From assembly GCA_964036195.1 (NCBI GenBank), contig OZ038457.1, positions 16,581,147 to 16,645,146 on the forward strand: DNA of 64,000 bases, given 5' to 3'. The translations under genes and the position numbers were made by a program. The notes under the pieces were generated by a model that did not search any database, had not been told where the DNA came from, and saw nothing but the letters and a program-made list of their open reading frames with translations. The number at the start of each line of letters is the position of its first letter. Within the stretch, counting starts at the first letter, position 1. Positions 1 to 64,000 of this stretch are shown here, one piece after another. The stretch comes from Sphaerolaimus hirsutus (Eukaryota > Nematoda > Chromadorea > Monhysterida > Sphaerolaimidae).

Positions 1-2
1 CA

Positions 3-158
3 TGGGAATACGTCCTGGCACCAGACGCAACTCTGACGTCGTTCGATTCCCATGAACTGCACAAGAAATATCTGGTGCGGTTCGAATCGTCGGGGGTCGA
101 ACCTGATGAAACGTTGGGGTTTGGTGACATGTGGGGGTTGCGTGACACTCGGTTATGA
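3..158 (+). CDS. Possible 3' terminal exon of an unidentified gene (partial)
   Basis: An open frame enters from the left edge and stops at TGA 156-158, giving 52 codons including the stop. The composition is protein-like, with acidic and aromatic residues (for example KKYLVRFESSGVEPDE) and no low-complexity or repeat signature, unlike most of the window. I do not recognise the family. If real, it is the last exon of a plus-strand gene starting outside the window. A chance open frame of this length is quite possible. Confidence 0.3.
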   Translation, partial: WEYVLAPDATLTSFDSHELHKKYLVRFESSGVEPDETLGFGDMWGLRDTRL

Positions 159-832
159 GCTCTTGACTCAATAGTCCCCCAATGATTCCCATAACAATTT
201 GCGTAACTGGGGGCCTGCGCCGTTGACACGGTTCGCACAGAAAATCTATCATCAGCTGTGTGCACAGAACCCCCCGGTGGTGGTGTCCCTTGAAGGCGCC
301 GCGCCAAATTCAGATTCATGTTTTCCACAAAACGCAGGGGGGCAGAGAATGGGGGGTAATTAGGAACCCCATTGATGGGGTGACTGCGTGTGTGTCGATT
401 CTGACGAAAAACGTTTGACACTTGACTAGAATGGGACATGTTATCCACTGTCGTAGATCTGTCCACATGCAGTCACCACAAGAATTGCCCCTTGACGTGC
501 ACTCAAAACTTAACTGAACATCACCTCCCTTTTCTGGGTCACCGAAAAACGGAGAGCCAGGTCGTCCACCATGAAAGTTTGGGGCTGCCAAGCGGTGCAG
601 TCGAGTTGGAGGATTTTGTGGAAGTTTATTGATGCGTCGTCCAGTCACGTTTGTTGGCATTTAAAAGCTTAAATAACACTCGATCAAGAAGCCATATCAG
701 AAACCATGGCTCAAATCCAACAATGAACATATGAGTTCATGTCATATGCAGCAAATCGACAGCGGCGCCAATTCTTACGGGGTGTTCTGCTTTTGCCTAG
801 CCTGCTTTCACAATGCCAGGAAAATAACAGAT
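159..832. other. Unassigned interval
   Basis: No convincing gene or complete element seen. Open frames on both strands at 316-660 overlap each other and match nothing I recognise. Confidence 0.3.
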
Positions 833-1318
833 TACCGTATTTCTCCGATCAAAGCACCCCCCGTTCCAAGCTCCCGGGGTGCTGTGCTGTGCAAATTGTT
901 CCAAGTAAAGCACCCGGGTGCTTTACTTCTCATCCGAAATTTTTTTGGTGATCATCTCATACGTAAAAAATATTGCGGTGAGGAAAGATCACAAGACCAT
1001 CTGTTGCATGGGAATTTGTTTGCATGGCACGCGGTGTTGTTTTGCACACATTGCACACATATTTAATTGCATGCTGCGGCCACATCAAACGCTTCTGGTG
1101 TAATTCACCAGAGCAACTTGAAGTAGCGCTTGTGTTCAGTGATTTCTGGGTCATGGGAATATTGCTGAAGTTCATCAAAAGCATTTCAACTCTATCATAG
1201 TATAGCACCCAGTGATTTGCATTGCACCAGGGTGCTATAAACGGCACTTGAAAAGTAGTTCAAAAAGTGCTCCAATTTTGTAAAGCACCCGGGGTGCTTT
1301 GATTGGAGAAATACGGTA
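833..1318. mobile_element. TA-flanked inverted-repeat element (G-like, AAAGCACC subtype)
   Basis: Terminal inverted repeats CCGTATTTCTCC followed by ATCAAAGCACCCC-type sequence at 835 are mirrored at 1276-1316. TA lies outside each end (833-834 and 1317-1318). The motif AAAGCACCCGGGGTGC recurs inside both arms. Length is about 486 bp and no coding capacity is seen. The TA flank suggests a Tc1/mariner-type non-autonomous element (inference). Confidence 0.6.
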
Positions 1319-1401
1319 AAGTGCACAAACGGTAGAGTTTAGTTCGCTCTTAAGTGCTCATATTTACAAAATATTGTGCATGATGCCAACTGTGGAGAGT
1401 G

Positions 1402-1908
1402 GTTGTTAAAGCGTATTTAATTTTACCCAAAAAGTACACATACTCAAGTACTGAGCGAATACGCATATACATAAATACTTTGAGAAAGTATCTGTACTCG
1501 CATTTATGCTTACTCTTTGCGAGTACTCGAGCATGGTAGATTTATTTTTCTGAGTACAGAAAGTATTTTTCTAAAATATTTAACCATTTTTTTGGAATGC
1601 TAACCATGAATTAACTGCCTTTTCCTGAAGAATATTTCTTAATAGAAAGAAAACATCATTTTGTTGTCCAGGGTAATATTCATAATGCTCCCTTCTGAAT
1701 ATTCAATAAAAAGAAGATTTTACTCACTTTTAGAGTTTCTGAGACAAAATACTCTCATTTACGCTTTCTGAAAAAACGAGAATTTTTCTCAAGTTTACTC
1801 GCAAGAGAACATTTTTTACTTTACGCCTTCTGAACTCTGGGGGTGAGTAAAAATAAAATACTTTACGATTACGCATACTTTGAAAAAGTTTGGTACTTTT
1901 AACGACTC
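1402..1908. repeat. Inverted-repeat element of the GTTTTAACAAC/GTACTTT type
   Basis: Starts near GTTGTTAAAGCGTATTT and ends near GTACTTTTAACGAC. The interior is rich in GAGTA/TACTC motifs and AAAAGTA stretches. A second copy lies at 14591-15501 in the compound repeat. Boundaries are approximate and no TSD was resolved. Confidence 0.4.
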
Positions 1909-4133
1909 AGCCGCGGAGCGCCGACGCGAGCACGCAAATTCTGCTCAGTTTTTATTATTAGCATAGCTGCACCCATAGTTGACAGGTAAATTCAGTGTGG
2001 TTAAGAAAAGCAGCCAGGACTTTGAAAACCACTCTCTAGTGTCAACAGTTTTAACACGTCATTAGCGATGGGGGGGGGCACATGGACGTTTAACCGAAGC
2101 CAAATCACGTGTCAATAACAACCTGCCAGTGCATACGTCTCAACCGGACGCTCTTACATTGAAGCTGGGCAACATGACTAGTTTCCTGCATAATAATGGC
2201 CTTGCACATGATTGACAATTGTCGCAAATCAACCTCAAACGGAGAAAGCAATCGCTATGGAGAAAAAGAGCGAGCTGTAAATAGCATTTTCCAATGAATA
2301 TCGCACTTTCAAATGTCATCTAGGTCAATATATGCGCATCACGCAGCCATCATGATCTGATCAGACATATTGAAAAAATATCATCACTGCGCAAAGATTA
2401 CCATGGTTACAATAATTATTAACACGGGCCGCCGATTGTACGAGGAAGGCAATTAAGTGCATTGAATGTTACCATAATGATACCCCGATGTCGCTAGTGA
2501 AATAACGCTGCCGTATTTGCAGCCCGTAAATAAAGTTAATATAAATAGGTACCTACCCACGCACGGCACGTGATCAGGAGCAAATTTGAAGTGAACGGAC
2601 ACCAAAAGTTAAATGAACAAATTTACCCACTGCTTTTGGAAATGCGTCTGGCCAAATATGCAACCATTCATAACAAAATGTCGCAAATGCCGCACATTCC
2701 CAAAAGGGAGACGACCATCAGACTTGACAAATATGCAATCATTTCAAAGCCATCATTGGCATGGCCCGCCGGGGGCTGAATTGCATGCATTCATGCACAC
2801 ACGCAGAGAGACATTGGCAAAGATCGATGTACAGCTAAAAATAGCGGGGCACGGACTGCATGCGCCGCGGCTACAGTCCACAGACGGCCGCGCGTGTCCT
2901 GTAGCTGGAACTTGCTACCAACTTTTGCGCGTGTCACCCGCGTGAGCTGCGCGCTGCAGGCTTCCCGTATGAAGCAAAGCGACTGTTAGGCAACTCCGAC
3001 TGCAACTGCAGCGGCCGCTCAATGCAATTGTGACGCTGAACACCGTATTTGCTCGGATTAGCCGCAGGTCTGACTGAGACGTGGGAAAATAAAAAACCCG
3101 TCTAAGTACCCCCCAACCAAATTGAGTGTAAAGGTTATGTAAATAACAAACACTATATTGTGATCTGCATATTGCAGCCACACACCCTACCTAGTCGACA
3201 TTTGAATGTCAACTGGTTTATGTTAACTAAGATTTCAGTTCACGCGTCGCAGAACGATCTCCCAATGAAGTTGCAGTAGTATTGATTGACTTTTCAATAT
3301 TGCAGCATGTACCTAGGGTTCTAACGGGATCCCGATCCGGAAGATTCCCGCGATTTTGTGGTCCCGATCCTGAAACCTCAATCACGATCCAAAAAAAATT
3401 TAGAGTAAAAGAGTAAGTGACTCTTTGCACTGAGAAATGTACCGAAATATCCAGTGTGCCACTTCTCTGTAATTCAAATGTATTTTAAGACATTTTTTGT
3501 GTAAAATTGAAGAAAATCCTCTATACAATAGGGTTCGATATACAATCCGCCCAACCCCCACCCCCACTCAAAATATACAGGCCTATATTTATTAGTTATT
3601 GCTTATTTTTCTACATCTGAGTATGTTACAAACAATGGGTGAACAATAAAATTTCATAACATTTGCTGGCGAAATAATAAACACCCTAGGGGTATTTTGA
3701 GAAAGTGCGGTACATACTAAATATGATGTAAACTAAGTAGACGGCTTTGTTCACTACAGACCAATTTCTAAATAGTAAATATTGGAATGACTGTACTCGG
3801 GCAACATTTATCTGTTCGAAGAATACGTCGTATGTATTTATACTGACCGCCACCCCTAGTTGGCAAGCTAGCTTTAAAAACTGACTTTTGAAAAGACTGT
3901 GATTATAAGTTCTTTTTTAAAACGCAGCATAGAATGCGATTGAAAAATAAACCGCTGGCAAAAAGTTTCGCATGGAGGATATTGAACCACTGCTCTTAAC
4001 TTGCCATAAAACGACGGGAAACAAACGCAGTATCATGCCAATTATATGGCCACCGAACCATGGAAACGCCACGATCGCAGCGATCAATCATAGGTATTAG
4101 CATCGCATATCTAGTTGATCAATTTACATGCAA
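1909..4133. other. Intergenic, mostly unassigned
   Basis: AT-rich DNA with no gene recognised. The only feature seen is a decayed family C remnant at about 3316-3400 (TAGGGTTCTAACGGGATCCC followed by GATCC-type repeats), without a matched second end. Confidence 0.4.
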
Positions 4134-4139
4134 TTTATT
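4134..4139 (-). promoter_or_regulatory. Candidate polyadenylation signal of the UBC9-like gene
   Basis: TTTATT on the plus strand reads AATAAA on the minus strand, about 100 nt beyond the stop codon at 4241-4243. Position and motif fit a cleavage signal. Short motifs like this are common by chance in AT-rich DNA. Confidence 0.35.
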
Positions 4140-4240
4140 TGTTTGTGCAGCCGACAAATTAGCAACGAATAGAAAGTACTGAGCATTTCACCTCACCTCG
4201 ATCAAATCACTCACGCAAACACAAACTGAATTTCAACAAA

Positions 4241-7200
4241 TCAATCCTCTTCAATCAAATCAATATTCTCCACACCGAGCTGCATCTGCATGGCCAGGGC
4301 CTGGTCCTCGGCGGCGCCCATCTCGGCGACGACCACCTGCGCCTCCGGGGGCAGCGCGGACAGCACCATTGCCCTGTCGGCCGCGTCCGTCTCCATGTCC
4401 GCCATGTCCGTCGAGTAACACGGCTGAGCGTTTGTTTGTTTTTTTTTGGGGGGGGAGGGTGAATACTGTAGATAATAGTTGGTGACGAAACAGTTGTGGT
4501 GCTTTCACTTTCGAAAATTGTTGTTTTTGTAAAAGGTTTGAAAAAGGGGTTTTGTAGATTTGGACCCCCGCAGGGGTTCATATCGAGTATATTGCTCCTC
4601 CGGAGGGATTCATAGCTGAAAAATTTTCTGGGGGGGGGGGTTCGCGGGTGTTCAATATATAGGCTTTTCGGAGGCAGGGACGTAGCCAGGATTTTTGAGC
4701 GGGGGGGGGCGGATGTATACGGAGCCCGGAGAACGGGGGGGGCGGCGCCCCCCCCCCCTAAAATTTTGCCTCTGCAGTAGGGGAATGGCGTCATGGCGCT
4801 GGCGCCATTCGTAGGCGTGACGCCATGGCGCCACTGGCGCAGGCATTGGCGACAAAACAGCTGTATATGTCTGTATCTTACAGGCATATACAGCGACAAG
4901 GACGGAATTTAGGGTTTTTTTACTGGCTTTGAGGCCGCGGATACTGGTAAACTGAAAATATATGCTGTGTTACGGACGGTAAAATACGCGCTTGCGCGCA
5001 AAATTTTTTCAAAATGCGATAAAATCGTCTGCTGGAAGTGCCATTTCTGGCACATTTTTTGGCCCGGCCCAGGAAGGGGGGAGGGGGGCGGCCGCCCCCC
5101 CTGGCTACGTCCTTGTTCGGAGGTATAGAAGGAAGAAAAGGGAAAAAATCACTAAAAGTAGGAGAAAAACCACTAAAAATAGGTATATAAGTACATATAG
5201 TACAAAAAATAGCCGAAAATAGGCAATACGGAACATGAATTACAATTTTGAAGGTGAAAAACAATAAAAAGGTACGAAAATTGGCGATTTTGAACGAAAA
5301 TTGGGGCAAAATTTCTTTAAAATCGCTCCAGATAAATAGATAGATAGCTGACCGATTTGGGGGGGGGGTAAGGGATAGTACCCAAAATCATGCCTCCGGG
5401 ATAGATAGATAGCTGAGCGGGCCTCAGGGATAGATAGACAGCTGGCGGATTTGGGGGGGGGGGATAACCCCCCCCCACTACTAAACCCCCGGTTTGAAAG
5501 TACTTTTAGTTCTTTGTGAATTTTTTCTTCAGGTCAAATTATTTATTACCAAACAGGTCTCTGTTCGGTGGATTTCTTATTTTCCGCTTGGGTAGTTCCG
5601 CGCAGGGGTGTATCCTAGATTTTGACCCTTCCGGGGGTTGGATGGACAGCAAATCGCTCCTCCGGGGGGGATAGATAGCTAAAACTTTTTTGGGGGTGAG
5701 GGGGGGTTTCGCGGTGGTTCGATATATAGGCCTTTTCAAGGTGTAAGAAAAGGGAGAAACTGCTAAAGATAGGGGAAATATACATTTGGATGCGGAAATA
5801 ACTTTTCCAATTTTACTACTCCCCAAAATTTCTCATCATTCGCAGTTACAAAGTCGGGTAGCAGGATAACCAGCAGAAAATGCTTAGCGTGAAACTACTG
5901 AATGACACCCACAAATGTACAAAAACACAGGCAGTATTACCTAGGCAGTCGCTCAATGGAATTGCCGTCATGAGAGTGCAATTAGAGCGCAGACACATCA
6001 GTGTATTTATAGCACAGACATTGCATTGCAATTATAGCACGGACACAGCAGTGTATTTGAGCTATTACTCAGTAACTAGACACACGCATGATCATGAACT
6101 ATATACGCATAAATACATGAATAATTACGTACAGTGTAGCAGAATTTACCGCCGGGTGTACTGCAAATTCAAGATTAAGCGTACGGCAAAACTTTAAGCA
6201 TTTACCGTGCCATAGCATTTATGGCAAATTTGCAATTTTACCATACAGTACCATGTGCTGGAAATTTCAAAATTTACTGAACAATTTGCCAGTAAAATGA
6301 AAAAATTTACCATAACCTTCACGGGATTTGAGGGGGGGGGGTTATAGGGCGAATTTTTGCGCGCAAGCGCGCAATTTCACACACAAATTGACATTGGTGG
6401 TAGTTTTCATTGGTTTTGTGGCATTTTTAGTATCAGAGCATCCATTTATATGTGCTACCATGGGTTAATAAGCCATCATATGTTGCTGTAGTATATAATA
6501 TTGAGGTAATGTGCTTCCATGTACCTCTACAGTGTGTAACTTCACTCCCAAAGGAACAACCTCCTTTTATAACCTTGTTTGATCACTATTCCGTGCCAAA
6601 CTTGACCTGAAGTCACCGAACATTCGACTATAAGGCAATATACGAACATGTCGACCAAAAATGGATATTTTTGACACAAATCACCACTTATAATGCTATC
6701 CCATGGCTCCACAGCCATTATATGATCATATTTAACATCAGAGTATTGCCACTGTCTGATATACCTATATATGTTGACACTAGGTCATATCCGGGAGCTT
6801 TTAAAAACAACGTTTTTTATTCAAAAAAACGTTGTTAAAAAAACAACGTTTTATTTAAAAAAAACATCGAGTTAAAAAAACTTTTTTTCCAACCCTAGCG
6901 ACAGCTGATATTTTTATTTTTATATGCTTTTGGCACTATCCCTTGTTGCATTTTTAGTATCAAAACATCCATTTCTATGTGCTACCATGGGTGAATAAGC
7001 CGACATATGTTGCTGTAATATATAATATTGAGGTAATGTGCTTCCATGTACCTCCACAGTGTGTAACTTCACTCCCAAAGTAACAACCTCCTTTTATAAC
7101 CTTGTTTGATCACCATTCCGTGCCAAACTTTACCTGAAGTCACGAACATTTGACTATAAGGCGATATACAAACGATATGTCGACAAAAAATGGATATTTT

Positions 7201-10200
7201 TGACACAAATCACCACTTATAATGCTATCCCATGGCTCCACAGCCATTATATGGTCATATTTAACATCACAGAGTATTGCCAGTGTCTGATATACCTATA
7301 TATGTTGACACTAGGTCATATCTGGGAGCTTTTAAAAAAAACGTTTTTTTTTAAAAAACAACGTTTAAAAAAAAAAACGTTTTTTTTTTTAAAAAAACAT
7401 CGAGTTAAAAAAAACGTTTTTTTTCCAACCCTAGTCAAAATTGCTAAAAATAGGGGAAATATGACTAAACATAGGTATACAAGCATATGAAGGGTGTGCT
7501 TCTAAAAATACCGATCTAAATTTTTTCCAAATTTGAGTTAGGACCATTTTTGGGGTCCCCATAAAAATGCGCTTCAAAAATATATATAATATGTGGGGGG
7601 TGCAAAATTCAATTTTGAGATATGGGGGGTCGAAAAAAGCAAAAAAATCACAAAATACAGTTTTTGAAATTTTAAAAGTACCGATCTACAAGCTTTTTCA
7701 GCTTTTGTGTCTTTAAAAGTACCGATCTACACACTTTTTTCAAAATTGTTCTTTAGAATGTACCGATCTGCACATTATTTTTGTGCTTCTAAAAGTACCG
7801 AAGTCAGATTGGTGTCCGGTTGCGCAAAAACTCACTTTGTGCTTTTTTATTATGGGTAAAAGTGCCGATCTACAGCTTTCTGATTCTGTGCTTTAAAAAA
7901 TACCGATCTACACGCTATTACCAATTTGTTCCTTTAAAATGTACTGTACTACAAAATATCAATTCCCTAAATTTTATATGGCTAGTGTCATGTGTATAAT
8001 CAATGATTATACCCATGCATGTGGATACCCAACAATATGGCCGAAATACCCTTACCCAAAATTCCCATACCCAATACACATGTATGGGTATTGCATGCTC
8101 CAAACTTTCAATCGCGATTATCTCAAAATCGATTTTTGTAGATCGGTACTTTTAGAAGCACACCCTTCATATTTATATACAGCCCAAATAGCTGAAAAAC
8201 AGACCTCAATAAATATAATGATCTAGTATAGACCTATTATTAGACTTTTAACTAGTTACTAGTCAGGGGTCTCCAAGATTTTGGCCCTCGCGGTGGCTGG
8301 ATAGATAGCAAATCGCTCCTCCGGAGGGATAGATAGCTGAAAATTTTTCGGGGGGGGGGGATTGGGGGGAGATGGCGGGGGCACAATAGATAGGCTTTTT
8401 CAAGGTCAAGAAGGCAGAAATGGGAAAAATCGCTAATAATCAGTACAAAGTAGCCAAAAGTAGTTTTAAAATGGCTAGAAATAGGTATATAACCATGTAT
8501 ATAGGCGGAAAGCACGATTTTGAAGGTGAAAAACTATAAAAAGGTGCGAAAATAAGTGATTTTGAGCGAAAATTGGGGCAAAATTTCTCAAAGACCACTC
8601 CAGATAGATAGATAGCTGAGCGATTTGGGGGGTCTTTGGGGGTAGTAGCCAAAAATTTTGCCTCGGGATAGAAAGATAGCTGAGCAGCCTCCAGGATAGA
8701 TAGATAGCTGGCCGATTTGGGGGGCAGCCCCCCCTAGGAGACCCCTGTTACTAGTATAGACTAGTGACAAGTTAATAGTCTAACATTAAAAGATACCATC
8801 AAATCGCAACACCAGTCCCTATCCATCCGATGATCATCATACCTAAATCTCAAATCTCAAAGCACCAACAACCCAACTGTACAAAAGCCAAGGCACCCGA
8901 ACAGACAAGAGCAACCAACGCAAGCACACCTGTGTGGTGAGGGCGGCAACGAGCGCGGCCTCGGCATCGGCGCCCACGAACACCTTGGCCGCGTCCAGAC
9001 TGGCGCGCGCCGTGTCCGCCTTGGCTAACGCAATGTACTCGTCGGCGTTCTCTCTGCGACGAAAATGGTATTTTTCCATGGTCTCTCGAACCAGGTGCGT
9101 AGTTTCGCATATAAATTAGCATTGGTTGTTGTTTTCATTGGTTTTCAGGCATTTTAGTGTAAAAGCTTCCATTTGTCCGTGATATTGTGTAATGATAAGA
9201 CGTGATATGTTTGTGTAGTGCAGGTTTTTTTTCAAAGGTCATTTTTTATTTGACACCCCCACTTTTTGAAGAAAGAAAAAACGGTTTAAAAACCCAGGTC
9301 ATTAGAAAAACCCCAACGTTTTTCCCATTAGTGTCATTTGTAATATCGAGCCGATGTGTCCCCACATATTTACTTCTACAGTGTGAAACATCACTTTCAA
9401 TGTATTAGCCATCTGTTATAACATTATTAAAGCACTATTCCATGCCCAAATTCTCTTGAATTCTATCTCTACGCCGCTGTATCTCGCAACCAGGGTGACA
9501 GGTGCCAGATGACTAGCGCGCAAGCACTTTTGGAATGAAACAGTTCAATCAATGAAAAAACGTAACGCCAACGCACTGATACATTTTTGCCGCTTCGGGG
9601 CACGCGGGCGAGTCCACGTTCGGGTTGGCCAGTGTATCCCGTAACGCAACCAGTATCTGCGGATATAAAACAGCGACATTTTACGACCTCAAGAAAACAG
9701 CACCGCGCCGTGCCAGTCGACTCAATGCTGTATCTTTCCATAAATACACCCTCCTTGTGATTTTGGAGCCAGCGTTCACTTTCGAAAGCGCTTTTAAAGA
9801 TAAATGCAGCAGGGGTCTACAATGGGGGGGGGGGGGGCAGCCCGGCGTAAGAAACCAAAGTTACCTCCAACAGCGTGGCGTCCATGTTCCAGCCGCGCAT
9901 GTGCTCGTCGAAGAGACTCATGCACACGGTGCCCCACTTGTACACGTTCGGATGGAAGATGACCGGATCAAAGCGGCACTTTGGCGGCGCCCAGGGGTAC
10001 TCGTGGCCGAATTCCAAAGTGATAGTGAACAGTCCATCCTGCCAGGGCGTGTTGCGGGGGCCCGGCACCACGCAGCGCCAGTGGAATATGTCGAACACGC
10101 CATTTGGATTCAGCGAGGCAGGCGCCGGCCGTGCGAAATAACCCTGTGCCGTTTATCACCGGCTAGACTTTTCAAACAGGGGTGCCGCTCTAATCACAAA

Positions 10201-11573
10201 TAACAGGGGTGCCACCAAATCACAGCGACAGCTGATATTTTTATTTTTATATGCATTTGGCACTATTCCAGCACTTTGTGTACCTTCTATTGGCCCTTCT
10301 ATTCATTTCGTGTCCCAAATTAAGTCGAAAAAGTGTAAGTTCTATCAGAGACGCCTTCGATTGGAGACCTGCCCTTCTATTTGAAGAAATACGGTAAACG
10401 TGTAAATGCTTCCTACTTCGGATACTTGTGCATCGATATCACCTAAAAAAAGTTCACCCGCACCTCACCTTTGGTCTACTGCGCCTCCACAACTGGCGTT
10501 CCTTCATGAGTCGGCCGATCGCAATCACATTATCCGTCTTGTCCATTCGCGGCACGTTTTCATCGTTCGGTGCATTAACTGAATCTTCAACGGAAGCCTC
10601 AGACTGATTCATTTCTGGCGGAATATCTGTACTCGAAGACGCGACGGCGCTCGGAGAGAACGAATCTGCGAGTTTTGGCACTGTTCCAACAATAAACCAT
10701 CAGCTGCAGAGCGACTCAGGACTAGGGTTGGAAAAAAACGTTGTTTTAAAAAAAACAAACATTTTTTTTAAAAGCTCCCAGATATGACCTTGTGTCAACA
10801 TATATAGGTATATCAGACAGTGGCAATACTCTGTGATGTTATATATGACCATATAATGTCTGTGGAGCCATGGGATAGCATTATAAGTGGTGATTTGTGT
10901 CAAAAATATCCATTTTTCGTCGACATATCGTTCGTATATCACCTTAGTCGAAATTTCGTGACTTCAGGTAAAGTTTCGCACGGAGTGGTGATCAAACAAG
11001 TTTATAAAAAGAGGTTGTTACTTTGGGAGTGAATTTACACACTGTGGAGGTACACGGAAGCACATTACCTCAATATTATATACTACAGCAACATATGACA
11101 GCTTATTAACCCATGGTAGCACATAGAAATGGATACTTTGATGCTAAAAATGCCACAAAACCAATGAAAACAACCACCAATGTCAATTTGTGTGTGAAGT
11201 TGCGCGCTTGCGCGCAAAAATTTTGCAAAATACCTAGTGCTTAGTACGAAAAATTTCGGCCGATTTAAAAAAAAAAAAAACATTTCGGACGTCATGTTTT
11301 AAAAAAAACGTTTTTTTATATTTAAAAAACGTTTAAAAAAAACATCGGCCAACCCTACTCAGGACAGTCGAAAGATACGAGAGAAGACCATCCAGAAGAA
11401 ACGGGAGACGCACCGGCCGACCCTTCGGCACTGTCTGAGATCACCAAGCACCTCTGCGCCGCGTTCACGTCGGGCGCGCTAGCCGAGCTGACCACCTCGT
11501 ACACATCGCCCAGCAGGTCGATCACCTCGCCGCCGTCAGCGCCTGGCTCTCCCGACGAGGGGGCGCAGTCCAT
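4241..11573 (-). CDS. UBC9-like SUMO E2 conjugating enzyme with N- and C-terminal extensions (6 exons)
   Basis: E2 enzymes carry SUMO or ubiquitin as a thioester and pass it to substrates with an E3. Exons on the minus strand: 11573-11414, 10680-10469, 10143-9865, 9656-9577, 9053-8930 and 4423-4241. All have GT/AG borders and join in frame to 345 aa. The E2 core spans about residues 104-260. Its start resembles UBC9 (IGRLMKERQLWRR). It has TPW-DGLF, the HPN motif at 188-190 and the active-site Cys at 198 in GTVCMSLFDE, as in UBC9 GTVC. The segment NPNVDSPA replaces the NIQDPA of UBC9, so the usual Asp is a Ser. UBC9 is about 158 aa, so roughly 100 N-terminal and 85 C-terminal residues are extra. 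Exon 1 is inferred from a phase-matched donor only. Introns 1 and 5 are full of MITEs. The other exons are firm. Confidence 0.85.
4544..5491. mobile_element. Family B-variant hAT-like MITE, split by a nested E element
   Basis: Bounded by the 8-bp TSD GTTTGAAA (4536-4543 and 5492-5499). The left end AAGGGGTTTTGTAGATTTGG and right end CTACTAAACCCCCG are degenerate CAGGGG...CCCCTG termini. ATAGATAGATAGCTG and CTCCGGAGG motifs match the copy at 18477-18963. The E element 4675-5115 sits inside. Lies in intron 5 of the UBC9-like gene. Confidence 0.75.
4675..5115. mobile_element. Family E hAT-like MITE
   Basis: Starts CAGGGACGTAGCCAGG and ends GGCTACGTCCTTG. An exact 8-bp TSD TTCGGAGG lies at 4667-4674 and 5116-5123. 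The interior has GGCGC-rich sequence and the palindrome GCGCGCTTGCGCGC that is also found in family A. No protein-coding capacity. Confidence 0.85.
5593..5790. mobile_element. Family B-variant fragment
   Basis: Contains CAGGGGTGTATCCTAGATTT, the CTCCTCCGGGGGG and GATAGATAGCT motifs, and the downstream AAAAGGGAGAAACTGC segment of family B elements. The right half is missing, so this is a truncated copy. Confidence 0.55.
6345..6899. mobile_element. Family A fragment, left end lost
   Basis: Contains the conserved family A body (CACACACAAATTGACATTGG onwards) and ends in TTTTTTCCAACCCTA. The left TAGGGTTGG terminus is missing. A second partial copy follows directly. Confidence 0.65.
6900..7436. 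mobile_element. Second family A fragment in direct tandem
   Basis: Repeats the family A body from TTGCATTTTTAGTATCAAAA to the terminal TTTTTCCAACCCTA in the same orientation as 6345-6899. It begins with GCGACAGCTGATATTTTTAT, a segment also found at about 10216-10250. Confidence 0.65.
7484..8188. repeat. Inverted-repeat element with TACCGATCTACA motif array
   Basis: Ends are inverted copies of ATGAAGGGTGTGCTTCTAAA (left about 7486, right about 8150-8174). Inside, AAAAGTACCGATCTACA-like units recur about seven times between 7505 and 7925 at roughly 40-60 bp spacing, mostly in direct orientation. No long frame. The array may be a subterminal binding-site cluster. Confidence 0.55.
8264..8747. 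mobile_element. Family B hAT-like MITE
   Basis: TIRs CAGGGGTCTCCAAG and TAGGAGACCCCTG. Exact 8-bp TSD TTACTAGT at 8256-8263 and 8748-8755. Subterminal ATAGATAGATAGCTG repeats occur on both sides. 484 bp, non-coding, in intron 5 of the UBC9-like gene. Confidence 0.85.
9090..9455. mobile_element. Ancient diverged family A remnant
   Basis: Follows the order of the family A body with many changes: GCATTGGTTGTTGTTTTCAT, GGCATTTTAGTGTAAAAGC, then CTACAGTGTGAAACATCACT and AGCACTATTCCATGCCC. Termini are lost. It lies in intron 4 of the UBC9-like gene. Confidence 0.5.
10723..11357. mobile_element. Family A hAT-like MITE
   Basis: Starts TAGGGTTGGAAAAAAACG and ends CATCGGCCAACCCTA. Exact 8-bp TSD CTCAGGAC at 10715-10722 and 11358-11365. 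635 bp, with A/T homopolymer and AAACGTTT motifs near both ends. Inserted in intron 1 of the UBC9-like gene. Confidence 0.88.
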
Positions 11574-11970
11574 GCACGACGCGATGAGGCGGCTACGCGC
11601 TATTCAAATTTTTATCCTTTTTGGATGAACACTTTTTCCGGCGAAAGTTTTGGGTGTGATTTGGCAGACAGCCAAGATTTTGAAATTATATAAATATAAT
11701 AATAGGTCTAAAATAGATAAAAATATGCGAAAATAGCGATTATGAATGTTACAATTGGCAACATAGAGCACATTTTTGCGATTTTGAACAAAATTAGTGA
11801 AAAGCCGCTCATTTGAACAGGTTTTTTACCAATTTTGTTCAAAACTGCTCAAAGTACAATACGCAATCGGTAACTTGGACGTGGCCCAAAATATTATAAA
11901 TGACACTGATCGGGGCACGTATGTGAAATTGGATTAAGTCCAAGTTTGCATTGGATACGGTTACGTCGTG

Positions 11971-12643
11971 TATAGTCGGCAGACATGATACTATACAATG
12001 AGTCGCATGATGTCATATCATGCACGCTGTATCCAACCCGTAGAACTCTGTTTTGGTGACTCGCGCTTACGCATATACGGAATGAAACTATTCAATTGTG
12101 CCTGCACAATTCAAACCCCCGTCAAAGTGTAGTTGAGTTTTTTGGCATGATGCCATCCAAGCGTCGTCTGGATCTGAATAAATACAAAGCGGGAACGTTT
12201 TCTGAATTCAAAATTTTGAACGTAACAAGTTTTCGTCCAAATGAATCGATAGCGTGTAACTTTTCTGAATATGAATTAGATTAAACGTAGGTAAACGTAT
12301 AATCAAAAATTTGCAGCACCTATCGGCACAAAAATTGGAGTAAACAAGTGCGTAAAGAACAGCACATTTTTATTTTCCTTCTTACTATCTTTATATTTTC
12401 TTTTTTACTAAATTCCTTTCTCGTTCGCTCTACAAGAACAAAATATAACTTTCCAATTTTGTAGAATGATATGTCTGTCGACTATACATATTGACATATT
12501 CACGACCCACTGTGCACCGTTTTTCTACCGTATTTAAGATGTATCGCACTTCGCTGTTCAGTAAGATGTTGAATTTCATTGACGATCAGCGAAGAGAAAC
12601 ATAAGTGGACCAAACCTGTATAATATCATGTCTGCCGACTATA
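11971..12643. mobile_element. Inverted-repeat element, TATAGTCGGCAGACATGA ends
   Basis: TATAGTCGGCAGACATGATA at 11971 is mirrored by ATCATGTCTGCCGACTATA ending at 12643. About 670 bp and no coding potential. The TSD is not clear because TATA at the ends is itself palindromic. A related CGGCAGACATGA string occurs at 48112 in PI4KA intron 36. Confidence 0.55.
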
Positions 12644-13151
12644 ATGTATTCTCCCACGAATACCGATAATGGCGCGGAATGCGCTGAAGAGACCGAAAAT
12701 GGTCACTCATGACAGCCGACACAGTAGGTGATACATGTATGTGAACTGGTCTGTGTCAACTTGATGGTATAAAAACCAGTGTATCCAAAGTGTTTTCAAG
12801 AGCGGACAGGGCCACTTAAGGAGTTTCATTCTAAAAATGCATATATCCAAGTTTTTCGATTTTTCAAAATCGCATTTTAAAGTTTGACGCTGGCCCGACG
12901 GCGCTATGTTTGGGGGACAACGCTTGCCCCGCACTTTTCAGATAGATCCGACATTTCTCTACAATTTTTGTAATCACAAATTTTGTTGGCCGGGGAATAT
13001 TTAGGGAGTTATGTGAGATTTTGTAAGTCACCCAAAATTGAGAACAAATCTGAACATTTGAAATTAAATGTTTAATAACTTCTTAACGGTGCATCGTAGG
13101 ATAAAACGAATCACATCACTGCAAAGCCCGTGTCTAAAAGTACCTAAATTT

Positions 13152-13560
13152 TCAGATCAATATATGCACGCATACTTGATTTATAGTGCAAAATAGATTT
13201 GGAAATTCACGTATGGATTTTTGGAAATGAAACTTTTTGTATGGGAATTCCGGCCGGAATTTCTTCGCGGCCGCGCCAAAGCACGCGTGCATTTTTGGAA
13301 ATGAAACTATTTTTTGGATATGTGCACTTATGAAATGGTACTCCGGTGGTCCGAGATGGATATGTGCACTTACGAAATGAAAGTCCTGTTTTTCATAGGG
13401 GATCTGAGATGGATATGTGCACTTTCTATGTGAAAATTGTGATTTTTCTGAAAAACGGTACCACTGTATCTCGGGAACGAAATGAACTATAACGCTGATT
13501 TTTTTTCTAAAATGTGAAAAACTATACGTGGAGGTCAAATCCACACTTAACTCGATTTTT
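13152..13560. repeat. Short-motif array GAGATGGATATGTGCACTT
   Basis: TGGATATGTGCACTT recurs three times between 13312 and 13425, interleaved with TTTTTGGAAATGAAACT-like units. The end GTATCTCGGGAACGAAATG is related to sequence at 23675. No gene recognised. Confidence 0.45.
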
Positions 13561-13807
13561 CTGGATTTGGCGCTTGTGAACTTTTAGAAGGGAACTCCAC
13601 ACTTATGATCCTCCGCCCACGATTGTGTTTTCACCCCCGCGAGACGTCCCTCGAAAATTGTGGATTTTCCGTCAGGCTCACCTTTTTTGTGTGTGGGCTC
13701 AATAATGACTGTCAAATTTCTACATGGTCCGGCTGAAAAGTCCCCGGGCAGTGCTCACCATTCGCGCTAGGGGTAAGCTACGGTCATAAAATTTTGACAG
13801 GTTAAGA

Positions 13808-14261
13808 TACCGTATTTCCTCGAAATACCCCCGGGGGGTTTATTTTTTCAGAGTGAGAATTTTGAGGGGGGGTTAAACGAGGGGGGGGTATTTCGAGGGG
13901 GGGGTTTATTATTTCGCCAGAAATTTTTTTAAATCCCAGTACTAAAATGTCGTCTGAAACGTACGCAGACGTCGAAAAATGCAACAAAAATCGCCATTTG
14001 TAAGACTCTAAAGACATTTATCAGTGTGTAGACGTACAAACACTGTTCTCACATAACAGAGTCATCGTTTTTAACGTGTTTTCTGCATTGCCCGGATGAC
14101 AAACCGCAGCCTTTGTCATTTACGTTCTCTATACACTAAATTTGGGGGGGGGGGTATTTCGAGGGGGGGGGTTTATAAGTTCATAGTGTCCATTTTGAGG
14201 GGGGGTATTTCGAGGGGGGGGGGTATTTCGAGGGGGGGGGGTATTTCGAGGAAATATGGTA
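13808..14261. mobile_element. Family G element flanked by TA (empty site visible)
   Basis: CCGTATTTCCTCGAAATACC at the left and CGAGGAAATATGG at the right, with TA at each side. The other arm of the surrounding inverted repeat (about 15910) reads through the same position without the element, with a single TA. This supports a TA target-site duplication. Long G runs lie inside both ends. Confidence 0.75.
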
Positions 14262-14627
14262 TTAGGTGTTTTGAGTTTTCACCCAAAATTTCACCTCTCT
14301 AGCTCCACCCACTGCGGAACTGTTGGGGTTACAATTACGGTCATTTTGTACTCATGTACAAATGGTGCTCTAGCTCAATGCTGCTTTAAGTTGTGATCAT
14401 GTAACTTTGGATAGTGTAAGCCACCAGTGTTGGTAATGTGCTGATAATATTCAACATTTTTATCAACATCATTGCTATTAAGGTAAAATTATAATGCAGA
14501 TCAGGGTGATGTGCAAGAAACATGGGAACTGTGATGGATGTTTTTGGTGATCATCTGAGATCATGTTGTAATGCAGTGATTTTAATCAGAGTTGATAAAA
14601 GTACCAAACTTTTTTCAAAGTATGTAA

Positions 14628-15068
14628 TGCTGCGATTACAGCTCGGGCGTAAAATTGACCGGGCGTGAAATTGCTTTTGGGCACAAAATTAATTACAGAT
14701 GAATGGATAAAGAGACAACTTTGTCATTTCAGTCAAAGAAAGCTTAGATGCAGACGTTTCTTGTGTCCAAAGCTCATGCGTTTATTTTAAACGTACTGGG
14801 AGTTATGAATTTCAGCACAATTTAACCAATTATGCGCTGTAACTTGCGTAAAATTAGAGTGTAAAATAATAAAAAATTGTGCCAAAATTCATAACTTCTA
14901 GTACAATTAAAATAAACTGATGAGATTTGAACACAAGCAACATCTGCATGTGCACTTTCTCTGGCTGAAATTATAATGCCATATCTTTATGCATTCACAT
15001 GTAATTAATTTTATGCCCAAAAATCAATTTATGCTGGTCAATTTTACGCCAGAGCTGTAATCGCAGCA
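14628..15068. repeat. Inverted repeat TGCTGCGATTACAGCT
   Basis: TGCTGCGATTACAGCTCGGG at the left is mirrored by AGAGCTGTAATCGCAGCA at the right. It is inserted in the M-type element that continues on both sides (AAAGTATGTAA / TAAATGTGAAGTAC). Confidence 0.55.
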
Positions 15069-16000
15069 TAAATGTGAAGTACTAATTTTTTACTCACCCC
15101 CTGAGTACAGAAAACGTAAAGTAATTTTTTTTACATGAGTAAACATGAGTAAAATACTTTTTACCTCCAGAAAACGTATTTTTTGAGTATTTTTGGAAAA
15201 TTTTGGCCCAATTTTCACTCAAGATCACTCATTTTCATACTTTTTCAAACATTTTGACCTACAAATTAACAAGCACATGTGTTATGTGCCTATTTTTAGC
15301 AATTTTTCGCTTTTTTTACACCCTTTTCCTAACTATTCCTATAAAAAGCCTATCTGAAATACATATTCTGTACATGAGTACTTTAAAAAAGTATATGTAA
15401 AAGCGAGTACAGCTACTTTTTTCAAAGTATATGTAAACAAATTTACTCAGTACTCGAGTATACATACTTTTTGAGTAAACATAAATACGTTTTAACAACT
15501 ATGATTTTAATGTTGTTTTGAAATGTGCAGTAAGGGAGTTACGTGTTTAAAATTCCCCTATGTTTCATTACTAATCTATAGTGGACACATTATCTGTGTT
15601 GAACAGCAGTGTGCATGCAAAATGCATCCTGTATTAACCACTTTTTGAGAAGGAGAGGCAGAATGATGAATTTGGTAGTGAGAGTAGTGAAAGTAATGAC
15701 AATAACTAGGCTTATGATATCATAGCTAATGTTGCTTATTGCCAACACTGGTGGCTTACACTAGCCAAAGTTTCATGATCACAACTTAAAGCAGCATTGA
15801 GCTAGAGCACCATTTGTACATCAGTACAAAATGACCGAAATTGTAACCCCCACAGTTCCGCAGTGGGTGGAGCTAGAGGGGCGAGATTTTGGGTGAAAAC
15901 TCAAAACACCTGATATCTTAACCTGTCAAAATTTTATGACCGTAGCTTACCACTAGCGCGAATGGCGAGCACTGCCCGGGGACTTTTCAGCCGGACAATG

Positions 16001-16955
16001 TACATTTTCTTACATTTGACAGAGAACACATGTGATTTAGCCCTCTGTGCGTACGCTCGACCCACAATTCCCATTTTCAAGCGCGTGATGGGCCCCAAAA
16101 AGTTTGTAAAAATCACGAGTTTGTATAGGGAAAACGATGCGCCCAGCCGAGCGAAATTCGCATACAGTTGAATGAGGTAGGCTGGCGCGAGTGCGCAGAG
16201 TAACAGTGGCACATGGCTCGGTGCCAATACTCACAGGAATTTCTGCGCGCACTGTAAATCCCGTTTTTTTTCGCTGAATTATATTGGATTACGGTATGAG
16301 ACATGCTAACTTTGTCTCCACCTTCTTGAAGTAATCAATTGCGCAATCGACTACGAATAATCCATTTAGTTACTTTAAATGCGTGTTGTATTCCCATATC
16401 CTTCTTTTTATCGCATTCATCCTGTCATTTTATGCAGAAAAAGAAAATCACGCACAGATTGGCGTTTTGCGGCTAGCGCGGATCCCTGTATCGGTGGTTA
16501 TCGTTCTCAGTTTTTATAGTGGCGCCAAGTTCTGCCTACCCACGGGGTTGGTTACACCTCATTTTCACACTGTTTTCTTTGTCGGTTGGTGTCCAGTGAC
16601 AAGTTTTTGACGGGCGCCTTTGGGGTTCTCTGCACCGCTCGCGGATATCCTACGATCGGCGGTTTCCTTCGAGTACGGTTTTCCTTCCTGCACATTTTGC
16701 TGACTGCTACTTTTTTTCTCATAGGCGCGAAACCCGCGGCAGATACTTTCTGTTATGAAGTTTTTGACGGGGCCGCTTTACGATATTTCTTGATGCTTGC
16801 AAGTGGAAGTCGATGTGATACGAAACCTTTGGATTGGCAGTGCTGCCGCACCTCGGTTGGTTGGCCTGTATATCGGTTTCTTGGGTGTTTTTGCAAGCGC
16901 CGTTGTGGCTTTGGGTATTTGGGTTTGAAGTTTCTAAGTGCAGCATATTTACCTT
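16001..16955. other. Unassigned interval with unrecognised open frames
   Basis: Open frames up to 150 codons exist (plus 16586-17035, minus 15934-16227). Part of the plus frame runs into a repeat at 16960. I recognise no family and see no supporting splice structure. Confidence 0.25.
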
Positions 16956-17032
16956 ACCTTCATGGCTTGAATAAATCCCCCTTGGATAAGTCCCAGTCGA
17001 ACAATTCCCCTCAAATAATTCCCCCTAATAAT

Positions 17033-17644
17033 TAGGGTTGGAAAAAAACGTTTTTTTTTTACTCGATGTTTTTTTTAAAACAGTGGTATAGGTATATCAG
17101 ACAGTGGCAATACTCTGTGATGTTATATATGACCATATAATGTCTGTGGAGCCATGGGATAGCATTATAAGTGGTGATTTGTGTCAAAAATATCAATTTT
17201 TCGTCGACATATCGTTTGTATATCGCCTTATAGTCAAATGTTTGTGACTTCAGGTAAAGTTTGGCACGGAATAGTGATCAAACAAGGTTATAAAACGAGG
17301 TTGTTACTTTGGGAGTGAAGTTACACACTGTGGAGGTACATGGAAGCACATTACCTCAATATTATATACTACAGCAACATATGACAGCTTATTAACCCAT
17401 GGTAGCACATAGAAATGGATACTTTGATACTAAAAATGCCACAAAACCAATTAAAACAACCACTAATGTCAATTTGTGTGTGAAATTGCGCGCTTGCGCG
17501 CAAAATTTTTGCAAAATACCTAGTGCTTAGTACTAAAAATTTCGGCCAATGTTTAAAAAAACACATTTTGGACGTCATATTGTAAAAAACAAACACGTTT
17601 AAAAAAAATAAATAAAACGTTTAAAAAAACATCGGCCAACCCTA
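17033..17644. mobile_element. Family A hAT-like MITE
   Basis: TAGGGTTGGAAAAAAACG ... CATCGGCCAACCCTA with an exact 8-bp TSD CTAATAAT at 17025-17032 and 17645-17652. It interrupts an AATAATTCCCCC-rich G-like repeat (about 16960-17924). Confidence 0.88.
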
Positions 17645-17991
17645 CTAATAATTCCCCCTGTTAGATTAGCGGGGAAACCATACCCCCTTGAATCCTCCCC
17701 CCACCCTTAGGCTGTTTCATTTTGTCCAATTTGAACAAATGGTATGTTTTTTTCTGTGAATAAATCAATTTTCGTGAAAGCACTCGATAAAAATATTTCT
17801 GAAAATTTTTTAGAAATAATAATTCCTCCCCTTGAATAATTCCCTCCCTCAAATCCCCCCTCAAAAAAGTTTGATGAAATACCAATTCCTAGGGGAATTA
17901 TTCGAGCAAATACAGTATTTTGATCCCGGTTTGGACTCGGCAGATGTTTTCTATAGATAGGCTAGATTAGTTCTTGCGTAACATGCATGGT

Positions 17992-18462
17992 TCACTTTGA
18001 CCTGAAAGTATTTTGATCGGAAAGGGTTGCACAGTTTCTTCGCTTGGAGTAGTTGTCGCTTAATGACCCAGCACCAGCATCTGTGGGCAACAAAACACAG
18101 TAAAATTTGACGCGCCGGATGGTGCTGTCATTGTACTGGTGATGATGTATTCTTGTGTTTGCAGGGCTCGGGACTGATGCCGCAATTATTTGGTCATCCT
18201 GAACGTGTCGCTCATGGTGCTCGTCGGTAATCCCATCGGCGCTTGACATCAGTTCCCTGGTTCGTTTCATTGTGATAGCTTTTCGCATTGCAGTTTGTGC
18301 ACAGATTGATCTAGCTAGAATTACACGCCGACATTGGTATTCATTCTTGTGAGTGGGGCATTTTTTGAAATAAACTCTTCCATGGCGATGCCGCTGTACA
18401 CTAATCGGCGTTTTCAAAACTTCCCAAAAACAGTTATATAAAGTTAACGTATGCATCTGCAT
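17992..18462 (-). other. Unrecognised 156-codon open frame
   Basis: A continuous minus-strand frame with moderately protein-like composition (for example HERHVQDDQIIAASVPSPAN). No known domain is seen, no partner exons were found, and it ends against a transposon at 18477. Listed because it is one of the longest frames not explained by a repeat. Confidence 0.2.
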
Positions 18463-18476
18463 GAGATACGTTGTGG

Positions 18477-18963
18477 CAGGGGTTCAGTATAGGGGGTTAC
18501 CCCCCACCCCAAAACGCTCCAGCTATCTATCTTTCCCGGGGCGAAAATTTTGGCTACTATCCCCTAACTCCCCCCCCCAATCGGCCAGCTATCTATCTAT
18601 CTGGAGCGATTTTTAATAAATTTTGCCCCAATTTTCACTCAGAATCGCTACTTTTCGTACCTTTTTATAGTTTTTCACCTTCAAACTTCTAATTCATGTT
18701 CCGTATTGCCTATTTTCGGCTATTTCTTGTACTACATGTACTTATATACCTATTTTTAGCAGTTTTTCTCCTACTTTTAGCGATTTTTCCCCTTTTCTTC
18801 CTTCTATACCTCGGAAAAGCCTATATATAGAACCCCCGCGAACCCCCCCCCCCCCCACCCGCCCATCACCCCCCATTAAATTTTTTCAGCTATCTATCCC
18901 TCCGGAGAAGCGATTTACCATCTATATGAACCCCCGCGGGGGTCCAAATCCACTAAACCCCTG
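18477..18963. mobile_element. Family B-variant hAT-like MITE
   Basis: CAGGGGTTCAGTATAGGGGG at the left and CACTAAACCCCTG at the right. The flanking octamers CGTTGTGG and CGCTGTGA match at 6 of 8 positions, fitting an old TSD. Subterminal CTATCTATC and CTCCGGAG motifs are present. Confidence 0.7.
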
Positions 18964-19039
18964 CGCTGTGATCCGCCAGAGTTTCGTGTCATCCCATTTT
19001 GTTCTTTGATTGATTTTGATGCTGTTCAAGTATCTTGGG

Positions 19040-19312
19040 GTCTCGGGTAGGAAAAAAACATAAACTTGAAGTATTTTGAAGGAGAAAAACTATAAAAAAG
19101 TACGAAAGTTGGCGATTTTGAACGAAAATTGGGGTAAAATTTCCCAAAAATCGCTCCAGATAGGTAGATAGCTGGGCGATTTGGGGGGGGGGGGTTATGG
19201 GGTAGTAGCCCAAAGTTTTGCCTCCGGGATTGATAGATAGCTGAGCGGCCTCCGGCTGGCGGATTTTTTTTTTGGGGGGTAACCCCTCAACGCCCCCTAC
19301 TAAACCCCTGGT
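19040..19312. mobile_element. Family B-variant fragment
   Basis: Right half of a B variant (AAAATCGCTCCAGATAGGTA, ATAGATAGCTGAGCGGCC, CTACTAAACCCCTG). The left half is replaced by sequence related to the hairpin at 21121-22455. Confidence 0.5.
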
Positions 19313-19712
19313 GTCGTGGAATAATTTACTACCCAACGTTTATGTTAATTTTTACATTGCTGTCTATATTTTTACAGCTGTTGGCACTACACGTACTAAT
19401 TTGCCGGTGGCGCTTTTCTCTTCTGATTACACCCACCTTGCCGATTTTCGGTTTGTTTTTGCTACCCTTCAGTTCAATTTAGGCAGCCAGTTTAGATCAG
19501 CATTCAGCACCGCTGCCAGTGCACATACACTGACACGCCCAGGGACGTAGCCAGGATTTTTGAGCGGGGGTGGGGGCGGATTGTATACGGAGCCCGGCGA
19601 ACGGGGGGCGGCGCCCCCCCTAAGATTTGACCCCTGTGGTAAAGGAATGGCGCCTTGGTGCCAGCGCCATTCGTAGGGGCCGCGCCATGGCGCCATTGGC
19701 GTTGGCAATGGC

Positions 19713-20871
19713 TAGGGTTGGAAAAAAACGTTGTTTTTTTAACTCGATGTTTTTTTAAAAAAGCAACGTTTTTTCAATAAAAAAACTTTTTTTAAAGCTC
19801 CCAGATATGACCTAGTGTCAACATATATAGGTATATCAGACAGTGGCAATACTCTGTGATGTTGAACAGGGGTCTCCAAGATTTTGGCCTTTGCGGGGGC
19901 TGGATAGAAAGCAAATCGCTCCGGAGGGATAGATAGCTGAAAAAATTTTTCTGGGGGGGTGGCTCGCGGGGGCAAAATATATAGGCTTTTTCAGTGCATA
20001 GAAGGCCGAAAGGGGAAAAATCGCTAATAATAAGTTAAAAGTGGTCAAAAGTAGGTTTAAAATGGCTAAAAACAGGCATATAACCATGCATATAGCCGGA
20101 GAGCACAATTTTGAAGGTGAAAAACTATAAAAAGGTGCGAAAATTGGCGATTTTGAGCGAAAATTGGGGCAAAATTTCTCAAAAACCACTCCAGATAGAT
20201 AGATAGCTGAGCGATTGGGGGGGTCTTAGAATTGGGGGTAGTAGCCAAAAATTTCGCCTCGGGATAGATAGATAGCTGAGCGGCCTCCTGGATAGATAGA
20301 TAGCTGGCGGATTTGGGGGGGGGGGGCAGCCCCCCCCCCTAGGAGACCCCTGATGTTAAATGTGACCATATAATGGCTGTGGAGCCACGGGATTCATTAT
20401 AAGTGGTGATTTGTGTCAAAAATATCCATTTTCTTGTTGACATGTTCGTATATCCCTTATAGTCTAATGTTCGTGACTTCAGGTAAAGTTTGGCATGGAA
20501 ATAGTGATCAAACAAGGAGGTTGTTACTTTGGGAATGAAGTTACACACTGGAGGTACATGGAAGCACATTACCTCAATATTATATACTACAGCAACATAT
20601 GACAGCTTATTAAACCATGGTAGCACATATAAATGGATGCTTTGCTACTAAAAATGCCACAAAACCAATGAAAACAACCACTGATGTCAATTTGTGTGTG
20701 AAATTGCGCGCTTGCACGCAAAAATTTTGCAAAATACCTAGTGCTCACACTCAGTACTACAAATTTCGGCCGATGTTTTAAAAAAACAACATTTCGGACG
20801 TCATGTTTTTTTTTTAAAAACCAACGTTTTTTTTATTTAAAAAAACGTTTAAAAAACATCGGCCAACCCTA
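19713..20871. mobile_element. Family A hAT-like MITE interrupted by a B element
   Basis: TAGGGTTGGAAAAAAACG ... CATCGGCCAACCCTA with an exact 8-bp TSD GCAATGGC at 19705-19712 and 20872-20879. The body is split by the B element 19867-20352. Confidence 0.88.
19867..20352. mobile_element. Family B hAT-like MITE nested in a family A element
   Basis: CAGGGGTCTCCAAG ... TAGGAGACCCCTG. The flanking octamers ATGTTGAA and ATGTTAAA match at 7 of 8 positions. It interrupts the conserved A sequence CTCTGTGATGTT / AAATGTGACC. Confidence 0.85.
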
Positions 20872-21120
20872 GCAATGGCGCCAAATACCGCTGTACATGT
20901 ATGTATTTTACATACATATACAGGGACCGGGACAGATTTTGGGTGCTTTTTTGTCCCAAACTATCGGTATCAATAAAATATACTGTAAGGTGACGAAATG
21001 CGCGCTTGCGCGCAAAATTTTTCCGAGCTAAATACCAACAAAATCGCTTTACGGAAATGCCATTTCTGGCATATTTTTTTGTTCGACCCGGGAAGGGGGG
21101 TGCGGCCGCCCCCCGCCCAT

Positions 21121-22455
21121 AGCATAAATCGAGGGTGGCATTTTAGGGGGGGGGGTCCACCAAACTTTCATGTCGTCCCGTTCTGTTGTACGTTGGCCGA
21201 TTTTGATGCCGTTCAAGTATGTTAGGATTTGAGGTTGGGGCTACGACCAAATTTTTTTGTTTCCTCAAATAATCCCCCAGTCGCGAGATAAGGGGGTCTA
21301 TAAAAACGTGGTTATTTTGCATGTCCGATCTGGCATATTGAATTGAAACCTCAATAACTCAGCCATTTCTAAGCCGATTTGGATCGTTAAACGTTTAAAA
21401 TGATCGGGACAACCTGCGGATGTCATTTTTGTGGTTGTATTAGTGATGTTTAGATTCCGTATGCCGATTTGACCCGGTTTTTCAACACGACAAATTTTTT
21501 TTTCTGAACATGCTATCATATACTTTAGACAATGAGAATTAATATAAAACAAAAATGAGTTCAATATCTTTTTCCGATCAAAAGTTATGGCGCTTCAAAC
21601 TTTTCCCTCCCATCCACATAAATAACCACATGAAGAACGATGCATGCAACTTCAAAACTCCATATCTCGACCATTTGTCAGCCGATTTTCACCTATGAAC
21701 ACTTTAAATGATCAGAATAACATGGAGATATCGTTTTTATTCACAGTTTATTTGTATGAATTTTCATTATGACGATTTCATTCTAGAGTTCGCATGTTTT
21801 TCTTGTATGGGAAATCTGATAAAACATACGGATAATCTGGGTTTAATAGTGAAATCTCTGTATCATTCTGATCATTTTAAGTGTTCATTGGTGAAAATCG
21901 GCTGAAAAATGGTCGAGATATGGAGTTTTGAAGTTGCATGCATGTGGTTATTATGTGGATGGGAGTGAAAAGTTTGAAGCGCCGTAACTTTTGATTGGTA
22001 AGAGATATTGAACTCATTTTTCTTTTAAATGAATTCTCGTTGTCTATAGTATATGATAGCATGTTAAGAAATATTTATTTTTCGTGTTGAAAAACCGGAT
22101 TTAATCGGCATATGGTATTTAGACATCACTAATACAACTACAAAAATGAAATCCGCAGGTTGTCCCGATCATTTTAAGTGTTAAACGATCCAAATCGGCC
22201 CAGAAATGGTTGAGTTATTAAGCTTTCAATTCAATATGCCAGATCGGACATGCAAAATAACCACGTTTTTATAGACCCCCCTTATCTCGAGACTGGGGGA
22301 TTATTTGAGGAAATAAAAATTTTTTGTCGTAGCCCCAATCTCAAACCCAAACATACTTGAATGGCAACAAAATCGGCCAACGTACAACAGAATGGGACGA
22401 CATGAAAGTTTGGTGGACCCCCCAACCCATAAATGCCACCCTCGATTTATGCTGT
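21121..22455. repeat. Long foldback (about 0.6-kb arms)
   Basis: Arms at about 21121-21726 and 21861-22455 are reverse complements with scattered mismatches. Landmarks: CATAAATCGAGGGTGGCATT versus AATGCCACCCTCGATTTATG, and CATGTCGTCCC versus GGGACGACATG. The loop is about 130 bp. A diverged relative of the arm is seen at about 60650-60790. Confidence 0.75.
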
Positions 22456-22551
22456 GCCCCCGCCGCCCTGACTACGTCCTTGCTCGCGCCCACTCAGCCT
22501 GCGAATGCAGCATTTGCCTGCCGTGCATACAGAATATCCATACAGTACAGT

Positions 22552-23293
22552 ATATCCTCGAATAAAGACCGCAGGGGTGTTATTTTTTCGTCAAGACTTC
22601 CTGTTGGGGGGTTATTCAAGGGTGGGAGTTATTTGTCATGGACGATTTATTTTTTCGTCGGCGAGTTATTCGCGGGGGTCTTATTAGGGTTCAAACGGGA
22701 TTGACTTTTCGGGATCGGGATCGGGATTCACTTTTTGAGATTTCGGGATCGGGATCGGGATTGGGGTTTCGGGATCGGGATCGGGATTGGTTTTTTGAGA
22801 TTTCGGGATCGGGATCGGGATTGGCCGGGATTGGGGTCACGGGATCGGGATCGGGATTGGGATAGGCATTTTTCCGGGATCGGGATTGGGTTCTAGGGAT
22901 AGATATTTTGGCCATTTTTCTGGCATTCACAGTAGTTCATAAAGGTCTCAAAACACTGTTGGATGCCAGAAAAGTGGCATAAAATTGACGCTGGGGGTTT
23001 GCATCCAGTTTTTTGCATGCAAAAACGCCATTATTTCACTTTTGATAATTTCCACTAATTTTTCCGGGATCGGGATCCCGGACTTGGGAGTTTCTCGGGA
23101 TTGGGATCGGGATTTGAAAACTTTCGGGATCGGGATCGGGATTGCTATTTTTGAAATTTCGGGATCGGGATCGGGATTGGGGTTTCGGGATCGGGATCGG
23201 GACTGGTAAATCCCGAAATTTCACGGGATCCGGGATCGGGATCGGGATCCCGTTTGAACCCTAGGTCTTATTCGCGGATATGCGGTATTTACG
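22552..23293. mobile_element. G-like element carrying a family C insertion
   Basis: TATATCCTCGAATAAAGACC at the left and GGTCTTATTCGCGGATATGC at the right are inverted copies. The central part is taken up by the family C element 22685-23263. Confidence 0.6.
22685..23263. mobile_element. Family C hAT-like MITE, GGGATC core
   Basis: TIRs TAGGGTTCAAACG and CGTTTGAACCCTA. Exact 8-bp TSD GGTCTTAT at 22677-22684 and 23264-23271. Dense GGGATC hexamer arrays occupy both sides of a unique middle (CATTCACAGTAGTTCATAAA). Nearly the same element is at 63000-63602. Protein-like frames in it are products of the hexamer repeat. Confidence 0.88.
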
Positions 23294-23411
23294 TAGAGCA
23301 GTCATAATTAAGGCATCTAGTTCCGAATATCGGTAAAGACCAAAGTGTTAAAAAAATGAGTCAAGTGCGGATCTGTGATAGGTGCACTTATTTCTTCATA
23401 ATGTGCCTGCA

Positions 23412-23645
23412 CACACTAGTTTTCACACGACATTTCGAAAACTCACAAATCAGCTTAGAACGCATTTGAGTTTTCTACGATAAGATGGCCATTAACTACA
23501 GTTAACGGAGATTTAAAATGACTCATTGTGGAAAACTCAAACACGTTCAAAGCTCATTTATGAGTTTGTGGAAAACTCAAACACGTTCAAAGCGCATTTA
23601 TGAGTTTGCGAACTTTCGTGTGAAAACTAGTGTGCGCAGGGCCAA
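23412..23645. mobile_element. Inverted-repeat element, CTGCACACACTAGTTTTCAC ends
   Basis: CTGCACACACTAGTTTTCAC at the left and GTGAAAACTAGTGTGCGCAG at the right. A 40-bp internal unit (GTGGAAAACTCAAACACGTT...) is tandemly duplicated. A second copy lies at 34843-35043 in PI4KA intron 14. Confidence 0.65.
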
Positions 23646-23729
23646 TAGAAAAAGAATTTTCTCAATATCTTATACCGTTCCCGAGATACATATACCTATG
23701 CCGATTTTTAGAAAAAAACACAAAAAAAA

Positions 23730-24172
23730 TCATCCGAAACAGGGTATCTCCACCCTCAAATTGGTAAAATTTCACTCGAAACAGGGTATCTCCAAAAAAA
23801 GCCACCAAAAATTTCACTCGAAACAGGGTATCTCCACCAACGGAAAAAATCATCCGAATTACAGTATAGATTTGAAGGAATGTGTCCAAATTCCCATACA
23901 AAACAGAAAAAATCATCCGAATTACGGTATAGAATTCCGTACCAGTTTTGGAAAAAAATCATCCGAAACAGGGTATCTCCAAAAAAATCTTTGTCCGAAA
24001 CAGGGTATCTCCACTCAAAATTTACTCTCAAGTGAGGCCATTCTCATGGAGTGGCACCATTGACTCCAAAACGGTGCACCACCACCGCCCAGTAAATCCT
24101 ATGTACCAAGTGGAGATACCCTGTTTCGAGTGATTTTTCATAAAAAATCACTCGAAACAGGGTATCTCCACT
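23730..24172. repeat. Array of GAAACAGGGTATCTCC motifs
   Basis: At least six direct copies (about 23738, 23779, 23819, 23966, 23997, 24152) and one inverted copy (about 24111), often preceded by TCACTC or CATCC. Spacing is irregular. No coding frame accounts for the conservation. Confidence 0.6.
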
Positions 24173-25854
24173 GAATCTGCTGACCTGCTGTCAATCAAAT
24201 CATCATAGCTCCAGCGATATACAAATCATCATAACTCCAGCTATATACGTCGGCCGCAGGGTCGAAATTATGGAAAATGTAGATAAGTTTATAAGCTTTT
24301 CAAAAAGTTGTGGGCAAGGGTTATCCTTTGAAAATTGCCCGCTCGGGCCAACGTTGAAGTTTCAAATGCGATTTTGGAAAAACCTAAAATGATGGAGATA
24401 CCGACATTCGGAACTAGAAGCCTCAATTACTTGCGGTCGCTAGCACTTGCAGATGGAGTTTGCTTACGGCGCTCGGTGTTATTTCGATCACCTGTGCTAT
24501 TTTCGAATCTTTCATTACTTTGCAGGGCTGGCGGGAAGTGCAGTACCATGTTTTGGTTCTGTGCCAACTGGCGGTGGCGAGCGGTGTCGCGTTTTGGCAT
24601 CGCTCTGCTGCGAGCCTGATCCACTAGCGGCGCCCAGTCTTGGCGCTGGTTTCCTGCGTGGCGGCGCCGCGTCTTGGCGCTGCCTTTCGGACGGACATCT
24701 GGTGCAGTTTTGCGGTTCACGCCGATTTATGCTGTTTTTTTTGCTTTTTTATTGTATGGTATGGAAAAATTAAAGCTGCGTCTTTGGTAGTTTGTGAATT
24801 TAGGCTGACGTCTCGTAATTTGTGCTAGGCCCTTTTTGTGGGTTTGCCGTTTTTTGTGGGTTTGCCGTTTTTCGTGATGGTAAGGGCTGTTTTTATATTT
24901 TCAGAGGTCGTTCGGAAAGGATATTGTTTAGAACCCTGAATACGTTGCCCACACAATAATCAAAATGGCTGGGGTCGCGGTAAGGGACCTTGCTGTAGAA
25001 AATTATTAGCTAGGGGTTTCGTAGATTTAGACCTATGACTTATATTCTACACCTTTGATTCACGCGTTAAAGACGGAAAATGGAGAAAAATCGCTAAGAT
25101 TAAGGAGAATGGTGACTCCTAGCGAAAATCAAACCATAAGCTCCAAAATTTATCGCCTATCGCAGAACAAATATCCTCGGCACCCCTCGCTGAAAAACTT
25201 ATTTTGTCATTTTTATTTAGGTAGGTATTTCAACTCGTCTACATTCTGCCATGTGTATGTATGTACGTGTTATACGGTAAATCCTCAAGTAATTCTTCAG
25301 GGCATTTATTGATTACAGTTATTTTTATCACATTAACAGGGGGATTATTCGAGAAATTACCGTATCCCATTTTTATTCAGCATTCTACGGTGTTCCGGAT
25401 GTTGTGTGCGTTTTTCTTTTAGGTTCATCTTTGTTTGCTATGGTAGGCTCTGTTCAAGTAAATACCTAGGTGTTTGTAAAAAAAATCTCGGCTTTGATGA
25501 ATCAGTATCTCTAAAAAATATATTATATAAATTATTGTTAAGACGCCAGATATAGGTACTCGGTGGACGTGATGCTGCACCCGCACGTAATTATGTCTCA
25601 CGTTGGAAGCGTGCCAGTGATAACTAGAGCACGCATACTTTGTGAAAAGATAGAAACGTGAATTTTTGGTAATACGTTTTATGATAATGTATCACGTTTT
25701 AACTTTTTGGTGAAAATTTCATGCGTTGAATATCATTGGTACGCTTCCAGCGGGAACCACGATCGCAAGGTTTAAAGTTACTGTAGCATGCTTGAGGTTT
25801 ATTCCCGATTTCCTTTGTCGAAAATTGTTGGTTTTGAAATTAACAGCAAGAGAT
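24173..25854. other. Unassigned interval
   Basis: A GGCGC-rich zone at 24540-24710 and a small G-like fragment at about 25272-25366 (ends ACGGTAAATCCTCAAGTAAT and CGAGAAATTACCGT). No gene recognised. Confidence 0.3.
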
Positions 25855-26305
25855 TACCGTATTTCCTCGAAATACCCCCCCCCTTGAAATACCCCCCCCC
25901 TCGTTTGACCCCCCCCCTCTCGAGACCACTATGAAACAATCACCCCCCCCCTCGAAATACCCCCCCCAAATTGAGTGTAAAGGGAACGTACATGACAATA
26001 ACTGTAGTTTGTGTTCTGTGTACTGCAGAACACACGTTAAAACAATGTCGGTGTCACGTTAGAACAGTGTACATACCATCTACATACTAATATTAGTCTA
26101 CAGAACCTTATAAATGGCGTTTTTTGTTGCATTTTTCGACGTCTGCGTACGTTTCAGACGACAATTTCGTACTTGGTTTTCAAAAATTTTCTTCTGAAAC
26201 AATCACCCCCCCCCTCGAAATACCCCCCCCCTCGTTTAACCCCCCCCCTCTCGGGACCACTATGAAACAATCACCCCCCGGGGGGTATTTCGAGGAAATA
26301 CGGTA
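25855..26305. mobile_element. Family G element
   Basis: CCGTATTTCCTCGAAATACC with a long C run at the left, mirrored at the right and flanked by TA (25855-25856 and 26304-26305). The core around CGTCTGCGTACGTTTCAGAC matches the copies at 13808 and 54129 in opposite orientation. Confidence 0.75.
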
Positions 26306-27098
26306 GATTAACTTATTAGCGATCGCTAATAAGTTAGAGATCTCTCAGTGGCTAGATAGGAAACTGGATATCCCAGAATTTGGGATTAGGTGGGTGTGGC
26401 AAAAAAATCAGCAAAATTGTCAAAAAGCTGTGTAAGGTGAATCTCTCGAAATTCGTTTTAGACCAAACAGCTTTTTCGACCATTTTGCAAAAAAAATCTT
26501 CCTTTTCTCGAAAGCAAGCGGTATCAAAATGCTGTTAAAGAAATTAAAATCTGATTGTTTTAAAATGGTCTGAGGGAGAAGGAAAAAATATTTTTATCGA
26601 GGGTTACACTGGTGGGTGGTACGTGGATGCAGAAGGCGTAAAGTACGGTGGTTCAAATTCCTGCAATATGCCTATTGGTGTCCCTTTATTCCATAAATCA
26701 ATATTTTAAAAAATGCAATTCAGCGCCAAAACGTTCGAACGTTGAAACAAAATTTTCAAAAATACTGTGCGACATCATGTATTGTTTTGTCTACTGTAGA
26801 CCTATAGTGGCATGGGGTGCCGTTTCCTGTTTTCCGGCCCCATCAATATGTTAGATTCCTACTAGGTATATAAATTACCTGGAAATTTCAGGAACGGAAA
26901 ATTATACCTACATGCTTAAAAGTGCTAAAATGCTTAAAGGACTAGAAGATTATCCAATCTGGGTGCGAAATAAATATTTTGCCCGCTGTATATTCGTCTG
27001 TAGATAGTTACACATGTCTTTTTCCATGATTGATGTCTTATGGGCAGTTTTAGAAAAAGAAAATTCTATACAAAGTCAGTTGGCACCGTTCCAACAAA
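26306..27098 (+). promoter_or_regulatory. Presumed upstream region of PI4KA
   Basis: About 0.8 kb between a G element and the PI4KA start codon. A TATATAAAT string lies at 26867-26875, about 230 bp before the ATG, and could be a TATA box or chance. No other element or gene seen. Confidence 0.25.
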
Positions 27099-28685
27099 AT
27101 GGAGGATTCCTTCACGTTTCGAAATCTGCGCAGCCTGGCGTCAACTCTGGCGCGTTCGGAGAAAACATCTGTTGTGCAGGTTGCAAATTAGAATTGCTGT
27201 GTTAATTAGACGGTCAAGCGGACAAGTTTACATTTTCAGGTCAATCAGCTGTTGATTGGCGCGGGGCCAAAGTTTCGTGCCGATGGCGATGCCTCTGCCA
27301 TAGTTTTGAATGCTGGTGGTAGGAGCGCGGTCGTTTGTACGGGCATTTATCTACTGGAATCTGGCGGCAAGGTTTGTTGTTTCGGTCTGTGTTTTTATGT
27401 TGCAGTTTTTCACAGGTGTTAGTTTGGAGTGAAAATGTTATGAAAATTAGCGGTCCTAAGTAGGGTTCAAACGAAGCGGTCCTAAGTAGGGTTCAAACGA
27501 TATATCGTATTGAATATTGGATATCGGCCATTTTTTAATATCGAAAATTTTTTAAAAAATATCGAATATCGACCATTTTTTCAATATATCGAACCTATAT
27601 TGTGTCCCTAAAAAAGTTATCATTTTCATTTTGAGATATTTATGATTGATCTGATGTGCTTGATCTGATCTGAAAATTGTAAAAGATGAGTAAAGGTAGA
27701 GTACTTATAATGTCATTTTTGTTGGAGTGCTAAATTTGAAGCCAGAAAATGCTGATATTCTATTTTTTGCAACATGCCCTTAAGCAATTAGGTTATCACT
27801 ATGAACTGTAATATCTACCAATTGTTATTTGTCTGATACACATTGATTCATCATGTTTTTTTCTACATGTTCTACTTTTGAGTGATGTAAACCTTGTTAA
27901 AATCACTTGTACCATTCACATTTAACTAAAGAGATGATTAACCATGCGTGCAACCATATGAAAATACAATATGTCACTTGAAATATGCCTTGCTATACCA
28001 AAAGCAAATCCCAATATCGAATATCGAATATCGACCATTATTTAATATCGAATATCGATATCGAGGATCCATATCGTATCGATATCGAATATCGAGTTTC
28101 AGAAAAAAATATCGAATAACGATATCGAAAAGTCGTATCGTTTGAACCCTAGTCCTAAGCAAAAATTTGCATATAATTTTTCAAAAATCGCTTCAAATAG
28201 CTTGCGATTTGGCGGAGGGGGTCCAGCTAATGAGCCAAAAATTTTGCCTCCGTGATAGCTGAGTGGAAGATAGATCTGGGGGGGGGGGCGGTTATCCTAA
28301 CATCCATTTTAAGACCCCTGCACAACAACACAACTTACTAAACCCAGCACATGGACGTTTGCCTGCCCTACCTTCTCAAAGTTTTTTCATCGCTCGCTGA
28401 TTTGCGTTGGACTGAAGAGTCAGTCTCCTGCTGCAGGGGAGACCGTGAGTTACTTTGGTCGTGTGTTTTTTTGGTTAGCGAATAGTAATGTGAAAGCGTT
28501 GACATTTGGCGCCGAAATCTCAGCTATTGTTTACATCACTGGTCGCGGTTCTCTAAAAACCAGACAATGAAATCTGAAATTTGGCCGCTTTTACTTCAGG
28601 CATTCCAACGTGCGAGAAGTTTACGCTCTGTTTGTCTACTATATTGTCCGACATTGCCTCCCGCTGGTCACAGCACAGGAACAAA
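27099..28685 (+). CDS. PI4KA: PI4KA exons 1-4 (N terminus, residues 1-132)
   Basis: Exons 27099-27179, 27240-27371, 28348-28444 and 28600-28685. They encode the N-terminal helical region, including [36 protein letters not shown] and [12 protein letters not shown], each aligning with the human protein in order. Intron 1 is only 60 bp. Intron 2 (27372-28347) is mostly a family C element plus a family B fragment. Confidence 0.9.
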
Positions 28686-31600
28686 GTGCGTTGTTTTTTC
28701 ACTAAGTTTCCTGTTATTTTTGAACATTCTGTCACATTTTTGCATGTCTAACCTAGGATTTTTGTTGCAAACCTAGGGTTGGCCGATGTCTTTTTAAACG
28801 TTTTTTTTTTAAACCGACGTCCGAAATATTTTTTTTTTTAAACATCGGCCGAAATTTTTAGTAGTAAGCACTAGGTATTTTGCAAAATTTTTGCGCGCAA
28901 GCGCGCATTTTCACACACAAATTGACATTGGTGGTTGTTTTCATTGGTTTTGTGGCATTTTTAGTATCAAAGCAGCCATTTCTATGTGCTACCATGGGTT
29001 TAACAGCCGTCATATGTTGCTAGGTGATGTGCTTCCATGTACCTCCACAGTGTGTAACTTCACTCCCAAAGTAACAACCTCCTTTTATAACCTTGTTTGA
29101 TCACTATTCCACCATGCCAAACTTCACCTGAAGTCATGAACATTCGACTATAAGGCGATACACGAACATGTCGACGAAAAATGGATATTTTTGACACAAA
29201 TCACCGCTTATAATGCTATCCCATGGCTCCACAGCCATTACATGGTCATATATAACATCACAGAGTATTGCCACTGTCTGATATACCTTTACATGTTGAC
29301 ACAACGTCATATCTGGGAGCTTTAAAAAAAAAACGTTTAAAAAACATCGAGTTAAAAAAACTTTTTTTTCCAACCCTAAACAAACCTGCAGATTATCGCC
29401 GAGCAAATGGAGCTGCTGTCTGCATTAGTTGCTGAAATTGAAAGTGGCTGCGACGCTGACACATTGGACTTCACGCGTAAAGGTTCGCTTCTCGGCCGAC
29501 ATCTTGATGTTTTTTCAAGGTGTTAAAAAGGAGAGGCGTTTCGCAGTGTCGCTGGTTCAACGCACCTGCGTTCTAATTGGTATCATCCGCTCATTGGGTC
29601 GATATTCGGCTCCTGTTCAGTGCGAAACTGATAAAGTGACAGCTTCAGAGGATGATCAAGGCGAGGATTTGCGAGCTGAGGAAAGCGACGTTTTGCCGCT
29701 GATCTGCCGAATTTTTCCTTGTCCCTTCGAGCTGCGCGGATCGAAGGATACTGAGCAAAATGATGAGGCGGTGGAAAGAAGGCGGAGTCTGCAGAGGGCC
29801 CAGCTGAATGTGGTGCACTCTAGACGGTTGGGTACATTGGGGTAAAGGGGCTAGCTTTGTTTTTATCTTGTGTCACCCCTAGTGATGTAAAAAGCGCCTG
29901 ACTATTGGCGCCAAAAGCGACATGGCGCTTTTCCGTAGCACAGCACCAATGACGTCACAGCAAAAAGGCGCCAAGCGCCATGGCCCTTTTTGCTTTGGCG
30001 CTAGCGCCATGGCGCTTTCACGTCACTAGTCACCCCCAATTAAGTTATTCTCGCTTTATATCCCACTTGAACCCACTGAACTGATTTAAAAAAATTTAAT
30101 TCAAAACGGTGATTGATTGATTTTCCCCTATCTCTACTAGACTAGTTTCATAACCCTTAAGATGCTTTAAAACGTATATAAATATCGAAATAAGAAAAAA
30201 TAGTAGTTTTATAGGAAAATACAAATTGTATAAAAATATGCATTGAATCAAATATTTACCACCGAACTCAGTTCACTTTCACCCGTGGCGACCGTGAACC
30301 GAATTCATTCGACGGCGCTGATGCAATCGGCTGTCGGCTACGGCACGAGTGTCGCGCGTGCAGATCCCCTCCAAGCGCAGTCCATGCCGCTGTCGCAGCT
30401 GCTGTTCAGCGTGCACGTGAGCAGCTACTGCGCTGTGAACTGCCTCGCGTCCAGCGAGGACATTGACCAGAACGGGTTCAGGGACACTTCGTGGATGGGC
30501 AGGTTTGGCCTGAAGCTTACCCAACAGGAGCTGGTCAATGTGCTGAATTTGGTGGGTGTTGGTTTGGTTATCGTCTTTGCACTGTTTCACCAGTCCATTA
30601 TCATTTTCTGTAAAAGTGCGCTCTTGCCCGCAAGCAAAATACCTAGTGAATAAATACCGAAAATTTCAACCGCCGTTTTAAAACACTGTTTCGATGCTTT
30701 TGTTCTTTATTAAAAAACACTTGTTAAAAAACTATCATAAAAACCCTGGTCATCCTTTTAGTATTTACCGTGTGACAATGCTGTTTCCCACTGAATGTTC
30801 GCTGTTGTAATCGCAGGTGCGCAAACTGCTAGGCAAAAGATTGCTCGACAAGCTGGACAACCACGCCACCGATGTCTACATGGTTCGTTTATTTCTAGAC
30901 GTAGACATCATTTACGACAATCACTCGTTCATGAAGTGACAGACTGTCCATTTCGCAGGGTGCAACCATCGCTCGTTTCCCGTACAAGACATTTGGCGAG
31001 GCGCTCAAATTGGCATGTCTCCAGCTGCTGCGCGATGCGCTGCAGCCGTACGAGAAAATACCTGCGTTCAGCGATGGCGCCAGTCCGCAGGTGCCCATCG
31101 TGGCTGGAGTCAAGTACCACGTGGATATACCCAAGGTTTTCATGCAGGATGTGAGTTTGCGAATGTGTCGCTTTTTGTGGTTTTTGATGGATTGTAGGGT
31201 TGGGTCTTTACTCCATATGTTTTTAACTCCCAATTTTTAGATAGCGATAAATACGTTGACTCGACTCTGCCGCCTCCACTCAATTTTTTGCTCCAATATG
31301 TTATCATTTTGCAAGTGAACGCCGCGCAGTTACACGCTCTGGCCTACCAACTATACACCACATCGACGCAACAATCGTCGACCAACGCATCCTTATCCGA
31401 GCCAATTGCGCTGGCTCCGAGCTCGCAGACGGCGGGCGGCAGACAGTCCAAACCGGTCAGGGAGCTGGCGGTCAACAAGCACAAGCTGACCGTGTTGGCC
31501 AACGCGACTTGCCTCGAGCTGCTCGTCTGGGGCGCGCTGGTGCCAATCCCAGACCTTGTAAAAATGCCCTGAAAAATGTCAAATGGCATGCAAAGTGTCA

Positions 31601-34600
31601 AAAGTCATGTAAAATGCCCTGCAAAATGACAAACGTACGTTTGCCATTTTGCAAGGCATTTTACACGACTTTTGACACTTTGCGTGACATTTGATATTTT
31701 ACATTGTATTTTAGATGCTCTGAGACTGCCCCTGGACGAGACCGAGGCGGAAAGTTTGAGCCAGAGAATCGTGGATAGGCTGATGCAGGCGCACCACGGC
31801 ACTAGGTATGCTATTAGTCACCTGCCGCTGCTCAGCGTCAGTTTGGAGGTGTGTTCGGCTGGGGGTACCAGAATTTTCGTTGTTTTAATTGCTCTGGGGT
31901 TTCTCGTGTGGTGTGCATTAAGCACTGACCTTTAACTGATAGTTGAGTGTTTCAATTAAGCTGCAACGGTACACGGAAATCGAGTATATTTTTAGATCGA
32001 CCATCGTTGCAACTTCTATGGAACCTTTGAAAGACTAAGGGTAGCCGATAACTGTAAAATCGAATTCATTCGCGATATTTTTGGAATGTCACCTGATTTG
32101 TATCTGCATCCGAAAGGCGCTGGGCAAGCTGTCGGAACAGTTCCCGTCGGTCGCGGCAACGACTATAGTTCCAGCACTAATCGAGTTTATCACTGCACCT
32201 TCGCCGCTGTTGATCAAGCTAGCCGGTATAGATGAAAAACACGTGCGTTTGACTATGGATGGCCGGTGTTTTTTTAAAGGTTTAAAAAACAACGGTTTAA
32301 AAAATAGCTGAGCGGGCCTCCAGGAAAGATCGATAGCTGGCCAATAGGAGACCGTGATGCAGTTGTGGCCTCTACTTCTTAGAGTCATTAAACTACTATA
32401 TTTTCTCTACACTTTTTCTGAGAGATTTAATTATACATTATTTTCGAGATTATATATAAAAAATTTTTGAAAAATAATATTTCCTGAAGACCACCACTTT
32501 TCCCCTCCCCAACTGTGACTCGGACGATCCCTTTACAGCCCGAGGGCGATCACGCGGCGCCCAACCAGCTGGCGCCGTGCGACATCTCCGGCGCGGCCAC
32601 CACGCCCGTGGAGGGCGGCAGCAGCGTGGCGCACGCCTCCGACAGGCAGGACAGGCGCGACCGGTGTTTCGCCATACTACGGTCCGCGGCAATTCGAGGC
32701 CTAACTCGTGGTTTGGCCGCTGGGTTGACTAGAGATCCAGAGTGTGCGAGGGCTTGTTTGGCCAGTGTGTCTACCAGACTATATATAGCTAAGGTAACTG
32801 TGACTTGCGCTGTCCGACCAGGGGGCAGTCCCGGACCCTGTAAAATGACCAATGTCATGCAGTGCCAAAAGTCATGTAAAATTGCAAACGTACGGTTTTC
32901 CATGTTATACAGCGCGTTTTACGTGACTTCTAACACTTTGCATAGCGTTTGACGTTGGACAGAGCATTTTACAGGGTATGGGTTTGGCACCTGGTACTAA
33001 CCCCGCATCTTGTCAAGTGATAACCGGTGTTTTAGTGCAGGATGTGAAGGAAAACCGTTTAAAAAATAAAACACGTTTTCAAGAGGCAACGTTTTTTTTA
33101 TAAGTATGCGCCCAAAATTATTTATGTCTTGGTCGAGAATGCGCGAGCTGGATACTTATGTATGCACTTTCACAAAAAGAAAAATATTTTGAAAAAAAGG
33201 CGGAGTCGCGTACAAACGAGGAATGTTTTTCCCGGAATGTTTTTTTTCTTTGTTGAATTATATTTTTTTAACGATGACGTCATGATGGAGTGGTTCCTTC
33301 AGAAAAATGCATAGCGTGCGGTCCGCCGAGTATATGTAGTTTTTTTCTTCAAAATAGAATGAGCCGTAAGAACGGACGGGACGATTCACTCTTCGAGTAT
33401 ATCACCCTTCGATATCGATATCGATTTTTTAAAAATTGCTATATCGATGTTTCAATTTGAAGATGTTTTTACCTAAATACGATTGACAAGATGTGGGATT
33501 GGCCGTGTTTCAGTAAAATGATTGTCACATCGAAATCCTAATTTTCACTGCAGGAGTTCGAAGGTGTAAGTTCTTTCCACGGTTTGAATACTTTTACGGT
33601 TTTCTCCTGAATATTTGTTACGATCACCGGTACAATTTTTTGCATCCACGGAAGCATGCATTCCATATTTTATCAGAAATTTTTTATCGACATTCTTTCA
33701 TTCGCCGTTCGATAAGCCCACACAGGTATATTGGCGCCACACACGCTGGATGTCAACTGATTTCGTGTCAACTAAATATTAGTGAATTATGTTGTTTCAA
33801 CTTTCCTATCTGATAGAGCATAGTTTGTTTTACATCATGACACTTAATTTTCACTGTTTCTGTCAAGTGCAGGGGTCTCCTAGGGGGGGGGGGGGCTGGG
33901 GGGGCTGCCCCCCCCCAAATCGGCCAGCTATCTATCTATCCCGGAGGCCGCTCAGCTATCTATCTATCCCGAGGCAAAATTTTTGGCTACTACCCGTATC
34001 TATCTGGGGTAGTTTTCGACTTAAATTTTGCCTTAAATTCGACTCGGTAAATTTTGCCCTAATCTTCGCTCAAAATTGCTAATTCTCGCACCTTTTTATA
34101 GTTTTTCACCTTCAAAATCGTGTTTTTTTGGCTATATACATGGTTATATACGTATTTTTAGCCATTTTACACCTGCTTTTGGCTACTTTTAACCTATTAT
34201 TAGCGATTTTTCCCCTTTCTGCCTTCTTAACCTTCAAAAAGCCTATATGTTGTGCCCCCCCCAGCCCTCCCCCCCCGAAATTTTTTCAGCTATTTATCCC
34301 TCCGGAGGAGCGATTTGCTATCTATCCAGCCCCCACGAGGGCCAAAAAATTGGAGACCCCTGGTCAAGTGTCATGCTTTTAAAAAGTTTGTTTTGTTATT
34401 TGGTTGACATTGAGTTGACACGTATTTGCGCTGTCAACTAGCGTGTGTGGACCCATTGACGCAGCGGGTTTACACTGTTTATTCACTTTCAAATACCTCA
34501 CACTCAACGATAAGCACACATATGTATACTCACGCGACACGCAGGCGTCCGACACTCAATCGCTCCTGGTGTGCCGCAACGCGATCACGGCGCTCGGCGG

Positions 34601-37600
34601 CGTGGCCGTGGGGCTGCACACCGACCGCTCTGTTGCCGAGGCCGTGCTGCAGATTTATCAGCAGAGATTCTGCAACCCGCCCAGTGGACTGGATGCCCTC
34701 ATTGTTGACCAGTTGGGCGAGATGATTATAGCTGATTGTGTTGGTTTTCGGGTTGTTGATCGCGTTTTTTGAGTGGTGGGTAACTGGTAGGAGCCCACGG
34801 GAAGCTTTTCAGGTTCTATTTGAATGTTTTGATATTCGTATTGTGCCTGCACACACTAGTTTTCACACGGAAATTTGAAAACTCATAAATTCGCTTAGAA
34901 CGCATTCGAGTTTTCTACAATGGGGTGGCTGTCAACTACAGTTGACGGAGATTAAAAATGACTCATTGTGGAAAACTCAAACACGTTCAAAGCTCATTTA
35001 TGAGTTTTCGCAATTTCGTGTGAAAACTAGTGTGCACAGGGCTATTGGTTTCGCTTTTAAATTGGTGATGTGGACAATTATTCTCGAGGGTTGAATTTTT
35101 TTCTTTTATCGACTAGATCGCACTTTCTCGATGATAATATGAGCGAGCAACGCACCGCAGAGCTCGGTTTACAACGAGGTCATGAAAATGTTCACCACCA
35201 TTGCGGTGGAAAGTTCCTCTGGAAGTTACTCTCCCACTGCTGACGTCGCGCAGCATAATTACAGGTTGGCTCGATCACAAATTAGTGTCTTCACGTTTTC
35301 TGTTGGCTATTGGTTTTCCCCTCTGCAAACTTTTCTGTGCTGAAATAGGATCCGGTGTTGGGTATCAAAAAGGCGGAGCTTGGCGCTGAACTATTTATTC
35401 TTGGCTATTTTGTGTTTTTGCTGTTAAATTTCAGACTACTTTTGTCAGCTCAAAATATTACCTATTTTGAAGTGTATTTACTTTTCAAGTTTATACCAAA
35501 CGCCAAAATTTTTCTCTCCATTCATTTAGGCCTGTGTATTATGTGACCTTTCAAATGCTGTTTTGTTCTATCGAGTCCAAATGTTTGACTTATGTATTTA
35601 GTGAATGCCAAAAGACCTGGCACTGTTTCCATTTATTTGATCACATGGGTGTGATGGAGCAGATAGTCACTTCATTTTAAGTATCAGCGGTTTATCTTGA
35701 GTGTGGCTTGAACCCACTCAAATAGTAAAGATTTTGGGGAGGTATCAGTCACCACCACTGTGGTCAAATGGCATGATCCAGTGGCGTAGCCAGGAGGCGC
35801 CCTACCCCCCTCCCCGTTCGCTGGCGTCCGTATACAATACCCCCGCTCAAAATTCTTGGCTATGCCACTGGCATGACCTAATATGCTTCCAATGGCCAAC
35901 CAACGTTACAAAAAGCGCCAACATGGCAAAAACACATTTTGTACACAAAATTAAACTACATGTAATATTTTCGACAATTATTCCAGCCCTAGATATTATA
36001 AATTCTTTGCTTTTTGTGTTTTGTGTCCGAAGTGGGTGATAGTGAAGAATTTTGGCTCAGACCAAGTACATAAATAAATATATCTGCGTCAACATGCTAC
36101 CAGTTTATAAAGCCACAATGCCTTGATGTAAATCAGCTTATAAATACAATTTAACTGTCATAATCCCAAAATTGCCACCTGCATTTATTGTGTTGTTTCA
36201 TTTTCCAGTGCTTATTCCCAATTTCGCGTTGGAGCGAAGGGAGAAGTTCCCAGGTACTGAAAATTGTTTTAGTCAGTTTTTGTGTTTCTGCTTGCGGTGT
36301 TGCTCGAGATCTTTATTTTTAAAAGTTAATTCACGTACCTATTTTAAATATTTCCCGTTGAGGAACTTCCATTGATTATGATGTGATAGCTAGGGGTGGG
36401 AGATTTACCATACCATTTACGTTTAATTTGAAAATTACTGGTCAGTAGTAGGGTGTCAAATTTCCGTTTCCGCCTTTCCGCAGGAAAATTTTTTACCTTT
36501 CCGTTTTCCGGCAGCTGAAAAATTTTTACCTTTCCGTTTTCCGGCAGCCGAAAATTTTTACCTTTCCGTTTTCCGGCAGCTGAAAAATTTTTACCTTTCC
36601 GTTTTCCGGCAGCCGAAAATTTTTACCTTTCCGTTTTCCGGCAGCCGAAAATTTTTACCTTTCCGTTTTCCGGCAGCCGAAAATTTTTACCTTTCCGTTT
36701 TCCGCTGAGTGAAATATTTTTACCTTTCCGTTTTCCGGCAGAAATTTTTTACCTTTTACCGTTTTTACCTTTCCGTTTTCCGTAAAGTGAAAAAAATTTA
36801 CCTTTCCGTGTTCCGTAAAAAAATTTTTTGACACCCTAGTCAGTAGACCTTTTAACCTTTTTTATATCAGTTAGATGAAAGTCTCCCAGAGAGTTTCCCA
36901 CCCTGGTCATAAATAAAAAGCACGCAATTCATTTTCAGTATTCTAATTTCACAAAAATGTCATCCGTTTGTGCTGTGTGGTACCGTAAAAATTCACCAAC
37001 ATACTTAAATATATGAATCAACCAATGTAAAAGCTTTCCCTTTACAGGCACATCTCGCTGGCGGTGATGACTGCACTGACGAAAATCGCAGCCAATTTAC
37101 AGGGTGAGCTGCAAAAACAGAACTACTTGGAGCGACTGCTGGAGCTGTTTACCAAACTTGGTCTTGAAGGGAAACGAGCAAACGAAAAGATCTCTAAGGG
37201 CACCATCAAGGTTATCATTTATTTCGTGCTGTTGTTTGTGTTTTTTTTCCGAAACGTTTTCGAATTTTTGAATATTTTTAGGTCTTTTGAATTTTTATTT
37301 TACAACTAGAAAAACGGTTTTAAATAGATTTTTTGGTGAAAGAATTCGAAGACTATTTTTGAAAACGAAAAGTCATCTTAGAGAAAAATCATTTTAAAAA
37401 TTAAAAAACTTTACAGATGTTTTGAACCGTTACACACGCGGTGCGCATACCAGTTCCATCATGTATACTCCAGTGACATTACTCCTTACAAATCTGCCAT
37501 ATCCCATATGAATAAAAGAACAAACATAAAAATTACGTTTGTTGTTTTATTCAGATGGGATATGGTAGATTTCATTGTAAGGTGTAATGTCGCTGGAGTA

Positions 37601-40600
37601 TATCCTTGTGCTCCGTCGCAGGCCTCATCCTCCGCCGGTAATCTGGGCGTGCTGATTCCGATCATCGCAACGCTGACGCGACGCGTGGCGCCCATTGGCA
37701 CCGCCCCCCGCCGCTTGCGCCAGCTTTTTCGGGACTTCTGGTTTTACTGCATTGTTATGGGCTTTTCAGTGCAAGATTCGGGTAGGTTGGCGCCTGGTGT
37801 TTTAAATTGATACTTGGTTTGTAATTGAAATTGATACAAACAGCGTTGGTTTAATTTCGCACGGTGCACTGATGATTTTGGTCCTGCATTCTAACGTTTA
37901 TGTCTCCGGAAATGGCTTTTGAGAATGCGTGATTTTGGTAAAAAGTGGCACTCTAACGCCAGAAACTCTTAAATCTAAAAAAGTTAAAAACAGCTTTTCT
38001 TAATAGAAGTTTTGAATTTATGGATTCTATTTTGTATTTTTAGAGACTGTTTTATGCCAAATTCTTGGTCAAAGGCGCTATAATTTCTCACTAGTGAAGT
38101 TCATTGTGCATCACCACCGTGTTGCTTCATTGTGCGTCTTTTTTATGAGTGGTCTCAATGTTGTCAAAGACAATATTCTGAATATTTTACTCTGCTGGAA
38201 ATCCACTCTCAGGGTTATGGCCACAGGAGTGGTTCAACGGAGTTGCTGAAATCGCCACCAAAACGCCAGTTTTGGCGCCGCCTGACAATCTGAAATCCGA
38301 GCTTATGGTAGCTGCCATAAAGAATGATGCAGTCAGCCCAGTTTGTTGTTTCTTCTCGATATTTGACTTGTTCCATGATCTCGTAATTTTTCATAATTGT
38401 TCTGACATACCGTGGGGAATTATGTTTTCGTCATACTTTTTTGAGAGGGAGGAATTGTTATTTCGGAGGGAGCAAAATTTTCAAGCTTGTTTCTATCAAC
38501 TCACTCCACAAAATATGATTTATAGACACAATAACATGCCATGTTTGTTCAAATTGAATATATGCCTTGATGGGGGGGGGGATTATTCAAAGGGGAATTT
38601 ATTTTTTCGTCACTCGTCTTACAGGGGGAAGTATTCAAGCAAATACTGTAGCTTGAACTATTTTTGATCAAATCAGCAAGCACAAACACAGGCTGAACTG
38701 CAAGAACTGCGCAATTCGATCCTGGCCCAGCTCGATCACCCGATCGACATTGTGCCCCTGGTGAACAAAATGGAGTTCTCTGTGTGCGTCTACCTGCTTT
38801 CCGTGTTCCGACTGGAGACTCTCCGCGTGCTGCACTCTGTAAGACCAGAGTCCGTCCACTGTATCTTCAAATACCTCCAAGCCAAGTGAGCGATTGTTTC
38901 TGTTGTTGTCGTGAATCGTGCAACTCCCACACGCGCTAGTTGACCTCGCATATTCGTGTCAACTCAATGGCAAAAACTTCTAAAGCGTCATAGTTAACGG
39001 AAACAAAGTCAATTTTACGTCATGATACTTAATTTTCAATGCTCTACCAGATAGTGCAGTTGAAATCACATAATTAACTCAAATTTAGTTGACACGAATT
39101 CAGTTGACATCCAGCGTATGTGACGCCATTAAAAGAGACAATGGTTAGATGATGTCCTTCCGTTTCGCAGGGGTATCCGCACCGACTCGGGCGGCATGCT
39201 GTCGTGCATGTTGGTGGTCGGCTCCAAGGTGTTCGCCGCGTACATCGGTCGCGCCAGGCGACGCCCCAACGATGTCACGCTGCAACGGGAACTGGAAACC
39301 CAGACGCAATACCTACTTGTGCATTTCAACCATGTCGTGCGAGAGGTAGCTCGACTTTTTGATTGCCTGAATCTACATGCGTGACGGGTACTCACTCGTA
39401 TTTATTTCAGGTTCGTCGGTTCAGCGACAAGTGCTTATCGTCGCTGGTCGACCAGTTTCCGCACGTGCTGTGGTCTGGTCGAGTATTGGGCACTGCCTTG
39501 GAAATCTTGCAATTACTCAACGCCAGTTTGATGCTGGATGCGAACAGAGAGAGTCCTAAATTGCACGTCACGGGTGAGTAAATACTCCCAAATGAAGACT
39601 CAACACCGAAATCTGTTGTAAATTTGGAGTACTGTTTCGCGCAGGTCTGCCGTGGGCCATTCGCCTGTTGGACACTTTCGAAGGTCGACGCGCGGTGGCT
39701 GCCGATTTCTCCGGCAGATGCGAGCAGATACTGCAGGAAGCCATGCGCTGGGCGCCCAGCACCACGCAGAGCCATTTGCAGGTATGATGGACAGACGGAA
39801 CGCTATCATATTGCTACAACTCTACAACGAATGCTACCTACCATATTTTGATGAATACGGTAAATTAACAATTGCGCACCAAAAGTGAGAGTAATGTGAT
39901 CTGGTGAGAAAAGTTTTACTGCGTTTTTGTTTATTCAGATGGGATATGGTAGATTTCATTGTGATGTGTGCCGTCGGTAGACTATACCCCGTGTCTGCAC
40001 CACGCCGTGTCATCTGGCACTGTTCCACTGTCTCTGTGTCTCAACATGTCAATTGTCAGGAGTTCGTGTCTCGCCTGAGCCAAACCGACCTGCGGCAGAT
40101 CTACAGCCACGCCGGTCTCGCCATGACCATCGAGTCGATTTTAGGGCGATCTCGCGCGGACGGTACCTCGAAACAGGCGGTCCTGTCACCGGGCGCGGCC
40201 AAGCCGAGCAACCTGTACGTGACCAGCGTCACCATCAGGAGCTACTACTTGGGAGAGGTTATTGCGGGGGTGGTTGTGTCCAGAGTTGTTAAAATTCTGT
40301 ACTTTTTTAAAGTAAACTTCAAATATTTTGTTTTTACTCACCCTTGAGTACAGAAAACGTTAAGTGAATTTTTTGCTTTTACACTGGTTTTTACACTGCA
40401 GTACTTGTTACACTTTTAATGGTTATGTCACAAATAGGCGCGTGGTACCCCTAACTTTGCCGTGTCGTTCAAACTCCTTGTCAAAACAGGTGAAAGGGCT
40501 GCTGGCTGCCCACGCCGCATCAGAAGTTCCCGATGCGTTTGACTCGTTGAGCGTCAAGCTGAGAGCCGACCTGGACGCGGTGACTTACAGTATGGACATG

Positions 40601-43600
40601 ACGGCGGGACAGAAAACGGCCGAAATGCGTGCGCGAGCCGAGGAAGTTAGACAAGCCCTCCTAAGAGCCACTGCCCTGTACATTCTTGGCCAAAGTGCGT
40701 TCGTTTCGATATTTTTTTCATTCACATACCGCTTACTTTTCTCTTTTTGTGTCAGTTGTTTGTCGTTTTGTCATACAGCTAAACTGGAAAACAAATTTGA
40801 AAATGTTAAAATTCATGCATGAATAAATGTTTAAATTCTTAGTAAAAATGTTAAAAATCTATCAGCACATAAAGATGTGCAAATTCGCCAGAATATGCAA
40901 AAATCTAGTTCGAAAATTAATTTTAGAAACAAAACAGGACTTCAAACACTTTTCCCATAGTTTTGCCATCACAGAAGTGTCAAAAATTGTATTGATGGGC
41001 ACGTCAGAGTAAGACCGCCACTATCGTCGACCGCCATTATAACTTTATACGGAGCATAGGTCATCATCTTCAAAACATATTGTGTGCTGTAGGGTTCGAA
41101 CGATATGACTTTTCGATATCGATATTCGATATTCGATATTTTTTCAAAATTTTCGATATCGATATTAGATATGAAAAAATGGTCGATATCCGATATTCGA
41201 TATTCGATACGATATATCGTTTGAACCCTAGTGTGCTGTCGCAGAACCCGACCGCAAACTGCTGCACGCGATTTGTTGGGCGCCGGTGCACAACTTCACC
41301 GAGGAGTGCGTCGACGTGTCGATTCTATGCTGGAACTGGCTGCTCGCTGCCAGTGACAATTCTACCCTTGCTTTTCTCCAGGAGTTAATTGGTATGTTCA
41401 TTGGGGTGCTAGCGAGGGTTTGCACCACTGTTGTTATATAGGCCCTACACATACTCGTTGATAACGACATTAATTGCCATCTGGTTCCGATCCCAATTCA
41501 AAGCTCGCTGACGAGCCGACGAACGATGTACAAATGTAAAAGTATTGAATCTAGCTGCAAGTGAAGCTGTAAGTAGTGTTGAAAAATATATGGCGGTATG
41601 TGCGACGTACAAGCCGGCATGAAGTATATGTGTATACAATAATGGGCCCACACACGCTGACGAGTGGATGAACAACGTTCAAACGCAATCTTTGAATTAG
41701 GACCGGAACCAGTTGACATTTGGTGTCGATGGCAACTAGCGTGTGTGGGGCCAATGTAGTGTTACTCGTCAACAAGCTTTGAATTGGGATCGGAACCAGT
41801 TGACATTTTGTTGTCAACTAGTGTATGTCAAACCATAACGCCGCATACTGGCGCAGGTGCGTGGCGGGCAATAGCCGACCGCCGCTTGGGCATCTACCAG
41901 GTGGACCTGCCCACGGTCAGCCCGCTGGCCGCCAGGGAAGGAGTGTCGCTCAAGCCCAATCCAATATACTTGAAACCACACAAGGCACTCATTGAGGTTG
42001 GCAGAGGGATGCTCAATACAAATTTTACCCATCGCAAAAAAATGCTTATAATTATTTAGCTTTCAATTTTACTTGATCTTCAAACACATCTATTTTTCAT
42101 AATTTTTGTGCTTTTTATTCCTAATTTGTTTCTCATTCAACCACATTCATCTCCAAAAAATGCAACTTTTCAGTTTCTCTCCGAGCGCATAGAAACGGCC
42201 AAGTACACGAGCCAGGACCAGGTGGAAATGTTCGAGTTGCTATTCTTGCAGTGTCTGCCCGTGGCCGTCGGCGCCGAGCGCAGGAACGCAGATCCGGAAA
42301 CTATGTTCAGCGGTGCGTTACACTTGTTTTGTGGATGATAGTTGTGTTGAGGCTGCTGCGGGTGTCGTTAACCAACTTTTTTGCAAGTTTACTGAGCTTG
42401 TTCGCGTTAGCTACTTTTTGCTAATGAGTAAATGCGAAAAAATTTAGAAGACGTGGCAGCGGCGTGACATTTTGGTGCGAATTTTGAACTCTGTAAATTA
42501 GATTTTTCTTTGTTTTTCTGTAAAGCTTATTTCATAAAATGGCTTTTCGTATCCACAAAACTGGCCAGATTTCCGCCCAACTGCAATTTTTTTTCAATTT
42601 TTGACGGTTGTCGCCCACACGGTCTCAGCTATACCGTACGCCATCACTCAGGCTTGTCCGTGCGCGACTGCTCCACCATCTCGCTGAACCCCATCTCGAT
42701 GTCGCACCGGGTCGAGTCGATCGGCGCCAGGTGCCAGCTGCTCACCGCCGTGCTCGGCCTCGCCCAGAGCGACGCCCCGCCTTGGGGCACTGCAAGGAAT
42801 CTGCTCAGACACAGGGTCTACGCGGCCGCCTTTGATTATTTCGTGTACGTGATGGGGTTTGGTGCTCCTCTCGTCAAGGACGTATTCCGCGCATATTCCA
42901 TTACATAACAGGTATTTTCAGCAAATCACTTACGCAGCCCCAAATACCCATTAAATGCATGCATATTAAATGTAAATTTATATAAACACCTTCCCGGACA
43001 AGTTCACCACCCATTTTTTTATTTCACTTCTAACGCAATATCTCCGTCCATGGGGGTGTTATAAGGCTGAAACTTTGTATATATAAAGTTATAAGACCCC
43101 ATTACTCCCCAACAATGGGGGGAGGTGCGGCGACTCACTACAGGGTGGGTCGCCCTATATGCAAAAAATTTTTGTGGCGTTTTTGTTGTCCCAAGCAAGT
43201 TCACCACCCACTTGATTAGCTACACTTTGAACGCTATATCTCCAGCTGTGAAGGCGGTAGAAAGCTGAGATTTGGGGGATGCTTTGCCAACCCCCCTCAC
43301 AATACACCAGTGGGGCGGCTGCCGACGACCCACTAAAGCATGGGTCACTGCATATAAAGTTGTTAATTTTTTTAAGAACAGCCCAAGTGTCAGAAACAAG
43401 TTCGCCATTCAACTGCATTACAAAAAAATGTTGTGAGAACATACCTGATATAAAATTGAATCAGATTTGAACCCTAGTTCTGCTCATAAAATTTTTTTCA
43501 GTAGGGCACCCACCCTGTCCCATAAACAGCAGACTGAAAATTTCACTTTTGACCAATTTTTTGTATCACACTTAAAAAGTTGGTCTACAAAGTTCACTAG

Positions 43601-46600
43601 AGAATGGTCTAAGGTTCAAAGTTATGTAAACAACATAACCTCTAAAATGCATCCATAAGGAAATTTACTTGGGGTGAATGAAAAAGTGAAAATTGTGTCA
43701 AATTGTGTTCCTGAAATGACATAATTTTGACTTCATAGAATTCACCCCAAGTAAATTTCCTTATGGACGCATTTTAGAGGTTATGTTGTTTACATAACTT
43801 TGAACCTTAGACCATTCTCTAGTGAACTTTGTAAACCAACTTTGTGAGTGTGAAACAAAAAAATGGTTTAAAGTGAAATTTTCATTCTACTGTTTATGGG
43901 ACAGGGTGGGTGCCCTACTGAAAAAAATTTTTTTGGCTGAAATAGTGTTCCAACCTGATTCAGTTTTATATTAGGTATGTTGTTGCAACATATTTTCAAT
44001 CCAGTTGGGTGATAAACTTGTTTTGGGACACTTGGGCTGTTTTTAGAAAATGGTCAACTTTATATGCCGTGACCCATGCTTTAGTGGGTTGTTGGCAGCC
44101 GCCCCACTGGTGTATTGTGAGGGGGGTTGTTGGCAAGACATCCCCCAAATTTCAGCTTTCTACCGCCCTCACAGCTGGAGTTATAGCGTTCAAAGTGTAG
44201 CTAATCAAGTGGGTGGTGAACTTGCTTGGGACAACAAAAACGCCACAAAAAATTGTTGCATATAGGGCGACCCACCCTGTAGTGAGTCGCCGCACCTCCC
44301 CCCATTGTTGGGGAGTAGAGGGGTCTTACAACTTTATATATACAAAGTTTCGGCTTTATAACACCCCATGGACGGATATATTGCATTCGAAGTGAAATAA
44401 AAAAATGGGTGGTGAACTTGTCCGGGAAGGTGTTTACATATACCGCGGTTCTCACCGCCAGTACCAACGCCATTAGCGCCATGGCGTGGCGCGTACAAAT
44501 GCGCCAACGTCATGTCGCCATTATATCGCTGTGTTGCAGAAAAAGGGGGGGGGGCCTGAGCCCCCTCCCCCATTCGCCGGCCTCCATAAACAAGCCTCCC
44601 CACTCAAAAATCCTGGATACGTCCTTGCCTCTCGCTGATTGTTTTATTGCTATTTATAAAGTACATATTGTTTACGCAGTGTGCCAACTCAATATCCCAC
44701 GCAAACCACCCACGAGCTGATGCAGGATATCGCACTGGTGATTCGGTTCTGGCAGACGTTGCAAGTTGACAAAAAATACCTGACCAAAGAGATGTTCCAA
44801 CCTTCTGGTGATTAATTTTTTTTAGAGATCTGTCATTCTTGGCCGCACCTTTATGGCAACTCGCAGACATGGACCTTTTGGCAAGCGCTGTTGCGCCGGG
44901 CACCACAAATGCAGCTGGTCGGACGGTGTCAACGTTGCCATATAACACCTCGTTCAGTGTTCCATCGGATTGGAGAGCCGCCGTGCGTAATTATGCATTT
45001 ATTGTGCTTACGCCAAAACTGGGTCAAGTAAATATCTGCTTGACGGGGATGCATGCAACATCTCGCAGACCCGTTCATCCACCCAAACGTGGCACGCGGC
45101 GGCGGGCCAGTCGCAGTGGGCCAACACGATGGCCATGCTCAGCCAGCAGCACCAACGTGGCGGCGACACGTTGCCGAGGGGGGCTACGCCGCAGTACAAC
45201 ACTTTGCAACCCGTCAGGTAAATATGCTGAACAATTCGGGGGCTAGGAAGAAGAGCGCTTTAAGAAGTTGTCCAAAATCTTTCGTTCGAAATAGAATTTA
45301 AATATGTTTATTTTATGACCCTCCGGCACCACTATAGAAACAGTAGCAGGGGATTTGTAGATTTGGACCCCCGCGGGGGTGCATATAGATAGTAAATCGT
45401 TCCTCCGGAGGGAAAGATAGCTGAACAATTTTTTGGGGATTGATAGATAGCTGGCGGACATGGGGAGGGGTGACCACTCCCCCCCACAAAAAAACCATCC
45501 GCCCCTACAACTAACCCCTGAACAGTAGAATACTGTGTGTTATCTCATGATGTTTACATGTATTTATTAGGCTTTTACTCACACATATTTAGTCGGTGAT
45601 TTTCAAGAAAAAAGAAACCACATTTTACCTTTCTTAGACTTTCAATTGCTTTTTCAGAGGTCAATCGGAGGCGGGCACAGGGGTGGCCACTGGCGTTGGC
45701 GGCAGCACAAGGGGCGGGCCGCGAATGAACACCGCGCATGAGAGACAATTGCGGACATTCGTCCGCAGGAGAAACCTGCTTCTCGCGCTCATTGTTCGTT
45801 TTGCTTGCAATTTCTTTCTGTTTGAGTGATGATTAAAGCGGTGACTAGGTAGCTACCGTATATCCTCGAATAAGTCCACGGGGGGGGGTTATTCGGGGAA
45901 AGTAGTTATTTTTTCGTCAGAATATTCAGGAAAATTTATCAATTGATAAGCATAGCCGCAATACGTAAAACATTTTTTGTTTAACGTTGCACGCTGCACT
46001 GCATTTGCATTTAATGAATCAAACCATTCCTTTTTTGGTCTGTCTAGCTTCATCGAATGCCTTTTTTGATTTGACAAATATCGACACTGACTTTGCGGCA
46101 TCTATCATAGAGGAGGGTTATTTTTCCTCGCCCTCACAACAGGGGGGGAGTTATTCGAGCATTAATACTATAATTGCAACAATACTATCTGCAGGGCAAC
46201 GAGATCGAACGGCTGTGCGTTTGGCACAACCCCTGCCTGCTGCCCGAGCTGACTATCCCCGGCGAGGAGGCGGTGTCCCAGTGGCGCATTGCCACTTTCA
46301 AAGATCAGAGGGTTGAGACCAGGGTCATCAGGGACTCCATCAGAGTGGCCTGGGAGATTGCCCCCAGTTTGGCCGTTCAGATGTTTGCCAGGTTTGCTGT
46401 TCAACTACCTAGTTGAACTGTATGTACTCTGGTTGTTGGTGCCAAGGTTTTGTGTAATGGACATTTTGTGAACCGATATTTTTCTTAGTATTTATGTCCA
46501 GGGCAACCAGCATGTATTTGCTTCCTTTGCTCACGCTGAGACTTTGTCAATTTCTAGAAAATTGTATTTCTGTTGTTTGATAAGTAGCATTTTGGAATAA

Positions 46601-49600
46601 AATAAAATAAACATAAATAAAATACAATTTTTATATAATTTGTATACAATTTTAGTAAAATGAATTTTTATAAAACCAACCCTGTTCTTGATCCAACTGC
46701 AAAGATCGTAAAAAAATTTGCTAATACCTGATAGATTCTCGCAGGTTCAAAAACAGCGACGCGGCGCGAACAGAACTGCAACGTCTGGTGCGGCTGCAAC
46801 CGGAGGCTGTGTGTCGTTTGCCAGAGGCGGCCCAGTTCCTCGTAGGTGACAACAGCTGCCTGGAGTCGGATGCGGCTGAGCTGACCCACCTTCTCACCTG
46901 GTCGGTTATTTGGACCTTGTGGGGGGTGCAACTAGGGTTCAAACGGGACCACTTTTTCGGGCCGGGACCGGGACCAGAACTTTTTCTTATTGTCGGGACC
47001 AGGACCGGGTCTCGTTTGAACCCTAGTTGTAACCAAGTGACACTTTTGGATGGGGGCATTTGGTGTGTAAATAGACACCTATTTATCGCCAGGGCCCCAG
47101 TGCCGCCGGTGACCGCGCTGAGCCTGTTCTGTCCGCGGCAGTTCGCGCCGCACCCGATCACCGCGCAGTACGCGTGTCGCGTGCTCAAGGAGTACCCGCC
47201 CGACGCGCTCGTACTCTATGTGCCGCAGTTGGTGCAGGCGGTCAGATATGACACGGTGAGGGGCTTTTTTGATGATATTGTAATTTGTTATGGACATTTG
47301 TGGGCTTGTCTCTAACGGGGGGTTGTCCCGCAAATCGGCCAGCTTTGTACCTCATAACTCTGAAATTTGGCAGCCAACAATACATCATGTTTGCACTTTT
47401 CATACTATGTTTCACAATTGCTCATTCTATGGGGGGTATTTCGAGGGAGGTTTCTCTCGGAACTGGGGGTATTTCAAGGGGGGGGGGGTAATCTGAGGTT
47501 GGGGGTAATTCGAGGAAGTACGAGGAACATCTAGTCAACTTTTAGTAGAACACATTTTATAACTAAATATTTACCGTATTTACCGATTCTTTTCACATGC
47601 CAGATGGGTTTTGTCACCGAGTTCATCCTGTACGCGGCGGGCCGGTCGCAGCTACTAGCGCATCAGTTGATCTGGAACATGAAGACAAACATGTTCTGCG
47701 ACGAGGAAGGCTCCACCAAAGACTCCGCATTGTATGATCAACTCAATTACATTATAAACCAGGTTGCAGATTTATTTATCATTTAATTTCAAATTTTTGA
47801 TGATTTGTTTTGAAGTCACCAGGAATTGGTATATAGAGAGGTTTATTTTATGTGTGGCACAGTGTGTTGTCATGGTCACTTCAAAGAATGGCCCTACACA
47901 CACTAGTTTTCACCGTGACTTGTGTGAAAACTGAAATGGCGACATGGCGACATTCAGCCTACTCTTGTTGTATGCTGAATGTGTTTTAGTTTTCATATTT
48001 TCACTTTCATTAATTAAAATTAAATAACTCCATGATGATGATTAATTTAAATTTGAAAAAAAATCAGTTTTCACCGAAGTCACGGTGAAAACTACTTAGT
48101 GTGTGTAAACTCGGCAGACATGAAACGAGTCAGCTTTCCTTGTTATATGTACGAGTAAGATATGTCTCAAATTCGAATTCAAACGGACGGATTCCGTTCA
48201 ATTCACAGTTTATTTAAACCGATTGAACTTTCAAATGTGAAAAATAAATGGATAAAGCACGGATATAAAAATACACAGTTGGAAAGCTAGATATCTCGCT
48301 TAAACTGTGCTAAAGAATTCCTAAAAAGGACGAATGTGATAGATATCCGGTATGTTAACTTGGCACTCGTCGGGTAACGTATTTTACGAATGAGGTGAAA
48401 GACGCAGGATTTACGTTTGCGTTACTCATTACGTCTGTGGAATACAATTAAGCGAATGGAAATGATCGCAAATGTGTCAACTAGTGTACAGGCCGCCATT
48501 TGTGATCATTTCCGGTCGATTTATTGCATTCCGCAGCAATAATCAAAGATCAAACCTGCTTTTTCCACTCTCGTTTGTCTGAAACGCAGAGCGACTTGGA
48601 CGTGGGCCAAATTTACATGTGACCCTATCGTTGGTTTATACCGCACTCGTACAAAAATTCCTTAGACCATTGACTTCCATAATGTCCGCCGAGTTTAGGC
48701 ACTATGAAGCCGCCATCCAAACAGCTTCAACCGGAAGAACATTTTGGCATTTTGACTTTTCATTATCTCAATTCACATATAGTGCGAACACAGATCGTCA
48801 ACCAACTATCTGGCCCCCCACGAGCTTTCTACGATCGCGAATTTCGCTTCTTCAAAAAGATCACCGACATTTCGGCCGAGATCAAGCCCTACCCCAAGGG
48901 GCACGAACGCAAGGAGGCGTGTCTTAGGGCGCTGGCGGGGGTGCAGGTTGAGCGGGGGTGCTACCTGCCCAGCAATCCGGAGGCGGTCGTCATGGACATT
49001 GATAAGAGCAGTGGACAGCCCATGCAGAGGTGACCCGGTTTTTTACACTTGGGCACTACTAATTAAACACATCTAAATTGTCCACACTCAATAAATGGAA
49101 TATCCAAACCCATGTAATTACTTTAGTAAAACGTGGTTGAATCCGATTCCTCAGTTTACCGCTGGTGAACTGGCAATTTGAATCAATACAGCATGCTCAC
49201 CCCCATATGCATGACCTACCCGCCCACTACACATCTTTACCCCCATACGAGTAGCTGGTATAATACATGCGTAGTGGGTATAATTAGATGAGTGATGTGT
49301 CTACTTACATTTGTTGCTGGTTTAGATGTGTACTAGTCCTCAGCCAAATTTTCCACCTATGTCTGCGCAGCGCTGCCAAAGCGCCGTATTTGGCGCGCTT
49401 CCACGTGAAGCACTGCGGCTGGATCGGCTTGGAGGAGATGGGCATGCTGGACACGCAGCACGAGCCTACACAACCGGCCGCCGCTGCGTCTCAAAATGGA
49501 GAGGAGCTGAGATGGCAGGTTTGTGGCGACAATTGACGCCCGCAAATACTGCGTACCTCTGCCTAGGGGCGGCCGGTGTTTTTAAAAAAGGTTTTTTAAA

Positions 49601-52600
49601 CACGCATCGAAAACGTTTTCAAAAAAGACCACGGCGAAAATGTTTAGTACTTACTTTGAATTCGGTATTTTGCAATTTTTTGTGCGGACGCGCGTAATTC
49701 CACATACAAAGTACAATTGATGGTTGTTTTAATTCATGATTTACCTGTGTATGTTCACTTATAACCATATTTGAGAGCTTTTAAAAAACACTTTTTAAAA
49801 AGAACTGGCGTTAAGCAAATGTCTTTTAATCTTCACTCCGCCCACTCAGGCGGCAATTTTCAAAGTGGGCGACGATGTGCGCCAGGACATGCTCGCGCTG
49901 CAGCTCATGTCGCTCATGAAGCACGTGTGCGCCTCCATCGACCTGCCCGTTTACCTGTTTCCCTACCGCGTGGTGGCCACCGCGCCCGGCTGCGGCGTCA
50001 TCGAGTGCGTGCCCAACGCCAAGAGCAGGGACCAGCTCGGCAGGCAGACTGATTTAGGTGAATGCTAGGTTTTTCTCTTTTGTCTATTTTATGTACATAT
50101 AGGTGGTTTTGTAATTCAGCTTTTTTTTTGCTTCGCATGGTAGTTGGGGGGGGTTGAAATTGGATGTGTGGTGTACTCGGTATCAACACTGCTGTTGGTG
50201 ATTGATGTTCAAAACGTGATTAAGTGAAGTGACGTAGGCCTACTATACATGACTAGCGGGTTTTACACGACTATAGTTAAGTCGATTAATTTGAGTTATC
50301 TCATGCATCCGGCTCATCTGGGCTTTTCCATTGTAAATCGTTACCCTGCAGGTCTCTACGAATACTTCCTGACTACTTTCGGCGACGAAATGAGTAGTGC
50401 ATTCATTTCGGCCAGACGGAACTTTGTGCAGTCCATGGCTGCCTACAGCGTGTTCAGTTACTTTTTGCAGATAAAAGACAGACACAATGGCAACATCATG
50501 CTCGATAATGATGGCCACATTGTCCATATCGGTGAGTGGTCGAGGTTATTGTATCGCTGCTCGGTGTGTATGCGCTTTTGAGCTTCAGTTTTCACTTTGA
50601 CACTTTCTGTGATCTGGTACGATCTGTGATTGATTGTTCTTTTTATATGATTGACTATTAGATATTGTGATTCCATTATAAATATCATTTTTCATTGTTT
50701 TCATTTGTTTTCAGATATTGTGATTCCATTTGATCATTTTCATTGTTTTCATTTGCTATCAGATATTGTGATTCCATTTTATCATTTTCCATTGTTTTTA
50801 TTTGTTCTTATTTGTGTTTCTGCGTACGATGTTTTGCGTGGCGACAGTTTCCAATCCGACCTCTGATGATCTGTTCTCCGGTGCCTGCATACGTCATTTT
50901 AATTCTGATTTGTCCGCGTTTCCAGATTTCGGCTTCATGTTCGAGTCGTCGCCGGGCGGCAACTTGGGTTTCGAGCCCGACTTCAAGCTGTCGGCCGAAA
51001 TGGTGGCCATCATGGGCGGCAAGTGGGACGCGGCGCCGTTTCGCTGGTTCATGCACCTGGCCGTGCAGTGCTTCCTCGCTTGCAGGTTCGCGGCTGTGAC
51101 AGCTAGGGTGTCAAATTTCCGTTTCCGTTTCCGCCTTTCCGCAGGAAAATTTTTTACCTTTCCGTTTTCCGGCAGCTGAAACATTTTTACCTTTCCGTTT
51201 TCCGTTTTCCGGCAGCTGAAAAATTTTTACCTTTCCGTTTTCCGTTTTCCGGCAGCTGAAAATTTTTTACCTTTCCGTTTTTCCGGCCCATTTTTCCGTT
51301 TTCCGGCTGAAAAATTTTTACCTTTTTGTTTCCGTTTTACCAGGCCATTTTTCCATTTTCTGGCTCGATTTTCAGTTTTCTGGCATTTTTCCATTGTTTT
51401 TCCAATCTGTATTTATCTTCATTTGGCTCATCCCATTGTGTTGTTTTTGTCTCTTGGAGCAGCATTGACAACTGGGATTTCAGGGTCAGTGAAACAGGTG
51501 CTGTGAACCCAATTGGGTCATATGCTGACACCAATAATTTATTCAAGTTTTGTCTGGTTGGTGTTGTGACCTGTCAATTTGCAATTTTGGTGTTGATATT
51601 GCCAGCATGTCCATTCAGTGATTTTATTTCATGCCCATTACTGCGACAATTTTATTCACTTTTGGACTCCTGTCATTTTCTGCTATTTTATTCATGACTG
51701 ATCTGGAGTTTGACAGCCATTCCCTCATGTTCATAGAACATTGGTTAAATAAAGCTTTGACTTTGTAATATAGTTCTAAAGCTTCAACTTCATTCGTGAC
51801 ACTCATGATGAAGTTATCGACGTAAATGTTGTTTATTATCATCGCCAACTGGTTTCGTTCCCCTTCATTTTCTTCATATTCATTCATGTTGTTTATTGTC
51901 ACATTTAAATGGTATTTTATGACTGCTCCCAAAATTGCTGGGCTGCAGACAAGTCCAAACAGTACACATTTAAAACGAAGTACTATTAAGTTATTTTCAG
52001 TTACTGGTTTTGAGGCATCTTTCAGCCAGAAAAATCGTGTGTAGTCTCTAGCTTGGTCATGCAATCCTATTTGCAAAAATGCCTTTTCAATATTGGCAAT
52101 TAATGCTAGATTGCCTGCCCTGAACCTCAGGAGTAGGCCCAGTGCTAATGGTGTTGTAATTGGTCCTCTAAAAAGGCACTCGTTGAAACTGGGCTTACCT
52201 CCATCGTACATGATTCTGCATGATGTCAATTTGTCCGGCGTGATTACTGGCTGGTGTGGCAGGTAATGAATCCCCTTGTTGTCTGTTTTGTCGTCACAGA
52301 TCTCAATTATTCCCTTTTCTAGTTGGTCGTCCAAAACTTTCCGGTATTGTTCAAATAAGTTTGGATCTTTGTTGAATCTTCTTATCAGTGATTTAAACTG
52401 CACCAAGGCTTCTGCTTTTCCCATGGGCAGGTCACTGATACTCTCTTTATACGGCCAGTCAATATAGTATTGTTTGTTGTTGTCGTTGAATTTTATGCTA
52501 TTTATTATCATCTCCTCTGCAATGTTGTCATCAATTGCATAGGGGTCATCAGTGATTCCCACTGCTTCTAGACTGTGAAATTGTCATAGTGTTTCCTTTC

Positions 52601-53883
52601 CTATGGCCACTATGGCTACTTTTTGATGATTTTTTGTTGGTCCAGTTAAGCTTGAACTACAAGTGAAGTTACAGGCATGATCCATAGTTGCAGAATTTAC
52701 AGCTACCACAATCAAAGCCAAACAGGCAAACCTGCATGCAGGTTTTCCTTCTGCAAATTTGTCTATTACCGTGCTAATTTCACTTCTTTTTTTTCCGTTT
52801 CCGTGAAAATTTTGTTTTCCGTTTTCCGTTTTCCGGCATTTCATTTTTCCGTTTTCCGTTTTCCGGCCGACAATTTTTTTTTACCTTTCCGTTTTCCGTT
52901 TTCCGCTGAGTGATATTTTTTTACCTTTCCGTTTTCCGTTTTCCGGCAGAAATTTTTTTTTTACCTTTCCGTTTTCCGTAAAGTGAAAAAATTTTACCTT
53001 TCCGTTTTCCGTTTTCCGTAAAAAAATTTTTTTGACACCCTAGTGACAGCTGCTTCGATAGTTTTCCGGGTTTATGTGCCCGTGTGCTGATCTGGGGCTG
53101 TTGCGACAGTGTATTTGCCAAGTGATTGATTTCTATTCGTGTATTTGTCATCCAAGATAGGAATTTGTCAGGCAAGAGACAAATACTCACCTTAAAGCTG
53201 ATCAGATTTCTATGTAAATGATTTCTATGGAAGTCAAGTTTTGACGCGTAGTAATTCGGACTTTTGGCGCTCTCGTTTCAAATGGCTCTCTAATGCATTC
53301 GGATAGCTCATAGGTTGGGTGCTCGGCCACGCGCACACCCGTCTCCATGTGCCCGATCTAGTTTTCCAATATCTAGTCGAACCCTGAACTTTAAATACTT
53401 TGAATTGTCCTAGTCGAACCCTGTGGATTATCATCGCATATGTTTACTCTGCGGATCATCTACCATAACGTCTACCATAACCACATGAATAGTGAACCAA
53501 AAATTATACAGTTTTTCATGGTAATATTTCGTTTTTACCACGAAATAGTTAATTACGAAATTTATCACAAAACTTTATTCATTAAATTATGTTAGGATCC
53601 TTCGCAAAGTACGCGCTCCACTTGGTACACGTGAACAAGTTTCCCACCCAGACCCCACCAAGAAGCGTTCATCTCGCTGGTGTCGCTGATGCTGGACACG
53701 GGGCTACCGTGCTTCCGCGGCAAGACCATCCAGCAGCTGCGCGCCAGGTTCGTGCCGCACGCGAGCGAGAGGGAGGCCGCCGCGCACATGGTCGCCGTGG
53801 TCAATCGGTGCTTCTTGAACATTAGGAGCAAAATGTACGACCAGATTCAGTGGGTCCAGAACGAAATACCGTATTATGAGTGA
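27099..53883 (+). CDS. PI4KA: Phosphatidylinositol 4-kinase alpha (PI4KIII-alpha), complete gene, 42 exons
   Basis: Converts PtdIns to PtdIns4P, chiefly at the plasma membrane, where the animal enzyme works with TTC7, FAM126 and EFR3 (known of the family). I modelled 42 exons with GT/AG borders. They join in one frame of 2283 codons including the stop (2282 aa; human is about 2100). Exon coordinates are in the six block entries below. Sequence similarity to animal PI4KA runs collinearly from exon 1 to the last exon. The start ATG 27099-27101 lies in AAAATGG context, and its first residues align with the conserved N-terminal helix. The stop is TGA 53881-53883, after the family-typical IPYYE end. 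The least certain junction is intron 10. No frameshift or internal stop is needed anywhere. Confidence 0.96.
27487..28151. mobile_element. Family C hAT-like MITE, CGATAT core, with a duplicated left end
   Basis: TAGGGTTCAAACGATATATC ... CGTATCGTTTGAACCCTA with the 8-bp TSD GTCCTAAG at 27479-27486 and 28152-28159. An extra copy of TSD plus element start (GTCCTAAG TAGGGTTCAAACGA, 27453-27474) stands just upstream. The arms are rich in AATATCGA and ATATCG. In PI4KA intron 2. Confidence 0.85.
28190..28320. mobile_element. Family B-variant fragment in PI4KA intron 2
   Basis: Carries AAAAATCGCTTCAAATAGCT, AGCCAAAAATTTTGCCTCC, a long G run and a final AAGACCCCTG, all in the order of B elements. The other half is absent. 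Confidence 0.5.
28774..29378. mobile_element. Family A hAT-like MITE in PI4KA intron 4
   Basis: TAGGGTTGGCCGATG ... TTTTCCAACCCTA. The flanking octamers TGCAAACC and AACAAACC match at 6 of 8 positions. The right TSD ends 5 bp before the AG-adjacent start of exon 5 (29392). Confidence 0.8.
29392..31539 (+). CDS. PI4KA: PI4KA exons 5-10 (residues 133-517)
   Basis: Exons 29392-29476, 29520-29841, 30272-30551, 30817-30882, 30959-31150 and 31330-31539. Conserved stretches include [32 protein letters not shown] and [14 protein letters not shown]. Exons 6-7 carry a long variable insert between conserved blocks, as in other animals. Intron 5 is 43 bp (29477-29519), the shortest in the gene. The end of exon 10 meets a transposon end directly (see the element at 31541). 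Confidence 0.9.
29880..30028. mobile_element. Family N hAT-like MITE, GGCGCC core
   Basis: TAGTGATGTAAAAAGCGCC ... GGCGCTTTCACGTCACTA, with an exact 8-bp TSD GTCACCCC at 29872-29879 and 30029-30036. 149 bp, made largely of GGCGC/GCGCC motifs. In PI4KA intron 6. Confidence 0.85.
30600..30770. mobile_element. Diverged family A remnant in PI4KA intron 7
   Basis: GTGCGCTCTTGCCCGCAAGC followed by AAAATACCTAGTGAATAAA and ATTTCAACCGCCGTTTTAAA matches the family A segment around its GCGCGC palindrome, with changes. Ends not resolved. Confidence 0.4.
31541..31731. mobile_element. Family I palindromic MITE interrupting PI4KA coding sequence (acts as intron 10)
   Basis: A near-perfect palindrome (centre about 31632, AACGTACGTT) with ends TGCCAATCCCAGACC and, from the other side, GGGCAGTCTCAGAG. 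Related copies are at about 32818-32990 and 61183-61365. CTGG flanks both ends. Reading across the gap gives WGAL then DETEAESL, which aligns without a gap to human PI4KA, so the ancestral exon seems continuous here. A phase-0 splice from 31540 (GTGCCA) to 31740 (ACGAG) removes the element and keeps frame, losing two codons. Confidence 0.65.
31741..39781 (+). CDS. PI4KA: PI4KA exons 11-22 (helical solenoid, residues 518-1153)
   Basis: Exons 31741-31848, 32117-32242, 32539-32793, 34545-34739, 35161-35264, 37048-37210, 37622-37781, 38213-38340, 38692-38885, 39171-39345, 39411-39573 and 39645-39781. Diagnostic strings are [73 protein letters not shown] and [18 protein letters not shown]. All phases join. 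Introns 13, 15 and 19 hold B, F, E and ACACACGCTAG-type elements. Confidence 0.92.
32302..32356. mobile_element. Family B terminal fragment in PI4KA intron 12
   Basis: TAGCTGAGCGGGCCTCCAGG and GATAGCTGGCCAATAGGAGA match the right end of family B elements. It is preceded at 32256-32300 by AAAGGTTTAAAAAACAACGG, a family A-like terminus. Confidence 0.45.
32818..32990. mobile_element. Family I palindromic MITE in PI4KA intron 13
   Basis: GGCAGTCCCGGACCCTGTAA ... CATTTTACAGGGTATGGG and TTTGGCA, a mirror-image structure with AAATG/CATTT repeats. It starts 24 bp after the exon 13 donor. Confidence 0.6.
33736..34452. mobile_element. ACACACGCTAG-type inverted-repeat element, split by a B element
   Basis: GCCACACACGCTGGATGTCA at the left and TGTCAACTAGCGTGTGTGG at the right. 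The left half matches in reverse the element at 38934-39122. The family B element 33870-34362 sits in its middle. In PI4KA intron 13. Confidence 0.6.
33870..34362. mobile_element. Family B hAT-like MITE in PI4KA intron 13
   Basis: CAGGGGTCTCCTAGGGGG ... TTGGAGACCCCTG with an exact 8-bp TSD GTCAAGTG at 33862-33869 and 34363-34370. Opposite orientation to the copies at 8264 and 19867. Confidence 0.88.
34843..35043. mobile_element. CTGCACACACTAG-type inverted-repeat element in PI4KA intron 14
   Basis: CTGCACACACTAGTTTTCAC ... GTGAAAACTAGTGTGCACAG, closely related to 23412-23645 but with one copy of the internal 40-bp unit instead of two. Confidence 0.65.
35779..35870. mobile_element. Minimal family E-type element in PI4KA intron 15
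   Basis: CAGTGGCGTAGCCAGG ... TTGGCTATGCCACTG, only 92 bp. The flanking octamers GCATGATC and GCATGACC match at 7 of 8 positions. Confidence 0.75.
36449..36838. mobile_element. Family F hAT-like MITE, TTTCCG array
   Basis: TAGGGTGTCAAATTTCCG ... TTTTTTGACACCCTA with an exact 8-bp TSD GTCAGTAG at 36441-36448 and 36839-36846. The interior is a tandem array of a unit of about 36 bp built around TTTTTACCTTTCCGTTTTCC and GGCAGCYGAAAA. In PI4KA intron 15. Confidence 0.9.
37462..37606. repeat. Palindromic repeat CTCCAGTGACATTAC / CCATATCCCATNTGAATAAA
   Basis: Inverted arms meet at about 37534 in PI4KA intron 16 and end close to exon 17. A partial relative (TTCAGATGGGATATGGTAGA) occurs at 39937-39970 in intron 22. 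Confidence 0.5.
38563..38653. mobile_element. Small G-like fragment in PI4KA intron 18
   Basis: GATGGGGGGGGGGATTATTC ... GAAGTATTCAAGCAAATACT, related to the AATAA subtype at 45854-46172. Confidence 0.4.
38934..39122. mobile_element. ACACACGCTAG-type inverted-repeat element in PI4KA intron 19
   Basis: CACACGCGCTAGTTGACCTC at the left and GAGTTAACTCAAATTTAGTTGACACG-type sequence with CATCCAGCGTATGTGACGCC at the right. It is the reverse-oriented relative of the element at 33736. Confidence 0.55.
40060..46391 (+). CDS. PI4KA: PI4KA exons 23-33 (residues 1154-1736)
   Basis: Exons 40060-40257, 40490-40694, 41245-41391, 41857-41996, 42174-42312, 42652-42844, 44680-44807, 44867-44982, 45069-45217, 45658-45793 and 46195-46391. 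Conserved strings include [51 protein letters not shown] and LAVQMFAR. The linker in exons 30-32 is low in similarity and rich in S, G, Q and T, as in other species. Intron 28 (42845-44679) is almost wholly a family E element. Confidence 0.92.
41100..41230. mobile_element. Family C hAT-like MITE, CGATAT core
   Basis: TAGGGTTCGAACGATATG ... ATATATCGTTTGAACCCTA with an exact 8-bp TSD GTGTGCTG at 41092-41099 and 41231-41238. 131 bp made of CGATAT/ATATCG repeats. The right TSD lies 6 bp from the start of exon 25 at 41245. Confidence 0.9.
41441..41834. mobile_element. ACACACGCTAG-type elements, probably nested, in PI4KA intron 25
   Basis: The outer ends GGCCCTACACATACTCG and CAACTAGTGTATGTCA bracket an inner pair at about 41643-41752 (GGGCCCACACACGCTGACGA ... 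AACTAGCGTGTGTGGGGCC). GGAACCAGTTGACATTTGGT is shared with 55425-55585. Confidence 0.5.
42875..44627. mobile_element. Family E hAT-like element containing a long foldback
   Basis: CAAGGACGTATTCCGC at the left and CTGGATACGTCCTTG at the right. The flanking octamers CCTCTCGT and CCTCTCGC match at 7 of 8 positions. It begins 30 bp after the exon 28 donor and fills intron 28. GGCGCC-rich sequence and G runs lie near the right end, as in other E copies. Confidence 0.8.
42992..44432. repeat. Long foldback (about 0.69-kb arms) within the E element
   Basis: Arms at about 42992-43678 and 43740-44432 are reverse complements. Landmarks: CCTTCCCGGACAAGTTCACC versus GGTGAACTTGTCCGGGAAGG, and CATAAGGAAATTTACTTGGG versus CCCAAGTAAATTTCCTTATG. 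The loop is about 60 bp. Confidence 0.8.
45347..45520. mobile_element. Short family B-variant hAT-like MITE in PI4KA intron 31
   Basis: CAGGGGATTTGTAGATTTGG ... CTAACCCCTG with an exact 8-bp TSD AACAGTAG at 45339-45346 and 45521-45528. 174 bp, an internally deleted version of the element at 4544. Confidence 0.85.
45854..46172. mobile_element. G-like element (AATAA subtype) in PI4KA intron 32
   Basis: TACCGTATATCCTCGAATAA with a G run at the left and GGGAGTTATTCGAGCATTAA near the right end, in partial inverted relation. It ends about 20 bp before the exon 33 acceptor. Confidence 0.5.
46745..47762 (+). CDS. PI4KA: PI4KA exons 34-36 (lipid kinase accessory/helical domain, residues 1736-1895)
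   Basis: Exons 46745-46900, 47093-47255 and 47604-47762. Family hallmarks are [59 protein letters not shown] and CDEEG. This is the PIK helical domain that packs on the kinase domain. Intron 34 contains the 93-bp family C element 46933-47025. Confidence 0.95.
46933..47025. mobile_element. Family C hAT-like MITE, GGGACC core
   Basis: TAGGGTTCAAACGGGACC ... GGTCTCGTTTGAACCCTA, 93 bp. The flanking octamers GGTGCAAC and GTTGTAAC match at 6 of 8 positions. The interior is CGGGACC and GGACCAGGACC-type repeats. In PI4KA intron 34. Confidence 0.8.
47427..47525. mobile_element. Family G fragment in PI4KA intron 35
   Basis: Repeated GGGGGTATTTCGAGGG, GGGGTATTTCAAGGG and GGGGGTAATTCGAGGAAG strings match the G-rich end of family G elements. 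Confidence 0.5.
47887..48112. mobile_element. CACACACTAGTTTTCACCGTGA-type inverted repeat in PI4KA intron 36
   Basis: TACACACACTAGTTTTCACC at the left is mirrored by GTGAAAACTACTTAGTGTGT at the right. Distantly like the elements at 23412 and 34843. Confidence 0.5.
48794..53883 (+). CDS. PI4KA: PI4KA exons 37-42 (catalytic kinase domain, residues 1896-2282)
   Basis: Exons 48794-49029, 49371-49518, 49850-50057, 50352-50531, 50926-51085 and 53652-53883. Motifs in order: [57 protein letters not shown], catalytic loop KDRHNGN (Asp 2135, Asn 2140), the DFG motif with Asp at 2153, then [19 protein letters not shown] and [19 protein letters not shown]. All expected catalytic residues are present, so an active kinase is likely. 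The DFG codon is split by intron 40. Intron 41 (2566 bp) contains an F element with a reverse-transcriptase fragment. Confidence 0.96.
49567..49800. mobile_element. Ancient family A remnant in PI4KA intron 38
   Basis: GGCCGGTGTTTTTAAAAAAG, ATGTTTAGTACTTACTTTGA, GGTATTTTGCAATTTTTTGT and ATTGATGGTTGTTTTAATTC follow the family A order with strong divergence. The middle is deleted. Confidence 0.5.
50661..50805. repeat. Tandem repeat in PI4KA intron 40
   Basis: About three units of roughly 50-58 bp beginning AGATATTGTGATTCCATT and continuing with TCATTTTCATTGTTTTCATT-like sequence. Confidence 0.7.
51104..53042. mobile_element. Family F hAT-like element carrying a captured retrotransposon fragment
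   Basis: TAGGGTGTCAAATTTCCG ... TTTTTTTGACACCCTA with an exact 8-bp TSD GTGACAGC at 51096-51103 and 53043-53050. TTTCCG/TTTTCCGG arrays occupy both ends (51104-51350 and 52785-53042). The 1.4 kb between them is unrelated and holds BEL/Pao reverse-transcriptase sequence. It starts 18 bp after exon 41 of PI4KA. Confidence 0.9.
51337..52700 (-). pseudogene. BEL/Pao-type retrotransposon reverse-transcriptase fragment (broken)
   Basis: A minus-strand frame of 312 codons (52562-51624) resembles BEL/Pao LTR retrotransposon RT, with [25 protein letters not shown], the motif A region [14 protein letters not shown] and motif C YVDN. The downstream piece 51546-51337 continues with [14 protein letters not shown], typical of the region after RT. 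Upstream the frame continues past an in-frame stop at about 52584-52586. Breaks: that stop, loss of frame between 51624 and 51546, Asn in place of the motif A catalytic Asp, and YVDN in place of YVDD. No protease, integrase or LTR is present. It cannot encode an active enzyme. Confidence 0.85.
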
Positions 53884-54128
53884 GGCTTGTGACTTGCGTT
53901 TTTTGCGATGGTTTGTAAAATAGGCTCCATGTAAAATGTCCACAGAAGATCGAGGACACCCTTAGCTGAGCTTATCCACTTTTTGCAACTGCATCCAAAT
54001 TTATAATTTCCCCAAAGATGTATGTTTTCTAGCCGTTTTCAAATGTCGTGTTTTAGGGTTTCCATTATCTCAGAAAAAATTTTTTAGCGACCCATAGGTT
54101 TAAAAAATCAGTTTTTACTGTGAACACA

Positions 54129-54581
54129 TACCGTATTTCCTCGAAATACCCCCCGGGGGGTGATTGTTTCATAGTGGTCCCGAGAGGGGGGGGGTCAAAC
54201 GAGGGGGGGGTATTTCGAGGGGGGGGGGTTATTATTTCACAAGAAAATTTTTGAAAACCGAGTACGAAATAGTCGTCTGAAACGTACGCAGACGTCGAAA
54301 AATGCAACAAAAACCGCCATTTATAAGTTTCTGTAGACTAATATTAGTATGTAGATGGTATGTACACTGTTCTAACGTGACACCGACATTGTTTTAACGT
54401 GTGTTCTGCAGTACACAGAACACAAACTGCAGTATTTGTCATGTACGTTCCCTTTACACTCAATTTGGGGGGGGGTATTTCGAGGGGGGGGGGTGATTGT
54501 TTCATAGTGGTCCCGAGAGGGGGGGGGTCAAACGAGGGGGGGGGTATTTCGAGGGGGGGGGTATTTCGAGGAAATACGGTA
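54129..54581. mobile_element. Family G element downstream of PI4KA
   Basis: CCGTATTTCCTCGAAATACC ... CGAGGAAATACGG, flanked by TA (54129-54130 and 54580-54581), with long G runs. It lies 245 bp after the stop codon, so it may be within the 3' UTR. Confidence 0.75.
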
Positions 54582-54657
54582 CTTTGTCATTTGTATTTAT
54601 TATGCTTTTTGCGTAGAAATTTCCGTATTCTGAATAGCGTCAGAATATCCTCTCCCG

Positions 54658-54663
54658 AATAAA
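54658..54663 (+). promoter_or_regulatory. Possible PI4KA polyadenylation signal
   Basis: First clear AATAAA after the PI4KA stop codon, about 775 nt downstream and beyond a family G element. I saw no nearer canonical hexamer. Weak evidence by motif alone. Confidence 0.2.
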
Positions 54664-55424
54664 TGTGTTCTTGAATGCATTCCCATCCCAGCTGTGATAA
54701 AATATGATAGTCCGATAGCTAATCCTGCGTTTTTATGTCTGTACGTAAATGCCGTTCAAAATTGGCGTACTTACGTTAGATGATGCTTATGGTGTTCATT
54801 TCATTTTCATTTTTCATTTAGATGCATAGGTAAACATTGGCCGGAACTGCTTGCTTGCTTGGCTGTTCTGCGTGTATTCTGGTCAGTGAATTGCATTTTC
54901 CCACCTGAACCCAATTAGTCAATGAATTTATTAGCTCTTGCAATTTAGCACTTGCAAAATCGAAGATGTCCGTTATTATCTGCCGCATGGTCGCAGGAAC
55001 TGTTGCCGCGATATTTTGGTGTGGCGCTGCCGGTAGCCAGTGATGGATCAGTGTTTTTGCTGTGTGGTGAGTAAGTTTTTCCTGTTAATATGTCCAGTGG
55101 TGAAAAAGTTTCTGTTAAGATAACCAGTGAGGAATAAGTTTTTTCTAGAAATCACTATTTTGGCTTGTTTGAAGGTGGCGTAAAGTTTTTTCTTGAGCGG
55201 CTGTTTGAGTGATGTAGAAGCGCCATAGTCTTGTCAGAATGTTCAGCTTTTGCTAACAAAATAAATAACTCAAATAAACAAAATACATTTGTGGTTTATC
55301 ATCAATTTTATTCATAATTCTTTGCAATCACTAGTTGTGCTGCTTGTTTTTATATCAATTGAAAAACTTTTTGTTGTACAAATATTGTTATAACACACTG
55401 ATTCAGTTTTCACAAAAAAAAACG
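54664..55424. other. Unassigned interval
   Basis: No gene, complete element or array recognised. Confidence 0.3.
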
Positions 55425-55585
55425 GGCCCAAACACGCTAGTTGACATCGACACCAAATGTCAACTGGTGCCGATACCGATTCAGAGCTTGCTGACGAGTG
55501 GACGAATGACATGCAAACGCAATCTTTGAATTAGGAACGGAACCAGTTGACATTTGGTGTCGATGTCAACTAGCGTGTGGGGGGC
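55425..55585. mobile_element. ACACACGCTAG-type inverted-repeat element
   Basis: GGGCCCAAACACGCTAGTTG with ACATCGACACCAAATGTCAA at the left, mirrored by TTGACATTTGGTGTCGATGT and CAACTAGCGTGTGGGGGGCC at the right. About 160 bp. Confidence 0.65.
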
Positions 55586-55747
55586 CTACCTCGAAATAAC
55601 CCCAGGGGGTTTATTATTTCGCCAACAAATTTTCAGGGGGTTAATTCGAGGGGTCTATTATTTCACCAGAAATTTTGTGAAGTTCCACATACTCCTACGT
55701 CTATTTTGTTTGATTTTTCTATTTCTGTGTTTATAGACGTACCAATA

Positions 55748-56228
55748 TACCGTATTCCTCGAAATACCCCCAGGCCCAGGCGGTTTATTTTTTCAGAGTG
55801 AGAATTTTGAGGGGGTTATTTCGAGGGGGGGGGGTATTATTTCGCCAGACATTTTTTGAAAACCCAGTACTAATAACGTACGCAGACGTAGAAAAATGCA
55901 ACAAAAACCACCATGTATAATGCAACAAAAACCACCATACCATGTATTTATAAGAGTCTACAGCCTTATATAAGTAAAAAAGGTAGATGGTTTAAACCAT
56001 GTTCTAATGTAACACAGTCATTGTTTTAACGTGTGTTATGCATTGTTCAGGTCATAAACCGCAGCTCATTGTTTTAACGTGTGTTATGCATTGTTCAGGT
56101 CATAAACCGCAGCTTTTGTCATTGAAGTTCTCTTTACACTCAATTGGGGGGGGTCTATTAATTTATAGTGCCCATTTTGAGGGTGAGTATTTCGAGGTGG
56201 GGTGGGGGTAATTCGGGGAAATAAGGTA
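55748..56228. mobile_element. Family G element, older copy
   Basis: TACCGTATTCCTCGAAATAC at the left and GGGGAAATAAGGTA at the right. The core AACGTACGCAGACGTAGAAA matches other G copies. It contains an internal duplication of ATTGTTTTAACGTGTGTTAT (about 56018 and 56068). Confidence 0.6.
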
Positions 56229-56314
56229 ACTGTATTGGCATTGGTTTCAATTCAACGTTCTGCATCATACAGATCATAAATTCATAAACTGGTATTTGTT
56301 GTATACATCTCTTT

Positions 56315-56578
56315 ACATTTAATTTAGGTGAAGGTATTTCGCGGGGGATTATTTTATTGTCCCAGCAAAATTTGAGGGGGGTAATTCGAGGTAATACGGT
56401 GTTTACATGCCTATTTTGTAGGTATTTGATTGACTGCAGTGGGATTACATTTAATTTAGGTGAGGGTATTTCGAGGGGGATTATTTTGTTTCCCCCGCAC
56501 AATTTGAGGGGGGTAATTCGAGGTAATACAGTGTTTACATGCCTATTTTGTAGGTATTTGATTGACTGCAGTGGGATT
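56315..56578. repeat. 132-bp tandem duplication of a G-like segment
   Basis: ACATTTAATTTAGGTGA starts at 56315 and again at 56447. The following GAGGGGGGTAATTCGAGGTA and TTTACATGCCTATTTTGTAG blocks repeat with the same period. Confidence 0.7.
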
Positions 56579-56639
56579 TCAAGTTGTTATTCTATTCTTT
56601 TCGCGAGTGGAAAAATATACTAAAAACTGCTATTCTATC

Positions 56640-57870
56640 GGATGCTGGTGCCATGGTGCTCTCAAATGGCGCCAACGCCGGGTGCCATTCCAAGACTGGC
56701 GCAATTCCATCGCTTGCGCCAATTTTCCATCGTTGGTTCCACACGCGTGAAAATTCACGCCTGCATAATTTTATGAAAGGATATATTTATTGGCAATCAA
56801 ATCGTATCAAACTGCTGCCGCGTATTGTTGAACAATATTTGCACACCGTTTATCGCTGTTGGTGTAGTGAGAAAGCGACCATTTGTCGGATTTGAGCTTT
56901 TGAAATTTTTCACTCATGTACCGTACCTAAATACCGTATTTAAGAAACTAATACGCTATTACTTATTCGCTGGCTCCAATCCGGAATTTTAAATATGCTT
57001 CTGGGATTGATGTGTTTGATGAGTTAATTGAGCTAACTAAAATGTATTGTAAATCTAAAATTCTAAATGTATTCTAAAATGTAAAGTTCAATCAACTTCT
57101 AAATATTTATGTGTGAATGTCTCACTATACAATCACCAGGGGCTAAGTCTTCTCTGGAGGCTTTCATTAATGAGGTTTGACATTTACCAAAGCTTTTGAC
57201 AAATTTGTATGACATTTGCCACTACAATCTGTAGAGTGCTTGCTGCCACCACCTATACCTGTGGACTGTTATCTTGGGTAAAATACGGTATTCTTAATAC
57301 ATACCGGTATTTATAAAATTTCTCTATTGGCGGGTTGTTTCGTCCAGTATGATACATCGCTTTGGCAAAAAGCGACTGTGAAACCACTTTCATTCAATGG
57401 CTTTAACACATTTTAACTGCCTGTTTGCTGTCGTAAAGTAATATTGTTTGTCATTTGTGTGATCTATCCCCGTGTGTTTTAGCAAAAGTCAACCTTTAAT
57501 CTACGAACATTTGTCGTTCCGTGTGACACGCTAAAAAGATTTACAATTTACAAGAATACTTTGCCTGCGTGTGCAGTGTTCACCACGCAAACTTTGGTAC
57601 TTATCCTGATGGAATGGCGCCATCCCGCTTTCTTTATTTAAGGACGCCGGAGTGTACCGCGGCATGACGCTATTGGCACTTGGCGCGTGGCACCGTTTTT
57701 AATGGTATTTTACGCTTTGCTTCCTCTCAAACTGGCGCCAGAACTGGCATCATAATAATGCACTCTTTGATGAACGCCGTGAAGGCATTGGCGCTTGAAC
57801 TTTTTTTGTGCCGTTGGCGCTCGGCGTCAGATCTTGTGAATTTTTTTTGGCGCGTTTCCATCACTAGTAG
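56640..57870. repeat. GGCGCC-rich zone, possible diverged N- or E-type element
   Basis: Many TGGCGCC/GGCGCCA and TTGGCGC strings at 56650-56720 and 57610-57860 flank an AT-rich middle. The right part ends TTTCCATCACTA, resembling the family N terminus. The left end is not resolved. The open frame 57680-58117 is not recognised. Confidence 0.35.
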
Positions 57871-58257
57871 TCAAACAAATCACCACAAAGAGTGGCACCA
57901 AGCCAGATTTGCGAGTGAACGTAAAACAGCACCAATAACGATTTCATCTATTGCAGCACAATACTTCTTCTTGCAGCGTTTGCTTCCCTTCCAAAATAAG
58001 ATTTTTTTACGAATATGCGTTATTTTAGTATGGTGCTCTTCGCTTATTGAATTTTTTTCATTTGAAGCTAAACATTGTCGCCTGCGGGACAAATGTTCCA
58101 GGTGGCTGTACACATGATTGATTTTTTTGATGTCGATGTAAACTGTGCCAATAGTAATCAGACACACAAAAACTGACCGAGATGTCTGAACCGAAAATTA
58201 CGCCCCTATTTACCTGGTAAATATGCACTTTTTTAAACATATTTATACACATGTAGA

Positions 58258-59344
58258 CAGGGACGTATCCAGTATTTTTGAGCGGGGGGGGCTGCTTGTT
58301 TACGGAGCCCGGCGAACGGCCCTAAAATTTTTCCTATATAGGGACGGAAAGGTGTTTTGGCGCTAGCGCCATACAAAGTCGCCACGCCATGGCGCTATTG
58401 GCGTTGGCGCCAGCGCCAGAAATCGCTTTATATGTATGTAAATACGCATACATATACAGCAAAAGTGGCAAAAATGTGTTTATTTCGAAGGATATTGGTT
58501 TACGGGGACAGTTCCGCTGAAAATACAATGCATGGGGAAGAAATTGCGCGCTTGCGCGTAGGGTTGGCCGATGTTTTTTTTTAAACGTTTTTTTAAAAAA
58601 ACAACGTTTTTTTTAAAAAAAAAACATGACGTCCGAAATGTTTTTTTTAAAAAAACATCGGCCGAAATTTTTAGTACTAAGCACTAGGTATTTTGCAAAA
58701 TTTTTGCGCGCAAGCGCGCAATTTTACACACAAATTGACATTGGTGGTTGTTTTCATTGGTTTTGTGGCATTTTTAGTATCAAAACATCCATTTCTATGT
58801 GCTACCATGGGTGAATAAGCCGACATATGTTGCTGTAATATAGAATATTGAGGTAATGTGCTTCCATGTACCTCCACAGTGTGTAACTTCACTCCCAAAG
58901 TAACAACCTCCTTTTATAACCTTGTTTGATCACCATTCCCTGCCAAACTTTACCTGAAGTCACGAACATTCGACTATAAGGCGATATACGAACAATATGT
59001 TGACGAATAATGGATATTTTTGACACAAATCACCACTTATAATGCTATCCCATGGCTCCACAGCCATTATATGGTCATATTTAACATCACAGAGTATTGC
59101 CAGTGTCTGATATACCTATATATGTTGACACTAGGTCATATCTGGGAGCTTTTAAAAAAAAACGTTTTTTTAAACATCGAGTTAAAAAAAAACGTTTTTT
59201 TTTCAACCCTACTTGCGCGCAAAAATTTTTAGAAACATCGAAAAATATATAGGAAAAGTTGCATTTTTCGGGACTTTTTAGGTCTCACCCCGGGAAGGGG
59301 GGGGGCTGCAGCACCCCCGCCCCCCCCCCCTGGATACGTCCTTG
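58258..59344. mobile_element. Family E hAT-like MITE containing a nested A element
   Basis: CAGGGACGTATCCAG ... CTGGATACGTCCTTG with an exact 8-bp TSD CATGTAGA at 58250-58257 and 59345-59352. The A element 58559-59211 is inserted in its GCGCGCTTGCGCGC palindrome. Confidence 0.88.
58559..59211. mobile_element. Family A hAT-like MITE nested in an E element
   Basis: TAGGGTTGGCCGATG ... TTTTTCAACCCTA with an exact 8-bp TSD CTTGCGCG at 58551-58558 and 59212-59219. Confidence 0.88.
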
Positions 59345-59809
59345 CATGTAGATCCAAAAACTGTACGTATGTATACACAGAATCGCTTCATGTTAGTAAA
59401 TATGCATACTTGACAGCCAGGCTCCGTGCCAAAAATACGTAGTTTCTAAATCATCTGCCCAGTGCATGCAGCACTCACCTGAAAATGCCAACAATTATTG
59501 TATATTTTCATAACTACCTACATAAATATGTATAAAAACTACATAGCTACACAAATACCAATGTATTTCATTTTACGTGTTGTAAATTGCAATGCCGCAC
59601 TGAAGAGTGTGTTCCGTTTTTCATCCCTTACGGTTTACATGCTCACGTTTTTCATCTAAAATGCTCCATTTTACTTGCTGAAACGTACGGTTTTCAAGCC
59701 CCAGACATGTTTTTACATTTTAAATTTATGTGTCACTTTTCATGCCAGAGTATACCACTTTACGTGCCAAAGTATTACGGTTTACAAGCCACAAGCACGC
59801 CACTAAATA

Positions 59810-60141
59810 CCGTATTTCGTCTAATAGAACGGCGCCCTTCTCTTTTTTCAACAACTTTATACCCACCCTTCTATTGAAGATTGCCCGTCTATATTTTTCG
59901 TCATCTTTTCAGACATTTTCTTCAAATGTCAGCCAACATTGTACAGGGCATACTGAACAGTCTTTATTAAGCATCATTCAAAACAATTCATAGAAAATTT
60001 GAAAAGAACAATAACAACGATATCAAAAATTTTACTACCTACCTACCATACTAAATGATGGAACTGTCTGACATCAGCGCTTCCAGCAGTTTTACATGTA
60101 CCTTCTATTGGAGATGCCCTTCTATTAGAAGAAATACAGTA
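59810..60141. mobile_element. G-like element (CTTCTATTAGAAG subtype)
   Basis: TACCGTATTTCGTCTAATAG at the left and CCCTTCTATTAGAAGAAATA ending CAGTA at the right are inverted. A fragment of the same type lies at about 10350-10395 (CCCTTCTATTTGAAGAAATA, then CGGTAA). Confidence 0.5.
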
Positions 60142-61182
60142 TGCCACATTTCATGTAAAAGAGTAAATTAGAGCAAAACACACAACTTTGGCTTGAAAAG
60201 TGGCATACTCAAAGCAAGTAAAGTGTTAGGCCCCGTTTACACGGATTTTTCGTGACGACAAAAAATTGGTGTCGTCACGGACCTTTTTGCGATGAAAATT
60301 GAAATTATCACGCATGTGACAACAAATCGGCCTTGTCGTGGCATGACACAAATCAGCCTCGTTGACGCCGACAAGCAATTTTTTTGTTATCATGTACACC
60401 AGATGCTTTTTTCATACTCTGATGTGGCTATGTCATTGATGGGGCCATGTCCACACAATTTTTTGTTTTATTGTATGATGCATTAATGACATTTAGGTGA
60501 TGGCACCTGAAGAATGTCGTCACAAGCAAAGCACGTTCACAGCTTGTGACGACGATTTGGAAACGCATTTGACCAATTTGTCGGAAAGTTGTCGGAAAGC
60601 CTCGCTACCAAGGCTGATTTACATGATTCCGACAAAATTTTCAATTGTCTTTATCTCAGATATTTCACAACCGATTTCGACATATCAACATTCAAAATGA
60701 TCGGAACAACCTGTAGATTTCATTTTTGTGGTTGGATTAGTGATGTCTAAATTAGTTATGCCAATTTGACCCGACTTTGTCATACACCATAAAAAACATT
60801 TCGGCCATGCCCCCACATAGTTGAAACAAAAAGACTTCATATGCCAAAGAGTTTTTTTGAACATCCTTCTCTGATCAAAAGTTCTAGCAGTTCAAAGTTG
60901 CATTTTGCCAGAGTTGTGCAAATACTGGTATTTTTGGGAATCGTAAATGTAAATGTAAATACCTTTTCCAAATAAAAAGTATAAATACTAAAACGTAAGG
61001 TATTTTTAAAATACCAAGGAATATGTAAAAAAAACGTAAACATAAAAATTTTACGCACAGTATTTGCCATTGTGCTTTGGAAAATACCATTATTTTCACC
61101 TATATATTTATGGGTCAATCGCTCAATCTGCACCACTTTCTGTTATAAGTGTGGCCAAATACAACTATGCTGGTGATTCTGG

Positions 61183-61365
61183 GGGAGTCCCAGACATTGT
61201 AAAATGCCTTGTAAAATGTCAAATGGCATGTAAAGTGTCTAAAGTCATGCAAAATGCCCTGGAAGGTAGCAAATCTTAGCTATTTTGCTGGGCATTTTAC
61301 ATGAGTTTTGACATTTGCATGAAATTTACATTTTACAGGGCATCGTACTCAACCTAGGATTGGCA
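61183..61365. mobile_element. Family I palindromic MITE
   Basis: GGGAGTCCCAGACATTGTAA ... TTTTACAGGGCATCG and GGATTGGCA, a third copy of the palindrome found at 31541 and 32818. CTGG precedes it and CTAG follows. Confidence 0.6.
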
Positions 61366-61433
61366 CTAGAGCTTGCACTCGCCCTGCCAGTTTCATGTGC
61401 TACTCACAGTTGTTGCAAGTGCGTCATCGGAAT

Positions 61434-62475
61434 TAGCATTGAAAAAAATGACCGATTTTGAGAAAATATAATTAAATATTATCTCAGAAAATCTCTCAAG
61501 AAAAAAATATAATTAAATCTCTCAGGTGATTTTTGAAAATATAATTAAATCTCTGAGAAAATCTCTTTCAGTTCAAAAAAATTGCAGAAAATCTCTCAAC
61601 TTAAACCAAGTTATAATCATATTTCAAGGTGCTTGAACCATTAAGAGTAGATATTATGCAACATGTGTTGTTGAAGCGTTTCATTCACATTTTCAAATGC
61701 TAACAACTTCTACTGACATGACAGCACTCTTATAGAATACACCATGTTCACGTGCCCCACAGAATTTATCAGATGACTTTTGTCACCAAATTTTGGTAAC
61801 TTTATCTGCAAAGCATGCAGTCCTACATAGTGGTTAAAAACTTTTACTTTAACTCCAAAAATATGTATACTTGAGTACTGACTATATATGTATATATTTG
61901 CTCTGAAAAAGTACCAGTACTGCATGTGTGTAGTTTTTGCACCATGAGATGTCAACATAAACCTCTAATGTCCAATTTATGCTTCTTTTCTGGTAATCTC
62001 ATCCTGTTTGAACCCTACCAGTACTCATGCTTACATACACATTTTCAAAGTACTTGAGTACAGAAAATGTGTTTCAAATAGAACCTGATATTGTTTTTTT
62101 TTCAAGCCATAGAAGGGAAAACGGGGAGAGAAAACCATTAAAATAGCCAAAGGGAATTAGCCTAAATGGGCATAAAGGTACATAATAGTTAAAAATAGCT
62201 GATAATAGGCAAAAAGTACATGAAGTAGTGTATTTGAAGGTGTAAATGTGTTTAAGTTAGGAAATTGGTGATTTTGAGAAAAATTGTGGCAAAAGTTCTC
62301 AAAAATACTTACTTTTTAGAGAGATTTTCTCGGGAGATTTTCTAAATCAGAAAAAAATAAAATTAAATCTCTCTGGAAAATTGTGGAAAAAATATAAATC
62401 TCAGAAAATCTTATATTTTCTGAGATTTTCTGAGATTTTTTAAATATAAATCTCCCAGAGATTTTTTCAATGCTA
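61434..62475. mobile_element. Nested inverted-repeat element, TAGCATTGAAAAA ends
   Basis: TAGCATTGAAAAA ... TTTTTCAATGCTA with an exact 8-bp TSD ATCGGAAT at 61426-61433 and 62476-62483. Subterminal repeats of AAATCTCTC and GAGATTTTCT. The middle contains pieces of other repeats. Confidence 0.8.
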
Positions 62476-62999
62476 ATCGGAATTCATCACAAAAAAAATT
62501 AAAAACACAAGGCTCCACAAACAGACAAACAGATTTCTGTGTTCAGCATTCAAACACATTTATGAATATTTATGTACCCAGTATTCCATGTGTAAGTGCA
62601 AGCGTGCAGTCACTTTTTTCATACACCGCTTTTCTGTAGGTATACATGTTACGTTTATGCAAAAACGTAAGAATATTGTTGGCTGCAGGTGGTGCGGCCC
62701 ATTTGAACATGTGCACGTGTGAACGATCACAAGTTTTTTTTAAAATGTTTTCCCTAGTACCCAGGTATTTTGGTCAGGAAAACGTAACAAAATGTAATGG
62801 TATTTTTGGAAAACGTAAACGTAAATGTAACTATAAATACTCGAATAACCAGGTATTTCGGGTAAACGTAAATACGTTTTTCCAACTCTGCATTTTGCAC
62901 ATAACTGCATGACAAGCAGGGCTTCAGAAGTGCAGGGTGTCAGTGGTTCCCAATGGGGCATGGGTTGGAGGTAGGGCAGGGGTCTCCAATGGGGGTAAC

Positions 63000-63602
63000 T
63001 AGGGTTCAAACGGGATTGACTTTTCGGGATCGGGATCGGGATTCACTTTTTGAGATTTCGGGATCGGGATCGGGATTGGGGTTTCGGGATCGGGATCGGG
63101 ATTGGTATTTTGAGATTTCGGGATCGGGATCGGGATCGGGATTGGCCGGGATTGGGGTCACGGGATCGGGATCGGGATTGGCATTTTTTCGGGATCGGGA
63201 TTTGGATCTAGGGATAGCGATTTTCGTCACTGTTCTGGCATTCACAGTTGTTCTTAAAGGTCTCAAAACACTGTTGGATGCCAGAAAAGTGACATAAAAT
63301 GGACGCTGGGGGTTTGCGTTAACATTTATGCCTGCAAAAATGTCATTTTTTCACTTTTTATAATTTCCACCATTTTTTCCGGGATCGGGATCCCGGACTT
63401 GGGAGATTCTCGGGATCGGGATCGGGATTCGAAAGTTTTCGGGATCAGGATCGGGATTGGTATTTTTGGATTTCGGGATTGGGATCGGGATTGGGGTTTC
63501 GGGATCGGGATTGGGATCGGGACTGCTTAATCCCGGAATTTCACGGGATCCGGGATCGGGATTGGGATCCGGGATCGGGATCGGGATCCCGTTTGAACCC
63601 TA
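63000..63602. mobile_element. Family C hAT-like MITE, GGGATC core
   Basis: TAGGGTTCAAACGGGATTG ... GGATCCCGTTTGAACCCTA with an exact 8-bp TSD GGGGTAAC at 62992-62999 and 63603-63610. Collinear with 22685-23263 including the unique middle. It is inserted in a family B remnant (CAGGGGTCTCCAATGGGGG). Confidence 0.88.
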
Positions 63603-63690
63603 GGGGTAACCCCAATGGGATCTATTGTAACTTAATTAAAACACTATGGCCAACTTCACTTGAAGTCATGAATGTTCAGCAAAACCGATA

Positions 63691-64000
63691 TACTGTATTT
63701 CCTCGAAATACCCCCTTCCCTTCAAAATACCCCCAGGTGTTTTTGAGCTGAGGAAAAAATAAACCCCCTCGAAATACCCCTGTCTGGAATAATGTACATC
63801 ATGTATTCGATGTACATGATGTAATTATCGACGTGAGTTTGCATCGCTGGTTCACATTTTTTACTCTATGTTGTGTATAGATGTACGTTTATATGTCCCT
63901 ATATATCCTATTTGGACACGTTTATTACCACCGTTGTTGGGTAAGTAAAGCCGTATTCTACACTATGAATTTCACGAAATTTTCTGACAAAATAATAACC
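63691..64000. mobile_element. Family G element running off the window
   Basis: TACTGTATTTCCTCGAAATA with CCCCC at its start. The right end is beyond position 64000. Just before it (63630-63690) is a diverged family A piece ending CGATATAC. Confidence 0.5.

Follow-up and report, generated by a model that had tools for sequence, protein, structure and literature searches.

The window analysed here, 64,000 nucleotides of Sphaerolaimus hirsutus contig OZ038457.1, contains a forward-strand PI4KA exon split by a 192-nt palindromic element (31540–31731, + strand) into a 5' part (31480–31539) and a 3' part (31735–31850). The GTGCCA end of the element faces the 5' side of the gene; the right-hand end lacks one C relative to the family consensus. 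CTG stands on either side, at 31537–31539, where it is a Leu codon that stays in the exon, and at 31732–31734. A first-pass annotation had described a palindromic element interrupting this exon beside a flanking CTGG; both observations hold, the CTGG being the CTG repeat plus one slidable G. Removal of the element and one CTG restored an open frame, and comparison of the joined flanks with the PDB (phmmer, E up to 0.1) returned PI4K-alpha alone, as two distinct sequences (E 1.2e-4). The alignment had been called gapless, which is correct at the junction but not beyond it, as the sole gap falls 16 residues further downstream. A search of the 348-Mb assembly for PI4KA gave two candidates, both at the present locus. 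As a single strand the element has a predicted fold of −95.9 kcal/mol, with z −14.3 relative to 200 shuffled sequences. Two further family copies lie in the window on the minus strand: a diverged one at 32822–32990, in opposite orientation within an apparently ordinary PI4KA intron, and a degraded one at 61181–61366, outside recognizable coding sequence. An Rfam scan of the window at gathering thresholds gave no matches.

The element belongs to a family of thousands. Its terminal motif had 7,666 matches in the genome and the reversed motif none, and median copy length was 189 nt. The family is short, with terminal inverted repeats (TIRs), a 3-bp target site duplication (TSD), high copy number and no coding capacity, as expected of a MITE. 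Family members form near-perfect hairpins that bring the ends together (z −14.3 and −17.0). One end carried GGGG in 88 of 133 copies, while GTGC opened the opposite end in 103. Duplications among 64 strictly oriented copies were CAG/CAG (23), CTG/CTG (16), CTG/CAG (10), CAG/CTG (2) and others (13). The duplication and one terminus are consistent with NuwaI transposons, kin of PIF/Harbinger. The terminus had no match in viral contigs. DDE_Tnp_4 was matched 163 times genome-wide; a Harbinger transposase was considered as the family's partner by matching ends, and the single 4-kb stretch inspected gave no link, holding two TIR likenesses with 8 mismatches and no end flanked by CWG.

Exonic copies were named in 25 cases, including AMPK-gamma, ATRX, CNOT9, DDX47 (two) and BCKDHA, by reading the restored frames. 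Among the 24 with the usual orientation, 13 have a junction-spanning alignment to a domain or a PDB sequence, with CWG on both sides; of these 13, vinculin is gapped and under the curated cut-off, and NCKX has few residues on the left. Five had a one-sided or sub-threshold match (calpain, two cadherins, FBXL and PLC), and six names are our reading alone: ADCY, aGPCR1, SMYD and PH, whose restored frames gave no match, and SVOP and the zinc finger, named like CTR9 directly from the frame. In a sample of 81 copies drawn blind to their flanks, 17 lay in exons of recognizable genes (6 with a spanning alignment, 5 one-sided or weak, 6 by our reading alone). Exact removal regained conserved protein with a gap-free junction in AMPK-gamma, ATRX and DDX47; in DDX47 the two elements are 40 codons apart and the alignment covers both. 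In CNOT9, BCKDHA, an SLC23-like permease and further genes, Pfam domains cross the junction, and the protein is continuous across the insertion sites in solved orthologues. Use of the element as coding sequence was rejected because of in-frame stops, two in PI4KA and at least one in 29 of the 32 cases listed, counts that are invalid for SLC23, SVOP and two copies without a gene name (L055 and L082), where the wrong frame was used. The cases with no stop were CNOT9, the zinc finger (both of lengths that are not multiples of 3) and SLC23.

The GTG end lay on the coding strand, facing the 5' side of the gene, in 24 of the 25 named exonic copies. The exception, CTR9, is inserted the opposite way and carries GTGG at its other end where the family has GGGG, a GT gained of its own. 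By a codon score trained on 8 loci that were also scored, the 81-copy sample was coding on the GT strand only in 31 cases, on the other strand only in 0, on both in 5 and on neither in 45 (p 9e-10); for all 133 oriented copies the corresponding counts were 42, 4, 6 and 81. After exact removal, both flanks were coding-like in 42 of 131 copies, and shifts of 1, 2 and 3 gave 22, 16 and 39. The background of this score is high, about 19 of 131 by shuffling (mean 19.3 and maximum 27 over 200 trials with shuffled flanks as the phase control). On the opposite strand, 26 of 131 were coding-like after exact removal versus 16 and 21 when shifted. Excision at the DNA level was rejected, as it would leave the orientation bias unexplained.

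A GT, the candidate donor, stood at the predicted boundary in 24/24 named copies. It was intact in 42/42 sense-coding copies versus 72/81 scoring neither way (p 0.027), a comparison in which orientation was called by likeness to GTGCCA, favouring GT there in any copy. Two acceptors were tested with this donor. The right-hand CWG duplication kept the frame in 24/24 named copies, and the family's internal AG shifted it in 21, kept it in 1 and was lost in 2. GTGCCA resembles the usual donor poorly; better-looking sites, GTAAAA and TTTTACAG, lie in the inner arms. Splicing between these two, within the element, owed its first appeal to the palindromic structure. It was rejected because the frame would be shifted in 21 of 24 named copies; in one (AMPK-gamma) 12 codons would be added in frame, and in two the AG is lost. 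In the PI4KA copy, the inner arm at 31709–31716 (+ strand) reads TTTTAGAT where the family has TTTTACAG, so that the acceptor-like internal AG is lost.

The predicted acceptor ends in AG in 14 of the 24 named copies and in a non-AG triplet (CTG or CGG) in the other 10, PI4KA included. A CAG target would give a GT-AG intron, and a CTG or CGG target would need a non-AG acceptor. Normally, a non-AG acceptor is not tolerated by itself. Mismatched duplications in sense-coding copies were CTG/CAG in 11 cases and CAG/CTG in none, an excess that a preference for AG acceptors would predict and that is suggestive of one. Copies scoring neither way also showed CTG/CAG (11, with 4 of the reverse), and the excess may therefore partly reflect the insertion reaction. 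The base preceding the final G was most often A in sense-coding copies (23 of 42). In right-hand A against T, sense-coding copies did not differ significantly from non-coding ones (p 0.20).

These observations point to a non-autonomous DNA transposon, almost wholly palindromic, acting as an introner. It targets CCWGG-like sites and duplicates 3 bp, CWG, on insertion. Its ends differ by one decisive base (GTGCCA versus GGGGCA), and where the GTGCCA end faces the 5' side of a gene, splicing would run from the boundary GT to the right-hand duplication, removing the element with one CWG and restoring the exon exactly. A CAG target would yield a standard GT-AG intron. In PI4KA, with a CTG target, we infer a GT...TG intron of 195 nt (31540–31734), its donor being element bases 1–2 (31540–31541, + strand) and its last three bases the right CTG. 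We regard this reading as probable, though well short of assured. The first-pass annotation had proposed an intron made by a palindromic DNA transposon with the donor CTG/GTGCCA (slash at the exon end). Such an origin is supported, and well beyond PI4KA, with many family copies lying in exons and 24 of the 25 named ones sharing an orientation; the family evidence also favours that donor.

The same annotation fared less well at the acceptor. It had allowed a single frame-preserving splice, to the host AG of GACGAG (31735–31740) at the cost of Asp-Glu, whereas 48 GT-AG or GC-AG combinations keep the frame in PI4KA, none of which restores the exact protein. The GACGAG splice is GT-AG and in frame, but the Asp-Glu directly after the junction is present in solved PI4K-alpha. 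The same next-AG logic fails in sister CTG copies, with loss of five conserved residues in CNOT9 and a shifted frame in BCKDHA and the second DDX47 copy, and we consider this acceptor very unlikely. It is unlikely, to a lesser degree, that splicing starts 18 bases inside the element at GTAAAA (31558–31563 in PI4KA, + strand) and runs to the right duplication, in which case the protein would gain six residues, VPIPDL in PI4KA. As a donor, GTAAAA surpasses GTGCCA, and the 18 retained bases are in frame and stop-free in 24/24 named copies. However, GTAAAA occurs at both ends of the palindrome, and either orientation should then work, yet the named copies stand at 24 to 1 and the lone opposite copy, CTR9, has a boundary GT of its own. 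The extra residues would also fall within conserved helicase and CNOT9 segments, and PI4KA would still require a TG acceptor.

That requirement disappears if only the CAG copies are introns and the CTG and CGG exonic copies, PI4KA among them, are alleles disrupted by an unspliced element, for which the sequenced individual is heterozygous; for PI4KA, the first-pass annotation had already named such a disruptive allele as its alternative. Such a division would suit the normal failure of TG or GG acceptors alone, as far as the portions consulted of one source go (PMC2374985), the single haplotype represented by the assembly, and the preference for AG suggested by the CTG/CAG excess. We nevertheless think it rather unlikely. 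The hosts are widely conserved genes (CNOT9, DDX47 twice, BCKDHA, ATRX, AMPK-gamma and PI4KA), and a single locus was found in the genome for each of CNOT9 and PI4KA. Nor are the CTG/CTG exonic copies any closer to the consensus than the CAG/CAG copies (median divergence 7.8% and 6.7%). No near-identical sibling was found among the 40 candidates scored for each of the two: the best full-length sibling was 90% identical for the PI4KA copy (93% over parts) and 91% for CNOT9. The near-perfect hairpins with their ends together, the weak splice consensus and the NG ends would also accommodate hairpin-guided, non-spliceosomal removal, the paired arms joining the exon ends as proposed for euglenid nonconventional introns. 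The GT in every sense-coding copy and the prevalence of A before the final G indicate a GT/AG reading instead, making such removal highly improbable.

Introner splicing from the boundary GT to the right duplication invites comparison with known systems, here to the extent of the portions examined of each source. Like the introners of Gozashti et al. 2022 (PMC9860276), the present family is a non-autonomous DNA transposon with TIRs, TSDs and many copies, and the element would supply one splice site and the insertion site the other, as in Chrysochromulina, where the 5' site is carried and the 3' site co-opted. That survey, in the parts seen, places introners in only two animal groups; the present family differs in its animal host, its fully palindromic element of ~190 bp and a CWG duplication of 3 bp, the middle base of which would determine whether the intron ends in AG. 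NuwaI transposons (PMC4482050), which belong to the PIF/Harbinger-like PHIS superfamily, share the CWG duplication and are described there from animals only; their TIR usually begins GGG, a start that the present family shows at one end. The other end of the present family begins GTG, giving the putative donor; the portions of that paper examined do not mention intron formation, and the present MITE has no linked transposase. Amoebophrya introner elements (PMC7789003) likewise form inverted-repeat hairpins with 3–5 nt direct repeats at their borders and non-canonical ends, but in a dinoflagellate and with many border types, as opposed to the GT and CNG border of a single family. Euglenid nonconventional introns, in the material consulted, also unite both ends in a hairpin and look transposon-like, without the conserved borders that the present family keeps as GT. 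TG serves as an acceptor at human U2 3' splice sites (PMC2374985), in the sections seen always as an alternative beside an AG and never alone in transcripts, whereas in PI4KA TG would be the sole acceptor. The literature search, with most subscription papers outside its coverage, did not turn up introners of the NuwaI or CWG type.

The majority of introns are so old that their origin can no longer be read from them. Here one family has many insertions in conserved genes, with a built-in comparison of AG and TG set by one target base, and a single animal would allow two questions to be addressed: how newly made introns are spliced from the outset, and whether TG can be the sole spliceosomal acceptor. 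NuwaI-like transposons are a possible introner source in an animal, and a change of one terminal base from G to T probably rendered the element splice-competent. We hold more tentatively, at somewhat under an even chance, that the genome carries probably hundreds of recent spliceosomal introns with TG or GG as sole acceptor, because the CWG duplication yields AG only in its A version, and that their right-hand CTG tends toward CAG. If so, repair of a weak new intron would be visible copy by copy. As regards the host, mitochondrial COX1 was, by our reading, best translated when AGR is taken for Ser and AAA for Lys, which corresponds to the protostome-like code 5.

A palindromic element of 192 bases (31540–31731), bounded by a CTG duplication (left copy 31537–31539, right copy 31732–31734), was confirmed to interrupt a PI4KA exon, as the first-pass annotation had proposed. 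Removal of the element and one CTG joined WGAL to DETEAESL, and the sole PDB matches of the joined protein were PI4K-alpha (E up to 0.1), ungapped at the junction. No further PI4KA match was found across the genome (348,482,957 bases, 762 contigs; the window lies at C13:16581147–16645146). The element's RNA strand folded into a single extended hairpin (−95.9 kcal/mol, z −14.3). Enumeration of all GT-AG and GC-AG pairs yielded none restoring the exact protein. Forty-eight preserved the frame at the cost of altering the protein, so the earlier claim of a single frame-keeping splice fell; they include the junction then favored, which loses Asp-Glu, and an internal-donor variant. The best candidate junction is 31539|31735, which would remove a 195 nt GT...CTG intron and give the exact protein. 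The annotation was right in kind about a transposon-made intron and probably wrong about its junction.

The phenomenon is much larger than the PI4KA locus. Searched genome-wide over its 22 positions with up to one mismatch allowed, the inner terminal motif occurred at 3,901 forward and 3,765 reverse sites; the control, the motif written backward, gave none on either strand. From stretches around listed matches we assembled 136 non-redundant full-length copies, 133 of them clearly oriented by likeness to GTGCCA; the family median length was 189 nt. One end read GTGC in 103/133 oriented copies and the other GGGG in 88/133. The target duplication was CWG, with CAG/CAG in 23, CTG/CTG in 16, CTG/CAG in 10, CAG/CTG in 2 and other pairs in 13 of 64 strictly oriented copies. 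The window itself holds a second copy inside a PI4KA intron (32822–32990) and a degraded third near 61.2 kb. Stretches L010, L011, L015, L017, L021 and L023 hold copies whose terminus differs (TGGCAATCCCAAGC / GCTTGGGATTGCCC and similar) but whose CWG flanks are the same; these apparently form a sister family.

For many copies, exact removal (element plus one CWG) joined the flanks into recognizable proteins. Twenty-five exonic copies were assigned to genes, 24 with the GTG end on the coding strand. Support for these 24 was a junction-spanning alignment in 13, a one-sided or weak match in 5 and our own frame reading in 6; two (L118, L124) came from a sample picked for CTG at the GT end. The opposite-oriented copy, in CTR9 (L003; named from our own frame reading), had GTGG in place of GGGG. 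AMPK-gamma and ATRX aligned residue by residue, ungapped at the junction, as did DDX47 across two separate copies 40 codons apart. The latter locus (L022, C1:3428093–3437093) carries its copies at 4492 and 4803, flanked by CTG/CTG in one and CCG/CTG in the other. Pfam domains spanned the junction in CNOT9 (80 residues on 80 profile positions), BCKDHA (57 on 57), DDX47 (82 on 82), NCKX, OSCP1, ATRX, vinculin (scoring under its curated cut-off), an adhesion-type GPCR, AMPK-gamma, an AMP-binding enzyme and an SLC23-like permease. Among 20 proteins searched (21 copies), 16 had a Pfam family at E < 0.01 and four (ADCY, aGPCR1, SMYD, PH) did not. Near-identical protein sequence adjoins an element copy at C1:4977600–4978450 and C1:5054200–5055050, apparently a duplicated locus (L036/L037).

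To gauge the exonic share, 100 listed motif places on one chromosome were resolved into 93 elements, 81 with both ends, sufficient flank and clear orientation; the L118 and L124 copies lie outside these. Seventeen of the 81 fell within named genes (6 by junction-spanning alignment, 5 by one-sided or weak match, 6 by our own frame reading). A codon score, which by itself overcounts exonic copies, found both sides coding-like in 42/131 copies after exact removal, against 22, 16 and 39 with the right flank shifted by 1, 2 and 3; in 200 trials with flanks shuffled among copies, the count averaged 19.3 and never exceeded 27. From these counts, roughly 20 of 131 copies are exonic beyond chance. If such shares hold across the family's thousands of copies, the genome-wide number of these introns would run from several hundred to slightly above a thousand, extrapolating from part of one chromosome.

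Orientation points to the donor. In the 81-copy sample the codon score, whose training used 8 of the scored loci, marked the GT strand only in 31, the other only in 0, both in 5 and neither in 45 (p 9e-10); for all 133 oriented copies the counts were 42, 4, 6 and 81. A looser codon test on the opposite strand gave 26/131 for exact removal and 16 and 21 for shifted flanks, which we took for coding-strand shadows and background. The boundary GT was intact in 42/42 sense-coding copies versus 72/81 scoring neither way (p 0.027). Splicing from an internal donor, GTAAAA, to the boundary acceptor stays a rival and keeps the frame in 24/24 usual-orientation named copies, but this site is present at either end of the palindrome, so the orientation bias is best explained by the boundary GT.

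With the boundary GT as donor, the family's internal AG shifted the frame in 21 of these 24 copies, kept it in one (AMPK-gamma) and was absent from two (ZnF, PI4KA), while the right-hand duplication as acceptor kept it in 24/24. That duplication read CAG in 14, CTG in 7, CTG minus one element C in 2 (PI4KA, AMPK-gamma) and CGG in 1; among the 13 junction-aligned copies, 5 had AG and 8 non-AG. Non-AG copies show no sign of younger age: the distance from consensus had a median of 7.8% for CTG/CTG (6 copies), 6.7% for CAG/CAG (9), 8.0% for CTG/CAG (5) and 9.9% for four others including PI4KA. The best full-length genome match, among 40 candidates scored, was 90% identical for the PI4KA copy (93% over parts) and 91% for CNOT9. 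We infer that the host may tolerate a TG acceptor at such copies. Mismatched duplications among sense-coding copies were CTG-left/CAG-right in 11 and the reverse in 0, versus 11 and 4 among copies scoring neither way. In NCKX and SVOP the right copy seems the altered one, because Leu from the left CTG presumably suits the protein better than Gln, judging by relatives. Selection favoring AG at the right-hand copy is plausible rather than established; for right-hand A versus T, a comparison of sense-coding with non-coding copies gave p 0.20.

Human TG acceptors reported in PMC2374985 are always alternatives beside a nearby AG. Unusual intron ends are described elsewhere: Amoebophrya has hairpin-forming introns that carry direct repeats and have atypical borders (PMC7789003), and a tunicate lineage handles non-canonical ends with duplicated U2AF (PMC13326754). 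As in the introners outlined by Gozashti et al. (PMC9860276), the element here would supply the donor and the insertion site the acceptor. In its CWG duplication and the GGG terminus at one end, the family resembles NuwaI, which belongs to the PIF/Harbinger-like superfamily and is reported solely from animals (PMC4482050). Membership is tentative because no transposase bearing the family's ends was found, the termini being absent from the one DDE_Tnp_4 stretch read. This Harbinger-type transposase domain had 163 genome matches (L132 among the places). Many shared a span of 633 bases that covers 147 profile positions and contains 4 TGA, at near-equal scores, which suggests a multicopy family whose transposase gene has small introns.

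Contig C762 contributed a mitochondrial stretch (L131, 19% GC), in which we read ATP6 downstream of COX1 and reverse-strand NAD1 upstream; AGR reads as Ser, and our reading of COX1 makes the host an animal with mitochondrial code 5. Within the window, arrays of TTTACCTTTCCGTTTTCCGGCAG-like units (36454–36819, 51109–53062) are unconnected with the introner finding, and a GGGATCGGGATT-rich direct repeat pair lies at 22680–23265 and 62995–63604, with 40 kb between.
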